From Candidatus Geocrenenecus huangii (GTDB lineage Archaea > Thermoproteota > Nitrososphaeria_A > Caldarchaeales > Wolframiiraptoraceae), in contig JALNKM010000001.1 of the NCBI GenBank assembly GCA_023268155.1, positions 1 through 64,000 of the forward strand: a stretch of DNA of 64,000 nucleotides, written 5' to 3'. Each line of letters starts with the position of its first letter. The stretch's first letter is position 1. This document shows, in pieces, positions 1 to 64,000 of the stretch. The notes beneath the pieces are model-generated. The model ran no database searches, was not told the origin of the DNA, and saw nothing but the letters and a program-made list of their open reading frames with translations. The translations under genes were made by a program, and so were the position numbers.

Positions 1-142
1 AGTATTACTTTATTATGCCGTATTACGTAATGCTTATTAATCCCCCATATTCACTTAAATACGAATTCCCGAGTAAGGGATTATTCAAAGATTTAGAATC
101 TAGAACGCCTAGACAAGGCTTAAAAACTCTGAAAAGAGCTCG
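1..142 (+). promoter_or_regulatory. Probable CRISPR leader (3' part)
   Basis: AT-rich, non-coding sequence directly before the first CRISPR repeat. It is on the side from which the repeats would be transcribed, because the repeats end in ATTGAAAG, the usual 5' handle of archaeal crRNAs. A TTAAATA element near 54-60 could be a TATA box and TTAAAAA near 120 a second one. The leader may continue beyond the left edge. Assignment rests on position and repeat orientation. Confidence 0.55.
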
Positions 143-1076
143 GAATCTCATAAAGAGAATTGAAAGTAACTACACGTGAAAACGTATAAGGAAGCGTGGC
201 CATATAGAATCTCATAAAGAGAATTGAAAGGACTAACCTTGACTCTAGCAACCTGACCTGAAGGCGGAATACGAATCTCATAAAGAGAATTGAAAGAAAA
301 TGCTACGAGGAAATTGAATATGACAAGATACCAGACCTGAATCTCATAAAGAGAATTGAAAGACAATTTTTATTTATGATTTTATCCAAAAATTTTATCA
401 ACAGAATCTCATAAAGAGAATTGAAAGTCTAGCTTCTTCAGATCATAAATCTTTAACCAAATCCTTCTGAATCTCATAAAGAGAATTGAAAGTCATACTT
501 CTCTTTCACTTGAGAAATAACCTCTTCTATCCTATGAATCTCATAAAGAGAATTGAAAGTATACTCACAACACAACCTGAGTATCAAGGAAGGATTAGAA
601 TCTCATAAAGAGAATTGAAAGCTAACTCGGGAGGGTTACCCTCTCCCTTGCTAGGGTGGGCGAATCTCATAAAGAGAATTGAAAGATTCCTTGGAAATAT
701 CCTTTCAACATCTCACCTAGAAAAAGAATCTCATAAAGAGAATTGAAAGCCTAGAGATCCCCTGCTGGGGGTCATCGACGGTCGTGAGTTGAATCTCATA
801 AAGAGAATTGAAAGTACGAAAAAGTTCTAACTTCTAATTCCAGATATTTCCGAATCTCATAAAGAGAATTGAAAGATAATAGGGATCCTCTAGCTCTATA
901 CCCCTCCAATCGTCGTCAGAATCTCATAAAGAGAATTGAAAGTAATCTACAAGGTTCACGTGGTATTTAAGGTTTTTTCACCTTTGAATCTCATAAAGAG
1001 AATTGAAAGAATATTCTAGCGCTAGTTATCAAGTTTCTCAGAAACATGTAGAGAATCTCATAAAGAGAATTGAAAG
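143..1076 (+). CRISPR. CRISPR array, 15 repeats and 14 spacers
   Basis: Fifteen identical 24-base repeats, starting GAATCTCATAAAG and ending AATTGAAAG, begin at 143, 207, 273, 339, 404, 469, 536, 598, 662, 726, 791, 852, 919, 986 and 1053. Spacers are 37-43 bases and all different. Length and 3' end resemble Sulfolobales repeats used by type I-A and type III systems, so the + strand is taken as the crRNA strand with the leader at the left. Oddly, even the last, leader-distal repeat is intact. No cas gene is visible in the window, so the effector type is inference from the repeat only. Short minus-strand reading frames inside the array are artefacts of the repeat. Confidence 0.98.
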
Positions 1077-1118
1077 ATTTTATGAGATGGTGCATCTGAG
1101 TCTCTCTACATGTCTGAG
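1037..1118. repeat. Imperfect inverted repeat joining array end and LSm gene tail
   Basis: Bases 1044-1054 (ACATGTAGAGA) are perfectly complementary to 1103-1113, 1037-1041 to 1114-1118 with two unpaired A between, and 1055-1064 (ATCTCATAAA) to 1079-1088. This gives about 26 base pairs, with a 2-base and a 14-base bulge. The left arm is the end of spacer 14 plus the start of the last repeat. The right arm is the end of the LSm coding region. It could end array transcription, protect or process the last crRNA, or be a trace of an inverted duplication. Confidence 0.8.
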
Positions 1119-1304
1119 ATTTATGAAGTATCTCTCTTTTACATTCTCAAGGATTATTACTGGAGGGTCTGAACTTAGGCTGTATCCGATGAGTTTACCG
1201 TAAATAGGCTCACCCCTAGCTGTGATTACTTCAACCTCCTTATCTAGGGATTGGTGTAGGTAAGCTCTAAACAAAGTAATCTTCTTAACTACTTGACTCA
1301 ACAT
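1080..1304 (-). CDS. LSm/Sm-like archaeal protein
   Basis: A 74-residue protein with the plan of an Sm-fold RNA-binding protein: an N-terminal helix-like segment, then an Sm1-like stretch at about 23-54 (KEVEVITARGEPIYGKL followed by GYS, PPVIILENV) and an Sm2-like end at about 58-69 (RYFINLRHVERL). Family members form hexameric or heptameric rings that bind U-rich RNA. The Sm2 motif lacks the usual arginine-glycine pair, so this is a divergent member. A GGTGGTGA element lies just before the ATG and a TATA-like ATTAAATATT at about 1346-1356, so the start looks sound. The stop codon lies three bases from the last CRISPR repeat and the two units converge. A link between this RNA chaperone and the array is inference from position. 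Confidence 0.7.
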   Translation of the reverse strand: MLSQVVKKITLFRAYLHQSLDKEVEVITARGEPIYGKLIGYSLSSDPPVIILENVKERYFINLRHVERLRCTIS

Positions 1305-2256
1305 TCACCACCCGAGCCTACATGCCTTAGATTATTCACCGAAATTAATATTTAATACAGCGAAAACTTAAAAATCTTAATGCTAAGAGGCTCCTCTCCT
1401 CATACTCTATTCATAATTACTTGTTGAGATATCCCTGATACGAATACTTAGTGGATGCGCCCACGTATCCTATCTAGACAGTATCGTTGCTTCTATAGTA
1501 CTATCTTGTTAGACCATAATCCCTATGGGTCTGAAATATCCATACTACGAGTATGGACAGTATATTGATCATAAGCAGAATTCTACCTAGTAACCGATAA
1601 AGTTCTCCGCTATGAACAGCATCGATAGACAAAGTATTATGCCTACCATGAGCAGTGATACCTCTTAAAGATTCCTCCAATGTAGAAATATCCCAGTCCC
1701 AGAGAGAAGAATCCACCAATAAATACTAGTGGAGTCGCAATAATTCTTTTCTTCTTTTTACATATTGATGCTTACCCTATTGTAATTACAGTCTCTTAGA
1801 ATTTACGATCTCTTCATCGCTGTTAGGGAGATGAATAAGCGGATAAAGGATTATCTCTAACCCCCGAAAAATTAGGACATAGGTTCCTCTAAATATCCCC
1901 TAAATGGGGGAAGATATCGATAGTGGGGAATAAGATGAAGGTCTCTCCTTTCTCTTCTCTCATCTTAAGATGAAGATTCCGGGAAGAGACATACTACGAC
2001 CCAATGTTGAAGAGGGTGGAATGACAGAAAAACTAGAAGCAGTCTTAAAAACCCTGGCTTCAAGACACCCCCATTATATTTTTTAACATGATATAATCCC
2101 ATCTAGAAAAACATCGACAAACTAAGCCTCTATTCAATGATTTCATCTACTCCAGCAAAGGTAAACCTTATAGCACAAACCTGCGTCCAACCATAAAAAT
2201 AATACCATATTAAAAGTAAGAAGGTTAATAAAAAACTACGATGAAAGAATATGTGA
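1305..2256. other. Long gene-poor region
   Basis: I see no gene I can name here. A 72-codon minus-strand frame at 1501-1719 has a hydrophobic second half (LLGRILLMINILSILVVW) but no recognisable family, weak start context and no clear promoter. A 38-codon plus-strand frame at 1970-2086 is equally unsupported. A perfect 14-base palindrome, TCATCTTAAGATGA, lies at 1960-1973, enclosed by GTCTCT (1941-1946) and AGAGAC (1985-1990), so a hairpin RNA or an old element end is possible. The first 60 bases hold the promoter of the LSm gene. The rest may be decayed sequence between the array and the tRNA gene. Confidence 0.4.
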
Positions 2257-2330
2257 GCCCTGGTAGTATAGTCCGGTTAGTATACGGGCCTGTCGAGCCC
2301 GGGACCCGGGTTCAAATCCCGGCCAGGGCG
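2257..2330 (+). tRNA. tRNA-Asp (GTC)
   Basis: A 74-base cloverleaf. The acceptor stem pairs GCCCTGG (2257-2263) with CCAGGGC (2323-2329), followed by discriminator G. The anticodon stem CGGGC/GCCCG encloses loop CTGTCGA with anticodon GTC at 2292-2294. The T arm is CCGGG-TTCAAAT-CCCGG. No intron is present and CCA is not encoded. No repeat of its 3' end was noticed elsewhere in the window, so there is no sign of an integrated element at this tRNA. Confidence 0.97.
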
Positions 2331-2415
2331 CTACACCTTTTTTGAGAGTATCTTTAGATTTCTAGACCTATTTTCATTTCTCGATGGATTTTTTCCAGTC
2401 CTTTTTCAAAGGCAT

Positions 2416-3117
2416 TCATCGAGTAAGCTCTATCTTCAAGATGGGAAAGGAATGCCAGTTCTCCTTGACATCGTATTTCCAAAACTTGTTCTCTTCACTC
2501 TTTAAGATCTCTAAAGTCTCGTTGAGCGTGGTTGAGTGCGTCCTTATGATATAATGGATTACTATGCTGGTTAGCCTACTATATCCGTAATCGCTCAACT
2601 TTTTAGCGACAATCTATTTAGGTATATCACTACGTAGATCAAATATCCATGCGTTTCCTTCGTCTTTAAACACCCTGTAGATCTCATTAATTATACGTAT
2701 TGGTCTTTTCCAATGGTGTAGAGAACCCGTACTTATCACTAAGTCGAATAAGGAATCTTCGAAAGTCATCTCGTTTGCATTTTCAACCATAAATTTGACT
2801 TTCTCTAAAAGCTTTGCCTTTTCAGCATTCTTTCTAGCGATCCTCACCATATCATTGGATAGATCTATTCCTATTACTTCAATATTCGGAGCCAACTTAG
2901 CTATCTCTATCGGCAAGTACCCAGGCCCTGTACCAACATCTAGGATTTTCCCACTATAAATTTCGGATGCAACTTCACTAGCTACTTCTCTATAGAAATC
3001 CTTCATGAGCCTAGTTCTCGCAAAGAGATCATATATCCTCGTGAAAGGGAGAGGTATAGCCTCAGGAACATGTTTTTCTAAAAATCTATAAACAGTTTCT
3101 AACATAGGTGTTTTCAA
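2416..3117 (-). pseudogene. Class I SAM methyltransferase interrupted by in-frame TAG
   Basis: The first 167 codons encode a UbiE/Methyltransf_11-type protein with the SAM-binding motif KILDVGTGPGYL at about residues 57-68, the acidic strand end VIGIDLS, and a post-motif LVISTGSLHHW. At 2614-2616 a TAG stops translation after DLRSDIPK. The same frame then stays open for 65 more codons (IVAKKLSDYGYSRLTS and on) to a TGA at 2416. This matches the usual C-terminal tail of such enzymes, so the gene looks like one reading frame with a nonsense codon. TAG ends other genes here, such as the Thi4 gene, so general recoding is unlikely. A recent nonsense mutation, readthrough or a sequencing error are possible. 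The truncated product keeps the SAM-binding core. Confidence 0.75.
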
Positions 3118-3266
3118 ATAATACTATTCATTAATAGTGATAAAAACCTATTGACCCTCCTGCAGAGTGCAAACAACTTAGATTCTGATTTTATACTCTT
3201 CGAATCCTTTAGGGACTGTAAAGATGTCTTCTATGTGGCCAACGTCACTACTTTTCCTGAAAAGCA

Positions 3267-4202
3267 TTACCACCATCTCGAGCTATACTTCAACAGCTTC
3301 TCTCCATCCATAGGCTTCCTGAAGATGAATAGGTGCTCGTGGGCTATGAGGTAGAAACCCTGCTTGCCCCAGCCTCTCCACTTCTCTCTAGTAATCTTCG
3401 TCCTCCACTGCTGCTTTATTATATCCTCCTTGAGTACGAAGCCTACTTCGAGGAACTTCTGCATAACCTTGAAGGCTATAGGCACGTAGTGCCCATGCTT
3501 CCTAGTGTCCCCGATTAGTATAGCGCAGTATTTTCCTGGCTTCAACACTCTGAAGCATTCTTCAGCAACCACCTTCATTTCTCCAATATAGTCTTCCAGG
3601 TTCAAAGCGGAGAGGTCTCCTTCCACTCTGGCCTTTGTATAAGACACTATGGATGCGTAGGGTGGATGTGTAGCGATAAGGTCTATGCTTTCATCTCTCA
3701 CCTTATCCAGATTCCTCGCGTCACCGACGTAAGTGAGTATTTCCGGCTCGACGTATCTCTTATCTAAAGGGTTATAGCTAAAATCTAGCCTATCTCTCGC
3801 AACCATAACGCTATTCCGATTTATGTCCACGCCGATAGCGTTGCGGCCCAAGAGCTTGCACTCCACCAAAGTAGTCCCTGAGCCCATCATCTGGTCTAAG
3901 ACCCATTCCCCGGGTTTCGTGAATCTTAGGATTAAGTTCCGAGGTATGAAAGGGCTCCAATTCCCACGATAATCCCCACGATGCGTTGCCCATTCACCTC
4001 TGTCAGGGAAACTCCAGATAGTTGTTGTCTCAAGCTTATAATCGCTGGGTGGAGAATAACTCTCTATCTCTCGCTCTTTTCCAAGCTCTATCTCTACATC
4101 TTCTATTATGACCTTCCTGTGTTTTCTAATGAATTCCAAGTAGTCTTCATATGTAACCAGCTCCATACTGCGGTAACCAATCTTAGATTTTTCCAAACTC
4201 AC
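3267..4202 (-). CDS. DNA (N4-cytosine or N6-adenine) methyltransferase
   Basis: A 311-residue amino-methyltransferase. The SAM-binding motif is at about residues 100-125 (LDQMMGSGTTLVECKLLG then AIGVDIN). The catalytic motif is THPPYASIVSYT at about 180, the (D/N/H)PPY type used for exocyclic amino groups. An FPDRGEWATHRGDYRGNW stretch before motif I corresponds to the region with which such enzymes grip substrate. Motif I precedes motif IV, the order also seen in TRM11-like RNA methylases, so an RNA substrate cannot be excluded. No restriction nuclease lies beside it, so it is an orphan or solitary modification enzyme. Confidence 0.75.
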   Translation of the reverse strand: MSLEKSKIGYRSMELVTYEDYLEFIRKHRKVIIEDVEIELGKEREIESYSPPSDYKLETTTIWSFPDRGEWATHRGDYRGNWSPFIPRNLILRFTKPGEWVLDQMMGSGTTLVECKLLGRNAIGVDINRNSVMVARDRLDFSYNPLDKRYVEPEILTYVGDARNLDKVRDESIDLIATHPPYASIVSYTKARVEGDLSALNLEDYIGEMKVVAEECFRVLKPGKYCAILIGDTRKHGHYVPIAFKVMQKFLEVGFVLKEDIIKQQWRTKITREKWRGWGKQGFYLIAHEHLFIFRKPMDGEKLLKYSSRWW

Positions 4203-4433
4203 TTCAGTAAGATTACTTACTAAACCTAATATACTTTTAGCGGGCCAAAAATCCGATAAAACCGATTGACAAGACTCTAGATATGGAATTTCTCGGCACT
4301 CCTCAACTGCGAATGAACTACTTAGATGGAAGCATACATCAAAGCGATGCTATGAGAAATATCGCCGTTAGATAATTATAAACCACTAATATGTGGGTTT
4401 ATCAACAGGTTTTCCACTCTAGATTATGGAGAA

Positions 4434-5216
4434 ATGATTGAGGAGTCGGAGATTACCCGGATGATAATCGAAGAGAGTATGAAAGATTGGTTAGATATAG
4501 CTGAGGTAGACGTAGCGGTGGTTGGAGCTGGTCCATCAGGTTTAACTGCTGCCTACTATCTATCTAGAGCAGGCCTCAAGTCCGTCGTTTTCGAGAGAAG
4601 ACTTTCATTTGGAGGAGGCATAGGAGGTGGCGGCATGCTCTACCACAAAATCGTTGTAGAGTCTTCCGCAAACGAGATCTTGAGAGAGATGGGCTGCAGA
4701 CTTGAAAAGATAACGGAAAATCTTTACGTATTAGATAATGTAGATATGATTGCTAAGCTCGCCTCAGCCGCGATCGATGCAGGAGCGAAAATAATGCTAG
4801 GTGTAACAGTTGAAGACGTGGTCTTCAGAGATGAAGAAAGAACAAGGATAACTGGTGTAGTTGTCCCATGGACTGCTGTCACAATGTCTGGACTTCACGT
4901 TGACCCAATTGGAGTTAAAGCAAGAGCCGTAGTTGATTGTACAGGTCATCCCGCCGAAGTCCTATCTATAGCTGCCAGGAAGATCCCTAGATTAAATTTA
5001 GAAATTAGAGGTGAGAAGTCTATGTGGGCTTCTGAAAGTGAAAGATTGGTTGTTGAAAAAACTGGCGAAGTTTGTGAAGGGCTCTGGGCCGCGGGGATGG
5101 CTGTCTCAGCGATCTATTCTACACCGAGGATGGGACCCATCTTCGGAGGAATGATTTTAAGTGGAAGAAAAGTCTTGGAAATGATAATTTCTAAGCTAAA
5201 AGGTAGAAACGCTTAG
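4434..5216 (+). CDS. thi4: Thi4-type thiazole synthase, sulfide-dependent form
   Basis: A 260-residue FAD/NAD-binding protein of the Thi4 family, which makes the thiazole moiety of thiamine from NAD and glycine. The dinucleotide motif is VVGAGPSGLTAAYYLSRAG at about residues 29-47, followed by GGGIGGGGM. In yeast Thi4 a cysteine donates the sulfur and is used once. Here the matching region reads SGLHVDP with His155, as in methanogen enzymes that use iron and free sulfide catalytically. That fits an anaerobic, sulfide-rich habitat. The C-terminal RMGPIFGGMILSG motif is also typical. It is a single gene with a TATA-like stretch about 45 bases upstream. Distinguishing it from a ribose-1,5-bisphosphate isomerase label rests on this Thi4 pattern. 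Confidence 0.88.
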   Translation: MIEESEITRMIIEESMKDWLDIAEVDVAVVGAGPSGLTAAYYLSRAGLKSVVFERRLSFGGGIGGGGMLYHKIVVESSANEILREMGCRLEKITENLYVLDNVDMIAKLASAAIDAGAKIMLGVTVEDVVFRDEERTRITGVVVPWTAVTMSGLHVDPIGVKARAVVDCTGHPAEVLSIAARKIPRLNLEIRGEKSMWASESERLVVEKTGEVCEGLWAAGMAVSAIYSTPRMGPIFGGMILSGRKVLEMIISKLKGRNA

Positions 5217-5247
5217 TGGATTCACAAGCCTAGATGACGTGGTGTAC

Positions 5248-6336
5248 CTAGAGCATCGATTTGAAGCGTCTCCTCAAGTCTCCAATATACACGTAGTCTA
5301 ACACGGTCCCACTTGCTTCAGCAATCTTCATGTGGTCTATTAGTGATTTTGATCTTCCTCCAGCTAATCCGTCGGCGATTAAAGCGGCTCCTTGAGCAGC
5401 TGATTTAGCCTTTGCTTTGAAGCCTATTATTCTTTCAACTCTAGCTATCTCTGAAAGTCTATCCTCCAGTTCATCATATATTTCTGAGATGCCGCTTAAT
5501 CTACCGGAGATAATTATTGCTTGAGGCTCTTTAACAGATGCGTTCAGGGCTCTAACCATCTTCTCAATGCCTTCAATGAATGCTTCATAAGCTATAGAGG
5601 CCATCTCATTTATTTTGATTATTCTTGGCAGGTCTTCAGGTGCTAGACTATAGTCCCCGATGATGGTTCTTAAACCACCTGTAAACAACATATTCTTGCT
5701 AAACGAGCCTAGGAGATAAGCTACCTCCATATCTAGAGAACCACATGTAAGGAATGCTGGGCCAGCCCTACTTCCACCTATCCCATCAACTATTCTACCA
5801 TTCTCGATAGCTATTCCCGCGTTAAATCCGAAGCCGATCTCAACCATTATTAATGAGACTTCATTAAATGGTATCCCATGTCTTCTAGAGTAGTCATATA
5901 TTGCTAGAACTGCACAACATAGTTTATCAGCGGTCCCCATATCGATTGCATTCAATTTTCTATGTGTCGGAACAGTTGGTAGATGGATGACACCCGGTAT
6001 TAGATAGATGTTGAGCATAGTCATTTTCAATCTCTTCAGTACCTTGGTAAGCCCGGTCAACACGGATAAATCTACATCATCATGCTTAACAAGAGTTATG
6101 TAGAAAAGATCTTCATCCGTTATTTCTGATAGACGTTTTAACGGAACCCCATATCCTGATGGACCGACTACAGCATCTAGAGGCTGGTTATCTAAAAGCA
6201 TCTTGACAAGGCATTCAGGATCTCTATCTACCTCACTGGTATGAATAGACTCATCCAGAAAGACTTCCTCATCTTCAAGTCCGAAAATGTCAAAGCTCCT
6301 AGTCCCAGGGTCTATACCGACAACCCTTGGAGCCAT
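5248..6336 (-). CDS. DUF1464 family, ASKHA-fold predicted kinase
   Basis: This matches the archaeal DUF1464 family, sometimes labelled predicted butyrate kinase. From the chosen start the protein is 362 residues, beginning MAPRVVGIDPGTRSFDIFG, the phosphate-1 loop of the acetate kinase, sugar kinase, Hsp70 and actin fold. Later segments include AIDMGTADKLCCAVLAI, LIMVEIGFGFNAGIAIENG (second phosphate loop) and IIISGRLSG (adenosine loop). An earlier start at 6393 is possible. I prefer 6336 because a TATA-like GATTATAAG sits about 25 bases upstream, so the message would be leaderless. The real substrate is unknown. It is convergent with the Thi4 gene and has no operon partner. Confidence 0.75.
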   Translation of the reverse strand: MAPRVVGIDPGTRSFDIFGLEDEEVFLDESIHTSEVDRDPECLVKMLLDNQPLDAVVGPSGYGVPLKRLSEITDEDLFYITLVKHDDVDLSVLTGLTKVLKRLKMTMLNIYLIPGVIHLPTVPTHRKLNAIDMGTADKLCCAVLAIYDYSRRHGIPFNEVSLIMVEIGFGFNAGIAIENGRIVDGIGGSRAGPAFLTCGSLDMEVAYLLGSFSKNMLFTGGLRTIIGDYSLAPEDLPRIIKINEMASIAYEAFIEGIEKMVRALNASVKEPQAIIISGRLSGISEIYDELEDRLSEIARVERIIGFKAKAKSAAQGAALIADGLAGGRSKSLIDHMKIAEASGTVLDYVYIGDLRRRFKSML

Positions 6337-6599
6337 GTTAGAAGAACCTGTACTCCCTCTTATAATCTTGTCACTTACGCTGAATAGAATCACTTTTTAC
6401 TAGATCTTCTTACCTGCATAAATGATGTCTATTCTGGAGTGTAGAATAAATCTCCAACAAATAGAAAGTTTATGTGAAAACGTTTGCTTATACTCTCTCT
6501 TAGTTGTTCACGAGGGTTTTTCTTCCGCATTCTTATCCAAAAATCCCTAGATCTAGTAGTTAAATAATTCGTTAGTCATGATGGAGACTGCCAGGTAGA

Positions 6600-6695
6600 A
6601 TGGTTACTCATTCTTCTCTTAGAGATTTCGCTAAGATAGGTATCGCTTCGATCATCATAGCTTCTATTGTACTTCATTTCTATATCACCGTTTAG
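6600..6695 (+). CDS. Possible 31-residue single-span membrane protein
   Basis: A short frame reading MVTHSSLRDFAKIGIASIII and then ASIVLHFYITV: a polar start followed by one hydrophobic segment of about 18 residues. A TATA-like GTTAAATAAT lies about 35 bases upstream and an AGGT element just before the ATG, which is more than expected for a random frame. I recognise no family. It occupies the middle of the otherwise empty 6337-6746 region, which also carries the DUF1464 promoter at its left end. Chance is a real alternative. Confidence 0.3.
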   Translation: MVTHSSLRDFAKIGIASIIIASIVLHFYITV

Positions 6696-6746
6696 GGTAG
6701 ATTTCTTTAATCAAATGTAGATAGGCCTCTTAGTTCCTATTGCACA

Positions 6747-6983
6747 TTGAGTAGAGTGGTCATAATAAGTGCCTGGAAAGATCTTGTTGCGGTAAAAGTT
6801 CTAGATAGTAGGTCGAGTACAATCTGCTTCTTTAATAAGATGGAGAATGGGTCTGAAGGTATATGTGTTGTAAAGGAACATGACGTCTATATTGTCGTTC
6901 ACGATAATTTTAAAGACGTGGTAGAATGTTCTCAACCACCTACAGTCTCTATTAGAATTGAGACTCCTACACCAGTAGACTGA
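6747..6983 (+). CDS. Hypothetical small protein
   Basis: A 78-codon frame with an alternating beta-like pattern (RVVIISAWKDLVAVKVL, then ICVVKEHDVYIVVHDNF) and a polar, proline-rich end. It would start at TTG 6747 or GTG 6756. A weak TATA-like TCTTTAATC lies about 40 bases before. I recognise no domain and there is no tight neighbour to suggest a role. The codon pattern resembles that of nearby genes. Confidence 0.35.
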   Translation: MSRVVIISAWKDLVAVKVLDSRSSTICFFNKMENGSEGICVVKEHDVYIVVHDNFKDVVECSQPPTVSIRIETPTPVD

Positions 6984-7045
6984 TTCGTTTCCTTAGTTCT
7001 ATATGTTAGGAGAGTAGGAAAAATAGGATCTTGTAAATATGATAG

Positions 7046-7082
7046 GGTTAAATACATCTATGAAGATATCGATATCGATAAT
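7046..7082 (+). promoter_or_regulatory. padR promoter and probable autoregulatory operator
   Basis: A TATA box, TTAAATAC at 7048-7055, places transcription start near 7076-7080, a few bases before the ATG at 7083. The perfect palindrome TATCGATATCGATA (7067-7080) covers that start point, and further ATCGAT-like units continue into the gene (GTCGACATCGAT). PadR proteins bind palindromes over their own promoters, so this is the likely operator of the operon. Confidence 0.6.
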
Positions 7083-7652
7083 ATGTCGACATCGATAAGA
7101 AGTGGTAGGAAGAGACATTGGTTGAAACACATGGCTGTGGCGCCGAAAGGGTTACTGAGATATTATGTGTTAGAAATATTATCTAAAGAGCCAAAATCGG
7201 GGTCTGATATAATGGATTTTGTTGAAGAGTACAGTGGTGGGCTCTGGAGACCTAGCCCGGGCTCGATTTATCCACTGCTTGAATTGTTGAGAGACAAAGG
7301 ATACATAAAAGAAATTCAACGCGGTGAAACCACTACAAGGAAGTATACTTTAACCGAGAAGGGGTGGAGGCTTCTTGAAGAGCAGAGAAGGGCAAAGATC
7401 CTGATGATGATTTCTTGGAGACTCTTCGCTCCCCATTTTCTAGATTTGACTTTCTTTAACACATGTAGTAATGAACGACGTGAATTATTGAGGGAACTGA
7501 AGAATTTCATGCAGGCTCTCTTTAGCTTAGAGGCCGAGCTACGGGAGAAAGATGATAAAGAGTATATTGAATCAGTTACGACGATATTGAAGGATGCCTC
7601 TCTCAAACTTAAGGAATTAAGGAAGAAGATGGAGATGAGGATGAATGAGTGA
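7083..7652 (+). CDS. PadR-family transcriptional regulator
   Basis: A 189-residue protein with an N-terminal winged helix at about 22-95. GLLRYYVLEILSKEPKSGSD is the first helix pair, PSPGSIYPLLELLRDKGYI the recognition helix and turn of PadR proteins, and TTTRKYTLTEKGWRLLEEQ the wing. The C-terminal half is helical and charged and would dimerise. Family members are repressors whose ligand is often a substrate of the pump they control. It overlaps the next gene by eight bases, so the three genes 7083-9611 form one operon of regulator, ATPase and permease. A palindromic operator lies on its promoter. Confidence 0.9.
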   Translation: MSTSIRSGRKRHWLKHMAVAPKGLLRYYVLEILSKEPKSGSDIMDFVEEYSGGLWRPSPGSIYPLLELLRDKGYIKEIQRGETTTRKYTLTEKGWRLLEEQRRAKILMMISWRLFAPHFLDLTFFNTCSNERRELLRELKNFMQALFSLEAELREKDDKEYIESVTTILKDASLKLKELRKKMEMRMNE

Positions 7653-8649
7653 AGATGCTATAATAGCTGAGAATCTAACAAAGATCTTCAATGGAAATTT
7701 GGTGGCCGTGGACCATGTTTCTTTCAGCGTAAGGAGGGGAGAGATATTTGGTTTGCTTGGTCCAAATGGTGCAGGTAAGACCACAACGATAAATATACTC
7801 ACTACTGTTCTAAAACCTACGGAGGGCAGAGCATTCATAATGGGGTATGACGTCGTTAAACATGCAAGCACTGTAAGAAGACTGATAGGTGTAGTTCCAC
7901 AAGAATACACAGCGGATGAAGACCTAACAGGGTACGAGAACATCATACTATGCGGAGACCTTTATGGAATACCTAGAGATATATCAAAGAAGCGGGCCAT
8001 CGAGCTTCTGGGACTCATGGAGTTAACAAAATTCAAAGATAAGAAGGTTGAAACATATTCCGGCGGGATGAGGAGGAGGTTAGAGCTTGCATGTGGTTTA
8101 ATCAATAGACCAAGAATATTGTTCCTGGATGAGCCTACTCTAGGCTTAGATGTTCAGACGAGGTCAGCTATATGGAGTTACATCAAGAAGTTAAAAGATG
8201 AATACAGCATCACCATACTCATGACTACACATTATATGGAGGAGGCAGACAGCTTATGCAATAGAATAGCGATAATTGATCATGGAAAGATAATGGTTAC
8301 AGGAACGCCGGAGGAATTGAAGAACTCTGTGGGTAGTGACATCATGGTGATAGTCATAAAGGAGCGAGAAGATGTTACAGACCTAATCGATAGAGTGGAT
8401 TACGTCAAGGAAGTTAGGAAGAAAGAAGATGGAACATACATTGTAAGGCTGGAAGAGGGAGAAGTAGCGGCCCCCATCATTATTGAGCATCTCAGACAGA
8501 GGGGGTATCATGTTATGAAGCTATCGATCAGCAAACCTACATTAGATGAGGTATTCCTCACATATACTGGTAGAGCTATGAGGGATTCTGAGGAAAGCGA
8601 AGAAGCAGTTATGTCAAGGAGAATTATGTTGAGGAGGGCGAGGAGATGA
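7645..8649 (+). CDS. ABC-2 exporter ATP-binding protein (DrrA-like)
   Basis: A 334-residue ATPase of the drug/antibiotic exporter class. Walker A is GPNGAGKTTTINIL at about residues 38-51, the signature YSGGMRRRLELA at about 138-149 and Walker B RILFLDEPTLGLD at about 155-167, followed by the H-loop TTHYMEEAD. A C-terminal region of about 100 residues is typical of DrrA-type subunits. It starts inside the end of padR and its TGA overlaps the permease ATG. The exported compound is unknown; the PadR partner suggests a toxic or signalling molecule. Confidence 0.92.
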   Translation: MSEDAIIAENLTKIFNGNLVAVDHVSFSVRRGEIFGLLGPNGAGKTTTINILTTVLKPTEGRAFIMGYDVVKHASTVRRLIGVVPQEYTADEDLTGYENIILCGDLYGIPRDISKKRAIELLGLMELTKFKDKKVETYSGGMRRRLELACGLINRPRILFLDEPTLGLDVQTRSAIWSYIKKLKDEYSITILMTTHYMEEADSLCNRIAIIDHGKIMVTGTPEELKNSVGSDIMVIVIKEREDVTDLIDRVDYVKEVRKKEDGTYIVRLEEGEVAAPIIIEHLRQRGYHVMKLSISKPTLDEVFLTYTGRAMRDSEESEEAVMSRRIMLRRARR

Positions 8650-9611
8650 TTTCGCACGAGTATGAAGAGCTTGATGTTAGGAGGATGTTCCAAGGACTAT
8701 GGGGTCTAACAAGTAGGGAACTAAAGAAGTGGATGAAGGAGCCGATAATATTATTCCTAGCTATAGTGCAGCCAATAATGTGGATGATTTTATTCGGTAA
8801 ATCGATGAATTTAGGATCTATCTTCTCATCTACTAATCTAAACAGCATAAATATTCCAGAAATAATGGTGCCTGGCGACCTGCTTAATCCTCCGATAAGC
8901 GGGGTTGTAAATATACCAGGCTACGTAATATCTAGTAGTCTTAGAAACCTTCTTGAGGTGATCGGTGCAAAAGCTATGGAGTCCGTTTTCGGAGTATCAG
9001 ACTATTTTAGCTATCTAGCTGTAGGAATGGTATCTATGATAACTATATTTACTTCAACATTCACGGGAATGTCTATCGTATGGGATAGGAGACTAGGATT
9101 TCTATATAAGGTGTTGAGTACCCCCGTCCCAAGATCCGCGATAATATTATCAAAAGTACTCAATGCAGCTATACGATCCATCTTTCAATCAACGATAATC
9201 CTTGGATTAGCAGTACTCCTAGGTGTTAAGTTTAGCTCAACGTTTAGCTTACTGAATCTACTATCAATCTATTTAGCTATCTTCCTCTTCTCGACCGGCT
9301 TGTCATCTCTGTTTCTAGCTTTCGCTCTGCGATCCACTAGGCATGAAACGCAGATGGCCATAGTAAACTTATTCACTATGCCGTTAATGTTTACTAGTAA
9401 TGCATTCTTCCCGGTTTCCATGATGCCTAATTGGCTTCAAGCTATAGCTATAGTAAACCCGGTCAGCTACATGACTGATATAGTACGTCAGCTTACCATC
9501 TACCAGACAGACTTAACGACATTATTCACGGATTTAGCTTACCTAGGGTTATTCGCTATTTCTCTTTCAACATTAGGAATAATCCTCGCATGGAAGTATC
9601 TAGTAAAGTAG
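8646..9611 (+). CDS. ABC-2 type transporter permease
   Basis: A 321-residue membrane protein with about six hydrophobic segments. The first (IILFLAIVQPIMWMILFG) lies near residue 35 and is followed by a roughly 80-residue external loop. A cluster of five spans lies between about 125 and 318. The segments around VGMVSMITIFTSTFTGMSIV and SNAFFPVSMMPNWLQAIAI match the ABC-2 membrane family. The ATG overlaps the TGA of the ATPase, so the two subunits are made together. The operon appears to end here; the next 146 bases hold the promoter of the following importer. Confidence 0.9.
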   Translation: MISHEYEELDVRRMFQGLWGLTSRELKKWMKEPIILFLAIVQPIMWMILFGKSMNLGSIFSSTNLNSINIPEIMVPGDLLNPPISGVVNIPGYVISSSLRNLLEVIGAKAMESVFGVSDYFSYLAVGMVSMITIFTSTFTGMSIVWDRRLGFLYKVLSTPVPRSAIILSKVLNAAIRSIFQSTIILGLAVLLGVKFSSTFSLLNLLSIYLAIFLFSTGLSSLFLAFALRSTRHETQMAIVNLFTMPLMFTSNAFFPVSMMPNWLQAIAIVNPVSYMTDIVRQLTIYQTDLTTLFTDLAYLGLFAISLSTLGIILAWKYLVK

Positions 9612-9757
9612 CATAATATCCCAAGACATCTCCCCATGTTTACTCCATCAAGATTACACAAATATTTGATCTTACTTTCAATTTACTTGCAGGAATTTAT
9701 AAAATATAGAAAAATATTTATATTCTCAATTAATTGATAATGAGTCCGTGATGAGAA

Positions 9758-11287
9758 GTGAAAGCTGATGCTCCGATTTTGGAAGTCAGAGGTATTACAA
9801 AGAGGTTTCCAGGAGGTGTCGTCGCCTTAGATCATGTAGACCTCGAGATAAGACCAGGCGAGATTCATGCAGTCCTAGGAGAAAATGGAGCTGGAAAAAC
9901 AACCTTGATGAATATTCTCTTCGGAGTATTACAGCCTGATGAAGGAGAGATCTATATCAACGGGAGAAGAGTTAGGTTTAGATCGCCCTTGGATGCCATG
10001 AACATGGGAATAGGGATGGTTCACCAGATCCGAAAACTAATACCTGCCCACACTGTTCTCGAGAACATAATTCTCGGTCACCCAAAGACTGAAAGTATCA
10101 TAAATTTGAAGAAGGCTAGGGAAGAAGTGAAAGCACTATGTGAAAAATACGGTTTCAACATAGATCTTGATGCAAGGGTTTGGCAGCTTTCTGCTGGCGA
10201 GCAGCAAGTTGTAGAGATATTAAGAGCTCTTTACCGCGGTGCAAAAATACTCATTCTCGATGAGCCTACTACAGTTCTAACCCCGTCAGAGGTTGAATCA
10301 TTCCTGAATTCTATGAAAGCTATGACTAAGGAGGAGATCGCAACTATACCGTTCGTTACTCACAAATTGCCTGAAGTATTTGCTGTATGTGATAGGATCA
10401 CTGTGTTAAGAAGGGGAAAAGTAGTAAAGCGCCTTGGAACAAAGGAAGCCACGATGAAGGCTTTAGCTGAGTATATGGTTGGTAGAGAGGTCCTCTTTAA
10501 ATTAGAGAAACCTAAAGTAGAGATAGGAGAAGAAATACTTAGAGTAGAAAATCTTTCAGCTTTAAGTGATAAAGGAGTCCTAGCACTTAAGGGAGTATCC
10601 TTCTCAATAAGGGAAGGCGAGATATTTGGGATTGCTGGAATCGCAGGGAATGGCCAGCAAGAATTAGCTGAGGTTATAGCCGGTCTCCGAAAACCTCTTG
10701 GAGGAAGAATAATCTTCCAAGGGCGAGATATTACGAATGCTTCAGTCCTAGAGAGAATGAAGATGGGGATAGGATATATTCCCCCTGAGCGTCTAGGAGT
10801 TGGGGCGATCGGAAACTTCTCGCTGGTTGAAAACATATTGATGAGCATATACTTTGACCATGAATTCTCCAGTAAAGGATTCTTAAGCTATAAGAAGATC
10901 AGAGAATATGCTAAGAAAATTATCTCCGAGTTTGAAGTAGTAGCTCCAAGCATCGATACGAAGGCAGCACATCTGTCGGGAGGCAACCTACAGAGATTGA
11001 TTCTAGGCCGTGTAATCCCTAGGACCTCAAAACTTCTTATCGCAAACTCGCCTACCGTTGGACTTGATATCGCTGCAACGGAAGCTGTTAGAAATAGAAT
11101 ACTAAAATGTAAAGAGAGAGGCATGGGCGTACTCCTGATCTCTGAAGACTTAGATGAGGTTCTAGAATTAAGCGATAGTATTGCACCAATCTATGAGGGG
11201 AGGTTTGTGAGGATATTGTCGGCTGTAGAAGCCAAAAAAGAAGTAGTGGGCGCAATGATGGCAGGTGCATTATCAGGAGGTGGTTAG
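9758..11287 (+). CDS. BMP-type nucleoside/sugar ABC importer, double ATPase subunit
   Basis: A 509-residue protein with two fused ATPase domains, like NupO/YufO and RbsA. The first domain has Walker A GENGAGKTTLMNILFG, signature LSAGEQQVVEILRAL and Walker B ILILDEPTTVLTP. The second has a degenerate Walker A (GIAGNGQQELAEVIAG, no lysine) and signature LSGGNLQRLILGRV, usual for this family, so only one site is likely fully active. The start is GTG at 9758; a TATA-like TATTTATATT lies about 40 bases upstream. Two permease genes follow at once and a BMP-type binding protein is convergent downstream. By homology the complex imports nucleosides or related solutes. Confidence 0.88.
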   Translation: MKADAPILEVRGITKRFPGGVVALDHVDLEIRPGEIHAVLGENGAGKTTLMNILFGVLQPDEGEIYINGRRVRFRSPLDAMNMGIGMVHQIRKLIPAHTVLENIILGHPKTESIINLKKAREEVKALCEKYGFNIDLDARVWQLSAGEQQVVEILRALYRGAKILILDEPTTVLTPSEVESFLNSMKAMTKEEIATIPFVTHKLPEVFAVCDRITVLRRGKVVKRLGTKEATMKALAEYMVGREVLFKLEKPKVEIGEEILRVENLSALSDKGVLALKGVSFSIREGEIFGIAGIAGNGQQELAEVIAGLRKPLGGRIIFQGRDITNASVLERMKMGIGYIPPERLGVGAIGNFSLVENILMSIYFDHEFSSKGFLSYKKIREYAKKIISEFEVVAPSIDTKAAHLSGGNLQRLILGRVIPRTSKLLIANSPTVGLDIAATEAVRNRILKCKERGMGVLLISEDLDEVLELSDSIAPIYEGRFVRILSAVEAKKEVVGAMMAGALSGGG

Positions 11288-12373
11288 ATGGTTTACCTAC
11301 AACTTCCAAAGCTTAAACGTGAAAGATTAATAGTACTTACAGGAAAAGAAGCTGTTCTCATATCTATCTCCTCATTAATTGTAGCCTTCATCATATTCAG
11401 CGGGTTCCTAATGCTTGAAGGTGCGACGCCGACTGAAGCATACGGGCACATCTTCACTTTTGCTTTTGATCCAAAGCTAGGGCTCTCGACAACACTTCAC
11501 AGAGGGTTCTTCATACTATTCTCGACTCTCGCATTTATAGTCCCAATGTCAGCAGGACTTTGGAATATTGGGATGGAAGGTCAATTCTATCTTGGGACTA
11601 TTGGAGCTTTTGCAGTCGCATATAGTCTACCCAATCTAGATCCTGCACTTCTAATTCCCTTGATGATAACTTCGGGAGCCCTCTTCGGCGCGGGATATGG
11701 AGCCCTAGCAGGCTTCCTAAGAGGAAAGCTGAATGTTAACGAAGTTGTAGCTACCTTGATGCTAAATAACATCGCTTTCTGGCTTGTTTATTTATTGACT
11801 GTTGGAGGCCCATGGGCTGGTATCGCCGAATCGACTAGTCGACCCTTACCCGCATCTGCCCGTGCGCCTATAATCTGGAATACTACTTTTACCAGCTTTC
11901 TCGCCATAGGGATAGCCATATTACTTTACATCTTTCTTAAGTATTCATCCCTGGGGTATCAGATCCGTGTTTTGGGAAATAGCTCAGTAGCAGCTAAACA
12001 CATAGGTATTAGTGCTCCCAAAATAACTATACTAGTAATGTCGATTGGTGGAGCAATAGCTGGGGCCGCGGGCTACCATATGTGGGCTGGGGACCCTGCC
12101 TTCTACATGATCCCGAGACCTGAAGCCTATAAAGCTATCGGCGACCTGACTTACTGGGGGATATTGATAGGACTAGTTTGTCTACTTAATTCATTAGCTG
12201 CGATTCCATTCACTGTTTTCATCGGCTCGATACTAGTAGGATCCACCGTCCTAGTCAGAAGACTCCGCTTACCCTTCGGTCTTGATGTCCTCTTCTTAGG
12301 CGTAATCTCTTTGACCTTCGTTGCATTCCAATTCTTCCATAACTATAGAATTAGAAGAATTAGGAGGGAGTGA
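11288..12373 (+). CDS. BMP-type ABC importer permease 1
   Basis: A 361-residue permease of the BPD_transp_2 (branched-chain/ribose/nucleoside) family, with an N-terminal span at about 20-42 and eight or more further spans. Typical motifs include SAGLWNIGMEGQFYLGTIGA and LNVNEVVATLMLNNIA at about residues 150-165. It starts directly after the ATPase stop and ends four bases into the second permease. The long external stretch after the first span (EGATPTEAYGHIF and on) is characteristic of the NupP/YufP-like subunit. Confidence 0.88.
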   Translation: MVYLQLPKLKRERLIVLTGKEAVLISISSLIVAFIIFSGFLMLEGATPTEAYGHIFTFAFDPKLGLSTTLHRGFFILFSTLAFIVPMSAGLWNIGMEGQFYLGTIGAFAVAYSLPNLDPALLIPLMITSGALFGAGYGALAGFLRGKLNVNEVVATLMLNNIAFWLVYLLTVGGPWAGIAESTSRPLPASARAPIIWNTTFTSFLAIGIAILLYIFLKYSSLGYQIRVLGNSSVAAKHIGISAPKITILVMSIGGAIAGAAGYHMWAGDPAFYMIPRPEAYKAIGDLTYWGILIGLVCLLNSLAAIPFTVFIGSILVGSTVLVRRLRLPFGLDVLFLGVISLTFVAFQFFHNYRIRRIRRE

Positions 12374-13257
12374 ATATCATGTGGCCATTCATTATCAGGT
12401 CTCTAGAAGTGGCTACAATCCTATTACTTGCAGCTATCGGTGAGCTATTGACTCAGAGGTCAGGAATCATTAACGTTGGTATAGAGGGGCTGATGCTTCT
12501 TGGAGCTGCCTCAGGCTTCTTAGCAGCTCTAATATGGGGCATAGTACCAGGCTACGTAGTTGGGATGATTATGGGGGCTCTCTTCGGTCTCCTACATGCT
12601 GTTCTCTCAATAACGTTAAGAGTGAACCAGGTTGTAAGCGGTATGGGAATATGGCTCTTCGCAATGGGCTTCGTAACATACTGGGCAGATAGATACTCCG
12701 GTCCACTACCTCCAGGCGTTGTCTCTTTACGGATATACGGTCTCTCACCACTTTTCTTCATTGGGATCGCCGCCGTTTTCATAATCTGGTTCATACTGTC
12801 AAAGACTCATCTAGGATTAAAGATAAGGTCTACGGGAGAAAACCCGTTTGCAGCAGAAGTCTCTGGAGTAAAGGTCATTCGGATCCGTTATGCGTGCACG
12901 ATTATCGGAGGAGCATTATCTGGTTTAGCAGGAGCATTCCTATCCTTAACATATCTAGGGACTTGGAGTCATCTCCCTACAAAGGGGTTAGGATGGATTG
13001 CATTCGCCCTCGTTATGTTCTCTCTTTGGAGACCTCAAATACTTCTAGGCGGCGCTATACTCTTTGGATTCGTATGGCAGTTCGCAATCTCCCCTGAGAG
13101 CGTATATGCTGGAATCCCAGCCCCACTCCCGATATTGAGGATGCTCCCATTCATTGTTACGATAGTACTACTGGTGATAATCTCTTCTGAAAGATTTAGA
13201 AGAAAATGGTGGCTAGCAAAACCAGAAGCACTAGGAGTACCCTATATCAAAGAATAA
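12370..13257 (+). CDS. BMP-type ABC importer permease 2
   Basis: A 295-residue NupQ/YufQ-like permease. The family motif INVGIEGLMLLGAASGFLAA lies at about residues 34-53, a second RVNQVVSGMGIWLFAMG at about 83-100, and there are eight to nine spans overall. It overlaps the first permease by four bases, giving the usual heterodimeric pore. The substrate cannot be read from the sequence; nucleosides are the best studied ligands of this class. Confidence 0.88.
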   Translation: MNIMWPFIIRSLEVATILLLAAIGELLTQRSGIINVGIEGLMLLGAASGFLAALIWGIVPGYVVGMIMGALFGLLHAVLSITLRVNQVVSGMGIWLFAMGFVTYWADRYSGPLPPGVVSLRIYGLSPLFFIGIAAVFIIWFILSKTHLGLKIRSTGENPFAAEVSGVKVIRIRYACTIIGGALSGLAGAFLSLTYLGTWSHLPTKGLGWIAFALVMFSLWRPQILLGGAILFGFVWQFAISPESVYAGIPAPLPILRMLPFIVTIVLLVIISSERFRRKWWLAKPEALGVPYIKE

Positions 13258-13319
13258 GAACCGCCTCTCCACTATATATTATCCATGTTTTGTACGTTAT
13301 CAATGTTTTATTTGTTGTT

Positions 13320-13345
13320 AATATTCTTCTTTTTATTCTTTAATG
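13320..13345 (+). terminator. T-rich terminator candidate between convergent operons
   Basis: A run of T-rich sequence (ATTCTTCTTTTTATTCTTT) follows the importer operon. Archaeal RNA polymerase stops at such T tracts without a hairpin. It lies in the 192-base gap between the convergent permease and binding-protein genes, where no other feature is seen. Confidence 0.4.
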
Positions 13346-13449
13346 ATTTACTCAGGATATTATCAGATGAGCATACGAGTTTTTAGATGATTACTGGGGA
13401 TAGATAAAAAATAGGAGGTATAAAAGTGTATAGATTGCTTGCTTGTAAG

Positions 13450-14862
13450 CTACTTAACTAGCACTATGCCATCTAGCTGGAAGTTGAGTTTGCCTAAGAG
13501 CCAATCGTCTGTCGGCATTACTCCTGCTGGCTTAACTACGGTACCTTTCGGTGGTACATCCAATCCTAGTTCAGGTATCGGGATGCCTTCTCCACTGCTA
13601 ACTATCGCATGTTCAGAGAATGGATCATAAGCGCCGATGAGCATCTGCGTTCTTCTCCTATCGATCAGACTCAGTACGTCATCTGAGATCAAACGTCTTG
13701 CTTTCGGGCTGATTGCGTCGAGACCTATCTTGTTATTATTCTGAAGATCTACGGCTGGTAGAATAGTTTCACCTGGTACCCATGGATTATCGCCCGGTAG
13801 AGGTATATGGTGGTTCATTCCCAAAAAGATCAATCTATCAGGATATTTTGTTCCTGCTAGATACTCTTTCAATACGTGGTAGAATAATACTTCCCATCTT
13901 GTATCAAATGAGATCGCTACCGTATCCGTTGTTCCCCATCCATAGAGCCCAACTATGTCGGAATCTTTTCCCACGAACCATATTCCTCTTTCCTCAGCGA
14001 CTTTAAGAGGTTCAACGGAGTCCGTGTAATGCGTTAAGACGTCAACGCCGAGGTCAACCAATGATTGTGATACTTCTCTCTCCTTAGGTGGATCATACCA
14101 TTCTCCAACATATTTGACGTATAGAGTTGCATTTGGGTTAGCATCTTTTATACCTAGGTAGAAAGCCGCCATTCTCCTCCAATTCTGGACGCATGCTGGG
14201 CCTACTGCTATACCGATCTTATTAGTTTGCGTTATTGCTCCTGCTACTAGCCCTTCTAAGTACATTGCTTGATACTGCCTAATGAAGACTCTTAAGAAAT
14301 TCCTTTGAGAGGATATATCGCTTCCGACTATTCCCAAGAAGTATACATCTGGATATTCTTGTGATACACTGTGAAAAGCAGGTATTGCCGCCGGTTCCCA
14401 GCTACCAAAAACGATATTTGCTCCACTAACCGTTATTAAGTCTTTAGCAGAAGAGATCGGGTCTTTACCCTTTAATACAACGCCTTCATCGTAGACGTAA
14501 TCAAACCATGGATAAAGCTGTTTTAATCTCTCAACAGCCTTTATTTGTCTGCCATCCCATGTTGAACCCTCGATATACCCACCTAAAACCATTCCCATAA
14601 CAACTTTTAACCCCTTTACCACTTCTACCGTTTTAGTCTGTGTTACTGTTGTTGGTACGGTTACCGTTGCAGCACCTGCAGCTACGGTTTTTGTCTCTGT
14701 TACAGTTGCTGGAGCTCCTGCCATACTGCCTGCGTAGTAGCCTCCAACACCAGCTACTACTCCAGCTATGATGACACCAGCAGCAACTTTCCCTGCTGTT
14801 GATAAAGCTTCCCTTCGACTAAAATTTCTCGAAAATTTTCTATCTTCTTTTTCTTTAATCAT
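13450..14862 (-). CDS. BMP family substrate-binding protein
   Basis: A 470-residue extracellular binding protein of the Bmp/Med family, the partner of the importer encoded on the other strand. The N-terminus has a twin-arginine-like SRREALSTAGKVAAG followed by a hydrophobic span (about 25-50), then a threonine-rich linker (TVTETKTV, TVTVPTTVTQTKTV) before the ligand-binding lobes from about residue 83. Elements such as DANPNATLYVKYVGEWYDPPKE are typical of the family. Membrane anchoring with a flexible, possibly glycosylated, linker is common in archaeal binding proteins. The gene is transcribed separately and towards the importer operon, so the binding protein level is set independently. Confidence 0.88.
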   Translation of the reverse strand: MIKEKEDRKFSRNFSRREALSTAGKVAAGVIIAGVVAGVGGYYAGSMAGAPATVTETKTVAAGAATVTVPTTVTQTKTVEVVKGLKVVMGMVLGGYIEGSTWDGRQIKAVERLKQLYPWFDYVYDEGVVLKGKDPISSAKDLITVSGANIVFGSWEPAAIPAFHSVSQEYPDVYFLGIVGSDISSQRNFLRVFIRQYQAMYLEGLVAGAITQTNKIGIAVGPACVQNWRRMAAFYLGIKDANPNATLYVKYVGEWYDPPKEREVSQSLVDLGVDVLTHYTDSVEPLKVAEERGIWFVGKDSDIVGLYGWGTTDTVAISFDTRWEVLFYHVLKEYLAGTKYPDRLIFLGMNHHIPLPGDNPWVPGETILPAVDLQNNNKIGLDAISPKARRLISDDVLSLIDRRRTQMLIGAYDPFSEHAIVSSGEGIPIPELGLDVPPKGTVVKPAGVMPTDDWLLGKLNFQLDGIVLVK

Positions 14863-15000
14863 AGTTATATTAGGATATTTGTCTAATATAAAGTTTAGCT
14901 ATATATGTTAAGAATCAACAAGCTTACCGATTAAGTCAGTTTTCTAAGAATGTCTGAAATGTAAATAGTTAAAATAGAGGGAAGGAGTAAATTACTAGCA

Positions 15001-15903
15001 ATGCTGTTGCTCTGTCATTGTGTACTAAATGTAAACTCTAGAGCTCCTGGAATTGCTCGTTGGAGTAACATTATTAAACCTGTCTGGGATATTATTAGAG
15101 CCCGGAATCTACAGTTCATTCAACTTCCATGTCTCGAAGCAGCTTATCTTGGTTTAAGAAGATGGTGGTTCGTTAAAGAACAATACCGTAATGCTCTCTT
15201 CAAAGATTTATGCCAGACTATTGGAGTCGGTATCTGCGAGATCTTAAAGAAGAATAATGTGAAAAAAGTTAAGTTAATTGGATTGGGAATAAGCCCAACA
15301 TGCGGATATAGAGAAACTCAAAGCGACCCATCTTGGGGTGGAAAACCGAGGGAAGTCAACTTGAAAAACAATATAACCGAGGGTCCAGGAATCTTGATAG
15401 AGATATTGAGTAAAATTCTTAAAGATTATGGATTCATATACGAGGTCTACGATCTACCACCTTGTATGATATATCCCGACGAGAGAGCAGGGGTAAAAAA
15501 GTATCCGAGAAATTTTGAAGAATCCATTGAAGAAGTCTCTGAGTTCCTAGGATTTGATTACAGGTCACTTGAACTATCCGAATACGATAAATTCATTAAT
15601 TATGATATTAGGTCTGGTAGAATCTTCATTTGCCCGCATGAGGCACTTGTAGAACAACACAAGGTTGTGGACAGATATATTGAAGATGGATATGGGTTGA
15701 TATCGATTCCAAGGTCGAATACTTTGACTTTTGAGGAAAAAGAGGTTGCGAGGATATTCGCATTACAAGTTGAGAATCATCTAGATGTAGGTCATCAAGT
15801 CATTCTCTACAGATACGAGAAATATTCTGCTCTATTCGATACGCTAGTGGAGTTCCTGAAAGACCGAAACTTATTAGAGAAAATATCCATAATATCATTT
15901 TAG
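15001..15903 (+). CDS. TudS-related putative [4Fe-4S] desulfidase
   Basis: A 300-residue protein resembling the CD3072-type relatives of TudS, the thiouracil desulfidase. It begins LLCHCVLNVNSRA (two cysteines near residues 5 and 7), continues with QLPCLEAAYLGLRRWWFVKE at about 41-60 and SPTCGYRETQSDPSW at about 98-112. Conserved cysteines in these three places bind the iron-sulfur cluster in the family, with a fourth iron left free to take sulfur. TudS removes sulfur from thiolated nucleobases, so its place beside a nucleoside-type importer is suggestive. The ATG is close to the predicted transcription start after AGTTAAAATAG, so the message may be leaderless. The substrate is unproven. Confidence 0.65.
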   Translation: MLLLCHCVLNVNSRAPGIARWSNIIKPVWDIIRARNLQFIQLPCLEAAYLGLRRWWFVKEQYRNALFKDLCQTIGVGICEILKKNNVKKVKLIGLGISPTCGYRETQSDPSWGGKPREVNLKNNITEGPGILIEILSKILKDYGFIYEVYDLPPCMIYPDERAGVKKYPRNFEESIEEVSEFLGFDYRSLELSEYDKFINYDIRSGRIFICPHEALVEQHKVVDRYIEDGYGLISIPRSNTLTFEEKEVARIFALQVENHLDVGHQVILYRYEKYSALFDTLVEFLKDRNLLEKISIISF

Positions 15904-16017
15904 GCCAATCATATATCAGAATTTTATGAGGCATATATTGCAATCAAATAATTAGATCTGTCATGTTATCTCGCTTAGTAATCGGATGTAAAAATATGGA
16001 GGTTGGAAAGTTGAGGG

Positions 16018-16839
16018 TTATTTTTCGTTAGCGAATGCTACTATTCGGGCGAAGGCTGATTCGCCATCCTGGAACTTGAATGGAAACGCTCCTATTATAC
16101 ATCTTCTGTTAACTACTTTGCTTATTTCTCCTCCCAAGTTCTCAGCATGTAATATCATTTGCGGGAATAGCTTAAGATGCATAAGCTGATAGTTTTGTGG
16201 CCATGGCATCAACTCATCTATTTTCTTACCCCACTTCTTTTCTGCCTCAGCTACTAAGTCGGGCCTCGCCCTTCGAATCACTGTATTGAGTGGATGATCG
16301 GCTGACATAGCGTCTACACCGATCCATTTTATCTTTTTGTCAATACACCATTTAGCAAAGCTTTCATTGGGACCAGGATGTTTCACCATGTATCTAACTT
16401 CATCAGGTTCGGTTCCGCACCAAGCATATTTATGATATCCCGTATGGATTATGAGTATATCTCCTCTCTTAATCTCTACACCTCCGTCTTTTGCAGCTTT
16501 CTCTATGGTTTCTGAAGTATAGATATCGTAGTCTCCAACATATGGAGAGATATCTACCACTACTCCTTCACCGACTAGATAGTCTTCTAATGGGAGACTT
16601 GCTACGTCTTTTCCACCTGTCACGAAATGCATCTGACTATCGAAATGTGTTCCGAAATGTAGCGATGTCTCTATGTACTGAGCGTTTACTCCATGTTCTC
16701 CGAGAGTCTTGATCCAGTAGACTTTCATAGGGGGATACCACATGAAAGGCGGTTGCTTCCAGCTAGTCGGCTGAGATAGGTCATAAATCCTGACTTTACT
16801 CCAATCTACTATCTTACTCCAGTCTAAGGTCATGATCAC
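16018..16839 (-). CDS. Cyclase-family metal-dependent hydrolase (kynurenine formamidase-like)
   Basis: A 273-residue member of the PF04199 cyclase family, which includes kynurenine formamidase and isatin hydrolase, enzymes that open amide bonds. The metal motif is HFGTHFDSQMHF with His61, His65, Asp67 and His71. The usual HxGTHxDxPxH proline is glutamine here. RGDILIIHTGYHK and WIGVDAMSADHP also fit. It is divergent from the molybdenum hydroxylase genes with a shared 155-base promoter region. A role in opening a hydroxylated heterocycle is plausible inference; the substrate cannot be read. Confidence 0.75.
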   Translation of the reverse strand: MIMTLDWSKIVDWSKVRIYDLSQPTSWKQPPFMWYPPMKVYWIKTLGEHGVNAQYIETSLHFGTHFDSQMHFVTGGKDVASLPLEDYLVGEGVVVDISPYVGDYDIYTSETIEKAAKDGGVEIKRGDILIIHTGYHKYAWCGTEPDEVRYMVKHPGPNESFAKWCIDKKIKWIGVDAMSADHPLNTVIRRARPDLVAEAEKKWGKKIDELMPWPQNYQLMHLKLFPQMILHAENLGGEISKVVNRRCIIGAFPFKFQDGESAFARIVAFANEK

Positions 16840-16993
16840 TCACAAGGCTCATTACTCTAATATGAAATATAAATTTATTTTTTATACAGTAAAATATGTA
16901 AGAAAAATCAATAGTAAACATTTAAAGTATGTTGGCCGTGCTTTCTATTTAAATGGTTAACGCTTATTATTCAGTGACTGGGATTATTAGAGC
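16840..16993. promoter_or_regulatory. Divergent promoter region, cyclase gene and coxG-like gene
   Basis: TATTTAAAT at 16946-16954 is a good TATA box for the plus-strand gene at 16994. An AT block at about 16862-16885 (AAATAAATTTATAT on the minus strand) can serve the minus-strand cyclase gene. TTTAAAG at 16920 could be a further element. Joint control of the two units is likely but no clear operator palindrome was seen. Confidence 0.5.
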
Positions 16994-17434
16994 ATGAAGC
17001 TCGAAGGTAGAATACTCCTAAGATCTCATATAGAAGACGTCTGGAATTTTATATCAGAACCTACAAAAGTTATAGAGTGCGTACCAGGTGTTCAAGATTA
17101 TTCAGTAGCCGAGGGAAAAAGGATAATAGCAAAAGTTAAAGTAAGCATAGGCTTCATTAAGGGAATCTTCCATGCATATAGCAACGTCATCGAAGAAGAC
17201 CATGAAAACTATAAGGCGAAATTGAGGTTGAACGGATCCGGTGCAGGAAGTGGTTTTGATGCATTGGTGGAGATAAAACTAGGTGAGTTAGGTTCCGAAA
17301 CGGAGTTAGCATGGATGGCCGATGTAAGTATTTCAGGCCCTCTCGGAAGTCTCGCAAGACCAATGTTAGAAGGATATGTTAGAAAGATAGTCGACCAGCT
17401 CTTTGACTGTATTAAGCATAAGCTTGCAAATTAA
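16994..17434 (+). CDS. CoxG-like SRPBCC protein
   Basis: A 146-residue protein of the CoxG family (carbon monoxide dehydrogenase subunit G-like, SRPBCC fold). MKLEGRILLRSHIEDVWNFI and CVPGVQDYSV at the start, GIFHAYSNVIEEDHENYKAKL in the middle and SISGPLGSLARPMLEGYV near the end follow the family pattern. Such proteins accompany molybdenum hydroxylases and are linked to their maturation or membrane attachment. Here it precedes the large, medium and small subunit genes, 60 bases before the first of them, which has a promoter of its own. Confidence 0.85.
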   Translation: MKLEGRILLRSHIEDVWNFISEPTKVIECVPGVQDYSVAEGKRIIAKVKVSIGFIKGIFHAYSNVIEEDHENYKAKLRLNGSGAGSGFDALVEIKLGELGSETELAWMADVSISGPLGSLARPMLEGYVRKIVDQLFDCIKHKLAN

Positions 17435-17450
17435 ACATTTAAGAAAGGAA

Positions 17451-17494
17451 TTTAAATAGGCTAATAGTTTGTCATCTCGTAGGAGGCGGGAGAA
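17451..17494 (+). promoter_or_regulatory. Promoter and strong ribosome binding site before a CTG start
   Basis: TTTAAATA at 17451-17458 is a TATA box that predicts transcription start near 17480. AGGAGG at 17481-17486 is a near-perfect Shine-Dalgarno sequence eight bases before CTG at 17495. An in-frame TAG at 17480-17482 excludes any longer protein, and no ATG, GTG or TTG lies between it and 17495. Confidence 0.65.
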
Positions 17495-19891
17495 CTGACG
17501 TTCAAATATATTGGAAAACCCATCCCACCACATGATGGTTTCTATAAAGTCACTGGAACTGCACAGTATACATTTGATATTGAGCTCCCCGGAATGTTAT
17601 ACGCTAAGCTAGTCACGAGCACTGTACCCCATGCTAAGATTAAGAGGATAGATTTCAGTAAGGCCTTACAAATTCCTGGAGTGGTTAAGGTGGTGACGGG
17701 TAAAGATTTTCCATACAGGGTCGGTATGTATGCAGGAGATAGAGATCTCCTAGCTATAGATAAGGTAAGATGGGTCGGTCATCCGGTTGCAGCCGTTATA
17801 GCAGAAAGCTTAGAATCAGCGGAGAAGGCCGTTGATCTCGTTGATATTGAATATGAAGAGTTGCCTGCAGTTTTCGACCCATTGGAGGCTCTTAAACATG
17901 ATGCGCCTTTAATCCATGAGAAGATGGAAGAATACCGGCATTCACCCGCTTTTAAGCCCATACCTGGAACAAATATCGCAAATAAATTCACTCTTGTTAA
18001 AGGTGATGTAGAGAGAGGGTTCCGAGAAGCAGATGTAATTATTGAAGAGCAATTTTACATACCTCACGTAAGTCACTGCTATATGGAGGTCCAGAACGTC
18101 GTAGCACACTATCATCTAGATGGGACTGTCGAGATCTGGACAAGCTGGCAGAATGTTGCACCTATTAGGCAGATTATGGCATTATCACTTGGAATTCCTC
18201 ATAACAAGATCATTGTAAGAATCCCATATGTTGGAGGAGGATTCGGAGGTAAGGCTGGACTTGGATGGGAAGCTCTAGTGGCCGTACTTTCTAAAGAAGC
18301 TGGGTTCCGCCCTGTAAAACTTGTCTTATCAAGGAGAGAACAGTTCACCGTAGCTGCGGTCAGAGAAGGATTCTATGGATTTGCAAAAGCAGGATTCAAA
18401 AAGGATGGCAAATTTATTGCGTATGATGTTAAATTCATTCTGGATGCTGGAGCTTATGCAGACTATACTGTCAATGTGGGTAGAGCCGTCGGCTACTCTG
18501 CAGATGGTAGTTATGATATACCCAACATTAGAGTAGAATCTCTCACAGTATATACGAATAAGATTCCTACAACTGCTTTGAGAGGTTTCGGTTATCCTGA
18601 AAGTCATTGGGTTCTTGAACAGATAATGGATAGAGCTGCCGAGAAGATTGGGTTAGACCCTGCAGAGATCAGGAGGATCAACTTGGTCAAGCCAGGTATC
18701 TCTGAAACATGTACTGGTGAAAGGCTTAGAGAGGATGCTGGAAACCCTGAGAAAGTACTCCAGACCCTGCTAGAGGAGATTGAATGGAATGTTCCACCTG
18801 AAAAACCAGGAGAGCCTTGGAAGATAAGATCTAAAGGTTTAGCATTATTCGTTAAAGGTCCAGCGCAGCCTCCGAACGCTGCGGCATCAGCTATCTTGAA
18901 GTTTAATGAAGATGCAAGTGTGGATCTCTTGATCGCTACAGGAAACTTCGGGCAAGGAACTATAACCGGTTTAATACAGATTGTAGCGGAAGAATTCGGG
19001 CTACCGCTGGAAAAGATTAGAGTAGACTATATTAGAGATACTCATAAATCGGCTTACACTTGGCAAACGGTGGGAAGTAGGGGTTTATTCACTGACGGGA
19101 TAGCTATATTGAGAGCGATAGAAGATGCTAAGAAGCAGATATTTAGAGTTGCCTCAGAAGTACTAAGATGCCCTGAGGATCATTTAGAACTCGTTAATGG
19201 GGAAGTGAGGGTTAAGGGTAAACCCTGGGAGAAGATACCTCTTCAAGACATAGTTATGGGATATACGTACCCAAACGGCAACTCGATCGGAGGACCAGTA
19301 ATCGGTAGGGGGGTATTCATGTCTACTCATACAACGTATCTGGACCCTGAAACTGGTCAAGGAAACCCGACGATCTTCCATACATTTGGAGGTGCAGCAG
19401 TTGATGTAGAGATAGACTTGCTTACGGGAGAGATTAAGGTCTTGAAGATTGTTCAAGTACTAGATTTGGGGAGAGTGATAAACCCATTATTGGTTAAGCA
19501 ACAAGTAAATGGCGGTTCCTTAATGGGCTTGAGTATAGGGTCATACGAACAGATAAAATTCGATGAAAGAGGATGGGTTGTAAACCCGAATTTTACGAAC
19601 TACTATCTAATCAGAATTAAAGATATTCCTAAGGAGGTTGTTTGGAAAGCAGTCGAGACAGCTCAGTCTGATGGACCATACGGTGCGAGAGGTGTAGGTG
19701 AACTAACAATGATAGGTATAGCTCCAGCAATAGCTAACGCAATCTACAGAGCCACCAAGGTGAAGATAAACCAGCTCCCGATGAACCCAGAAAACCTGTG
19801 GAAGGCGTTCAAAGAACAGAGACCCGACCTATTCGATGAAGCTTTGAAGATGTTTATAGAATCTAAGAAATTAGTAGAGGTGAGAGCATGA
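17495..19891 (+). CDS. Molybdenum hydroxylase large subunit, copy 1 (xanthine dehydrogenase type)
   Basis: The molybdopterin subunit of a three-part hydroxylase. Motifs are VPYVGGGFGGKAG (cofactor binding), the active-site loop ALRGFG and, near the end, GARGVGELTMIG with the catalytic glutamate. True CO dehydrogenases have an AYXCSFR loop with a cysteine; this one does not, so the substrate is a heterocycle or aldehyde. The nearest ATG (17594) would remove 33 residues that align with copy 2 (TFKYIGKPIPPHDGFYKVTG against MKYVGKPIQRIDAYEKVTG). The only start that keeps them is CTG 17495, behind a strong ribosome binding site, giving 798 residues. It overlaps the FAD subunit gene by four bases. 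Confidence 0.9.
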   Translation: MTFKYIGKPIPPHDGFYKVTGTAQYTFDIELPGMLYAKLVTSTVPHAKIKRIDFSKALQIPGVVKVVTGKDFPYRVGMYAGDRDLLAIDKVRWVGHPVAAVIAESLESAEKAVDLVDIEYEELPAVFDPLEALKHDAPLIHEKMEEYRHSPAFKPIPGTNIANKFTLVKGDVERGFREADVIIEEQFYIPHVSHCYMEVQNVVAHYHLDGTVEIWTSWQNVAPIRQIMALSLGIPHNKIIVRIPYVGGGFGGKAGLGWEALVAVLSKEAGFRPVKLVLSRREQFTVAAVREGFYGFAKAGFKKDGKFIAYDVKFILDAGAYADYTVNVGRAVGYSADGSYDIPNIRVESLTVYTNKIPTTALRGFGYPESHWVLEQIMDRAAEKIGLDPAEIRRINLVKPGISETCTGERLREDAGNPEKVLQTLLEEIEWNVPPEKPGEPWKIRSKGLALFVKGPAQPPNAAASAILKFNEDASVDLLIATGNFGQGTITGLIQIVAEEFGLPLEKIRVDYIRDTHKSAYTWQTVGSRGLFTDGIAILRAIEDAKKQIFRVASEVLRCPEDHLELVNGEVRVKGKPWEKIPLQDIVMGYTYPNGNSIGGPVIGRGVFMSTHTTYLDPETGQGNPTIFHTFGGAAVDVEIDLLTGEIKVLKIVQVLDLGRVINPLLVKQQVNGGSLMGLSIGSYEQIKFDERGWVVNPNFTNYYLIRIKDIPKEVVWKAVETAQSDGPYGARGVGELTMIGIAPAIANAIYRATKVKINQLPMNPENLWKAFKEQRPDLFDEALKMFIESKKLVEVRA

Positions 19892-20766
19892 GCTTTGGAT
19901 CTCCCTATTTCACTTTACCGGACTTCACTTATCATAAACCAAGGACTCTTAGAGATGCTTTAGAACTCTTGGAAAAGTATGGCGATGATGCAAAGATACT
20001 CGCAGGTGGAGTAGGGCTAATCGCCTTCATGAAGGAAAGATTGGTCTCTCCAAGCCACGTAATTGATGTAAAAGAGATACCTGAACTTAAGAGACTCGAA
20101 TATAGGAAAGGTGAAGGACTAATCATAGGGGCCACGATAACTTTTTCGGAGCTAGAATCACACCAAGTGGTAAGAGAAAAGTATAGAGCATTATATCAAG
20201 CAGTGAAATTGGCTTCAGATAGCATAATAAGGAATAGAGCGACACTGGTAGGTAATGTTTGTGAGGCCATACCATGGGTTGATGGCCCACCCCCGCTGAT
20301 AGCCTACGGTGCAGAGGTTGAGATAAGGAGTTTGGATAGAGTTCGAAGAGTTCCAGTAGCCGACTTCATTAAAGGACCTGTAGAGATAGACCTAGAGCCT
20401 AGGGAGATCGTTACATCTATACATGTACCTGAAGTTCCAGATGAGGCGAAAAGCGGCTTCGTAAAATTCAACATAGGCTCTGAGTTCGCCCTAGTGAATC
20501 TCGCAGCTTACCTCTCATTGAACGGGAAGAAGAAAGATGTAAGACTTGTCTATGGAGCTATTTCACCGAAACCTGTTAGAGCATTAGAAGCTGAAAAGAT
20601 TCTTTTGGCCGAGGGCGATATGAGAACTCTCATAACGTCAGCTGCCTTAAAAGCATCTGAAGAATTGGAGGTGATCTCGGATGTTCTTGCCTCGGAAGAC
20701 TTTAGAAGACACCTTATCAAAGTCCTCACCGTGAAGCTTTTGACAGAGCTTATAGGAGGCGGTTAA
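19888..20766 (+). CDS. Molybdenum hydroxylase FAD subunit, copy 1
   Basis: A 292-residue FAD-binding subunit of the CoxM/XdhB type, which passes electrons from the iron-sulfur subunit to an acceptor. The first FAD motif is AKILAGGVGLIAFMKERL; most relatives, including copy 2, have AGGTDLL. The second reads TLVGNVCEAIPWVDGPPP where relatives have a GNICNASPAADSAP pattern. These changes in the flavin site may alter the acceptor or flavin binding. The C-terminal CO_deh_flav_C domain from about residue 185 is normal. Confidence 0.88.
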   Translation: MSFGSPYFTLPDFTYHKPRTLRDALELLEKYGDDAKILAGGVGLIAFMKERLVSPSHVIDVKEIPELKRLEYRKGEGLIIGATITFSELESHQVVREKYRALYQAVKLASDSIIRNRATLVGNVCEAIPWVDGPPPLIAYGAEVEIRSLDRVRRVPVADFIKGPVEIDLEPREIVTSIHVPEVPDEAKSGFVKFNIGSEFALVNLAAYLSLNGKKKDVRLVYGAISPKPVRALEAEKILLAEGDMRTLITSAALKASEELEVISDVLASEDFRRHLIKVLTVKLLTELIGGG

Positions 20767-20768
20767 AC

Positions 20769-21248
20769 ATGGTCCATAAAATAACTCTAACGGTAAATGG
20801 GTATAAGAGAACTGTTGAAGTAAAAGATAACGAGTTATTGCTTGATGTGTTAAGGGATAAACTGAAGATTAAGGGTTTGAAGGCAGCTTGCTGGCGAGGA
20901 GAATGCGGATTATGCACCGTCCTATTAAATGGAAAATTGGTGAAGTCTTGTCTTGTTCTTGCTGTTGAGGTTGATGGTTCTGAGATTGTTACTGTTGAGG
21001 GTTTGTCAAGAGACGGTGAACTCACAGAGCTACAGAAAGCATTCATAGAGCATGGAGCACTACAATGCGGATTCTGCACACCAGCATTCGTACTTGCATC
21101 ACATCAGCTATTGCTAGAAAATCCCAATCCTACAGACGAAGAAATAAAAGAGAAATTGAGTGGAATACTTTGTAGGTGCGGTACATACTACGAGATCATT
21201 GAGGCCATCAAGAGTGCATCGAACTTTTATCGAAAGAAGCAGAGATAG
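20769..21248 (+). CDS. Molybdenum hydroxylase [2Fe-2S] subunit, copy 1
   Basis: A 159-residue two-cluster ferredoxin subunit. The plant-type cluster motif is CWRGECGLCTVLLNG followed by a fourth cysteine in KSCLV. The second, helical cluster has CGFCTPAF and CRCGTYYEI. The latter replaces the usual CRCTGY found in copy 2. About 150 bases in the middle (20940-21089) are identical, base for base, to the small subunit gene of the second set on the other strand. The gene ends directly against the stop of the next, convergent, gene. Confidence 0.92.
   Translation: MVHKITLTVNGYKRTVEVKDNELLLDVLRDKLKIKGLKAACWRGECGLCTVLLNGKLVKSCLVLAVEVDGSEIVTVEGLSRDGELTELQKAFIEHGALQCGFCTPAFVLASHQLLLENPNPTDEEIKEKLSGILCRCGTYYEIIEAIKSASNFYRKKQR
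20940..21089 (+). repeat. 150-base identical tract, copy A (inverted partner at 33490-33639)
   Basis: From GTGAAGTCTTG to CCAGCATTC the DNA is identical to the complement of 33490-33639. Outside these limits the two small subunit genes differ at once (GKLVKS against GEPVKS, AFVLASHQ against AFLIVGHW). The large and medium subunit genes share no such tract. It is best explained by recent gene conversion. Confidence 0.9.
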
Positions 21249-21422
21249 CTAGAGTAGCTTATCTAATTTTTCTTTTAATCCTTTTTCTAAGCTGGGAGGA
21301 GGCTGCCAGTTGATCTGGATTGCTTCTACTCCCTGATCTTTAAGTGAACGGTAGAATATTTCTAACCCAATATTTGCAATCTTTAGCTCTTCTCTAAAAA
21401 GCTTCTTTATTTTTTCGCTCAT
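21249..21422 (-). CDS. Stand-alone FdrA-domain small protein
   Basis: A 57-residue frame, MSEKIKKLFREELKIANIGL then EIFYRSLKDQGVEAIQINWQ, PPPSLEKGLKEKLDKLL. The segment NIGLEIFYRSLKDQGVEAIQINWQPPP resembles the short conserved region (NVGLE..., QGVEVVxVDWxPP) known from small 'fdrA domain' proteins and from the N-terminus of DUF1116-type partners. It lies 12 bases downstream of fdrA on the same strand. Its stop abuts the convergent small molybdoenzyme subunit gene. It may be a small extra subunit of the carbamoyltransferase-like complex. The family link is from memory of the motif and should be treated as likely, not proven. Confidence 0.7.
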   Translation of the reverse strand: MSEKIKKLFREELKIANIGLEIFYRSLKDQGVEAIQINWQPPPSLEKGLKEKLDKLL

Positions 21423-21434
21423 CTAATCACTCTC

Positions 21435-23072
21435 CTATACATTTAAGAATTCATTGTACATCTTCTTTAATTTCTCATCTGATATTTTACAACGTTTTAC
21501 CACTAAGGCTGAAGCAAAGGCCATTAATGCGTTCGTTGGGAAGACGGTAACACCTAGGCTTCTCAACTTCTCCTCTTGTATCGAGGAGTTCTGTGGGTCT
21601 GCGTCTGTACCACATACATGCGCCATCATTATTATCTCCCTTGAATTACTCTCAGCTAATCTCTTTGCTTCTATTATTGCATCCTGCATAGCTCCAACCG
21701 GGTCGTTGTGAGCTCCGTAACCTAGAACAAAATCCATGGTTATCACTGCCACTTCAGGATCCTTAGCCTCTTCAACTAATCTCAATTTTCGAATAGTTGG
21801 GTCTATCATTGGATGAGCTCTTCCAGCTGTAAACTCTTCTTCACCGAGGTCTACCACAGTGTTCATATAGCTCTTATAGGAATCTTCCAACTTATATTTC
21901 AAGTCGAGCGGAGAGTTACTGTATACGTCTTTGCCTAGTAACTCACGGTATATCAAGAGAGACTCGTACATCAATGTCCCGCCAGTATAGAGAGCTCTTA
22001 GGTATCTTTGATTAGGCTTTAAATTGCCAGAAAGCTTCTTGCAGAGTTTCTTCAGCTCTGAGAGTTTGAGAGAGATATCCGACTTAGCTATCTTATACTT
22101 TTCCGGGTCGATTAATTTTACCATGCCGAGAGCGGCTGCATGAAGACTTCTGTAAGAATGCATCCGCTTAGCTAACTTCTTCGGTGGAATATATCTCTTA
22201 GTGCCGAGAAAACATAAGACGAATGGTTTTCTAGTTTCTTCTTCAATGAATTTCACGACCTTCTTTAGTACACTATCATCGGGGGGCTTAGAGACAATCA
22301 TTATGGACTTCGTCTCTTCGTCTGCCTCGAGAGATCTGATGCAATCTAGGGTCATTATACCTCCTACGCTCTCTTTTACATCGTTGCCTCCTACGCCGAG
22401 ACCTTGTGATACTCCTAGACCAGCCTTATCTATCAGCACGCTAACTTCCTGTAAACCTGTACCAGCAGCTGCGACTATCCCAACAGCACCTCTTCTAACT
22501 TTATTTGCGAATGCTATGGCTTTTCCATTAATAATCGATGTTCCTGCTCCAGGTCCAAGTACTAGCAGCCCTCGTTCACTTGCATATCTCTTTATTTCTA
22601 CTTCGTCTTCTACCGGTACATGGTCGCTGAATAGATGAATATGGATTCCTTTCTCTAGCAATTTTAAGGCTACTTCTTTAACGTATCGTCCCGGTATAGA
22701 GACGACCGCTAGGTTGATGTCAGGCATAGCTTCCAAAGCAGCTTCGACTGAGAAATGCATCTTATCAACGGCTGGTTGGAGTATTGTCGGGGGCTTCATC
22801 AACATTTCTTCTATTATTGAGACTATTCTTGGAAGTAGGCTTTCATCTTTCGCTCTAATAGCTAAGATTAGATCATTCGCTGTAGCTGCCTTTCCTTCAT
22901 CAGTTAGAAGATTTAATTTCTCTAGGATTTCCTTATTCGTGGTTGTGCCCATCACTAATGCTGCATCAACTACTCCATCTAGCTTCTTGGCTTCTTCAGA
23001 TAATTGCATTAGTTGTAATGAGTCTCTGAAGAGATTCGTCTTTACTATGTTTTTGACGGTCTCCATCCTCAT
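21435..23072 (-). CDS. fdrA: FdrA-like protein (oxamate carbamoyltransferase subunit AllF family)
   Basis: A 545-residue protein of the FdrA family, related to the CoA-binding and ligase domains of succinyl-CoA synthetase. Matching segments are GPGAGTSIINGKAIAFANKV, RGAVGIVAAAGTGLQEVSVL and DKAGLGVSQGLGVGGNDVKE, close to the GTAIxxG and GASGTGLQE motifs of E. coli FdrA. Length equals that of the bacterial protein. In E. coli FdrA (AllF) works with AllG (DUF1116) and AllH (DUF2877) as oxamate carbamoyltransferase in allantoin breakdown. All three families are encoded here in one minus-strand operon. Oxamate as the true substrate in this archaeon is inference. Confidence 0.85.
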   Translation of the reverse strand: MRMETVKNIVKTNLFRDSLQLMQLSEEAKKLDGVVDAALVMGTTTNKEILEKLNLLTDEGKAATANDLILAIRAKDESLLPRIVSIIEEMLMKPPTILQPAVDKMHFSVEAALEAMPDINLAVVSIPGRYVKEVALKLLEKGIHIHLFSDHVPVEDEVEIKRYASERGLLVLGPGAGTSIINGKAIAFANKVRRGAVGIVAAAGTGLQEVSVLIDKAGLGVSQGLGVGGNDVKESVGGIMTLDCIRSLEADEETKSIMIVSKPPDDSVLKKVVKFIEEETRKPFVLCFLGTKRYIPPKKLAKRMHSYRSLHAAALGMVKLIDPEKYKIAKSDISLKLSELKKLCKKLSGNLKPNQRYLRALYTGGTLMYESLLIYRELLGKDVYSNSPLDLKYKLEDSYKSYMNTVVDLGEEEFTAGRAHPMIDPTIRKLRLVEEAKDPEVAVITMDFVLGYGAHNDPVGAMQDAIIEAKRLAESNSREIIMMAHVCGTDADPQNSSIQEEKLRSLGVTVFPTNALMAFASALVVKRCKISDEKLKKMYNEFLNV

Positions 23073-23203
23073 TCGTTTCGAATAGCTACATCGTATTAGA
23101 TAAACATTTCTAGTTCATAATTCACATCTACCGTATAGTGTTATTGATAAACCTAAATGATGAAGGGGAGCACGAGGTCTACTTTCTCGGAGTTAGATAA
23201 TTT

Positions 23204-23497
23204 TTATCCTCCTCCAATAATCTCGACTAAATCTATTACATCGATAGATACGTTGTCATCTTCAGTAAGTGGAGTCTCAATCCCCTTTAATAACTTAATA
23301 CTATGCCCATTCACTAGTATCATCAAGTTATCTCTTAATCTTTCTTCCTGGTAAACAGCTTTCCTAAATTCTTCACCAAAAGTCCTCGAGATGCTCTCTA
23401 TGAGTTCTCCAACATTTCTAGGAACTTGATTTAAAATAATCTCATCTTTACCAGCAATCTCTTTCAATCTAGAATATAACCTAACTCTTATCCCCAT
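23204..23497 (-). CDS. MoaD/ThiS-like sulfur carrier protein
   Basis: A ubiquitin-fold sulfur carrier of 97 residues from the chosen start (MGIRVRLYSRLKEIAGKDEI), ending in IIGGG. A C-terminal Gly-Gly is the activation site of MoaD and ThiS. A longer frame up to 23569 is open but the MoaD pattern begins at 23497. It sits between the DUF2877 and fdrA genes, inside the carbamoyltransferase-like operon and beside molybdenum hydroxylases. It may serve molybdopterin synthesis or a pathway-specific sulfur or adenylation step. The start lies six bases after the DUF2877 stop. Confidence 0.8.
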   Translation of the reverse strand: MGIRVRLYSRLKEIAGKDEIILNQVPRNVGELIESISRTFGEEFRKAVYQEERLRDNLMILVNGHSIKLLKGIETPLTEDDNVSIDVIDLVEIIGGG

Positions 23498-23502
23498 CCC
23501 AA

Positions 23503-24459
23503 TTATGATCTTTGACAACCGGGATAAATATTTTCTACATGTTCGCCTAGGAAAGATCCTAGGGTACAATTTATTAATCTCTCAGTCAGATTTCTGCTCT
23601 TCACTCTATCTATAACTGATGCGAATCCTGTCAAAACTCCTAAAGTAATATCTAAACCGGAAGTATGCCCCCTCCTCGCAAGGTGGAGGATAGAGTCCAT
23701 GAAGCTTGTTTCATTCTTCAAAGATATTGAGCTCAGCAATTGATATACATCTTCATCGTAAAGGCCATTCTGAGCATATTTCAAGAACATTGCGCTAACC
23801 CAGTTAGTATTACTAAATAGAATTTCATCTTCTAAGATTACTCTAGGTATCTGGAATCTATCATCTAGTAGATTTAAGAAGCTGATGAATCCTAGTAGGT
23901 AATCGTCGCCGGAAGGAGTAAAACCTTGACCTAACCCGAGAAGCATTTTATAGTTCTCGGTTTTCTTAATAGCTTCTAGATCTCCTTTCGAGAATGGATA
24001 GACTACTTTATTTAAGAATTCCTTGAATCTACTCAATCCAAGTATTGGGATATTTTCCGTAGAAATATAATATAAGAGTAGGATTGTCTTCAATCCTTTC
24101 AAGTACATTCTCTCGCACAATTCGTCTAATTCACGTATTCTATCTATCTTTTCAGGAAAATAGCCTTCTGCATTTTCTAATCCTATTTCAAGTTCTCCGA
24201 CACGTATATACTGCCTCCCTATCTCTACGTTATCTCCTATTCTAATGTAAGAGTAGAATGGGATGTTTAAAGAGTCTTGAGGAATGGTTATGGTATTTGG
24301 GGAGCGATTATTCTTCCGATTTACGATAACCATATCTCTACCTACTTGAAGGTACAACGTATTAGCGAACACATGTCTGACCCTAGAGTATCTTTCCCCC
24401 CTCTCTAAGACCTCCTCACATTTTCTTCCAATAGTAGAAGCTTCAACTCTATATCTCAT
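23503..24459 (-). CDS. DUF2877 family protein (oxamate carbamoyltransferase subunit AllH family)
   Basis: A protein of 318 residues from the ATG at 24459 (MRYRVEASTIGRKCEEVLER); an upstream ATG at 24501 would overlap the preceding gene by 53 bases and seems less likely. The hallmark is GLGQGFTPSGDDYLLGF at about residues 182-198, followed by a helical C-terminal half with HTSGLDITLGVLTG. This matches DUF2877, the AllH/YlbF family, for which a carbamoyltransferase role is known from E. coli. It overlaps the DUF1116 gene by 11 bases, as expected for subunits of one complex. Confidence 0.85.
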   Translation of the reverse strand: MRYRVEASTIGRKCEEVLERGERYSRVRHVFANTLYLQVGRDMVIVNRKNNRSPNTITIPQDSLNIPFYSYIRIGDNVEIGRQYIRVGELEIGLENAEGYFPEKIDRIRELDELCERMYLKGLKTILLLYYISTENIPILGLSRFKEFLNKVVYPFSKGDLEAIKKTENYKMLLGLGQGFTPSGDDYLLGFISFLNLLDDRFQIPRVILEDEILFSNTNWVSAMFLKYAQNGLYDEDVYQLLSSISLKNETSFMDSILHLARRGHTSGLDITLGVLTGFASVIDRVKSRNLTERLINCTLGSFLGEHVENIYPGCQRS

Positions 24460-25717
24460 ATTCTTGGATGAATGCTTCGAAAGCTTTCTTGAATACCTCA
24501 AATGGGAAAGACACTATGCCAGCGCCTATCTGGCCTATTCCTGCTTCTTTATGGGCGATACCTGTATTGATCGTAGGAACTATGCCGGTCTTTAATACCT
24601 TCCTGATATCTACGCCTGTTGGAGTTCCTTGGAAGTTCAAGTAAGGTATCTGGAAATACCTGTGCTTAGCATATGTTATCTCATACATCTTGTTAGTTAT
24701 CTCGATTGCTGTCTGAACTGTTCCCCCAACCCATGAAACTATAGCTGGAGCCGCGGCCATGGCGAAGCCCCCGAATCCCGCGGTCTCGGTGATCGAGCTA
24801 TCCCCTAAATCTGGATTCGCATCTGATTCCGAGAATCCGGGGAACCATACACCTTTAGGTATAGGAGCAGCCGCCGTGAACCATCTGTTTCCCAATCCGC
24901 TAACCCATATTCCGGTCTCCGTACCATTTCTAGACATAACCGTTACGATCGTGCTATACTTGATTTTATGTGCTGCCAATGTCATAGCTTTTGCTGCAGC
25001 CATCCCGAGATTTAGAGTCGTGAAGTTGTTTCCAGCTAGAAAACTATACACTTCTCTTATTGTTTGTTTATCGAATCCAGAATCTATCATGTACGGTGTG
25101 ACCTCTTTTAGGAGGAGGCTCGTGGCTGCATTGTATCTATTGTGGCAATCGTCACCCATCTGTAATGCCTGAGCTATAATGCTTTTCAGAGATATGCCTC
25201 CTCTATCTTTTACGATCTCTCTAATAGTAGCTTGGAGGATTGGCGCAACTGTAGACTCAATCCATCTAAGTCTATCTATCACTTCTTTACTATATGCTCC
25301 ATATCTTAAAACTTTCCCAATACCCTCATTAAAATTGGAATACGTTTTATTACCGTACTTTTTATCGTACACCTCATACACCGGCATCCTGGGAGATATT
25401 ATCCCAGCCATTGGTCCGACAGCATTATGAATATGGGTGGGTTCTAAGACGACTTGACCTGAAGTAACTAGTTTCTCAGCTTCCTCAGGTGTATCCGCCC
25501 ACTCCTCATAAAGTATCGCACCTAATATCGCGCCTCTCATCGGGCCGCTTGCCTTCTCCCATGTTATAGGTGGACCTGCGTGAAGTAATAGGTAATCCTT
25601 CATTTCAGGTAATTTTTCTCTAGCTATACCGACATCAACCCATACCGGTTCGGAATCCATCATTCTTTCAACAGCTTCCTTATTAGCTTTCTCGATCTCA
25701 TCTTTAACCGAAGACAT
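24449..25717 (-). CDS. DUF1116 family protein (oxamate carbamoyltransferase subunit AllG family)
   Basis: A 422-residue DUF1116 protein, the same length as E. coli YlbE/AllG. Segments such as LLLHAGPPITWEKASGPMRG, GAILYEEWADTPEEAEKL, MGDDCHNRYNAATSLLLKE and MSRNGTETGIWVSGLG follow the family closely. It is the first gene of a five-gene minus-strand operon: DUF1116, DUF2877, MoaD-like, FdrA, small FdrA-domain protein. A TATA-like TTTTTAAAC about 30 bases before the ATG suggests a nearly leaderless message. The bacterial complex splits oxalurate with phosphate to oxamate and carbamoyl phosphate. A carbamate kinase, the usual partner, is not in the window. Confidence 0.88.
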   Translation of the reverse strand: MSSVKDEIEKANKEAVERMMDSEPVWVDVGIAREKLPEMKDYLLLHAGPPITWEKASGPMRGAILGAILYEEWADTPEEAEKLVTSGQVVLEPTHIHNAVGPMAGIISPRMPVYEVYDKKYGNKTYSNFNEGIGKVLRYGAYSKEVIDRLRWIESTVAPILQATIREIVKDRGGISLKSIIAQALQMGDDCHNRYNAATSLLLKEVTPYMIDSGFDKQTIREVYSFLAGNNFTTLNLGMAAAKAMTLAAHKIKYSTIVTVMSRNGTETGIWVSGLGNRWFTAAAPIPKGVWFPGFSESDANPDLGDSSITETAGFGGFAMAAAPAIVSWVGGTVQTAIEITNKMYEITYAKHRYFQIPYLNFQGTPTGVDIRKVLKTGIVPTINTGIAHKEAGIGQIGAGIVSFPFEVFKKAFEAFIQEYEI

Positions 25718-25948
25718 ATCCGGTCATCTTTTAGGGATCTTTAGTTGTTTAAAAACCTTAGCTATATAGCTTGAAAGTAATTGTTCTGGTAGGCAACATA
25801 TGTAATATTCTTTTCGAGCGTTCCACAAGATTATTGAAGAAACCGTATTATCTGTCAAGTATTTTCCTTTCAAATGTATCGAAAATGTTTAAAGGTTTTC
25901 TCTTTGAACATTTTAGTGAGATTAGTCATGGTTTGGAGAGCTGTTATT
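25718..25948. promoter_or_regulatory. Divergent promoter region, carbamoyltransferase-like operon and prpB-like gene
   Basis: For the minus strand, the complement of 25747-25756 (TTTTTAAAC) is a TATA box 30 bases before the DUF1116 start. For the plus strand, TTTAAAGG at 25888-25895 predicts transcription start near 25915, and GGAG at 25935-25938 is a ribosome binding site before ATG 25949. The layout suggests linked control of the two operons. Confidence 0.5.
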
Positions 25949-26857
25949 ATGAAGAAGAAAGTTGATACAGCTAAATTTCTGCGTGAAGAATTGGAGAAAA
26001 ATAAGATCATCGTGGTGCCTGGAGTTTTCAATCCATTATCTGCAATGTTGGTAGAGAGTATGGGTTTTAAAGCAGTATACGTCTCGGGCGCGGCGGTAAC
26101 AGCTTCCCTCGGTTTACCAGATATTGGGTTGATAACTATGGATGAGATGGTTAGAGCGGTTAAGTATATCGCCGATGCAGTGGATATTCCGGTTATAGTT
26201 GATGCAGATACTGGTTATGGAGAAGCGATGAATGTGGTTAGAGCGGTTAGAGAATTTGAGAAAGCTGGGGCAGCAGCTATCCAAATAGAGGATCAGGTGC
26301 TTCCGAAGAAGTGTGGACACCTAGCTGGCAAGAAGCTCATCGACCCGTTAGAGATGGCTAAGAAGATTAAAGCAGCTACAGAGGCTAGGACAAATCCAGA
26401 TCTGGTTATAATAGCTAGAACAGATGCTAGAGGCGTTAGCGGTTTTGAAGACGCTGTAAAGAGAGCGAAGATCTACCTAGAAGTCGGGGCAGACGTGATC
26501 TTCCCGGAAGCCTTAGAGTCTGAAGAAGAGTTTAAAGAATTCGCTGAAAGAGTAGATGCTTTCTTACTGGCAAACATGACTGAGTTCGGGAAGTCTCCAA
26601 TCATATCTTTTAAGAGATTAGAAGAGATGGGATATAATATGGCGATATATCCTGTTACGTTGTTGAGGTTGGCCATGGCCTGTATGAGAGAAGGTTTAAT
26701 AAAGTTGATGGAAGATGGATCCCAAGAGAAGATGATCTCGAAAATGTTTACACGTAAAGAATTATACCACTTAATACATTACAACGAGTATGAAGATTTC
26801 GACAAGAAGATTTCTGATGAAGTCGAGGAAGGTGTGAGAAAGGTATGGATAGGATAA
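25949..26857 (+). CDS. Isocitrate lyase/PEP mutase family, 2-methylisocitrate lyase-like
   Basis: A 302-residue TIM-barrel lyase. The catalytic loop is PKKCGHLAGKKL with Cys122, matching KxCGH of 2-methylisocitrate and 2,3-dimethylmalate lyases. The metal site VDADTGYG lies at about residues 84-91. These enzymes cleave a C-C bond to give pyruvate plus succinate or propionate. An open frame extends 25 codons upstream of ATG 25949, but the family pattern and the GGAG element favour 25949. It overlaps the PrpD-like gene by 13 bases. Alternative activities in the family include oxaloacetate hydrolase and 2,3-dimethylmalate lyase of nicotinate fermentation. Confidence 0.85.
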   Translation: MKKKVDTAKFLREELEKNKIIVVPGVFNPLSAMLVESMGFKAVYVSGAAVTASLGLPDIGLITMDEMVRAVKYIADAVDIPVIVDADTGYGEAMNVVRAVREFEKAGAAAIQIEDQVLPKKCGHLAGKKLIDPLEMAKKIKAATEARTNPDLVIIARTDARGVSGFEDAVKRAKIYLEVGADVIFPEALESEEEFKEFAERVDAFLLANMTEFGKSPIISFKRLEEMGYNMAIYPVTLLRLAMACMREGLIKLMEDGSQEKMISKMFTRKELYHLIHYNEYEDFDKKISDEVEEGVRKVWIG

Positions 26858-28206
26858 CCCGCATTCTTGCAGAATATGCTTACAACGTAGATTACAAGAA
26901 GCTACCTTATGAGACCGTGCATGAAGTGAAGAGGAGGATTATCGATTCCCTCGCAGTGGCTTTTGCGGCTTATTATTCAGATCCTGTAGTTAAGAGTCGA
27001 CGTGTCGCATCTCAATATGCTGCAGAGAATGGAGGGCGGATAATTGGTACAAGGTATAAAGCTTCACCGGACTGGGCCTCATTTGTAAATGGCATAATGA
27101 TAAGATATCATGATTATAATGATACGTATCTTTCTAAGGAACCCTTGCATCCCAGTGATATGATAGCTGCGGCATTCGGTCTCGGGGACGCATTAGATTC
27201 TATAGGGGAAGACGTCATCACGAGTATTGCTGTCGGCTATGAGGCTGCTGTAACTTTCTGCGATGGCGGAAGCCTTAGGAAGAGGGGATGGGATCACGTA
27301 AACTTTCTAGGCATAGGTAGCACCATCCTATCCAGTAAACTCCTCAAACTAGATATAGAGAAGATCCAGCATGCCCTCTCCATATACGCCGTTCCCCATG
27401 CTTCTATGAGGCAGACGAGGGTTGGGGAACTAAGCATGTGGAAGGGTGCCGCAGCGGCGAATTCAACTAGAAATGCTGTATTCAGCTCTCTACTTGCAAA
27501 GGAAGGATTTACTGGACCATTCAAACCGTTTGAAGGTGAGATGGCTTTCATAAAGCAACTTTTGCATGGAGATTTCGATGTTAACGTTCTATCATCGATG
27601 GAGGAGGGGAAACCTCCTAAGAAAATCCTGGATACGTATATAAAGAAATATCCTGTAGAGTATCATGCTCAAACTGCAGTTGACGCAGTCTTAAGACTTA
27701 GAGAGAAAGTCTCGTATACCGATGTGGATAAGATACTTATCGAGACATTCCAAGCAGCATATGATATTATCGGACCAAAGGATCCTGAGAAATGGGATCC
27801 GCATACGAAGGAGACTGCAGACCATTCATTGATGTGGATTGTTTCCGCTGCTCTAGTCTGGGGGGATATCTCTATCGAGCATTATCAAAATATACGGGAC
27901 CCACGAGTTCTATCCTTAATGAAGCGAATGGAGGTTAAGGTGGACCATGAGATAAATGAGAAATATCCAAGTTCTTTTCCCAACAGGATAACTATAACAA
28001 CTAGAGATGGACGGAGGTTTACGGAGGAGGTCGAATATGCTAAGGGTCATCCCAAGAATCCTATGTCTGATAAAGAGGTAGAAGAGAAGTTTAATACTTT
28101 AACGATGAGCATTATTCCAAGCGATCAGAGAAGCAGTTTACTACAGAAGATCTGGAGAATAGAAGATTATACCATTAGGGAAATTGTTGAAGATCTGATC
28201 ATCTAG
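26845..28206 (+). CDS. MmgE/PrpD family dehydratase (2-methylcitrate dehydratase-like)
   Basis: A 453-residue MmgE/PrpD protein. The family pattern includes RRIIDSLAVAFAAYYSDPVV at about residues 31-50, GIMIRYHDYNDTYL at about 89-102, HPSDMIAAAFGLGDAL and VNFLGIGSTILSSKLLKLD. It is translationally coupled to the lyase gene, as PrpD with PrpB in methylcitrate operons. Family members dehydrate 2-methylcitrate or act on itaconate-like and iminodisuccinate substrates. No PrpC-type citrate synthase is seen in the window, so a complete methylcitrate cycle cannot be claimed. Confidence 0.85.
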   Translation: MDRITRILAEYAYNVDYKKLPYETVHEVKRRIIDSLAVAFAAYYSDPVVKSRRVASQYAAENGGRIIGTRYKASPDWASFVNGIMIRYHDYNDTYLSKEPLHPSDMIAAAFGLGDALDSIGEDVITSIAVGYEAAVTFCDGGSLRKRGWDHVNFLGIGSTILSSKLLKLDIEKIQHALSIYAVPHASMRQTRVGELSMWKGAAAANSTRNAVFSSLLAKEGFTGPFKPFEGEMAFIKQLLHGDFDVNVLSSMEEGKPPKKILDTYIKKYPVEYHAQTAVDAVLRLREKVSYTDVDKILIETFQAAYDIIGPKDPEKWDPHTKETADHSLMWIVSAALVWGDISIEHYQNIRDPRVLSLMKRMEVKVDHEINEKYPSSFPNRITITTRDGRRFTEEVEYAKGHPKNPMSDKEVEEKFNTLTMSIIPSDQRSSLLQKIWRIEDYTIREIVEDLII

Positions 28207-28390
28207 AAGCCTGCGTAATCAAATAGCTTGATATCTTTTAAGGAGACGCCCTTAACATTCTTCAAAAATACTTGCCTTAATAAATTCTAAGTCGAGCTGA
28301 ATGACTGACTCTTCAGTATCGAATAACTGTAATCATCATAATGTACCTTTAAATATATCTAACGCATTACCATAATATACGTGAATGTGA

Positions 28391-29974
28391 ATGAGTGAAA
28401 AAACCGATAGAACTACGGAAGAGTTAATAAACGAGTTAAATGAGATGAGGAAGAAATCTTTACTTGGTGGTGGAGTAGAAGCAATCGAGAAACAGCATCA
28501 AGCAGGAAAACTAACAGCAAGAGAGAGGATCGATATACTACTGGATAAAGATAGCTTCATAGAACTAGACTCTTTCATGGTACATAGGGCCGCTGAATTC
28601 GGCATGGATAAAAGGAGAGTCTTAGGCGATGGGATAGTTACGGGTCTAGGAAGGATAGATGGAAGATTAGTCGCCGTTTTCGCTCAAGATGCTACTTTCA
28701 TGGGAGGGTCAATAGGCGAGATTCACGCCAACAAGATCTCTAGGATCCTAGATCGTGCAATGGAGTTGGGGGTGCCGATAATAGGCTTAAACGATTCTGG
28801 AGGTGCCAGAATCCAGGAAGGAGTTGCGTCTCTCCACGCTATAGGAGAATATTTTGCTAGAAATGTTAGAGCGTCAGGTGTGATTCCCCAGATCACTCTG
28901 ATAATGGGGCCATGCGCTGGAGGAGCAGTGTACTCTCCAGCTCTTGGAGATTTTATCATAATGGTTGAGAAGACTAGCTACATGTTCATTACGGGGCCAC
29001 GAGTAGTGAAAGCCGTAATGGGTGAGGATGTTTCTTTCGAGGAGCTGGGAGGGGCTGATGTCCATGCAAAGATATCCGGGGTCGCCGATTTCACAGCACC
29101 GAACGATGTTGAAGCATTAAATCTGGTTAGGAGGCTAGTGTCCTATCTTCCATCAAACTGTCTTGAAGAACCGCCATTCATTGATACTGGAGACCCACCA
29201 GATAGAATGAACGAAGAATTAAACTACATGATCCCTGATGATCCACGCAAGAGCTACAATATAAAAGATTTGATAAATCTCATATTCGACAAAGGTACTT
29301 TCCTAGAGGTTAAAAAAGATTTTGCACCGAATGCAGTAGTAGGATTTGCAAGGTTAGCTGGAATGGTTGTAGGAGTTGTGGCAAACCAGCCTGCATCACT
29401 GGCAGGTGTTCTAGATATAGATTCTTCTGATAAAATTGCTAGATTTGTTAGATTCTGCGATTGCTTCAACATCCCTCTAATAACGTTTGTAGACGTGCCA
29501 GGATATCTACCTGGGACGAAGCAAGAACATGGAGGAGTAATAAGGCATGGAGCGAAGGTTATCTTTGCTTATGTTGAGGCAACTGTCCCGAAGATCTCCG
29601 TCATCGCTAGAAAAGCTTATGGTGGAGCCTATATTGCGATGTGTAGTAAAAGCTTGGGGGCAGATATGGTCTTCGCCTATCCTACAGCTGAGATAGCGGT
29701 TATGGGTCCTGAAGGTGCAGTAGAAATAATTTATAGGAAAGAAATAGATTCGGCGGAACCCTCAAAGAGGGAAGAGATTATAGCTCAGTTGATCAAAGAG
29801 TACAGGGTAAAGTTTGCGAACCCCTATGTCGCAGCAGGCCTAGGATACATTAACGCGGTAATAGAACCTAAAGAGACTAGGCCAATGCTGGTTAAAGCTT
29901 TAAAGACATACATGAAAGGTAAGAGAAGCCTAGTATCAAGGCTTCCGAAAAAGCATGGTAACATTCCACTATGA
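28391..29974 (+). CDS. Acyl-CoA carboxyltransferase subunit (methylmalonyl-CoA decarboxylase alpha/PccB-like)
   Basis: A 527-residue carboxyltransferase with two crotonase-like halves. TARERIDILLDKDSF at about 37-51, the acyl-CoA loop GLNDSGGARIQEGV at about 135-148 and GPCAGGAVYSPAL at about 172-184 are typical. In the C-terminal half VDVPGYLPGTKQEHGGVIRHGAK and RKAYGGAYIAMCS form the biotin pocket. Together with the beta, biotin-carrier and gamma genes on the other strand it gives a full set for methylmalonyl-CoA decarboxylase (sodium pump). With a biotin carboxylase elsewhere it could instead act as propionyl-CoA carboxylase. A TATA box TTTAAATATA lies near 28350. Its TGA abuts the stop of the beta subunit gene. 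Confidence 0.9.
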   Translation: MSEKTDRTTEELINELNEMRKKSLLGGGVEAIEKQHQAGKLTARERIDILLDKDSFIELDSFMVHRAAEFGMDKRRVLGDGIVTGLGRIDGRLVAVFAQDATFMGGSIGEIHANKISRILDRAMELGVPIIGLNDSGGARIQEGVASLHAIGEYFARNVRASGVIPQITLIMGPCAGGAVYSPALGDFIIMVEKTSYMFITGPRVVKAVMGEDVSFEELGGADVHAKISGVADFTAPNDVEALNLVRRLVSYLPSNCLEEPPFIDTGDPPDRMNEELNYMIPDDPRKSYNIKDLINLIFDKGTFLEVKKDFAPNAVVGFARLAGMVVGVVANQPASLAGVLDIDSSDKIARFVRFCDCFNIPLITFVDVPGYLPGTKQEHGGVIRHGAKVIFAYVEATVPKISVIARKAYGGAYIAMCSKSLGADMVFAYPTAEIAVMGPEGAVEIIYRKEIDSAEPSKREEIIAQLIKEYRVKFANPYVAAGLGYINAVIEPKETRPMLVKALKTYMKGKRSLVSRLPKKHGNIPL

Positions 29975-31072
29975 TCAAAAATATGCTGGAAGTAGAGATA
30001 ATACAATAGCTCCAGCGATGACAGAGGTTATCTGACCTCCAGTGTTTGCAGCCATTGCATGCATTAGTATCCAGTTATCAGGGTCTTCTTGCCTAGCGAT
30101 GAGATGAGCTGTTCTCGCAGCCATCGGGAAAGCTGAGATACCCGTTGCGCCAATCAATGGATTTATCCTACCCTTAGTAAGGTAATATGCAAGTTTAGCT
30201 GCAAGGAGACCGCATGATAAATCTGCGATGAAGGCGAAGACACCGAGGGCGAAGACTATTAATGTTGACAAGCTTATGAATTTTTCTGCCAACATAGTTC
30301 CACCGATACTAATACCTAGTAGTAACGTCACAATATTGGATAATTCATTTTGAGCCGATTTCGACAATCTTTCAACCACGCCGCATTCTTTCAAGAAGTT
30401 TCCAAACATTAACGCCCCTATTAATGGGATACCCTTAGGAGCTATCAAGCCTATGATGACCGTTACCAGTACAGGGAAGATGACTTTAAGAGTTCTTGAA
30501 TACTGTCCCTCCTTGTACTCCATCCTTGTAAGTCTCTCTTTTTTGCTTAGAAGTAGTTTCGACGCAGGTACTTGGAGAAGAGGCACGATCGAGATGTACG
30601 TATAAGCTGAGACAGTAACAGGTCCTAGCAAGTCTGGTGCATATTTTGATGTTACATAGATTGCTGTTGGCCCATCCATTGCGCCGATTATACCTATGCT
30701 AGCAGCTTCACCAGGACTGAATCCCAAGGCTATGGCTAAGAGCATCGTTAAGGGAATTCCTAGATGTGCAGGTATTGTAATTAAGAGAACCCACGGGCGT
30801 TCAAAGAATGGGCCTAGGTCTATCATGGCTCCAATGCCTATGAAGACCAATATTGGGAATATCTCCGTGAGTATTCCGTAATCGTATAGGTATCTAAGGA
30901 ACCCTCCTAGCTCCATTAATTCCCCGAAAGGTATGTTTACTAAGATAGCTCCGAAGCCGATTGGTACCAAGAGGAGAGGCTCATACCCTTTCTTAATCGC
31001 TAGATAAATAAGAATTGAGCCTACAGCGATCATTATTGCGTTGCCTGCATATGTCGTCAATGGATCCATCAT
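29975..31072 (-). CDS. Sodium-pumping decarboxylase beta subunit (MmdB/OadB family)
   Basis: A 365-residue membrane protein with about ten spans. The functional residues of OadB/MmdB are present: the aspartate of IGAMDGPTAIYVTSK (Asp133) and the late motif NPLIGATGISAFPMAAR. These belong to the sodium and proton path through which decarboxylation of carboxybiotin exports sodium. It heads neither strand alone: the alpha subunit is convergent, the biotin and gamma subunits lie upstream on the same strand. The stops of alpha and beta genes abut in the palindrome TGATCA. Confidence 0.92.
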   Translation of the reverse strand: MMDPLTTYAGNAIMIAVGSILIYLAIKKGYEPLLLVPIGFGAILVNIPFGELMELGGFLRYLYDYGILTEIFPILVFIGIGAMIDLGPFFERPWVLLITIPAHLGIPLTMLLAIALGFSPGEAASIGIIGAMDGPTAIYVTSKYAPDLLGPVTVSAYTYISIVPLLQVPASKLLLSKKERLTRMEYKEGQYSRTLKVIFPVLVTVIIGLIAPKGIPLIGALMFGNFLKECGVVERLSKSAQNELSNIVTLLLGISIGGTMLAEKFISLSTLIVFALGVFAFIADLSCGLLAAKLAYYLTKGRINPLIGATGISAFPMAARTAHLIARQEDPDNWILMHAMAANTGGQITSVIAGAIVLSLLPAYF

Positions 31073-31081
31073 GGATTCACC

Positions 31082-31489
31082 CTACTCTATCTCGACCAAT
31101 GCTTCTCCTGCATTAACTGAAGCTCCTTCGGAAACATACACTCGCTTAACTCTACCTGATACGGGAGAATAAATTTCGTTCTCCATCTTCATGCTTTCCA
31201 AGACTAGCAGAGGATCTCCAGCTCTAACATTATCGCCTTCCCTACATTTTATTGAAACGATCGTGCCCGGGATAGGTGCTCGGACTAAACCCGGCGCTTT
31301 CGCTTTCTCGATCTTAGATTCAGGTATAACGGTCGGAACAGTTCTATGTTCCCCTATAGGAGCAGGAGCGGGTGAAGGTGTAGGAGCTGCAGGTAATTCT
31401 TCTATACCAATCTCCTCAATCTCGACTTCAAATACTTTGCCTCCTACTGTAACTCGGAATCTCCTCTTCAACCTACTCTCCCCCTTCAT
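31082..31489 (-). CDS. Biotin carboxyl carrier protein
   Basis: A 135-residue carrier. A short N-terminal part, a proline/alanine-rich linker at about residues 33-50 (PAAPTPSPAPAPIG), and a C-terminal biotinyl domain from about 67. The biotinylation site is LESMKMENE with Lys101. Linker plus domain is the usual MmdC/OadA-tail form that shuttles CO2 between the carboxyltransferase and the membrane subunit. It starts 17 bases before the end of the gamma-like gene and ends ten bases before the beta gene. Confidence 0.93.
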   Translation of the reverse strand: MKGESRLKRRFRVTVGGKVFEVEIEEIGIEELPAAPTPSPAPAPIGEHRTVPTVIPESKIEKAKAPGLVRAPIPGTIVSIKCREGDNVRAGDPLLVLESMKMENEIYSPVSGRVKRVYVSEGASVNAGEALVEIE

Positions 31490-31802
31490 ATCTTGAAGAA
31501 TACAAAATGCTTGAAATCTTCCAGAGCGACGTTGTAGGCGTTAATGGTTCTCTTATATACTTGTTTTTTACCGGCAGAGATAACGTTGTGATAACAGCAC
31601 TTAATCCTGCGATTAGTTCAAGGTCTTCTTCACCGACTTCTTCTTTCGATTCTGTTTTCTCCTCAATTTCTACAGCTTTAGAAGGCATGACTCGTCTGAG
31701 AAGGTAAGTTATTAGTAGTATTAGGAGTACTCCACCGGTAAGGAGTGCAAGCCATCCCAAAGTAAAACCGAACCCTAAATTTAGGTCTTCCATTAAGACC
31801 AT
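31473..31802 (-). CDS. Decarboxylase gamma/delta-like small membrane subunit (OadG/MmdD-like)
   Basis: A 109-residue protein with one N-terminal span (FTLGWLALLTGGVLLILLITYLL, about 12-34), an acidic linker, and the segment EEDLELIAGLSAVITTL at about 58-74, which resembles the OadG pattern of an acidic helix followed by AVIAAA. A basic, tyrosine-rich end follows. OadG-type subunits anchor and assemble the decarboxylase. It is the first gene of the minus-strand set and shares a divergent promoter region with the biotin ligase gene. Confidence 0.7.
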   Translation of the reverse strand: MVLMEDLNLGFGFTLGWLALLTGGVLLILLITYLLRRVMPSKAVEIEEKTESKEEVGEEDLELIAGLSAVITTLSLPVKNKYIREPLTPTTSLWKISSILYSSRYEGGE

Positions 31803-31952
31803 GGAATCAAAAATAAAGACCGACTATTTTAATATTACATTTATATAGCTTATTGAGAAGCATGATGCATTCAGGTCAATGTCGATTAGCCACGTTATTG
31901 TTGAACTTCACATAGCTGAATCTTAATTAATAAATTTCAAGATTGACTAATC

Positions 31953-32708
31953 GTGGCGAGGATGGTTAATCTCGGAGATTTCGAGATCTACTTCTATGAC
32001 CTTGTTGATTCTACCCAAGACTTAGCTAGAAATCTTAGAGAGGCTAAGGAGTTTACTACAATAGTAGCTAGAGAACAAAGTAGGGCTCGTGGTAGATTTG
32101 GTAGAAGATGGTGCTCTCCTGTAGGTGGATTATGGTTTACAACTATTCTTTATCCTAAGACCAGTATATCGACTTATTCTATTCTCTGCTTACTTAGCTC
32201 ATTATCCGTTGTCGAAGCAATAAAAGACCTTACGAGTATTGAAGCCTTTATCAAATGGCCTAACGACGTGTATGTGAGTGGGAAGAAAATTGCAGGTATT
32301 CTCGTAGAGTCAGAGGTATTTGGTGATATAATTGAGAGAGCGATAGTGGGAATAGGGTTAAACCTCAATTTTCGAATAGACGCAATACCGGGCGAACTCA
32401 GGAATAAAGTGACCACGCTCCTTGAAGAATATGGTAAGCCAGTGCACACGGAAACTCTCCTACTAAGAATACTGAATGAATTAAAGAAGAATTATGAAAA
32501 GTACAAGATCGGAGCCTATTCTGAATTGATTGAAGCTATAAAGAGTGATATGGAGATTCTAGGTAGGGAGGCCGTGGTCTCTCTGAGCCATGGAGAAATA
32601 TTAGGAGTAGTTAGAGATCTTGATATTGACGGCAACCTTATCTTCGAGTCATCAGGTGGAAAGATTGTTATTAAACCTTCAGAGATTAAGAAGCTGGAAC
32701 TTGTTTAG
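31953..32708 (+). CDS. birA: Biotin-protein ligase
   Basis: A 251-residue ligase without the N-terminal DNA-binding domain of E. coli BirA. The biotinoyl-AMP loop is RARGRFGRRWCSPVGG at about residues 44-59. FIKWPNDVYVSGKKIAGILV at about 97-117 binds biotin and catalyses transfer, and a small C-terminal SH3-like domain ends the protein. Start is GTG 31953 or ATG 31962. It would load biotin onto the adjacent carrier. The end overlaps that of the convergent bioY gene by 23 bases. Confidence 0.92.
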   Translation: MARMVNLGDFEIYFYDLVDSTQDLARNLREAKEFTTIVAREQSRARGRFGRRWCSPVGGLWFTTILYPKTSISTYSILCLLSSLSVVEAIKDLTSIEAFIKWPNDVYVSGKKIAGILVESEVFGDIIERAIVGIGLNLNFRIDAIPGELRNKVTTLLEEYGKPVHTETLLLRILNELKKNYEKYKIGAYSELIEAIKSDMEILGREAVVSLSHGEILGVVRDLDIDGNLIFESSGGKIVIKPSEIKKLELV

Positions 32709-33267
32709 CTCTAAACCTGGCTATCATCTGCGAGAACTCTTTCCTCCTCAAGAGATATAGTATAAACGCTATCTTTAAACCATCTCCCGGGAGAAATACT
32801 AGTGAACCCGCTACTATCCCTCTGGTAATTGCTTCAGAGAATTCTAATCCTGCAAAACTTGAAAGCCAGAAGATCAACCATGGAACACCGAGACCGTAAA
32901 TAATCACTTCAGCTAAGATGCATGCTACTAACCCTTTGAATATCTGGTCGCCACTCGAAGGATTATAGGTTAAACCAGCAGTAGCGGCAGCAATGGGAAA
33001 AGATATTAGGTATCCAGCTGTAGGTCCTTGGAATGCTGTGAAACCACTTCTAAAGCCTGCGAATACTGGTAGCCCAATCAAGCCCATCGCCAAATATATT
33101 GATTGAGATAGAAGACCTACAGTGAACCCTCCGACTAAACCTGAAAGTATCACGAAGAAAGATTGTAAAGTTATCGGAACTGGCCCAATGTAGAAAGCGA
33201 GCTGTGCGCCTAGAGATGTAAGGACTGCGAAGATACTTGATATAGTTATTACACGTCCTCTAACCAT
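32686..33267 (-). CDS. bioY: BioY biotin transporter
   Basis: A 193-residue membrane protein with about six spans and the BioY pattern: GPVPITLQSFFVILSGLVGG at about residues 28-47, LIGLPVFAGFRSGF and GPTAGYLISFPIAA. BioY is the biotin-binding S component of ECF transporters. No EcfA or EcfT gene is near, so it either uses shared modules or works alone. With birA and the carrier gene it forms a biotin supply group for the decarboxylase. Confidence 0.92.
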   Translation of the reverse strand: MVRGRVITISSIFAVLTSLGAQLAFYIGPVPITLQSFFVILSGLVGGFTVGLLSQSIYLAMGLIGLPVFAGFRSGFTAFQGPTAGYLISFPIAAATAGLTYNPSSGDQIFKGLVACILAEVIIYGLGVPWLIFWLSSFAGLEFSEAITRGIVAGSLVFLPGDGLKIAFILYLLRRKEFSQMIARFRAKQVPAS

Positions 33268-33342
33268 GCCTAGTACTAAAATTTATCTCGATTTAAGATT
33301 AATTTCCAAAAAATAACAAAATAATAAAATGTGTATGTTTGT

Positions 33343-33813
33343 CTACTTCTTTGCTTTAGAAACACTTAAGATGGCTTCTATTATTGGTCTGTAGCCTGTA
33401 CATCTGCAGAGAAGACCGTTAAGAGCTTCTACTACTTCTTCCTTTGAAGGTCTTGGATTTCGATTGATAAGCCAGTGACCTACTATTAGGAATGCTGGTG
33501 TGCAGAATCCGCATTGTAGTGCTCCATGCTCTATGAATGCTTTCTGTAGCTCTGTGAGTTCACCGTCTCTTGACAAACCCTCAACAGTAACAATCTCAGA
33601 ACCATCAACCTCAACAGCAAGAACAAGACAAGACTTCACAGGCTCTCCATTCAGTAAGACAGTGCACAATCCGCAATCTCCTCTTTCACAGGCTTTCTTT
33701 GTTCCTTTCAATTTGAGTTCTTCCCTTATGAGCCATAGAAGAGTCTTATTCGGTGCAACCTCAACAGTTTTCTCAACGCCGTTTATTTTAAAAGTTATCT
33801 TCTTTTTCTCCAT
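33343..33813 (-). CDS. Molybdenum hydroxylase [2Fe-2S] subunit, copy 2
   Basis: A 156-residue two-cluster ferredoxin subunit. Cluster motifs are CERGDCGLCTVLLNG with KSCLV, then CGFCTPAF and LLCRCTGYRPI, all standard. It is the last gene of the operon large, medium, small, transcribed to the left. The middle third is identical in DNA to the small subunit of the first set. A stop-to-start junction with the FAD subunit gene has no spacer. Confidence 0.93.
   Translation of the reverse strand: MEKKKITFKINGVEKTVEVAPNKTLLWLIREELKLKGTKKACERGDCGLCTVLLNGEPVKSCLVLAVEVDGSEIVTVEGLSRDGELTELQKAFIEHGALQCGFCTPAFLIVGHWLINRNPRPSKEEVVEALNGLLCRCTGYRPIIEAILSVSKAKK
33490..33639 (-). repeat. 150-base identical tract, copy B (inverted partner at 20940-21089)
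   Basis: This is the exact complement of 20940-21089. The two copies are 12.4 kb apart in opposite orientation, enclosing the carbamoyltransferase-like, prp-like and decarboxylase genes. Recombination between them would invert that segment and exchange the ends of the two small subunit genes. Confidence 0.9.
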
Positions 33814-34674
33814 CTACACAACCTCCACCATCTGCTTTAACAATCTTCTAGTTAAGACCTTTACCAAGTTCAATCTGTACTCTGCACTTCCTCTAACATC
33901 TGATATGGGTGAAACCCTCTGTGATGCTACTTGAACTGCTCTCTCTATCCTTTCTTCCATCGTCCCATCTCTCGTAAAAGCTTCTTCCGCTTCTCTTATT
34001 CTTAGAGGTGTCGGAGCTACGCTAGAATAGGCGAGCCTGACTCTTAATTCTCTTCCCTCTCTATACCCTAAACCGGCAACTCCTACTATGGCTAGGTCTT
34101 CACTCCAAACCCTCATCATCTTGAGATATCTTCCGAAAGAATTACTTGGAGGCTCGGGAACAACCACCTCTTTTACGACTTCTCCCGACCTCAATATAGT
34201 CTTCTTAACGCCTGTGAAGAACTTGTCTATTGGAACTTCCCGAGAACCTTCCTTACTTACTATCCTCACATTTGCTTCGAGGACTAGTAGAGCTGGAGCG
34301 CTATCTGCTGCAGGGCTTGCATTACATATGTTGCCTACGAGAGTTGCTCTATTCTTTAGGATTACGTCTCCGATAGTTTTTACAGCTTCCCATAAAACTG
34401 GATACTTCTCTCTGATTAGCTGAGATTCTAGAATCCTTCTAAGAGTGACTGTAGCACCTATTATCAGCCCCTCACCTTTTCTGTATTCGAGCCTATCCAA
34501 TTCTTTGATTTTCTTAATATCTACGAGATGTCTAGCTTTCTCCACTCTATCTCTTAATGATACTAGTAGGTCGGTACCTCCAGCCAATATCTTTGCCTTC
34601 TCTTGATATTTCTCTAGTACCTCGAATAATTCTTCAAGAGTCTTAGGAGATGAATATTCAAGTTTTGGAAGCAT
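33814..34674 (-). CDS. Molybdenum hydroxylase FAD subunit, copy 2
   Basis: A 286-residue CoxM/XdhB-type subunit with both canonical FAD motifs, AKILAGGTDLLVSLRDR at about residues 31-47 and TLVGNICNASPAADSAPALL at about 113-132. Copy 1 departs from both, so this one is the more ordinary enzyme. The C-terminal domain carries YRLNLVKVLTRRLL. It lies four bases after the large subunit gene. Confidence 0.93.
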   Translation of the reverse strand: MLPKLEYSSPKTLEELFEVLEKYQEKAKILAGGTDLLVSLRDRVEKARHLVDIKKIKELDRLEYRKGEGLIIGATVTLRRILESQLIREKYPVLWEAVKTIGDVILKNRATLVGNICNASPAADSAPALLVLEANVRIVSKEGSREVPIDKFFTGVKKTILRSGEVVKEVVVPEPPSNSFGRYLKMMRVWSEDLAIVGVAGLGYREGRELRVRLAYSSVAPTPLRIREAEEAFTRDGTMEERIERAVQVASQRVSPISDVRGSAEYRLNLVKVLTRRLLKQMVEVV

Positions 34675-34678
34675 TTTT

Positions 34679-36997
34679 TCACTCCCCCTTGTTTAGTGCC
34701 CTCCATATATTTTCAAAAGTTAATGGTAGATTGTTAATGTTTATCCCAGTAGCGTGGAAGATAGCATTCGCGACAGCTGGTGGAACCGATAGCATAGCAA
34801 GCTCCGCTACGCCTCTAGCCCCATAAGGCCCATCCTTTTGAGGGTTCTCTATTACTACTATCTCATATTCTTCAGGTATATCTCCCGCTCTAGCTATCTT
34901 GTAATCTGTTAGATTTGGATTAAGCATCTTTCCATTCTCATCATACCTATACTCTTCCCACATTCCTAAGCTGAGAGATTGGACTCCTCCCCCAATTATC
35001 TGTCCTTCAACAAGGAGAGGGTTTACTGCTTTCCCAACATCGAAGGCGGAAACGATTTTTAAGATCTTTACTTCACCCGTCTCTTCATCCAGCTCGATCT
35101 CTACGGCTTGAGCTCCAAAAGTCCATTTGAGAGCTGGGTACCCTTGACCCGTCTCAGGGTCTAGATACGTCAACCTACTTCCTACATAGTATCCACGGCC
35201 GATTATCGGTCCTCCGATAGTATTCCCGTCTGGATATACGTATCCAGCTGCTAAATCCTTCAAATATATACTCCATTCAGGTCTTCCCTTCACGTATACT
35301 TTCTCATCTTCTATTACTAGATCGTCTTTCGGAGTTCTCAGAACCTGAGAAGCTATATCTAGTATCTGCTCCTTAGCATCTCTTGCAGCCCTAATCACGG
35401 CCCTGCCTTCCATGAATAGGTTTCTACTTGCAACAGTCTGCCAAGAGTATGGTGTTAGATCGGTATGTCTAAATGGAACTACCTTTATCTTCTCTACAGG
35501 GACGCTAAGCTCTTCAGCGACTATCTGAGCTAGTGCCGTAACTGTTCCTTGACCTATCTCTGTCACCCCTACTGATAAGAGAATAGTCCCATCCTCATTC
35601 AGTTTGATTATTGCTGCTGATGCAGCGTTAGGAGGCATCGCAGGCGCTTTCCAAAGTGCAGCGATACCCTTCGCTCTAACCTTGCTTGAACTGATTTTCA
35701 CAGGTGGGGTGCCCCAGCCAATCTTCTCAGCTACAGCTCTAATACATTGGTCTACTCTACCAGCATCTTCTCTCAATTTTTCACCTGTAGCAGTAGTAAG
35801 ACCTGGAAGGAGAGCGTTCTTTAATCTAAATTCGACGGGATCCATCCCAATCTCTGCGGCCACTATCTCCATCTGCCTTTCTATAGCCCATAGAAACTCG
35901 AAGTGTCCAAACCCTCTGAAAGCAGTTCCCCATGGATGGTTTGTATATACGGTTAAAGATTCACCTTCTAGGTTTGGAACATAATATGGACCCGTGCACG
36001 AGTATCCAGCAGCTCGACCTATGTTTACCCCGTAATCCGCATAGGCTCCAGCATCGAATGCGTAGAAGATCTTCTTAGCCATTATTCTCCCATCTCTCGT
36101 TACACCCGTCTTGATCTTTCCGTAAAATCCTTGTCTAACAGGCGCCGTCATGAACTGTTCTTCACGTGTTAATTCGAGCTTGACAGGTCTATATCCAGCC
36201 TTCTTAGATAATAGAGCTACCAATGGTTCAAAGTTTATCCCCGCTTTTCCTCCAAAGCCTCCCCCAACATATGGAACGTACACAGATATCTTATGTAACG
36301 GTATTCCAAGCGAATAGCCTAGAATATACCTAATAGCGAAGGGGCTTTGAGCAGATGTCCATAATTTTATGCTTCCATCCTTTAAGTATTGCCCTATACA
36401 TACGTGAGGCTCCATAGGGACATGAGAGACTTGAGGCATAAAGAATTCGTTTTCTACAATTACATCACTCTTTCTGAAACCATCCTCTATATTTCCTTTT
36501 TTAACAACGAATCTATTAGCTATATTTGTACCGGGTATCGGGTTGAAAGCTGGAGAGTGTGCATATTCTCCCAGTTCTTCGTGGACTAAGGGAGCATCAT
36601 GTTTCAATGCATCTCTAACATCCAAGACAGGTGGCAGAGGATCATATTCTACCCTTATTAACTCAACAGCTTCTTCTGCAGTCTCTAAGTCTTCTGCAAC
36701 GACTGCAGCAACCGGTTCTCCTATCCATCTAACTTTTTTCCTTGCCAAGATATATCTGTCGTTCACATATAGCCCAACTCGAAAAGGAAAATCTTCACCT
36801 GTAGCGATCGTTACAACACCTTGTATCTTTAACGCATTACTAATGTCTATCGATCTAATCCTAGCATGTGCATAAGGGCTCAGAAGTAATTTTGCATATA
36901 ACATTCCGGGGAGCTCTAGATCTCCCGCGTATTCAGCGAATCCGGTTACCTTCTCGTATGCATCGATTCTTTGAATAGGTTTCCCCACGTACTTCAC
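34679..36997 (-). CDS. Molybdenum hydroxylase large subunit, copy 2 (xanthine dehydrogenase type)
   Basis: A 772-residue molybdopterin subunit starting MKYVGKPIQRIDAYEKVTG. It has VPYVGGGFGGKAG, the loop AFRGFG and the end motif GARGVAELAML with the catalytic glutamate. As in copy 1 the loop lacks the cysteine of CO dehydrogenases. The two copies are clearly paralogous throughout (HSPAFNPIPGTNIAN is shared almost word for word) but their DNA differs, and the residues around AxRGFG vary (HFEFLW against YPESHW), which suggests different substrates or successive hydroxylations. First gene of its operon. Confidence 0.93.
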   Translation of the reverse strand: MKYVGKPIQRIDAYEKVTGFAEYAGDLELPGMLYAKLLLSPYAHARIRSIDISNALKIQGVVTIATGEDFPFRVGLYVNDRYILARKKVRWIGEPVAAVVAEDLETAEEAVELIRVEYDPLPPVLDVRDALKHDAPLVHEELGEYAHSPAFNPIPGTNIANRFVVKKGNIEDGFRKSDVIVENEFFMPQVSHVPMEPHVCIGQYLKDGSIKLWTSAQSPFAIRYILGYSLGIPLHKISVYVPYVGGGFGGKAGINFEPLVALLSKKAGYRPVKLELTREEQFMTAPVRQGFYGKIKTGVTRDGRIMAKKIFYAFDAGAYADYGVNIGRAAGYSCTGPYYVPNLEGESLTVYTNHPWGTAFRGFGHFEFLWAIERQMEIVAAEIGMDPVEFRLKNALLPGLTTATGEKLREDAGRVDQCIRAVAEKIGWGTPPVKISSSKVRAKGIAALWKAPAMPPNAASAAIIKLNEDGTILLSVGVTEIGQGTVTALAQIVAEELSVPVEKIKVVPFRHTDLTPYSWQTVASRNLFMEGRAVIRAARDAKEQILDIASQVLRTPKDDLVIEDEKVYVKGRPEWSIYLKDLAAGYVYPDGNTIGGPIIGRGYYVGSRLTYLDPETGQGYPALKWTFGAQAVEIELDEETGEVKILKIVSAFDVGKAVNPLLVEGQIIGGGVQSLSLGMWEEYRYDENGKMLNPNLTDYKIARAGDIPEEYEIVVIENPQKDGPYGARGVAELAMLSVPPAVANAIFHATGININNLPLTFENIWRALNKGE

Positions 36998-37101
36998 GGA
37001 TCACACCTCCATGAACCAGTATACACTTCTAAGTTCTAAAACCATAATATATCTTTTCTCTATACGTCATTGTAAAAAATAAAATTTTAGAAAACTGCAT
37101 T

Positions 37102-37842
37102 CTAGAATTCTATCTCGAGCTTTGAAGTCGGCTTTAACGGTATGGTCTTCTTTAGCACGTCCTCCGGAACTGGTCTCTCACCCATTAGACCAACTGATGT
37201 AAGATATGGTTTCACAGATTTATTCCACTGCTCTCTAGTTATGTAGTATACTCTTGCTCCTCCGAGCTCATGCTGGACTTGAGGCCACGGTTTGGTTGTA
37301 TGCTGGAGTCTGAATCCCATCCTGAATCCGAAGGGACTTTCAAATGTGGCCCACCATTCGTTTACCCCGACTACATCAAATGCATGCTCAACTTTTGCTG
37401 CGTAAAGGAAAATTCCAAGTCTTTCAGCTCTCTTGAAGACTATTGTGTGAAGACTTATGCATACATCTTCGTTGAAATATCTATGATTGACGATCCCCAT
37501 CAATTCTCCGTCTCTATCTGTGGCCACAATCACGTAGCCGTCCTTCAACCTATTCTGCATCCAAGCAAGAATTTCCGAATATGTTCTTACAGCTACTAGA
37601 TGATAAAAATCCTTATCATACTTTGAGTCGATGAGCTGCTTCAATGTTTGAAGCATAGCCGGCCCCTCATCTTTGGTTGCAGGTCGAACAATTATTGGCT
37701 CCCCGCTCTTCAGCCTATAGATTTTAGGCGGGAAAGGTTTCTGGAATCTTTCATCGGGTGGAGCACCTCTTAGAAATTCTTCTATCTCATCGACTGAGAA
37801 CTTAAACTCTCCAAAGGATATGGGGACGGTTGGCTTGACCAT
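37102..37842 (-). CDS. GNAT-like protein of unknown function
   Basis: A 246-residue protein. From about residue 47 the pattern IIVRPATKDEGPAMLQTLKQ, then YVIVATDRDGELMGIVNHRY and a strand ISLHTIVFKRAERLGIFLYA looks like a GNAT acetyltransferase fold: an acceptor side, then a strand beside the acetyl-CoA site. The usual R/Q-x-x-G-x-G/A loop is not clear, so catalysis is uncertain. It follows the second hydroxylase set on the same strand after a 105-base gap and may belong to it. I do not recognise a named family. Confidence 0.55.
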   Translation of the reverse strand: MVKPTVPISFGEFKFSVDEIEEFLRGAPPDERFQKPFPPKIYRLKSGEPIIVRPATKDEGPAMLQTLKQLIDSKYDKDFYHLVAVRTYSEILAWMQNRLKDGYVIVATDRDGELMGIVNHRYFNEDVCISLHTIVFKRAERLGIFLYAAKVEHAFDVVGVNEWWATFESPFGFRMGFRLQHTTKPWPQVQHELGGARVYYITREQWNKSVKPYLTSVGLMGERPVPEDVLKKTIPLKPTSKLEIEF

Positions 37843-38027
37843 GCTTTAGGATTGTAACGATGGAAAATAAATACTTATCTTAATCATATTTATTGGGCTA
37901 TGTCATATAAATTCCTAACGTTTCAACTCGATAGAAAATACATGTCTTCTCAAGCCTACCCTAGATTTCTCCATAATTCCGTGACGACTAATTTCTTATA
38001 TCTACCCATTAACAATATTCCTTGGGG

Positions 38028-39197
38028 ATGAGGATATTTAAAGACGAAGAAAAACTTTCTCCGGAATATGTTCCTCAGGAGCTGCCGCACCGTGAGAATG
38101 AATTGAACATGTTGAAGACGTATTTTAGTAGTATCATCTTGGGTAGTCCATCGATCTCAACTAGAGTCATAATTACAGGATCCGTTGGGACAGGTAAGAG
38201 CGTGTTAGCTAAATTGTTCTGCCAGAAGGCAGTGTCTGAGGCAGTGAGAAAAGGAGTAGAATTAAAGCCTCTGTATGTGAATTGCCGAATAAGCAAGACC
38301 ACTTTCTCACTTTTGAGAAAATTGATAGAGCAGTTAAAAGCAAGACTGCCTGAGAGGGGACTATCCAATGAGGAACTTTTTCATAAATTTTTAGACTACC
38401 TAGAGTATAAAGGATTCTACTCTATAATTGTACTGGATGAAGTTGAGGTACTGTTAAGAGAAGAAGGTTCAGAGCCCTTCTACTTGTTCTCCAGGGTTGG
38501 TGAAGAAAGATTGAAGACTCCTCGGATATCCACGATATTCATATTTAGGAATCCTGAGATGCTTGATGCACTTGATGCAAGTACGAGAAGTAGTCTTCTA
38601 GGAAACGTGATCCATCTAAGAGAATATGACTATAACCAGCTATACGATATTCTGAAGTATAGGGCGAGTCTAGCTTTTAGACCGGAAGTTGTGATGGATG
38701 AGTCATTACACCTAATAGCGGATATTGCAAGTGAGAGGGGGGATGCTAGGTATGCACTTGACATACTGTGGAGGGCTGGGAAATATGCTGAAGCTGAGAA
38801 TTCTACTCAAGTTATGCCTGAACATGTAAGGAAAGCGACTGCAAGCGTCTACCCGACTATTAGAAGAGAACATCTAGAATTCCTCGAACAACATTCTAAA
38901 CTTATACTGCTTGCATTAGCTAAAGCCTTAGAAGCTGAAAAATCCGCTTACGTTACCTCAAGTACTTTAAACGATTATTATAGACTCGTATGCGAAGAAT
39001 ATGATGTTGACCCTAAATCATATACGAGTTTCTGGGAGGCTCTTCAAAGACTAGACGATCTTGGAATAATCAAGATAAGAGTTGTAAGTGAGGGGTCGAG
39101 AGGCAGAAAATCCTATATCTCCCTTCCAGGCGTCCCCACATCTATACTGAAGAAAGAATTAGAACCCCTTCTGCCAGGAAAACAGGCGAGATTCTGA
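38028..39197 (+). CDS. Orc1/Cdc6-type replication initiator
   Basis: A 389-residue AAA+ initiator that binds origins and helps load MCM. Walker A is TGSVGTGKSVLAKLF at about residues 50-64 and Walker B SIIVLDEVEVLL at about 130-141. The sensor region IFIFRNPEML and the C-terminal winged helix (ITLL-type helix near LILLALAKALEAEKSAYVTS, then RLDDLGIIKIRVVSEG) are in order. ATG 38028 is preferred over TTG 38022 because a TATA-like TTCTTATAT about 30 bases before suggests a leaderless message. I found no clear ORB-type origin repeats in the 185 bases upstream. Confidence 0.9.
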   Translation: MRIFKDEEKLSPEYVPQELPHRENELNMLKTYFSSIILGSPSISTRVIITGSVGTGKSVLAKLFCQKAVSEAVRKGVELKPLYVNCRISKTTFSLLRKLIEQLKARLPERGLSNEELFHKFLDYLEYKGFYSIIVLDEVEVLLREEGSEPFYLFSRVGEERLKTPRISTIFIFRNPEMLDALDASTRSSLLGNVIHLREYDYNQLYDILKYRASLAFRPEVVMDESLHLIADIASERGDARYALDILWRAGKYAEAENSTQVMPEHVRKATASVYPTIRREHLEFLEQHSKLILLALAKALEAEKSAYVTSSTLNDYYRLVCEEYDVDPKSYTSFWEALQRLDDLGIIKIRVVSEGSRGRKSYISLPGVPTSILKKELEPLLPGKQARF

Positions 39198-39225
39198 AGA
39201 TCATCCGTACGTTTTAATGCTACCG

Positions 39226-40539
39226 CTAAGACAAGAACCCTGTTTTTTTCTTCTTTTGTTGTACCGGCTTTTCTTTCTTCTCTTCTACAGCTTCTCTTCC
39301 TTCTTTTACCTCACCGTAGGCTCTCTTCAAATATTCAATCTCCTCATTTGTAAATTCAAAATACTGACTCAGACTATGTCTCGACTTATCTTCACGAGCT
39401 ATTATGAACCCAACATATGGAAGAACGTCTTTGTTTGCTTTATATGCTGAGAGATGTAGTTTAGAAGCAATCTTTAATGAGATATTCTGTCTGAACTCTC
39501 TCTCAGTTTTGAATTGTTGCATGAGTCTAATCTTTGGAGGGAAAGTGAATTTCTGAAAACCTTTAGGTGGTGTTTTCCTAACTACTGAAACTCCCCCAGT
39601 CATTAAAGGTATCGCATACTTCATGAGTCTCCACATCTGGAGCTTGTTTATTCTTACAAGAACCATGTCGGCTTTAGCAAGTATATTCATGGCCTCTGCT
39701 AGTTCATCAGGCTCAGTTATCTGCGTGGGAGCATTATCAAGGATCCATGTATAGATGGTCTCCGGATCTAGGTCTAAGCCTTCTAGAGCAGCTCTAGCGC
39801 TTCTAACACTCTTTGCATAGAAAATATATCTCAGAGCCTCGAATATTTCTCTAACCCTGTTTCTGACTCCTAATACTTCTAAATCTTTTTCAGTTACTAC
39901 GGGTTTGCCGGCTGCTACTGCTTGTAGATCCATTATAGCTGAGCGAAGGTCACCTTCCGATCTCTCGGCAAGCTTGCTCAACACAGTTTCCGAAACGCTT
40001 ATTTTTTCCTTCTCACAGATCTCTTTCAATCTCTTAATTATGGTGGTCTTGTTAAGTCTCTTGAATTCTATCATTAATGATTGTTCTCTAATAGGAGCTA
40101 ATCTCTGGTCCCATGGATTGTTTGCCACCATCACTATCGGTACTCTTGTCTCATTTATTATCTTTCTTAGCGCTGAGAGCCCTCCTGCATCCTCCCTTCC
40201 CGCTACTCCATCCACTTCGTCTACTAAGATCATCTTCTTTGAGGAACCCTCTAGAGAAGCGTAATGGGATGATTCTCCTACAACTGCTTTCATTTTCTCC
40301 TCGTTCCTCCAATCGCTAGCGTTAACCTCGACTATATCGTATCCATACTCTTTCGCATAGGCTAGTGCTAGGCTTGTCTTGCCTACCCCCGCAGGTCCAT
40401 AGAGTAGTGCAGCTTTCTTGATAGGTTTCCCTATCTCCCAACTTTTCATCCACTCAACGAAGGCTTTCACGGATTCCGGGTTTCCTACCACCTCACCCAC
40501 TTTTTTCGGTCTATATCTTTCCGTCCATAGTTGAGTCAT
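39226..40539 (-). CDS. rfcL: Replication factor C large subunit
   Basis: A 437-residue clamp-loader subunit from MTQLWTERYRPKKVGEVVGN. Walker A is ALLYGPAGVGKTSLALAYAK and Walker B KMILVDEVDGVAG. The C-terminal half is the RfcL-specific collar region. The end is a lysine-rich tail finishing KKKKTGFLS, where relatives carry a PCNA-binding motif; only the FL resembles it. A longer frame to 40623 exists but would overlap rfcS and lacks similarity, so 40539 was chosen. It loads the sliding clamp with RfcS, encoded ten bases upstream. Confidence 0.92.
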   Translation of the reverse strand: MTQLWTERYRPKKVGEVVGNPESVKAFVEWMKSWEIGKPIKKAALLYGPAGVGKTSLALAYAKEYGYDIVEVNASDWRNEEKMKAVVGESSHYASLEGSSKKMILVDEVDGVAGREDAGGLSALRKIINETRVPIVMVANNPWDQRLAPIREQSLMIEFKRLNKTTIIKRLKEICEKEKISVSETVLSKLAERSEGDLRSAIMDLQAVAAGKPVVTEKDLEVLGVRNRVREIFEALRYIFYAKSVRSARAALEGLDLDPETIYTWILDNAPTQITEPDELAEAMNILAKADMVLVRINKLQMWRLMKYAIPLMTGGVSVVRKTPPKGFQKFTFPPKIRLMQQFKTEREFRQNISLKIASKLHLSAYKANKDVLPYVGFIIAREDKSRHSLSQYFEFTNEEIEYLKRAYGEVKEGREAVEEKKEKPVQQKKKKTGFLS

Positions 40540-40549
40540 TTCTGACCCT

Positions 40550-41539
40550 CTAAGTCTGCCTTCTCTTTTTCTTGGATGCCAGCTGCGCCAAGAAGGCCAT
40601 AAGCTGTACTTCTTCTGTACCACCCTCAGCTATCCTATAATCTACCTCTCCTAGCAAGTCGAGTAGTTCTAGTTTATCTTCCTCGCTCAAGTCTAGATAG
40701 AATAATTCACGATATATTGCTGAAACTATGTCCGACCCCGCTAGACCTTGTACATAGATCAACTTCCTCAACTCATCTCTTGCTTGCGTGAAGTTTCCTC
40801 CCATAGCCAGTTCGAGTATCTTCCTTATCTCTCCTCTACTTATGTATCCTAGGATATAGTAGACTGTCTTCTCATCTATCTTGCTGGAAATAGACGCTGC
40901 TGCTTGAAGAGTATTTATCGCTCTCCTCATATCTCCTTCAGAAAATTCATATATTGTTTCTAGCGCTATGTCATCTACTTCAAGCTTTTCTTGTTCAGCT
41001 ATCCATCTTATCCTGTCAATAATGTCTTTCTTTAGAAGTGGTCTAAATCTGAAGACTGCGCATCTACTCTGTATGGGCTCGATGATCCTATTACTGTAGT
41101 TCGCAGCCAGAATAAATCTACACGTAGCCGAATACTGTTCCATTACTCTCCTAAAAGCATGTTGAGCATCATCTGTCAGCTGGTCGCTTTCATCGAGGAG
41201 GAGTATCTTGAATCCGATTTCTCCGCCCATCGGTATCTGTCGTGCGAACATCTTGACCTTCTCTCTAATCGTTTGAATGCCTCTTTCATCGGAGGCGTTT
41301 ATCTCGATGAACCAGCCATCTTCTATATAGCTTTGACCATAGAGATCCCTTGCGAAGGCATGCGCGGTCGCCGTCTTACCTACTCCTGGCGGGCCTGCGA
41401 AAAGCATGTGGGGGACGGCTTTTGTCTTCAGAATATTTTTAAGGCTTGTTATTACTTCTTCCTGATTTACTACGTCGTCTAGAGTTTTAGGTCTATACTT
41501 TTCAACCCATGGAAGCGTCGTGACCGTTGCCAGACTCAT
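40550..41539 (-). CDS. rfcS: Replication factor C small subunit
   Basis: A 329-residue AAA+ protein. WVEKYRPKTLDDVVNQEEVI at the start, Walker A FAGPPGVGKTATAHAFARDL, Walker B ILLLDESDQLTDDAQHAFRR and the arginine-finger SRC motif (IIEPIQSRCAVFRF) are all present. Four copies and one RfcL make the archaeal clamp loader. rfcS and rfcL form a two-gene operon on the minus strand, next to the convergent cdc6 gene, giving a small replication group. Confidence 0.95.
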   Translation of the reverse strand: MSLATVTTLPWVEKYRPKTLDDVVNQEEVITSLKNILKTKAVPHMLFAGPPGVGKTATAHAFARDLYGQSYIEDGWFIEINASDERGIQTIREKVKMFARQIPMGGEIGFKILLLDESDQLTDDAQHAFRRVMEQYSATCRFILAANYSNRIIEPIQSRCAVFRFRPLLKKDIIDRIRWIAEQEKLEVDDIALETIYEFSEGDMRRAINTLQAAASISSKIDEKTVYYILGYISRGEIRKILELAMGGNFTQARDELRKLIYVQGLAGSDIVSAIYRELFYLDLSEEDKLELLDLLGEVDYRIAEGGTEEVQLMAFLAQLASKKKRRQT

Positions 41540-41677
41540 TTACCTCACCTAGAAGTTTAATCTTCATCTAACCTATTAGCCTTTTCCTAGTCTTGAAGAA
41601 GTCTTGGACATACGAGAACACTCTCAATGTCATAATCAAGAAGTCTTATAGATAACTGTAGATCATTAAATCAATTT

Positions 41678-42424
41678 TTAGATTAGGTTTATTTTAAGGA
41701 TTTTTAATGCATTCTCTGTAGTAACTTCTTCTACTTTCCCGGTAGAAATATTTTTTAATCTACTAATCCATTCTATAGATATCTTGATGTTCGATGGCTT
41801 GTTTACTTCTCCAAGAACAGGCGAGAGAGCAGGCGCATCAGATTCAAGTAGAAGGTTTTCTATTGGAAGCCTCTTCACTAGTTTTTGCTTCTGCTGGCTT
41901 CTAACTATAGATGGTGGAATGCTGAAGTAGTATCCTTTTCTCACTCCTTCTATAGCGTGGGATGCAGATCCATCGAAAGCATGCATTATTACTTTCTCAG
42001 CATTATGTTTGAAGAGTATCTCGAGAGCATATCTTCCAGCAGACCTGGAATGTACTATTATAGGTAGGTCGAGTCTTTCAGCTAGGTTGATGAATTCTAT
42101 GAAGACCTTTTCCTGTAACCTTCTATCAACGGCCGTATAGATGTGATAGTCTAGCCCTACTTCCCCAACTGCTACTATCTTATCTGAGTTCTTTTCAATC
42201 AATTCTATAACTTCTTCATAGCCCTCTAATTCATACGGCATTATACCTATGGAAGGAAAAATATTTCTATAATCGCTTATCTCTAGAACTTTCAGAGAGT
42301 CTATTAGGCCGAGGCCAGAACTAACGAGTGCTCTTACACCTATCTTCTTAGCTTCACTGACTATCTCATCTAGCTTATCTTGGAAAACCTTGTCTGTGAG
42401 ATGACAATGGACATCAACCAACAT
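41678..42424 (-). CDS. TatD-family metal-dependent DNase/hydrolase
   Basis: A 248-residue amidohydrolase-fold protein starting MLVDVHCHLTD, where the HxH pair binds metal. VAVGEVGLDYH holds the conserved glutamate, PIIVHSRSAG and VIMHAFDGS the further histidines, and LLLESDAPAL the last aspartate. TatD proteins trim DNA 3' ends or act as related hydrolases. A 17-codon extension to 42475 is open, but family members begin at this position. It stands alone, divergent from the following hydrolase gene. Confidence 0.85.
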   Translation of the reverse strand: MLVDVHCHLTDKVFQDKLDEIVSEAKKIGVRALVSSGLGLIDSLKVLEISDYRNIFPSIGIMPYELEGYEEVIELIEKNSDKIVAVGEVGLDYHIYTAVDRRLQEKVFIEFINLAERLDLPIIVHSRSAGRYALEILFKHNAEKVIMHAFDGSASHAIEGVRKGYYFSIPPSIVRSQQKQKLVKRLPIENLLLESDAPALSPVLGEVNKPSNIKISIEWISRLKNISTGKVEEVTTENALKILKINLI

Positions 42425-42580
42425 ATTTCTACAACATGATTGACTTATCCAGTTCAAATATCTTAGCTCATCCATTGAGTAAGTACTTAATGAGCAATGT
42501 CTGGAACGATCTAGGATGAACTCTATATGCGTTTTGGTGGTATAAGAAATTTTTTAAGAAAGCATATTGAATATTGTTGT

Positions 42581-43237
42581 ATGCCGTATGCGTATCAAGG
42601 TGTTCAGATTAGTTGGCTGGGACATGATTCATTCTATGTAAAATATCTGGATAAGAGAATATACTTTGACCCATACAAGATAAAGCCGAAGGATAGAGCA
42701 ACACATGTATTCATTTCCCATGAACATTTCGATCACTTAAGCATAGAGGATTTAAGGAAAATCTGTACAGCAGATACTAATATTGTAGCCCCTGAGTCAT
42801 GTAGAAACCAGCTCAGCCAACTGAAGACCGGGTTATTCAAGCTTATCAAGGCTGGAGATGAATTTGAAACTCAAGGAATAAATGTTAAGGTTGTCCCGGC
42901 ATATAATGTCAATAAGTTTAGGGAACCCGGTATGGTATATCATCCGAAGACGGCTGGAGGCGTAGGATACTTAGTCGAGATAGGTGGGGTTAAGATATAT
43001 CACGCTGGAGACACAGACTTCATACCAGAGATGAAGAATTTGCTAGTAGATATTGCATTGATACCTGTTAGCGGAACGTTTGTAATGACTGCGGATGAAG
43101 CTGCCCAAGCGGTAAATGAGTTTAAACCTAAGATCGCTATACCGATGCATTACGGAGCGATAGTCGGATCGAGCAGAGATGTCGAAGAATTCAAGAAGAA
43201 AGCAAAAGTAGAAGTAGTCGTTCTGGAGAAAGAGTGA
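42581..43237 (+). CDS. UPF0173 metallo-beta-lactamase-fold hydrolase
   Basis: A 218-residue MBL-fold protein of the UPF0173 group. The metal motif is FISHEHFDHLS, followed by the later histidines in YHAGDTDFIPEM and PMHYG. The ATG at 42581 fits a TATA-like TTTTTAAG about 27 bases upstream, so a leaderless message; a longer frame starts at 42527. It overlaps the next gene by four bases. Substrate unknown. Confidence 0.82.
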   Translation: MPYAYQGVQISWLGHDSFYVKYLDKRIYFDPYKIKPKDRATHVFISHEHFDHLSIEDLRKICTADTNIVAPESCRNQLSQLKTGLFKLIKAGDEFETQGINVKVVPAYNVNKFREPGMVYHPKTAGGVGYLVEIGGVKIYHAGDTDFIPEMKNLLVDIALIPVSGTFVMTADEAAQAVNEFKPKIAIPMHYGAIVGSSRDVEEFKKKAKVEVVVLEKE

Positions 43238-43668
43238 GAGTTATGAATAAATGTGTTCATGACTACGTTTATGGGGGATTAGTAAACGTCTTTGATGGAG
43301 AAAGATTCCTCATTACATGTGAATATTGGAAATGTAGAAAGTGCGGAACGGTGAGAGCTGGATATAGGAGACCGGGAAACATCTCTCCTACGGAGGGACT
43401 TCTACCGGAACCAGAAGAGAGTGGGAGATGGATTATATTCCTATGTAAACCAGCTAGAAACGTAGAGCTTTACTACGTTAAACCTGGAGAAAAGATTATC
43501 CACAAATGCATCAAGAAAGAGGTAGAATTCCTTGTAGATGATGAATACAGAGTTGCGAGTAAAGAAATCGGAGACACTGTAGATCATTATGATTTCTTGT
43601 TAGAAGATGTTTCTCCAGGAGTAATCGATCTCTCGAAAGATCCTATCAGAATTATTAGATCTACTTAA
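43234..43668 (+). CDS. Hypothetical protein with zinc-finger-like CxxC
   Basis: A 144-residue protein not matched to a family. Near the start CEYWKCRKCGTV places three cysteines in a zinc-ribbon-like pattern, with a further cysteine and histidine (CVHDY) before it. The rest is rich in beta-prone and acidic segments (GEKIIHKCIKKEVEFLVDDE). It begins with GTGA, overlapping the stop of the UPF0173 gene, so the two are translated together. It converges head to tail with the aminotransferase gene without a gap. Metal binding is the only property I can suggest. Confidence 0.6.
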   Translation: MRVMNKCVHDYVYGGLVNVFDGERFLITCEYWKCRKCGTVRAGYRRPGNISPTEGLLPEPEESGRWIIFLCKPARNVELYYVKPGEKIIHKCIKKEVEFLVDDEYRVASKEIGDTVDHYDFLLEDVSPGVIDLSKDPIRIIRST

Positions 43669-44847
43669 TCATTTTTTGGACAATTCTTGAAGTTTTTGCG
43701 TAATCATCTCAATATCTTCTTCATCATTGTAGAAATCAACAGAGATTCGGAGGATTCCAGGTCGAGCAGATACTATTATCTTGCTTCTGGATAGTATTTC
43801 TGCGACATCATATGAATTCCTTAGAACAAGGCTTACTATTCCACTTCTTCTATCTTCGTCGAGAGGAGAGAAGATTTGAAAATCTTTCTCTACTAGTTCG
43901 TCGACAAGCTTCGAGGATAGTTTCTGTATTCTTCTCCAGCTTAAATTCATGTCTAGTTTCTGGAAGAATCTTAGAGATTCTGTTAACCCGACAACTGTCA
44001 GTCCAGCCCAACTTCCCCATTCATACCTAGACGCACTACTGGATGGTCGGGAATATAGTAGAGGTAGAGGTCTCTCAAATAACCTAGTCTCTCCATTAAT
44101 CATCCTCTCAACGACAGAGTCTTCGACGCCTATCCATCCTGTCCAGCAATTCGTTAAAACAGTGTCTAACAATTCTTTCTTAACATACAGTAATGCAGCG
44201 CCACTAGGTGCTAAGAGCCACTTGTATGAACCGCATACAGCTATGTCGACATCGAGGTCTCTTAGATTTAGGGGAAGAGCACCTGCAGCATGAAATATAT
44301 CGCTTAAGACTATGGCTCCCCTCTCATGAGCTAACTTAGTTATTGTCTTGAGATCTTCCCTGTATCCTGTCAGCCATCCAACCAAGTCTACCGATACAAT
44401 CTGAGTATTTTCATCTATTAGTTTCTCATATTCTTCTATGGGGATTCTTCCATCAATGTACCTAGCTACTCTTACTTCTTTCACCAGCCCATTTCTCACT
44501 GCAGAAGAGAATACATTGAAGTTTGTTGGAAAATTATGTTCGGCAAGAACAATGTTTGACTCATTCCTCCATTTTACAGATGAAACCGCTGCAATCAATC
44601 CAGTAGAAGTATTAGGTACTAGTGCTACTTCATCCCCTTTAACCCCGACCATGGACGAGAAAATTCTTCGAGCTTCAACTACATCTTTTATGACTCTATC
44701 CCAGTCTTCCCCCTCATACAACCATTTATCGATAAAATCCACTATGGATTTGTGAACTTGTCTTGAGATAGCTCCGCTAGATGCGGTGTCAAGATAGGTG
44801 AAACGAGATAGAAGTGGAAAATCTGATCTTATCTTTTCAAAATCCAT
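43669..44847 (-). CDS. Class V aminotransferase-fold PLP enzyme
   Basis: A 392-residue PLP protein of the cysteine desulfurase/isopenicillin N epimerase superfamily. TYLDTASSGAISRQV at the start, LSDIFHAAGALPLNL with the aspartate and histidine that hold PLP, and CGSYKWLLAPSG with the Schiff-base lysine are clear. The region near the C-terminus where SufS has its catalytic cysteine reads SARPGILRISVDFYN, as in epimerase- or kynureninase-like members, so a desulfurase role is doubtful. No operon partner. Confidence 0.85.
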   Translation of the reverse strand: MDFEKIRSDFPLLSRFTYLDTASSGAISRQVHKSIVDFIDKWLYEGEDWDRVIKDVVEARRIFSSMVGVKGDEVALVPNTSTGLIAAVSSVKWRNESNIVLAEHNFPTNFNVFSSAVRNGLVKEVRVARYIDGRIPIEEYEKLIDENTQIVSVDLVGWLTGYREDLKTITKLAHERGAIVLSDIFHAAGALPLNLRDLDVDIAVCGSYKWLLAPSGAALLYVKKELLDTVLTNCWTGWIGVEDSVVERMINGETRLFERPLPLLYSRPSSSASRYEWGSWAGLTVVGLTESLRFFQKLDMNLSWRRIQKLSSKLVDELVEKDFQIFSPLDEDRRSGIVSLVLRNSYDVAEILSRSKIIVSARPGILRISVDFYNDEEDIEMITQKLQELSKK

Positions 44848-44893
44848 AGATGATTCTATGAACTACCCGGTATTAAATTGTTCTTTTAGTAGG

Positions 44894-46045
44894 CTATGAT
44901 ATTGGTTCATAGATTATGCCGAGTTGTTTAGCATAACTGTATGCTTCGAGTATTTCTTCTCTATATGGTCTTCTAGCGATGTCTTTGTATAGCTCGGGCT
45001 TTAGAATGACTTGATGCTCGGGTCTATACTGCTCCATAACGTTCACTAAGACCTTGTTCCCAATATTGTCCGCTATCCATCTCAGTATCGGCTTAGTATC
45101 ACATTCAAGATGATTTGGAAGTATAAGATGCCTGATTATCATATCACCATTCTCAGCAGCGATCAGGTGGTTTCTTGTAACTGCTTCCCTGTACTCCATC
45201 TTCGAACCGATTTTTGAAAATCTTCTAGCACATTCATTGCTCCAGTACTTGAAGTCTGGCAACCATATATCTACAACGTCTATCAGTAGCTTCATTGCTT
45301 CTTCACTCATGTACATGTTGCTGTTCCATAAGATGGGGACATTTACATCGAGATACTTGAGGGATTCTAGAATTATGTGGAGATTCGGTGTAGGCTCGCC
45401 TCCCACATAGTTTATGTTTGCGGCGCCATCAAGCCTTAGCCGTCTAGCTATAGCCGCAAGTCTTCTTGCATCCGTATCTACCCCAGCGTCTTCAATTCTC
45501 CCTCTAGGTTGAGAGATATCCCAGTTCTGACAGAATACGCAATGGAAGGTGCATGATGCAAAGAATATTGTTCCTGAGCCTCCTTTACCTTCTATACCTA
45601 TGAGAGGTGCTTCCTCACCATAATGATGAAAGAAGCTTGAAACATATCCTCTATAATCAAGTTTGCATACTCCTTTTTGTCCCTCCAATCTATTAACTCC
45701 ACATCTCCACTCACAGAAATGGCATTTCCTCAGCATACGGTATGCTAGATTAATCTTCAAGTCTAGGAAGGAAGGCTCTACAATCTTTAAATCATCCAGA
45801 TTGATTCTTTTCTCAAAATATTTGTTAAATAGTTCTACAGCTTCTTCATGTAGATCGTCGTTAAGCTTCCACAAATCTTCATCTGAGGTTTCATCGAGTT
45901 TCATCTCGACAGGTATAGTCTTTAATAGCAGGAATTTAGCTGGAGTCCTGTTTAACATAACCGACCTATACCATCTTAATCTTTTAACAACCTCTTCATT
46001 ACGCCAAACCATTACCGCGTCGGGTCTATACAACGCTACGCTCAA
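44894..46045 (-). CDS. Radical SAM protein (PflA/PflX-like, COG1313 type)
   Basis: A 383-residue radical SAM enzyme. An N-terminal cysteine group CHFCEWRCGVNRLEGQKGVC lies at about 108-127. The cluster motif CTFHCVFCQNWDIS at about 162-175 binds the [4Fe-4S] cluster, and YVGGEPTPN is the GGE motif that holds SAM. Such proteins resemble pyruvate formate-lyase activators but their targets are unknown. The first 100 residues form an extra domain. Confidence 0.85.
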   Translation of the reverse strand: MSVALYRPDAVMVWRNEEVVKRLRWYRSVMLNRTPAKFLLLKTIPVEMKLDETSDEDLWKLNDDLHEEAVELFNKYFEKRINLDDLKIVEPSFLDLKINLAYRMLRKCHFCEWRCGVNRLEGQKGVCKLDYRGYVSSFFHHYGEEAPLIGIEGKGGSGTIFFASCTFHCVFCQNWDISQPRGRIEDAGVDTDARRLAAIARRLRLDGAANINYVGGEPTPNLHIILESLKYLDVNVPILWNSNMYMSEEAMKLLIDVVDIWLPDFKYWSNECARRFSKIGSKMEYREAVTRNHLIAAENGDMIIRHLILPNHLECDTKPILRWIADNIGNKVLVNVMEQYRPEHQVILKPELYKDIARRPYREEILEAYSYAKQLGIIYEPIS

Positions 46046-46173
46046 TTTTCGGTAATCCCCAGATAGATCGTTTCTCTCAGGGATTGTTAAATATTTCTAT
46101 TTTAAACCCACCAAATTCATCCAATCACAATTAAGAGGTAAGATTTTTCAAACGGTCCACCATAGATCGATTT

Positions 46174-46563
46174 ATGGTTTCTAGAAGGCATGAGTCATCG
46201 GCTCTTAAATATTTTACAAATCTAACGGATAGAGAACACGCAATATTTGAGGCGGGAATATCTCTAGGAGCGATTTTTCACCAGCTCATCGGAATGCCTG
46301 TAGATCTTGAGAAGCTGGATGAGCTTGAAGCAGCTTTAAGTAGTACGTTTTCTATCCAACCATTTAGGACGAAAATAGAAATAAAGATTGATGCGGAGAA
46401 AATAAAGAAGGGATTAACTAAGCCATATAATTATGGGGTAATTACTCCTGAATCTCTTAGTATTAAAGTCGTAGTAGAGTATGGTGAAGCGAGAGTAACC
46501 GCTAGACTAGAATGGATCGATGAGATAGGTTTCCCGTTAATGTATGTTCAGGAAGCTACTTGA
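46174..46563 (+). CDS. mptD: Archaeal dihydroneopterin aldolase (MptD, DUF372)
   Basis: A 129-residue protein with the DUF372 pattern YFTNLTDREHAIFEAGISLG and AIFHQLIGMPVD at the start. The methanogen member MptD cleaves 7,8-dihydroneopterin to 6-hydroxymethyl-dihydropterin, a step of methanopterin and folate-type pterin synthesis. Length and motif agree. Its end overlaps the end of the convergent dCTP deaminase gene by eight bases. The presence of a C1-carrying pterin in this organism follows as inference. Confidence 0.85.
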   Translation: MVSRRHESSALKYFTNLTDREHAIFEAGISLGAIFHQLIGMPVDLEKLDELEAALSSTFSIQPFRTKIEIKIDAEKIKKGLTKPYNYGVITPESLSIKVVVEYGEARVTARLEWIDEIGFPLMYVQEAT

Positions 46564-47077
46564 AGGAAGGCAGCCTGACACCTCTCTGCCCTTGGTATCT
46601 TCCTTGATAGGGCTTCTCCACTACGGATGATAGTTTAGCGAAGACTACGTGGAGGAATCTATCTCGATGATAGAGCTTGACCGGGAAATCCCCTCCTACA
46701 AGTTCTATAGTTAGTTCTCCCTCAAAATTCGCATCGATGATTGTTGGCGGGATCGTTAATCCTACTCTAGCGTAGCTACTTCTAAGATTGACGAAGCCCA
46801 TCAAGTCTACTGGTAGCTTCACGTATTCGAGGGTGTGGAGTAGGACGTGTTCATGAGGGTTGATGATGAAGCTCTCCCCCTCCTCTATGATGTAGAATTC
46901 TTCAATACCTTCTGCATTCTTCGTGTCTAGGGGTTTATCAGTCTTCTTCATTCTAGCAATCATCCTACCTATCCTAAGGTCTACACCATTCTCCCTAACT
47001 ATGGATTCATCGAAAGGATCAATGATTAATCGGCCACCCCTTATATAAGCCCAGAGATCAAAGTCACTTAAGATCAA
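46556..47077 (-). CDS. dcd: dCTP deaminase
   Basis: A 173-residue trimeric deaminase that turns dCTP into dUTP. It begins LILSDFDLWAYIRGGRLIID if read from TTG 47077, preceded by GGTGAT at a suitable distance, and this is where all relatives start. An ATG 45 codons upstream would add unrelated sequence. NLRSSYARVGLTIPPTIIDA and FEGELTIELVG contain the active-site arginine, serine and glutamate. It is the last gene of the crenactin operon, 89 bases after the MBL gene. Confidence 0.9.
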   Translation of the reverse strand: MILSDFDLWAYIRGGRLIIDPFDESIVRENGVDLRIGRMIARMKKTDKPLDTKNAEGIEEFYIIEEGESFIINPHEHVLLHTLEYVKLPVDLMGFVNLRSSYARVGLTIPPTIIDANFEGELTIELVGGDFPVKLYHRDRFLHVVFAKLSSVVEKPYQGRYQGQRGVRLPSFK

Positions 47078-47166
47078 GATATCACCGCTTCTAGATTCGG
47101 TTTTGCCTCTCTTTAAAATTATGGTTGTCAAGATGCTGGAGTATTCTGCCGGTGATAGTGTCCATG

Positions 47167-47958
47167 TTATACGTATAGAATATCCATGTCTTTTACTACG
47201 TAGACTCGGCACCCAATATCTCTTCTAAGTTTATCTTCGAGTTCTTTTTCTCTTCCCTCCCAAGCAGGATATAGATGGGTTACGAGTAGTAGTTTTGGAT
47301 TCACTTTCCTCCCAATCTCGATTAAATCCTCGTCAGATGTATGCTTACCTAGCAACAGTTCTTTCGGGAACGAACATTCATGAATGAGAATGTCTACGCC
47401 TTCCGCAATTTTTATCATTCTCTCATCATATACCGTGTCTCCTGAATAAGCTATGCTTACATTATCTACCTCTAATCTATATGCTAAGCCATTGTAATGT
47501 TCAACTAACGTTGCGTAAACTTTTAAGTTCTCAACTTCTTCTACCAGCCCATCTTCTACTTCATGTATTCTAAGAAAATCTAGGCTACTCATCATTTCAG
47601 AGAGATATCCATATACTCCTCTAGGAGAGGATAGTTTTCCTAAGAATATTCTTAAACCCGATGGTCCATAAATATCAAGGATCCTCGGATTCATGTTGGA
47701 GCCGCCGAGTTCGTTGAACATTCTAATCTTTATCAATGCTGGAAGCTCTAACGTATGGTCTAGGTGAAAATGCGTTATGAATACTCTATCAATAGAATTT
47801 GGATGAATGCTTAGCCTCCTTAGCTTCTCGATGGTTCCTGGCCCAATATCTAGGAGCATCCTCCCAATTGAAGATTCGAGCAGGAATGATGTCGAGAACC
47901 TATTCTTTGTTGGAATTATTGAACCTGAACCTAGAACTACAATCTTCAGGATATTCAC
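47167..47958 (-). CDS. MBL-fold RNase Z-like hydrolase
   Basis: A 263-residue metallo-beta-lactamase protein. The motif FITHFHLDHTLELPALIK at about residues 60-77 is the RNase Z-type HxHxDH. SIAYSGDTVYDERM, ILIHECSF with the glutamate and histidine, and LLVTHLYP follow in order. RNase Z cuts tRNA 3' trailers, but related hydrolases act on other substrates and the flexible arm is short here. It overlaps the preceding coiled-coil gene by four bases. Confidence 0.8.
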   Translation of the reverse strand: MNILKIVVLGSGSIIPTKNRFSTSFLLESSIGRMLLDIGPGTIEKLRRLSIHPNSIDRVFITHFHLDHTLELPALIKIRMFNELGGSNMNPRILDIYGPSGLRIFLGKLSSPRGVYGYLSEMMSSLDFLRIHEVEDGLVEEVENLKVYATLVEHYNGLAYRLEVDNVSIAYSGDTVYDERMIKIAEGVDILIHECSFPKELLLGKHTSDEDLIEIGRKVNPKLLLVTHLYPAWEGREKELEDKLRRDIGCRVYVVKDMDILYV

Positions 47959-48635
47959 ACTCTCTTAGACAAGATATCTATCCAGGGATTATCTCTAAGA
48001 TAAGAGGGGACGCCTTCATCATTTCTATTTTCTTTCATGCTATTATTTATCGGATTTATAATCTTCTGCTCGACTATCGTATAAGATCTTGCTTTTTCCA
48101 ATTCACTAATTTTTGATGAAAGAATTTTCTGCTCTTTTTCTAATCTATCTAGCCTAGCCTCCAATTCTTCAAGTATCCTCAGTATCCTGGACATCTCAGA
48201 CCTCAAAAGAGCAGCTTCCGTTAAGGAGACATTCTGAACATTGCCTTGAATATTCTCTTTATTTTCTTTTCTGCTACCAGCGAATTTAGGTGGTAGAACT
48301 TCCTCCGCCCCCATCATATCGTATATAATTAATCCTATTCCATACCTTAGCAACACGTTCTCATCAATGATCTTCGAGTATCTTCTCGGCAGTGCAAGAA
48401 TTACGGCATCATACTTACTTTGCAGTTTCTGGGTCTCGATCAATGCTTCGTGAATTATAGATTTCGAGTTACATGAATCTTCGGTTAAAATATTGACAGC
48501 TACCTCTCTCCTACCATCAGAGAAGACGATTTGGCTATCCATGAATGTCGATTCGTTATCCCTAGATATTTCGTAGAATCCTTCATCCATTAGAAGAGAA
48601 GATACAATTTCTTGTATAGATGGTCTTCTACGCAT
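47955..48635 (-). CDS. Coiled-coil protein, candidate arcadin-2
   Basis: A 226-residue protein of three parts: an alpha/beta domain at about 1-115 (AVILALPRRYSKIIDENVLL, GIGLIIYD), a coiled coil at about 137-182 (LLRSEMSRILRILEELEA and on), and a short C-terminal helix after a flexible stretch (NPWIDILSKRV at 216-226). In Pyrobaculum the crenactin partner arcadin-2 is about 200 residues with a coiled coil, and its last helix binds the crenactin groove and breaks filaments. Size, architecture, operon place directly after crenactin and an amphipathic C-terminal helix all fit. The identification is structural analogy, not sequence proof. Confidence 0.6.
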   Translation of the reverse strand: MRRRPSIQEIVSSLLMDEGFYEISRDNESTFMDSQIVFSDGRREVAVNILTEDSCNSKSIIHEALIETQKLQSKYDAVILALPRRYSKIIDENVLLRYGIGLIIYDMMGAEEVLPPKFAGSRKENKENIQGNVQNVSLTEAALLRSEMSRILRILEELEARLDRLEKEQKILSSKISELEKARSYTIVEQKIINPINNSMKENRNDEGVPSYLRDNPWIDILSKRV

Positions 48636-49896
48636 AGTTTAGCCACCCTTCCATTCTTTCCCATCTCCATTTGAAATCGTGAGGTACAGCATAACCGTAG
48701 ACTATGCATCCTCTCCAGACAGAATATGTTGGCTCCTTCGCAACTATTGCTTGGATATTCTCTATACTCTTCTCCTTCAACATAAGCTTGATCTTTTCAT
48801 CAGATGTAGCGGCGACCCCTTCAAGCCCCCTCGGAATACTCCAATTGAAGTTTCCACCAGATAGTATTACCTTAGAGTACAGATGTGGCTGTATCTCGAT
48901 AGAGCATCTTTCAACTGCTTGGATTATGGCCTCAGCCATGTCAGTCATTCCGTAGAAATATGTATCTCCGATCTTGACATCACTCGGTCTAGGCATCCCC
49001 CTCTTAAAATAGCTCTGGAAAATTTCATGTCCAGGATTAAAGACGTATTCACCTATAAGGAATCTAGTCCAACTCTCTTCTCCCAAATCTATTCTTAACC
49101 TAGTTCCCTCGATCCTTACTTCCTTCTTTACTTTGTCTAAGTTTCTCCTAGCATAGTCTATGGCTTCTTCGAGCCTTCTAGGCAGAAGCCCGATCTGTTC
49201 TTTAACCTTCCTAACTAGTTTCTCTTCTTTAGCTAGGTCTCCGTAACCTGCATCCTTTAGAATTTCTGATGTGAGAATGTTTGCAGCTCCTCCGCCTCTA
49301 TTCAAGGCTACAACGGCATTTCTTATAGGATACATCGAGATTGGACATACTTGAGTATTTCCATGCCCGCTTTCAACTACGACGCATGTGGGGGTCTTGT
49401 GAGCGATAGCAACAGCTAACGGCTGCGGTATTATCGTAACTGCTCTAACAAGCATTCTTTCACTATTTAGTTCTCCGAATATATCGAATAATTGTTCATA
49501 CATGTATCTAGGGGCCACAACTGCTAAGCTTGCGACCACGTAGAAACCTACGAAGTCTGGATCATTCGGGGCAAAACTTTCCAACGCATATCTTGTTAGT
49601 TCTTTAGTCACTTTCCAAGCTTTTTCATCATTCTTCTCTAATATTCCATTTTTCATCGGGTATACTAGCCTCTCCGCTAAGTCTTCTCTCGATTCCAAGA
49701 AAAGCGGAAGCTCTTTACCTACTATGATTTCTCTACTTACACCCATAATTCTAGACATTAGAGATGTCTTCTCGATAAAGTATCCTCTATTTTCAACTAT
49801 TTCTGGGACTTCCCCTATCGCTATGGGACCGTACTTGAAATCGCTCGTTCCATAATCTATACCGAATACATGTGATCGCTTATATTCTTCGCTCAT
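48628..49896 (-). CDS. Crenactin (actin-like cytoskeletal ATPase)
   Basis: A 422-residue actin homologue. The phosphate-1 loop is VFGIDYGTSDFKYGP at about residues 10-24, the phosphate-2 loop VVVESGHGNTQVCP at about 172-185, and the adenosine loop VILSGGNFNWSIP at about 343-355. Near the end TYSVWRGCIVYGYAVP matches the crenactin of Pyrobaculum, as do RGYF, YPMKNG, PQPLAVAIA and NRGGGAAN. Crenactin forms a double-stranded filament and is found in Thermoproteales, Korarchaeota and Caldiarchaeum-type archaea. It overlaps the upstream gene by four bases and the downstream coiled-coil gene by eight, so all three are co-expressed. Confidence 0.95.
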   Translation of the reverse strand: MSEEYKRSHVFGIDYGTSDFKYGPIAIGEVPEIVENRGYFIEKTSLMSRIMGVSREIIVGKELPLFLESREDLAERLVYPMKNGILEKNDEKAWKVTKELTRYALESFAPNDPDFVGFYVVASLAVVAPRYMYEQLFDIFGELNSERMLVRAVTIIPQPLAVAIAHKTPTCVVVESGHGNTQVCPISMYPIRNAVVALNRGGGAANILTSEILKDAGYGDLAKEEKLVRKVKEQIGLLPRRLEEAIDYARRNLDKVKKEVRIEGTRLRIDLGEESWTRFLIGEYVFNPGHEIFQSYFKRGMPRPSDVKIGDTYFYGMTDMAEAIIQAVERCSIEIQPHLYSKVILSGGNFNWSIPRGLEGVAATSDEKIKLMLKEKSIENIQAIVAKEPTYSVWRGCIVYGYAVPHDFKWRWERMEGWLNYA

Positions 49897-50405
49897 CCAC
49901 CCTTCACCTTGCTATTAGAGATCTTCCCAAAAAGTTTGATATGCATCTTTTCAATGCGACCAATATCTCCTACGCCGACTCTATAGCTGAAAACCGCCTT
50001 ATTCATTGGTGGGTAAGCTTCAAAGATTATTTCAGAGCCTTCAAGTTTCAGTCTTCTTACTTCATTGGACTTAATGCTTAAACCAAGCTCCTTGGAGACT
50101 TTCCCGACATCGATATTTCTGAGACAGAAATAGACATCAACGTACCAGCATTCAGTCAACAAACATTCTAGAAGAGTCCTAAACACTTTTGGGCTGGGAA
50201 GTCCTTCTTTACTCTTTAGGGATAGCAGAATCTCTAATCCATCCAAGGATTCAGCGGTAAAGTTAACCTCCAACCCATCTTTCACTGCTCCCCTATCAGC
50301 TCTAACCCATCCGTTTGAAGATAGAATCGATAATATTTTCTCCCAACTTCCAGGATATTGATAGAATCTACATGCAAGCTTAATATCGAGATCGTATCTG
50401 TTCAA
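49893..50405 (-). CDS. Crenactin operon first gene, candidate arcadin-1-like partner
   Basis: A 170-residue soluble protein I cannot place in a family from sequence. It shows mixed alpha/beta segments (LEVNFTAESLDGLEILLSLK, CWYVDVYFCLRNIDVGKVSK) and an internal rhythm that could be two related halves. Its stop overlaps the crenactin start, which is strong coupling. In Pyrobaculum a small protein, arcadin-1, is encoded beside crenactin and co-localises with it. The analogy here is by position and size only. Confidence 0.5.
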   Translation of the reverse strand: MNRYDLDIKLACRFYQYPGSWEKILSILSSNGWVRADRGAVKDGLEVNFTAESLDGLEILLSLKSKEGLPSPKVFRTLLECLLTECWYVDVYFCLRNIDVGKVSKELGLSIKSNEVRRLKLEGSEIIFEAYPPMNKAVFSYRVGVGDIGRIEKMHIKLFGKISNSKVKGG

Positions 50406-50505
50406 GCTACTCTATATATTCAACCGACCAGGTTACATATATTTCTTGGAGACCACGCTGAAAATGGAGAAATACTAATTAATCCGAGAATCTCCTAAAA
50501 ACAAC

Positions 50506-50862
50506 ATGGTTAAAATTTGGAGGAGGGAGAGGGTAAACTGGGTTAATGTTAGGGATAAGGTCTCTGCGATACCTTTATCGAATGATGAAAACTGTCTCTT
50601 AATGATGTTTAGCATTAAGGCTGGAGGAGAAGTACCCATACATAGCCACCCCCAATCTCAGTATGGCATAGTTGTTTCAGGTAGAGGATTCTTTACAACG
50701 AAATATGGAAGGATAATGGTTTCAGAAGGAGATTCATACCTTATTCCGTCAAATGAGGAACATGGGTTTCGAGCAATTCAAGACGTCGTCGTCATAGACA
50801 TATTCGTACCACCTAGAACCGACTACATACCTCTAACACGTAGTCCAGACCTAGAAGCTTAA
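50506..50862 (+). CDS. Cupin-domain protein
   Basis: A 118-residue single cupin barrel. The metal motif IHSHPQSQYGIVVSGRGFFT gives two histidines and a glutamine where many cupins have glutamate, and SYLIPSNEEHGFRAI gives the last histidine. No partner gene is adjacent. Function could be a small isomerase, oxygenase or sensor; the sequence does not decide. Confidence 0.85.
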   Translation: MVKIWRRERVNWVNVRDKVSAIPLSNDENCLLMMFSIKAGGEVPIHSHPQSQYGIVVSGRGFFTTKYGRIMVSEGDSYLIPSNEEHGFRAIQDVVVIDIFVPPRTDYIPLTRSPDLEA

Positions 50863-51033
50863 CATTATCGAGTCCCTATTAGAGCGACTACGCAAAGATT
50901 AGAATTAAAGGTTCAGGATAAAGTATATAGAAGAATTTAATCTCTTTACAAGTCGGGCATAGTAGTATGGGATATCTACGATCAGTAGCGTTAAATAGAT
51001 CGGAGAAGCTGGTATTGAAGGAGAAGAGAGGAG

Positions 51034-53223
51034 ATGCCTAGAGTTAAGAAGATCTCGGAAGTCCTAGATATACTTCATCAGAAAGACCAGATCCGAAACA
51101 TAGGTATAATTGCCCACGTTGACCATGGCAAGACGACTACAACCGATAGTTTACTCGCCGCTGCAGGTCTACTATCTCCCACATTGGCAGGTAAAGCGTT
51201 GGCACTAGACTATCTTGAAGAAGAACAACAAAGGCAGATGACCATCAAAGCTGCCAACATTTCTCTCTATTATGAGATGGACGGTAAGCCATACGTGATA
51301 AACTTGATAGATACTCCCGGTCACGTAGACTTTAGTGGTAGGGTTACAAGGGCTTTGAGAGCGATAGATGGGGCAGTGGTGGTAGTAGATGCCGTAGAGG
51401 GGGTGATGACGCAGACCGAGACAGTTATTAGGCAGGCTGTACAGGAAAGAGTAAAACCAGTTCTCTATATCAACAAGATCGACAGATTAATCAAGGAGCT
51501 TAGGCTCACTCCCGAGAAAATACAAGAAACCCTTGGAAGGATAGTTCTAGAAGTCAATAGACTGATAGAAATGTACGCTGAGCCGGAGTATAGAGAAAAA
51601 TGGAAGGTTAGTTTCCAAGCTGGAAATGTAGCTATAGGCAGCGCAAAAGACAGATGGGGTTTCACACTTCAGCAAGCTCAGAAGAGGGGGATAAAGTTCT
51701 CAGACGTCTTGAAAGCTTTCGCCAACAACGATGTAGAATGGCTTAGAGAGAACACCCCTCTTCACGAAGCTATCCTTGAAATGGTTATAACTCATCATCC
51801 CCCACCTCATGTTGCACAAAAGTACAGGATACCGAAAATATGGAAGGGAAGCGTCGAAGATGAGGTAGGACAAGCAATGGTGAACTGCGATGAGAAGGGG
51901 CCTGTGGTAATGGTTGTCACGGATGTAAAAGTTGACCCGCAAGCAGGTGTAGTTGCCACCGGCAGACTCTTCAGCGGAAAAGTAAGTGAAGGAGATTACA
52001 TACTAATAGTTGGAAGAAACATTAAGAAGAGGATTCAGCAAGTCACAGTATACATGGGTCCAAATAGGGAGATCGTCGGAACTTTACCGGCAGGAAATAT
52101 CCCGGCACTTCTCGGAATAGAAGAAGCAAGAGCTGGAGATACCCTAGCAACTGTTGAAACAATACCTTTCGAATCCTTGAAATACGTATCTGAACCAGTA
52201 GTTACAATATCTGTTGAACCTAAATACAGTAGGGACCTACCCAAGCTGGTAGACTTCTTGAATAAGCTCAGCATCGAAGACCCTACACTGGTGACTACCG
52301 TGCGACCAGAAACAGGCGAATATCTCATCAGCGGGATGGGTACACTTCATCTGGAGATTGCCTTGACATGGATAGCCAAAGCAGGACTTGAAGTAGTAGC
52401 TAGCAAGCCAATAATCCTTTATAGAGAGACTGTCACCCAGAAGGGCAGAGTCTTTGAAGGCAAATCCCCCAATAGGCATAACAAGATCTATATCCAAGTT
52501 GAACCATTGGAAGAAGAAATCGTCGAGCTTATCAGAAGAGGAGAATTATTTGATGAAATGGATAGAAAGCAGATAGCAAAGATACTTAGGGATCATGGGT
52601 GGGATGCTGACATGGCTAGAGGTGTATGGACTATTGACCCCAGAGGAAATATCCTCGTAGACATGACCAAGGGTGCACAGTACCTTCAGGAAAGTAAGAT
52701 GATGATCATCGGCGGATTCCAGAGAGTTGTCCAAGAGGGGCCACTAGCCGGAGAGAATATGCGCGGAATAAAAACGATATTAGTAAATGTTGAATTACAT
52801 GAAGACCCTGTTCACAGAGGATACGCTCAGATCGCTCCAGCTACTTGGAGAAGCATGTATGCAAGCATATTAAGTGCTAACCCGATCCTGCTTGAACCGG
52901 TCCTGAAGATTGAAGCAAAGGTTCCTCCAGACCTGATGGGCGCTGTTACAAGCGTTATAACATCTAAGAGAGGCAAAATCTTACAAGTAACTCAACAAGA
53001 ATACATAACAGTTGTATCTGGAGAGCTACCTGCTGCGGAAACATTTGACTTAAGCGAGGTTATGCGTGGAGCAACAATGGGTAAAGCATTTTGGGCCACG
53101 GAATTCTATGCATGGAAGCCTGTACCCTCTTCGATAAGAGATAAGGTCATAGAAGAAATAAGAAAGAGAAAAGGATTGCCGCTAAACATACCGAAGATAT
53201 CAGATTTCGTAGAAGAAGAATAA
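51034..53223 (+). CDS. Translation elongation factor 2
   Basis: A 729-residue aEF-2, the GTPase that moves tRNAs through the ribosome. G1 is AHVDHGKTTTTDSLL at about residues 27-41, G3 DTPGHVDF and G4 NKIDRL. Domains II-V follow in normal order. The tip of domain IV reads HEDPVHRGYAQIAPATW, with His594 at the diphthamide position, where almost all archaea and eukaryotes have HRGPAQ or HRGGGQ followed by IPAxR. Some archaea that lack diphthamide show similar drift. The ribosome binding site GAGAGGAG directly precedes the ATG; TTAAATAG about 45 bases upstream is the likely TATA box. Single gene. Confidence 0.97.
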   Translation: MPRVKKISEVLDILHQKDQIRNIGIIAHVDHGKTTTTDSLLAAAGLLSPTLAGKALALDYLEEEQQRQMTIKAANISLYYEMDGKPYVINLIDTPGHVDFSGRVTRALRAIDGAVVVVDAVEGVMTQTETVIRQAVQERVKPVLYINKIDRLIKELRLTPEKIQETLGRIVLEVNRLIEMYAEPEYREKWKVSFQAGNVAIGSAKDRWGFTLQQAQKRGIKFSDVLKAFANNDVEWLRENTPLHEAILEMVITHHPPPHVAQKYRIPKIWKGSVEDEVGQAMVNCDEKGPVVMVVTDVKVDPQAGVVATGRLFSGKVSEGDYILIVGRNIKKRIQQVTVYMGPNREIVGTLPAGNIPALLGIEEARAGDTLATVETIPFESLKYVSEPVVTISVEPKYSRDLPKLVDFLNKLSIEDPTLVTTVRPETGEYLISGMGTLHLEIALTWIAKAGLEVVASKPIILYRETVTQKGRVFEGKSPNRHNKIYIQVEPLEEEIVELIRRGELFDEMDRKQIAKILRDHGWDADMARGVWTIDPRGNILVDMTKGAQYLQESKMMIIGGFQRVVQEGPLAGENMRGIKTILVNVELHEDPVHRGYAQIAPATWRSMYASILSANPILLEPVLKIEAKVPPDLMGAVTSVITSKRGKILQVTQQEYITVVSGELPAAETFDLSEVMRGATMGKAFWATEFYAWKPVPSSIRDKVIEEIRKRKGLPLNIPKISDFVEEE

Positions 53224-53276
53224 AAAGAAATAGATTCTAGAAAACTTTTAATAATCTTCGTAAACAATAATATTGC

Positions 53277-54239
53277 ATGCATGGAGGAGTATGTAGTCAA
53301 AAACATGTAAAGGGGATTTCTAAAACAACCACTATCCTCATAGTAATAATAATCATTCTTGTAGCTGTAGCCGTTGTTGAGCCTCTCCTACTATCTCAAC
53401 CTACCGCGGCCCAGACAGTTACTGTCGAGAGAACAATAACTGGAACTGTGGCTCAGACAGTCACCATCGAGAAAACAGTGACTGAAGCGGTTAAAGACGT
53501 AGTCTGGGAGAATATTCAGAAGAGGGGGACCATAATCGTTGGGACTTCCCCGGATTGGCCTCCATTCGAGTTTCTTGATCCTCAGACAGGTCAGCTTACA
53601 GGCTTTGAGGTTGAACTGATGGAGTTGATAGCTGAAAGGCTGGGGTTAAAGGTTGAGTGGAAGACTATGGATTTCGCAACCATCATAGTCGCGGTTGAAC
53701 ATAAAGACATAGACCTAGGGGTTAGCGGTTTCTCTGTCACGCCTGAAAGACTTGAAGTCGTCCAATATACGTTATACCACACGGTGACAGAATCACAGTT
53801 GATAATGTTGAAGGATAAAGCTGAGAAGCTTGGGATAACTCGACTGGATAAGCTAGAACAAGTTAAAGATTATAAGCTCGTAGTAGGCACCGGGTCTGGA
53901 ACAACTCAAGAAGCAGAATTGATGGATCTCGTAAAAAGAGGAGTAATTCCTACCGAGTCTGCAAGGTCTTATGACGATTTCGGTGTAGCGTTGGAAGACT
54001 TGAAGCTAGGTAGGATCGATGCTCTCTATGCAGAAACGCCTATAACTACATGGTGGATAATGACTGAGGAGACACCATTAGTAGTAGTCTTCACTAAGCC
54101 TTACTGGCCGGTTGCATTCATAGCCCATAGAGACTCTGATGAACTTGTTTCAAAAATAAATGGAGTACTGTCCGAGCTCATAGTTGAAGGTAGGGTTGCT
54201 GAACTATACAAGAAGTGGACGACTCCGCAGGCTACTTAG
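53277..54239 (+). CDS. Amino-acid ABC importer substrate-binding protein
   Basis: A 320-residue SBP_bac_3 protein. An N-terminal span (TTTILIVIIIILVAVAVVEP, about 16-35) anchors it outside the membrane; a threonine-rich linker with two similar units (QTVTVERTITGTVAQTVTIE) follows. The binding domain starts near residue 82 with GTIIVGTSPDWPPFEFLDPQ and contains LTGFEVELMELIAERLGLKV and DLGVSGFSVTPERLE, the usual amino-acid pocket. A TTTTAATAAT element about 35 bases before the ATG is the promoter. First gene of a four-gene operon. Confidence 0.9.
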   Translation: MHGGVCSQKHVKGISKTTTILIVIIIILVAVAVVEPLLLSQPTAAQTVTVERTITGTVAQTVTIEKTVTEAVKDVVWENIQKRGTIIVGTSPDWPPFEFLDPQTGQLTGFEVELMELIAERLGLKVEWKTMDFATIIVAVEHKDIDLGVSGFSVTPERLEVVQYTLYHTVTESQLIMLKDKAEKLGITRLDKLEQVKDYKLVVGTGSGTTQEAELMDLVKRGVIPTESARSYDDFGVALEDLKLGRIDALYAETPITTWWIMTEETPLVVVFTKPYWPVAFIAHRDSDELVSKINGVLSELIVEGRVAELYKKWTTPQAT

Positions 54240-54255
54240 CCGATAGTAGACGATT

Positions 54256-54906
54256 ATGACCCCGATCGAACAGATAATATTCTTGCTGAAAGCCGTCCCC
54301 GTTACCCTAGCGATATCTCTTCTGTCTTTCTTGTTTGGACTAGGGTTAGGGATACTGTTAGCATTCATGAGGATATTTGAGTCAGCCCCCCTAAGATATC
54401 TCTCAGATAGCTATGAGAAATTCTTTAGGTCTGTTCCCGTCCTCGCCGTAATGCTCTTACTATATTTTGGTGTCGGCCCATTTATCCCAATCTTTAAAGA
54501 TCCGTTCTTTACTTCCGTATTCTCGCTTGGAATAGTTAGTGGAGCAAATCAATCGCAGATTTTCAGAAGCGCTATTGGAAGCGTGGGTCGAACCCAGATG
54601 CTCGCAGCCATATCGATCGGCTTAACACGATTTAAAGCATTGAGGTATGTTATTCTACCGCAGGCTTTGTTTCTAGCAGTTCCGGGGTTGGGTAGCGAGA
54701 TCGCATTATTAATAAAAGATTCAGCATATTCATTCATTATTGGAGTTATTGAGTTGATGAAACATACGGATATTCTTAGAGCTTCTCAACGATCACTAAT
54801 TCTCCCATACGTGTCTTCAGCGATAATATATGTAGTGATGACATTCCCCGTTGCAACATTTCTAGATAAATGGGGTAGTAGGAAGAAGAAGGAGTTGGGA
54901 CTATGA
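54256..54906 (+). CDS. Amino-acid ABC importer permease 1
   Basis: A 216-residue HisM/GlnP-type permease with five spans. PVTLAISLLSFLFGLGLGIL near the start and LPQALFLAVPGLGSEIALLI near residue 135, the EAA-like loop contacting the ATPase, are typical. It starts 16 bases after the binding-protein gene and overlaps the ATPase gene by four. Paired with the permease at 55648. Confidence 0.9.
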   Translation: MTPIEQIIFLLKAVPVTLAISLLSFLFGLGLGILLAFMRIFESAPLRYLSDSYEKFFRSVPVLAVMLLLYFGVGPFIPIFKDPFFTSVFSLGIVSGANQSQIFRSAIGSVGRTQMLAAISIGLTRFKALRYVILPQALFLAVPGLGSEIALLIKDSAYSFIIGVIELMKHTDILRASQRSLILPYVSSAIIYVVMTFPVATFLDKWGSRKKKELGL

Positions 54907-55637
54907 ACAAGATATTGGAATGCCGAAACTTAACAAAGATTTATGGAAAAGTCGTAGCAGTGAACAATGTCTCTATAGGAATAGGGAAGGGAGAGACAAA
55001 GGTAATCTTCGGCCCCAGTGGTTCAGGAAAGTCAACTCTGTTAAGATGTCTAGGCTTGCTTGAGAAACCATCTAGTGGGTCAATATACTTTAACGGACTG
55101 GATGTATACGCTACTAGACAAGACCTGAATAAGCTTAGAGCTAGAATAGGGTTCGTTTTCCAAGACCCCTCACTCTTCAGACATCTAACAGCTCTCGGAA
55201 ACATAATGCTAGGTCTAAAACACGTAATCGGCTTATCAGAATCTGAAGCATGGAGAAAAGCATACGAAGCCTTAAGGCTCGTTAAGATGGAGGATTGGGC
55301 TAATTATTATCCTGCCCAGCTTTCTGGGGGTCAGCAGCAGAGGGTCGGGATCGCGAGAGCTATCGCCATGGATCCGGAAGTAGTTCTCTTTGACGAGCCG
55401 ACAGCAGCTTTAGACGTAGAATTGAAGTGGGAGGTCATAGCAGTAATGAAAGATCTAGCGGATAGAGGTACAACAATGCTGGTGGCAACTCACGAGCTCC
55501 GTTTTGCAAAGGAAGTTGCAGATGAAATGATCTTTATGGACCAGGGTCAGATAATAGAGATAGGCTCTCCTGAACACTTCTTTACGTCTCCTAATACCGA
55601 GAGAGCGAAGAAATTTATGGCCAAGATACTGGGATGA
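54903..55637 (+). CDS. Polar amino-acid ABC importer ATPase
   Basis: A 244-residue GlnQ-type ATPase. Walker A is FGPSGSGKSTLLRCLGLLE at about residues 36-54, the signature LSGGQQQRVGIARAIAMDPE at about 140-159, Walker B VVLFDEPTAALD, and H-loop ATHELRFAKEVAD. It lies between the two permease genes, overlapping the first. Confidence 0.93.
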   Translation: MNKILECRNLTKIYGKVVAVNNVSIGIGKGETKVIFGPSGSGKSTLLRCLGLLEKPSSGSIYFNGLDVYATRQDLNKLRARIGFVFQDPSLFRHLTALGNIMLGLKHVIGLSESEAWRKAYEALRLVKMEDWANYYPAQLSGGQQQRVGIARAIAMDPEVVLFDEPTAALDVELKWEVIAVMKDLADRGTTMLVATHELRFAKEVADEMIFMDQGQIIEIGSPEHFFTSPNTERAKKFMAKILG

Positions 55638-55647
55638 GGGCTCGTCC

Positions 55648-56310
55648 ATGTTATTCCTACTTGACTTTTCCACATTCTTGATAAGCGGTTTCCTGATAAC
55701 CGTAGAGGTAACCCTCCTAGGCGTAGGCATAGGATTAATCTTAGGTATCCTAGCAGCATTAGGAGACATATATGGTGGAAGAATAATCAGAACTATCGTA
55801 AATCTATATGTTGAATTCTTCAGAGGTTCACCTCTAATTGTTCAACTTTTCTTATTCTATTTCACCATCCCGATGTTGACCGGCCTCAGCATGGATGTAA
55901 TGATGACCGCAATATTGACTTTATCCCTGAATAGCGGGGCATACCAGAAAGGATACTTGAAAGGAGCGATGGAGGCAGTCTTCAAAGATCAATTAATGGC
56001 GGCTATATCGCTTGGATTACCCATGTGGAAGATCTTCTTATATGTTGTCGTTCCACAAGCTTTAAGAATAGTTATTCCGGCATGGTCTAACGAGCTAGCA
56101 TCAATGGGTAAGAGTACCACCGCCTTGATAGTTATAGGTGTTAGAGAATTCCTCAATACGGGGATATCTATAACTTCTCAAACCTTCAGACCTCTTGAAA
56201 CCTTCGCCTTCATAACCATAATATACTTTATCTGGATATACTCTATGTTAAAGGCGTTAGATATGCTCTATGACAAGATAAAAATCCCGGGGTTGGAGCC
56301 TGTCATCTAG
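55648..56310 (+). CDS. Amino-acid ABC importer permease 2
   Basis: A 220-residue permease related to the first (VEFFRGSPLIVQLFLFYFTI, then VVPQALRIVIPAWSNELASM as the ATPase-contact loop). RGSPL is the classic motif of polar amino-acid permeases. It completes the operon of binding protein, permease, ATPase and permease. Its end overlaps that of the convergent Mrp gene by eight bases. Confidence 0.92.
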   Translation: MLFLLDFSTFLISGFLITVEVTLLGVGIGLILGILAALGDIYGGRIIRTIVNLYVEFFRGSPLIVQLFLFYFTIPMLTGLSMDVMMTAILTLSLNSGAYQKGYLKGAMEAVFKDQLMAAISLGLPMWKIFLYVVVPQALRIVIPAWSNELASMGKSTTALIVIGVREFLNTGISITSQTFRPLETFAFITIIYFIWIYSMLKALDMLYDKIKIPGLEPVI

Positions 56311-57397
56311 ATTCGGATTCTACGTCTCTTCCAGGAAGTTGGGACCCCCCTATCTTACTTCTCACCAAGACACTTACCCTGGCCGCAATCTTCTCAGAGA
56401 TTTCTAGGAATGCTTTTGTAGCAGGGGAATCAGGTTCTCTAATTACTATCGGTCTGCCAAGGTCTCCGCTCTCTCTAATCTCTGGCGCTAGAGGTATCTC
56501 GCCGAGATAAGGAATGTTGAGTTCTTTACAAGCTTTATCAACATTCCCCGACCCGAAGATCTCTATCCTAGAACCACAGTTGGGGCAGAGGAAGTAACTC
56601 ATGTTCTCTATTACACCTATTATCTCGACGTTAAGCTTTTGGAACATTCTTAAAGCCTTCAAAGCAATTCTTAATGCTGCGTCTTGAGGCGTGGTAACAA
56701 TAACTACCCCCGATAAAGGTATCGCTTGGGCAAGACTAAGTGAAGCGTCTCCTGTACCGGGTGGAAGGTCGACAATTAAGTAATCGATGTCAGTCCAATC
56801 AACCTGATTCAACATTTCCTCTATTGCTTTCCCTACAAGTGGTCCTCTCCAGATTATAGGCGCGTCCTCTGGTGCCAGTAACCCTATTGACATAACCTTA
56901 AGACCCATGTATGATAGAGCAGGTTCAACTCTATCTCCACCTACATAGAAAGGTGGCCGGATTATATCAAGCATCTTAGGTATAGTCGGTCCATAGATAT
57001 CTGCGTCTAGCAACCCCACGCTAGCTTTTCTCGATGCTAATGCTAAAGCTAGATTAACGGCTACCGTCGATTTTCCTACGCCTCCTTTACCACTAGCAAT
57101 AGCAATTATGTTCTTTACGCCAGGAATACTTCTCTGCCCAGGATGAGGTAGAACTCTTGAAGTAATTTTTATCCTAACCTCTTTAACACCACTGACTTTT
57201 TCGACAGCTTCCCTAGCCTTCATCTCCATAATAGGTCGAAGAGGGCATGCAGGAGTCGTAAGCTCGAGAACAAACGAAACAACTCCATTCTCGTCAATCT
57301 TCAAATCCTTAACCATTCCAAGACTCACAATATCTTTCCCAAGCTCAGGGTCTACCACACTCTTTAATGCTTCTAAAATATCTCCCGGGGAAACCAT
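56303..57397 (-). CDS. Mrp/ApbC-type iron-sulfur cluster carrier ATPase
   Basis: A 364-residue protein with an N-terminal MIP18/DUF59 domain (about 1-75, DPELGKDIVSLGMVKDLKID) and a P-loop domain with IASGKGGVGKSTVAVNLALA at about 102-121. GLLDADIYGPTIPKMLDI and DYLIVDLPPGTGDA follow. The MSYFLCPNCGSRIEIFG segment holds the CxxC that bridges an iron-sulfur cluster between two subunits. It delivers clusters to target proteins, which here include many iron-sulfur enzymes. Confidence 0.93.
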   Translation of the reverse strand: MVSPGDILEALKSVVDPELGKDIVSLGMVKDLKIDENGVVSFVLELTTPACPLRPIMEMKAREAVEKVSGVKEVRIKITSRVLPHPGQRSIPGVKNIIAIASGKGGVGKSTVAVNLALALASRKASVGLLDADIYGPTIPKMLDIIRPPFYVGGDRVEPALSYMGLKVMSIGLLAPEDAPIIWRGPLVGKAIEEMLNQVDWTDIDYLIVDLPPGTGDASLSLAQAIPLSGVVIVTTPQDAALRIALKALRMFQKLNVEIIGVIENMSYFLCPNCGSRIEIFGSGNVDKACKELNIPYLGEIPLAPEIRESGDLGRPIVIREPDSPATKAFLEISEKIAARVSVLVRSKIGGSQLPGRDVESESR

Positions 57398-57655
57398 AAG
57401 CCACCATCACTCTATTTTTACGCCTCAATAAATACATTCTCAAACAACAAGGACTCTTCATCCATATTGTATATAGTTTCAAAGGTTTACGGTATATCTT
57501 ATAAGGTAAACTTTAGATCATACGAGATATTACTTGCATATTCATCAAATAATCCCTAACAAACTGGATTAATAATCCGAGTGTACGAAAAACCAACCGA
57601 TTCGTTTGAGATTACACGTGGAAAATCTTAAAGAATGTAGATAGACCGGTCCTCC
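57398..57655. other. Intergenic region, first part
   Basis: No gene is seen. The left end carries the Mrp promoter. A TATAAGG near 57500 and a TAATCCGAGT at 57573-57582, repeated at 57730-57739, are the only notable features. The second part of the gap is described as a possible RNA. Confidence 0.4.
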
Positions 57656-57790
57656 TTATAAAAGAGATTCGATCCTAGTGGACTTTATAAGAGCTAATCC
57701 TTTTCCCACGGGATTAGCACGGGTGAATCTAATCCGAGTTCAACTGAATTGACGGTTGGGAGTGAATTGGTAGGGTAAAAGTTTAATCTT
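57656..57790 (+). ncRNA. Possible structured RNA with mutually exclusive hairpins
   Basis: A strong TATA box, CCTTATAAAAG at about 57653-57663, would start a transcript near 57685. CTAATCC at 57694-57700 can pair with GGATTAG at 57711-57717, extended to eight pairs (GCTAATCC with GGATTAGC). The same GGATTAG can instead pair with a second CTAATCC at 57729-57735. A third small hairpin (CAAC...GTTG, 57741-57758) follows. Two competing stems are how switches and attenuators look, so this could be a regulatory leader of the downstream operon or a free small RNA. No known RNA family was recognised. Confidence 0.35.
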
Positions 57791-57810
57791 AGATGATTTA
57801 CCTTATACCA

Positions 57811-58122
57811 ATGAACAAAGTTAAGAAGGGTAATAACTTGAGCGGCAGAAAAAGGTCGGCGAAGAAAGAGGCGTCAGGAGTTGCGAGAAGAGTTGATGAG
57901 AAGTTTTGGAGACTTGCTGTAGAGAGCGCGAGAAGACAGCCTAGACTGGCTTTTTATTCTCCTATAGCAAGCGCCGTCTTGAATTATTGGAAGAACGTCA
58001 TCCCAAGATTTAGCATTAGCGACCTGCTTGCAAAGATCGTTGAGAAGGAGATCGCGGCTAGGTGGCCACAGCTATATATTAGAGCTAGGAAGTCTTTAGG
58101 CGTAGAGAGAGGTAGAAAATAG
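57811..58122 (+). CDS. Small basic hypothetical protein
   Basis: A 103-residue protein, very rich in lysine and arginine (KRSAKKEASGVARRVDEKFW, RRQPRLAF) with a helical second half (SISDLLAKIVEKEIAARWPQ). I recognise no family; nucleic-acid binding is plausible from charge. ATG 57811 is favoured over 57793 because TAAAAGTTTA about 30 bases before would make a leaderless message. It is followed after two bases by the dehydrogenase gene, so it is the first gene of an operon of four. Confidence 0.65.
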   Translation: MNKVKKGNNLSGRKRSAKKEASGVARRVDEKFWRLAVESARRQPRLAFYSPIASAVLNYWKNVIPRFSISDLLAKIVEKEIAARWPQLYIRARKSLGVERGRK

Positions 58123-58124
58123 AT

Positions 58125-59132
58125 ATGAAGCCTGTGGTTTACGTAACTAGGACAATTCCAGAGGTTGCTTTAACATTACTTAGACAGTATTGTGAAGTTA
58201 TATACAGAGATGAGATGGCACCGCCAAGCAGAGAAGAGTTACTTAAGAATGTATTGAATGTTGATGCAATCTACTGTACGCTCAATGAGAAGATAGATAG
58301 AGAAGTAGTTGATGCATCGCCTAGACTGAAAGTAGTAGGGACTATGAGCGTCGGGGTAGACCACATAGAGGTAGAGTATGCTACAAGCAGGGGAGTATAC
58401 GTGGTATACACGCCGGGCGTTCTAACAGAGACCACTGCAGATCTTGCATTCGCACTAATGTTGGCTACAGCTAGAAGGGTCGTTGAGGGAGATAGAATGA
58501 TTAGGGAGGGTAAGTGGAAGCTGGCCTGGGCTCCTACGATGATGCTTGGATACGACGTTCATGGAAAGACTCTCGGAATAATAGGTCTAGGAAGGATAGG
58601 AGTGGCTGTGGCTAGAAGAGCTAAAGGCTTCAACATGAAAGTCTACTACTATGATGTTAACCGAAGAAAAGACATAGAAGATGAACTGGGAGTACAATAT
58701 CTGGAGCTGCAAAATCTATTAAAGATCTCAGACTTCATCTCCATACACGTTCCATTAACGCCTGAAACCAGGCATTTAATCGGAGAGAAAGAACTCCGAA
58801 TGATGAAGCCTACGGCTATTGTTGTCAATACTTCACGTGGCCCCGTTATTGATGAAAAAGCCTTAGTCAAAGCACTTAGAGAGGGATGGATCGCTGGAGC
58901 AGGACTAGACGTCTTTGAGATGGAGCCTCTCCCTCCAGATAGTCCATTAGTAGATTTGCCGAACGTTGTCCTAACACCGCACATAGGTAGCGCATCATAC
59001 GATACGAGGAATATGATGGCGCAGTATGCAGCAGAGGGAATAATCAAAGTCTTGAAAGGTGAGGAACCTGAAAATCTATATAACCGAGATGTAGTTAAAA
59101 TAAGACCATTACATCTAGTCAAAATGGTATAA
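58125..59132 (+). CDS. D-2-hydroxyacid dehydrogenase (glyoxylate/hydroxypyruvate reductase-like)
   Basis: A 335-residue D-isomer dehydrogenase that reduces 2-oxo acids with NAD(P)H. The nucleotide motif GIIGLGRIGVAVARRA lies at about residues 152-167. The catalytic arginine is in NTSRGPVIDEKAL, the glutamate in LDVFEMEPLP and the histidine in LTPHIGSAS. Archaeal glyoxylate reductases are the closest match in pattern. Glyoxylate would be a product of ureide breakdown, a possible but weak tie to the catabolic island. Confidence 0.88.
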   Translation: MKPVVYVTRTIPEVALTLLRQYCEVIYRDEMAPPSREELLKNVLNVDAIYCTLNEKIDREVVDASPRLKVVGTMSVGVDHIEVEYATSRGVYVVYTPGVLTETTADLAFALMLATARRVVEGDRMIREGKWKLAWAPTMMLGYDVHGKTLGIIGLGRIGVAVARRAKGFNMKVYYYDVNRRKDIEDELGVQYLELQNLLKISDFISIHVPLTPETRHLIGEKELRMMKPTAIVVNTSRGPVIDEKALVKALREGWIAGAGLDVFEMEPLPPDSPLVDLPNVVLTPHIGSASYDTRNMMAQYAAEGIIKVLKGEEPENLYNRDVVKIRPLHLVKMV

Positions 59133-59133
59133 A

Positions 59134-59955
59134 TTGGTAGACTTATTGAAGTTGATAGAGGATGCACTTGTTGCGACAAGAGACGTCGTACAGGAGTCTA
59201 TAAAGTCTGGATGTGGGCTCAAGCAGAAGACAGTAGGTGCATACGGAGATAGATCATACGCGTTTGATTTACTTGCAGAAAGAACGATAATAAACGTAAT
59301 CACAGATAAATTGGAGGATGTAGCAATAATCTCTGAGGAATTAGGAGTAACGGGTTCAGGTAACCCAGACTACTACGTCTTGATAGACCCAGTCGACGGT
59401 AGCAGGAATGCTTCTAGAGGAATACCTATCTATTCGACAACGATAGTTATCTCTAAGAGTAATTCTTCTAAAGATATCATCGCTGGAGGAGTCATAGATC
59501 ATGTAAGTGGAGAAGTATATTTGGGCGAGAGAAACGGAGAGATAATAGTACCCGGGGGAAAACCGAAGCTTTCAAATGTAAAATCGTTAAAAGACTCCTT
59601 ACTGTTTCTCAACACGTCTTCTATAAGGGATGAAAGGTACAGGCGGTGGGCTGAAAAGATTATTGGTAATTGTAACCACTCTTCTTTTCTCGCCTCGACA
59701 GCTTTAGAAATATGCTATATTCTTGCAGGCAGAGTCGATGGATATGTCTGTCTAGGACCATATCTGAGACCTTTCGACTTCTTGGCCCCAGTCTTCATCT
59801 TAGAATTAGCGGGAGGAACGTCTAAGATACTTACTGTAAATGGGGTGGTTTCTGAGATAGAGCTTTCAGCCGGAAGAGAGTTCGGAGTTATTGCGGCATC
59901 CAGACAAGAAGTAGTTGATGAGATATCAAATCTTAGAGATGATACTGAATATTAA
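59134..59955 (+). CDS. Inositol monophosphatase/FBPase-like phosphatase
   Basis: A 273-residue lithium-sensitive-type phosphatase. The metal motif is LIDPVDGSRNASRGIPIYST at about residues 83-102, with EELG before it and a late RPFDFLAPVFILELAGG supplying the last aspartate. It starts at TTG one base after the dehydrogenase gene. Archaeal members cleave inositol-1-phosphate, fructose-1,6-bisphosphate or NADP. The usual catalytic pattern DPxDGT is DPVDGS here, which is also seen in relatives. Confidence 0.8.
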   Translation: MVDLLKLIEDALVATRDVVQESIKSGCGLKQKTVGAYGDRSYAFDLLAERTIINVITDKLEDVAIISEELGVTGSGNPDYYVLIDPVDGSRNASRGIPIYSTTIVISKSNSSKDIIAGGVIDHVSGEVYLGERNGEIIVPGGKPKLSNVKSLKDSLLFLNTSSIRDERYRRWAEKIIGNCNHSSFLASTALEICYILAGRVDGYVCLGPYLRPFDFLAPVFILELAGGTSKILTVNGVVSEIELSAGREFGVIAASRQEVVDEISNLRDDTEY

Positions 59956-59993
59956 TTATTCTCGAAGACACAATTATTCTTAGGGAGAAGTAA

Positions 59994-60971
59994 ATGGTCG
60001 CCGTCAGAACGAGCATTGACCAGATCGAGAGATTAAGGAAGAGCGGTTACAGGATAGTCGGCAGACACTCCGCAGTTAAGATCTGCCATTGGACTAAGAA
60101 TGTTCTCCGAGGTGGGAAACACTGCTACAAGAGTTGGTATGGAGTTCAGAGTCATAGATGCCTTCAGATGACTCCAAGTTTACAATACTGTAACATGATG
60201 TGCATATTCTGTTGGAGATTCCACACAATTAATAGAGTTACCGTATATGAGGGTGAATGGGACCGCCCAGAGGAGATATTCGATAAACTTATCTTGGAGC
60301 AGAGGCAGCTTCTTTCAGGATTCAAAGGTAATCCAGCCGTAGATAAGAAATTATTCAAAGATGCTCTGGAACCCAATAATGTTGCTATTTCACTAGATGG
60401 TGAGCCAACTTTATATCCATACCTAGCTGAACTAATCAAGATTGCTCATAAAAATGGAATGACTACTTTCCTAGTAACGAATGGTACAACACCGAGAAAG
60501 CTTGAAGAATTGATCGAGAAAGATGCTCAGCCAACAAATCTTTACATAAGTCTTTATGGTCCAGACTATGCGACACATGTTAGAACATGTAGACCTCTCA
60601 TATCGGATAGCTGGACTAGACTTATGGAGAGCTTAAAGCTTATGCCGAGCTTTGGGAAGTCTAGAAAGATGATAAGGCTTACTCTTGTCAAAGAATACAA
60701 TATGAGGGATCCGGAAAAGTATGCTGAATTGATTAGAAATGCTAAACCAGATTACGTGGAATGCAAAGCGTACATGCATGTAGGCGAGAGCCAGAAGAGG
60801 CTACCGAAAGAGGCCATGCCAAGCATGAACGATATAATAGATTTCTCAGAAAAATTATCCTTGCTGATAGGCTATAAGATTATTTCCCATGATAATGCGA
60901 GCCGTGTATCGCTCCTAGCCAATGAATCGTCACCATACTATTCACTAGATTATAATAGGATATTTAGATGA
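59994..60971 (+). CDS. taw1: tRNA 4-demethylwyosine synthase Taw1
   Basis: A 325-residue radical SAM enzyme that makes the tricyclic base of wyosine at G37 of tRNA-Phe from N1-methylguanosine and pyruvate. The radical SAM cluster is CNMMCIFCWRF (Cys66, 70, 73). The second cluster cysteines, Cys31, Cys44 and Cys56, stand at nearly the spacing of the archaeal enzyme of known structure. SLDGEPTLYPYLAELI holds the GEP motif. It follows the phosphatase after 38 bases. Confidence 0.95.
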   Translation: MVAVRTSIDQIERLRKSGYRIVGRHSAVKICHWTKNVLRGGKHCYKSWYGVQSHRCLQMTPSLQYCNMMCIFCWRFHTINRVTVYEGEWDRPEEIFDKLILEQRQLLSGFKGNPAVDKKLFKDALEPNNVAISLDGEPTLYPYLAELIKIAHKNGMTTFLVTNGTTPRKLEELIEKDAQPTNLYISLYGPDYATHVRTCRPLISDSWTRLMESLKLMPSFGKSRKMIRLTLVKEYNMRDPEKYAELIRNAKPDYVECKAYMHVGESQKRLPKEAMPSMNDIIDFSEKLSLLIGYKIISHDNASRVSLLANESSPYYSLDYNRIFR

Positions 60972-60973
60972 GT

Positions 60974-61471
60974 CTAGTGCTCCGACTCTTCAAAGTATTT
61001 CTTAAGTCTATCGTATGTTTCATGAGGCAGCTCAGGCATGATCTTCGTCTCAGATATTACAGGCATGAAATTGGTGTCTCCAACCCACCTTGGAACCAGA
61101 TGGAAATGTAGATGATCTTCTACGCCCGCTCCCGCCGCCCTCCCTATGTTTGCTCCAATATTCAATCCACTCGGCCTATATTCTTTTCTAAGTATCTTCA
61201 CACCCCAGACGGTTAATTTCATTAATTCAATATATTCTTCTTCATTAAGTTTTTCTAGTTCTCCAGCATGTCTATAGGGAGCGATCATCAAATGCCCGGT
61301 ATTGTAAGGATACTTGTTTAATATAATGAAGCAGGTCTTACCTCTATAGAGAATTAGATTTTCTCTATCTCTATTCTGCTGCACTGCTCTACAAAAAAAG
61401 CACCCCGAATCTCGGTTATCTTCAAAACGTTTAATATACTTCATCCTCCAAGGCGCCCACAAGATCTTCAT
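60974..61471 (-). CDS. HIT-family nucleotide hydrolase
   Basis: A 165-residue histidine-triad protein. The triad is DHLHFHLVPRW at about residues 117-127; CFFCRAV near the start is a zinc-binding pair common in this family. HIT hydrolases split adenosine 5'-phosphoramidates or act as AP4A phosphorylases. It converges with taw1, two bases between stops. Confidence 0.92.
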   Translation of the reverse strand: MKILWAPWRMKYIKRFEDNRDSGCFFCRAVQQNRDRENLILYRGKTCFIILNKYPYNTGHLMIAPYRHAGELEKLNEEEYIELMKLTVWGVKILRKEYRPSGLNIGANIGRAAGAGVEDHLHFHLVPRWVGDTNFMPVISETKIMPELPHETYDRLKKYFEESEH

Positions 61472-61565
61472 AACATATAATATCTCTTGATAGGCTGGCT
61501 AAATCTTTTTCTCCGAACTCTAACCTCGTCGAAGAGTGTATTCAAGATAACTTTAAGAATAATCT

Positions 61566-62036
61566 ATGCGTAGTAGCTTTATGCCATCTGAAATAAGACA
61601 GGTTAATGTTTCTGGTAAACCCCTAGTCAAGAGAAAAGCTATGGCTCGTGGGTTCATAAGACTGAAAAGGGAAACCATTGAAAAGATTACATCAGGAAAT
61701 GTTGAGAAAGGAGACCCCCTACAGCTTGCTAGGATCGCTGGAACAAATGCTGCGAAACTTACTCCCCTACTTCTCCCACTATGCCATCCGCTTAAGCTTG
61801 ATTATGTAGAAGTAAATCCGAAGATCAAAGATGATGGTATAGAAGTGGAGGCTGTGGTCGAAGCTTTTGAGAGAACTGGAGTCGAGATGGAGGCCTTAAC
61901 CACAGTATGCATAGCGTTGCTCAACATATGGGATGCTGTAAAAATGTATGAGAAGACACCGGATGGTCAGTACCCAGATACCTTAATAACCGATATAAGA
62001 GTAGTGAGAAAAGTGAAAAATGATGAAGTCGACTGA
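61566..62036 (+). CDS. moaC: Cyclic pyranopterin monophosphate synthase MoaC
   Basis: A 156-residue MoaC, second step of molybdopterin synthesis. RQVNVSGKPLVKRKAMARGF at the start and LTPLLLPLCHPLKLDYVEV with the active-site histidine, then TGVEMEALTTVCIALLNIWD, are family hallmarks. It overlaps moaB by 17 bases. Together with moaB and moeA nearby it supplies cofactor for the molybdenum hydroxylases in this window. Confidence 0.95.
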   Translation: MRSSFMPSEIRQVNVSGKPLVKRKAMARGFIRLKRETIEKITSGNVEKGDPLQLARIAGTNAAKLTPLLLPLCHPLKLDYVEVNPKIKDDGIEVEAVVEAFERTGVEMEALTTVCIALLNIWDAVKMYEKTPDGQYPDTLITDIRVVRKVKNDEVD

Positions 62037-62562
62037 AGCCCATAAACCGTATGAAGAGCATAGACGTAGAGGTCCTCGAAAGCTTAGATTCATCTTGTAT
62101 ACTGTCAGTACTTCGAGGTATAGATTAAGGATTGAAGGAAGACCATACAAGGATGAAACTATGGAAACAGCTATTAGGCTTATCGCTAGAAAAAATCATG
62201 AAATAATCGAAACAGACGTCATAAACGACGATATTGACATGATTAGGGAGACTCTCAAAAACAGTGTTCAAAAAGAAGTAGATGTGATAATGTATATGGG
62301 AGGCACAGGGTTAACGAGTAGAGATGTAACTATAGAAGCCATTAGACCTCTACTAGACAAAGAGGCTGAGGGCTTTGGAGAAATATTTAGACTTCGAAGC
62401 TACAAGAAGATAGGTACTGCAGCCGCGTTGACTAGAGCAACTGCAGGAGTATACCGTAAGAAAATAATCTTATGTCTTCCCGGCTCTCCAGATGCGGTAA
62501 AACTTGCGCTAAGAATGTTTCTAGATGAGCTCCCACACTTTGTCTACCTAGCAAATTCATGA
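62020..62562 (+). CDS. moaB: Molybdopterin adenylyltransferase-like MoaB
   Basis: A 180-residue MoaB/Mog protein. MYMGGTGLTSRDVTIEAIRP is the phosphate-binding GGTG motif, EAEGFGEIFRLRSYKKIGTA and LCLPGSPDAVKLAL are also typical. In archaea MoaB adenylates molybdopterin before metal insertion by MoeA. The N-terminal 18 residues are basic and look disordered. Confidence 0.93.
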   Translation: MMKSTEAHKPYEEHRRRGPRKLRFILYTVSTSRYRLRIEGRPYKDETMETAIRLIARKNHEIIETDVINDDIDMIRETLKNSVQKEVDVIMYMGGTGLTSRDVTIEAIRPLLDKEAEGFGEIFRLRSYKKIGTAAALTRATAGVYRKKIILCLPGSPDAVKLALRMFLDELPHFVYLANS

Positions 62563-62608
62563 TGAGGAATTGACAGGTATTAGGTTGTGGTTCAGATCAC
62601 CTATGACC

Positions 62609-63094
62609 TCACTTTGCTTCTATCGGTATTGCAACCCTTATTAGTGATTCCTCTCCTCTCATCACATGGTAGCTTGGAGACCTCACCTTGTTATCCCCTA
62701 CGTAGACGTGACCGTGAGTTATCAATTGGCGAGCTTGATATATGCTTTTAGCATACCCGAGCTTGAAGACTATCGTCTGTAGCCTTCTCTCTAAAATATC
62801 TCTAACAGTTAATTGTAACACATTGTCTGCAGTAGCATCTTCATCTACAAGCCCCATCTTGTAAAGTCTACTTATCAGCCTTCTCTCCTCTTGAACTCTT
62901 TTTTCACCCGTAAGAACGAATAGAGACCTAGCTTGCGCTCTAATCTTTCTAAGAATAGTTTCAGCCGTCCAAAGCTCTTTCTTATTCCTTAAACCATATT
63001 CTCCGAGAAGATGGAGCTCCGTAGCCAGTCTATCCGCTTTCCATGGATGACCTGGGGTCTCGTACCGCTTACGAGCTCTCTTTGGATCTCCCAT
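62609..63094 (-). CDS. rps4: 30S ribosomal protein S4
   Basis: A 161-residue archaeal S4 with an N-terminal MGDPKRARKRYETPGHPWKA and an S4 RNA-binding domain from about residue 102 (RRLQTIVFKLGYAKSIYQAR, then QLITHGHVYVGDNKVRSPSY). In most archaea it lies between rps13 and rps11 upstream of rpoD. Here its neighbours are moaB and moeA, so the usual ribosomal cluster has been broken and the gene stands alone. Confidence 0.95.
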   Translation of the reverse strand: MGDPKRARKRYETPGHPWKADRLATELHLLGEYGLRNKKELWTAETILRKIRAQARSLFVLTGEKRVQEERRLISRLYKMGLVDEDATADNVLQLTVRDILERRLQTIVFKLGYAKSIYQARQLITHGHVYVGDNKVRSPSYHVMRGEESLIRVAIPIEAK

Positions 63095-63238
63095 ACTGGA
63101 TAGAATATCATTAAGACTTCCTTATTAACCTCCCTCTTCATCTTCTATAGACAGCTAACCTTCGAGTATTCTTCTCATTAATAATGGTGACGATACGCAA
63201 CCATAAAATACAGGTCGTAGTAGATATGCTACCATAGT

Positions 63239-64000
63239 ATGAATGAATACGTTGAGAAGCAGTTTAAATATATCTCGCTTGATGAAGCATTAGAAAAAAT
63301 AATTCACTATTCTAGACTTTCCCCAAGTGTTATCAATATTGACGTTTATAGATCATTGGGCTACGTCTTAGCGGAAGACGTAGTATCTCCTATTTCAATA
63401 CCTAGAGATACTGTCGCTCATTTTGATGGCTATGCTGTAAGGAGCTCCGATACGTTAAAAGCCTCGACAGTTAATCCAGTCAGATTGAAGGTCGTAGGTA
63501 GGATAGACTCGATAAAAGAACATAATCTGAGCATCAGGGAGGGAGAGACGGTCTATGTTGTAACAGGGGCTAAGATGCCCGGAGGGGCTGATGCCTTGGT
63601 ACCCGTTGAAAGAACTAGACGGTATGGAGAAAGTATAGAAATTTTAGAACCTGTAAAGAGGGGAGAGCACGTAACATTTAGGGGGGCAGATATAGAGGCT
63701 GGAGAGAGTGTTCAGAGAAGAGGAGATGTAATCCGCCCTCAGACCATAAAGTTTTTGCTAGATGCCGGAATATCCAGGATTAAGGTATATGCTAAACCTA
63801 GAATTGCAATAATAGGTGTTGGAGATGAATTAACAATAAGGCGGGAGGAGGTCGATGGGAAGAAGCTTGAAACATCTTCAACAATGATACACTACTACGT
63901 CAATGAGTTTGGTGGGATCCCGACAAGAGTAAATCCTGTTCCTGATAATCCAAACCAGATAATTCAGGTTGTCAAGAACTCGCTTAGACAAAACGATGTA
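63239..64000 (+). CDS. moeA: Molybdopterin molybdenumtransferase MoeA (3' end outside window)
   Basis: An open frame of 254 codons running off the right edge, starting MNEYVEKQFKYISLDEALEK. HFDGYAVRSSDT at about residues 62-73 (usually AMDGYA), VVTGAKMPGGADALVPVE at about 108-125 and IAIIGVGDELTIRREEVDGK are the MoeA motifs. MoeA inserts molybdate into adenylated molybdopterin. Together with moaC and moaB it forms a cofactor group interrupted only by the S4 gene on the other strand. Confidence 0.93.
   Translation, partial: MNEYVEKQFKYISLDEALEKIIHYSRLSPSVINIDVYRSLGYVLAEDVVSPISIPRDTVAHFDGYAVRSSDTLKASTVNPVRLKVVGRIDSIKEHNLSIREGETVYVVTGAKMPGGADALVPVERTRRYGESIEILEPVKRGEHVTFRGADIEAGESVQRRGDVIRPQTIKFLLDAGISRIKVYAKPRIAIIGVGDELTIRREEVDGKKLETSSTMIHYYVNEFGGIPTRVNPVPDNPNQIIQVVKNSLRQNDV

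Follow-up and report, generated by a model that had tools for sequence, protein, structure and literature searches.

The AllF, AllG and AllH genes of the heat-loving archaeon Candidatus Geocrenenecus huangii probably belong to a ureide-catabolic module composed of a hydroxylase, a hydrolase, AllFGH and a carbamate kinase, with the MoaD-like carrier encoded among them serving the molybdenum cofactor and not carbamoyl transfer. This account is based on gene content, gene order, co-occurrence and phylogeny, from which we infer the substrate, the order of the steps and the function of the carrier. In the upstream step a CoxLMS molybdenum hydroxylase would oxidise an N-heterocycle, and a metal-dependent HxGTHxD cyclase-family hydrolase would open the ring to give an acylurea. 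An AllFGH-type acylurea carbamoyltransferase, made up of four chains since its AllF tail is encoded on its own, would then cleave the N-carbamoyl amide phosphorolytically, yielding the amide and carbamoyl phosphate; the compound cleaved would be oxalurate or something closely similar. Carbamate kinase would convert the carbamoyl phosphate to ATP, ammonia and CO2. The embedded MoaD would be a specialised carrier that gives thiocarboxylate sulfur to the molybdopterin of the hydroxylase and takes no part in carbamoyl transfer.

The AllFGH cluster and its separate AllF tail

All three AllFGH subunit families were present in one cluster of the window (the whole stretch of 64,000 nucleotides analysed, Table 1). 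Read along the minus strand (25717 to 21249), the order is AllG, AllH, MoaD-like carrier, FdrA/AllF and a 57-residue tail protein. All five genes lie at the positions given by the first-pass annotation, and its description also holds: the AllF/AllG/AllH set is complete, encloses a carrier and is followed by an FdrA-tail protein. The AllG and AllH genes share 11 nt; 5 nt separate AllH from the carrier, and 12 nt separate FdrA from the tail. Because 131 nt separate the carrier from FdrA, FdrA and the tail could form a separate transcript. The five-gene order was kept in three further genomes of the genus and is therefore not due to chance; relatives with identical order include Ca. Geocrenenecus and an Aigarchaeota MAG. 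The home assembly is 1.7 Mb long and 96.5% complete. Retrieved loci often ended at contig edges, so the absence of a gene near a locus tells little.

Table 1. Features of the window, with coordinates, strand and supporting matches
Feature	Position	Strand	Remarks
Nup-type ABC transporter, ATPase and two permeases	9758-13257	plus	PF00005, PF02653
Bmp/PnrA-type solute-binding protein	13450-14862	minus	PF02608
Cyclase-family metal hydrolase, HFGTHFD	16018-16839	minus	PF04199; commonest partner
CoxG-like maturation protein	16994-17434	plus	PF06240 E 1e-26
Xanthine-dehydrogenase-family molybdoenzyme CoxL/CoxM/CoxS	17594-21248	plus	ends one base before tail gene
AllF C-terminal tail, separate 57-aa protein	21249-21422	minus	NF004760 positions 502-554
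FdrA/AllF minus C-terminal tail, 545 aa	21435-23072	minus	PF02629 and PF00549; 3DMY E 9e-65
MoaD-like sulfur carrier, 97 aa, C-terminal GGG	23204-23497	minus	PF02597 E 2e-8; TIGR01687
AllH (DUF2877), about 318 aa	23503-24459	minus	PF11392 E 1e-21; ATG at 24459
AllG (DUF1116), 422 aa	24449-25717	minus	PF06545 E 3e-88; solved relative 3CLQ E 2e-118
Methylisocitrate lyase (PrpB) and MmgE/PrpD-family protein	25874-28206	plus	TIGR02317 above cut-off; PF03972, PF19305
MmdA-like carboxyltransferase (+), OAD-beta Na+ pump (-), biotin carrier (-), biotin ligase (+), BioY (-)	28391-33267		
Second molybdoenzyme, CoxS, CoxM, CoxL	33343-36997	minus	same 100/100 clade; 1343 bits

The subunits share nearly all of their near-invariant positions with the E. 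coli proteins in alignment (AllF 65 of 70, AllG 74 of 79, AllH 13 of 14). In E. coli, AllFGH has been proven to be an oxamic transcarbamylase, which forms oxamate and carbamoyl phosphate from oxalurate and phosphate (Kim and Kim, PMC11326118). FdrA scored 404 bits against model NF004760, below the cut-off of 433, and the missing positions are those of the separate tail gene. The only good match of the 57-residue protein was to the last 53 positions of the same model, and it aligned with the C-terminus of E. coli AllF along the INIGL...W.P segment. By sequence, the protein is a separately encoded C-terminal domain of AllF and not an additional activity. The tail was a gene of its own in 24 retrieved loci, three of them clostridial. 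It stood alone in most archaea, and in two archaeal loci (L045 and L046) it formed one chain with AllG, at the N-terminal end. This pattern of separate, AllF-fused and AllG-fused forms suggests that the tail may sit where the AllF and AllG subunits meet. As far as could be found, a separate AllF tail gene has not been described earlier. In a MAG from Caldarchaeales, FdrA was split by a frame change into parts of 124 and 432 aa (L060:10342-11981), either an error or a pseudogene.

An AlphaFold (AF2) model of AllH, lacking the first three residues (the reference used began at 24450), was confident (pLDDT 90, pTM 0.89). Since a fold search of the PDB gave no match at E <= 0.001, the model is silent on chemistry, and the structure was dropped as a clue to mechanism. 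The AllH fold is possibly one still unsolved, and it carries a strongly conserved GxGxGFTPSGDD loop.

Carbamate kinase was detected in the home genome on contig C1 (L074:4816-5778; 425 bits, cut-off 358). Among the Thermoproteota genomes sampled, a full-length carbamate kinase was found in 21 of 21 AllG-positive genomes versus 115 of 377 AllG-negative ones, counts that ignore relatedness. In one locus (L044) it was found within the AllFGH locus itself. The immediate neighbour of the home-genome copy is a second operon for a Bmp/Nup-type ABC transporter.

The molybdoenzyme clade and the embedded carrier

Both molybdoenzymes of the window fell into one 20-member clade (support 100/100) in a large-subunit tree of 45 sequences, and 15 of the members came from AllFGH loci. 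A profile of the clade retrieved 21 genes scoring at least 1228 bits, the next best reaching at most 712. Genes of the clade were found in 15 of the 21 AllG-positive genomes versus one of the 377 AllG-negative ones, a co-occurrence not corrected for phylogeny; the single AllG-negative genome, a MAG from the same genus, is fragmented. The enzyme has the three-subunit layout of bovine XDH and nicotinate dehydrogenase, and the window protein keeps equivalents of bovine Arg880, Arg912 and Glu1261. Unlike bovine XDH, 16 of 17 clade members possess alanine at the position of Glu802. Glu802 and Arg880 are marker positions of xanthine dehydrogenase proper; of the two, the window protein keeps the arginine and has alanine for the glutamate. 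This alanine makes it probable that the clade enzyme differs from ordinary xanthine dehydrogenase. The alignment of the first large subunit of the window with related subunits already begins at about 17498, before the first ATG, GTG or TTG of the frame (17594). The subunit probably starts near 17490, which would mean a rare start codon or an error in the sequence.

The carrier scored above the cut-off of the archaeal model TIGR01687 (moaD_arch; 62.7 bits, cut-off 49.5) and below that of the moaD equivalog TIGR01682 (13.6 bits, cut-off 66.2), and it is thus not a canonical MoaD. Its C-terminus lacks the PP.AGG tail of MoaE-linked MoaD. In a tree of 63 ThiS/MoaD-family proteins from AllG-positive genomes and loci, it belonged to a 10-member clade (support 98/96), apart from the MoaE-linked MoaDs, in which the GGG terminus was invariant (10 of 10). 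The score gap of the carrier profile is partly circular, because the profile was built from its own members, which score high by construction. A test leaving out one family at a time held for four of five groups and narrowly failed for L110, whose carrier was weakly placed in the clade. As far as could be found, a carrier clade tied to AllG and to the molybdoenzyme has not been described earlier.

The first-pass annotation had recognised that the carrier might be the only MoaD of the genome, and so merely general. This was rejected, as the home genome holds at least four other ThiS/MoaD-family genes, and one of these lies on contig C17 beside the sole MoaE. A redundant carrier for tRNA thiolation, general cofactor synthesis or SAMP-like conjugation could still have come to lie here by chance. 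The Ubls of Thermococcus kodakarensis are partly redundant (PMC11323500), and the home genome encodes three E1-like ThiF proteins, none next to the carrier gene, which would agree with such a role. However, the carrier forms a distinct clade found solely in AllG-positive genomes of several archaeal families, always together with the same molybdoenzyme clade, and the additional carriers of the genome also speak against it. We regard such a general carrier as unlikely.

All 10 genomes bearing the carrier also had the molybdoenzyme clade, and the carrier was absent from all six AllG-positive genomes without it (one-sided p = 0.0085, relatedness ignored). Five AllG-positive genomes had the molybdoenzyme clade and no carrier. 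In L044 the genes run in a single direction as AllH-MoaD-CoxL-CoxM-CoxS-FdrA-tail-AllG, and in L050 and L108 the carrier lies 1 to 3 nt from CoxS. One genome (G131) encodes the carrier 129 nt from CoxL on contig C1 (L110) and AllFGH on contig C9 (L054). Locus L054 of this genome also encodes a fusion protein (L054:16185-17267) in which a family 1 encapsulin shell protein is joined to an encapsulin ferritin-like domain.

These data also bear on a role for the carrier inside the carbamoyltransferase, either as a subunit or through a thiocarboxylate acting as acyl or sulfur donor, with a sulfur-containing intermediate. The tight spacing of AllH and MoaD in two unrelated families (5 nt in Geocrenenecus, 16 nt in L044) and the restriction of the clade to AllG-positive genomes are consistent with it. 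However, E. coli AllFGH is active with three chains only (PMC11326118), 11 of the 21 AllG-positive genomes lack the carrier, and the carrier tracks the molybdoenzyme clade and in one case adjoins CoxL at a distance from AllFGH. We thus consider a part in carbamoyl transfer very improbable. The first-pass annotation had left the choice between a sulfur-containing intermediate and a cofactor role. The evidence favours the latter, while the contrast between carrier presence with and without the molybdoenzyme clade (10 of 10 versus 0 of 6) and the carrier beside CoxL away from AllFGH speak against the former.

Some observations point away from the hydroxylase. In Geocrenenecus the carrier is co-transcribed with AllG and AllH, and CoxLMS is on the opposite strand. 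In L059 and L061 the carrier is near FdrA and the molybdoenzyme is on a different contig. The home genome already has a MoaE-linked MoaD and could strictly do without another. The missing PP.AGG tail, the five AllG-positive genomes with the molybdoenzyme clade but no carrier, and the weak placement of the L110 carrier count against this role as well. Further molybdenum-cofactor genes, XdhC and MoeA, occur in these islands, and in T. kodakarensis UblB and its terminal glycines are required specifically for the tungsten cofactor (metallopterin) of one enzyme (PMC11323500). On the strength of the clade data, the Cox neighbourhood, XdhC and MoeA, and the UblB precedent, we assign the carrier to the putative hydroxylase and not to carbamoyl transfer.

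Neighbouring genes and candidate substrates

A survey of the neighbours of these families in archaeal genomes, as the first-pass annotation had proposed, recovered, besides the molybdoenzyme clade in 15 of 21 AllG-positive genomes, an HxGTHxD cyclase-family hydrolase beside AllFGH in 21 of the 30 loci fetched. In nearly all its loci the hydrolase adjoins AllG, AllH, FdrA or molybdoenzyme genes, and it often lies less than 20 nt from AllG, AllH or FdrA. As far as could be found, this recurrent pairing has no earlier description. Nucleobase- or nucleoside-type transporters (Bmp/Nup, NCS2, NCS1) were frequent in AllFGH loci. The methylisocitrate lyase, PrpD and carboxyltransferase/biotin genes form a group divergent from AllG. 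Elsewhere, methylmalonyl-CoA mutase was found in L012 and L016, the epimerase in L018 and L019, and carboxyltransferases in L048, L050, L057 and L061; such methylmalonyl-CoA-type neighbours span Nitrososphaeria, Clostridia and other Caldarchaeales. The biotin island (28391-33267) was kept next to AllFGH in Geocrenenecus. A TudS-related putative desulfidase (CD3072 family) is encoded at 15001-15903 and has relatives near AllFGH in L021 and L057. A conserved 246-aa protein (37102-37842, family c7) was present in 10 AllFGH loci; it had no family match, and among PDB sequences it showed a weak acetyltransferase likeness (E 0.02).

Two substrates are compatible with the module proposed here. The first is oxalurate, formed from purines as in the E. 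coli All pathway, which would make AllFGH a true oxamate carbamoyltransferase. It is suggested by homology to the proven enzyme, by the NCS2, NCS1 nucleobase and Bmp/Nup transporters of the loci, and by CaiB CoA-transferases and amidases in some of them. However, AllD was not found in the home genome, and the sole allantoinase-model match there adjoins pyrB (aspartate carbamoyltransferase) and is probably a dihydroorotase; an E. coli-type allantoin route upstream was rejected on these two grounds. The alanine at the bovine Glu802 position also argues against purines. We hold this substrate as a tentative candidate.

The second comes from an oxidative pyrimidine pathway, in which the hydroxylase would turn thymine or uracil into (methyl)barbiturate, the hydrolase would open this to ureido(methyl)malonate, and AllFGH would release carbamoyl phosphate and (methyl)malonamate, the latter feeding methylmalonyl-CoA decarboxylation and the methylcitrate cycle. 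The PrpB, PrpD, MmdA, OAD-beta and biotin genes adjoining the operon would fit such an end, as would the methylmalonyl-CoA mutase, epimerase and carboxyltransferases near AllFGH in other loci. The TudS-related desulfidase of the window and the close likeness of ureidomalonate, an acylurea, to oxalurate also point this way. However, this support is contextual, the methylcitrate genes could simply belong to the normal use of propionate, and no member of the barbiturase family was identified. We hold a pyrimidine origin to be somewhat unlikely. A pathway not yet described, archaeal and partly clostridial, might combine the distinct hydroxylase clade, the metal hydrolase and a four-chain AllFGH with its own sulfur carrier, and conserve energy in carbamoyl phosphate gained from some acylurea that is not oxalurate, for example ureido(methyl)malonate arising in oxidative pyrimidine breakdown. 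We think this somewhat unlikely.

Relation to known systems

Archaeal AllFGH is not new: allFGHK is already reported from Nitrososphaerales (PMC12625717). The present system resembles allFGHK of E. coli (PMC11326118) in having the three families in an operon, nearly all near-invariant positions in common and a carbamate kinase in the genome. Unlike in E. coli, the AllF tail is separate, a carrier gene lies inside the operon, AllD and a good allantoinase candidate are lacking, and the linked genes include those of a molybdenum hydroxylase and a metal hydrolase as well as methylmalonyl-CoA genes. AllFGH with carbamate kinase is shared with the allFGHK systems of non-AOA Nitrososphaerales and comammox Nitrospira (PMC12625717). 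That study reports a bmpA-nupABC transporter with allFGHK in one archaeal MAG, and its accessible text contains no mention of a carrier, the molybdoenzyme clade, a cyclase-family hydrolase or a split AllF. As with UblA, UblB and UblC of T. kodakarensis (PMC11323500), several MoaD-like carriers occur in one archaeon, and there one is specific to the cofactor of a single metallopterin enzyme. That enzyme is a tungsten glyceraldehyde-3-phosphate oxidoreductase, whereas here a xanthine-dehydrogenase-family enzyme is concerned and the carrier lies in a catabolic operon.

The OXTCase genes were identified as late as 2024. The association of AllFGH with a single molybdoenzyme clade, a single hydrolase family and carbamate kinase in several archaeal families presents a candidate route to ATP from ring nitrogen, and the module points to a so far unexplored archaeal breakdown of nitrogen rings. 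The tail, which is standalone here but part of AllF in E. coli and part of AllG in two archaea, hints at the site that joins the complex. The carrier clade adds to the case that archaea may use one sulfur carrier per metallopterin enzyme.
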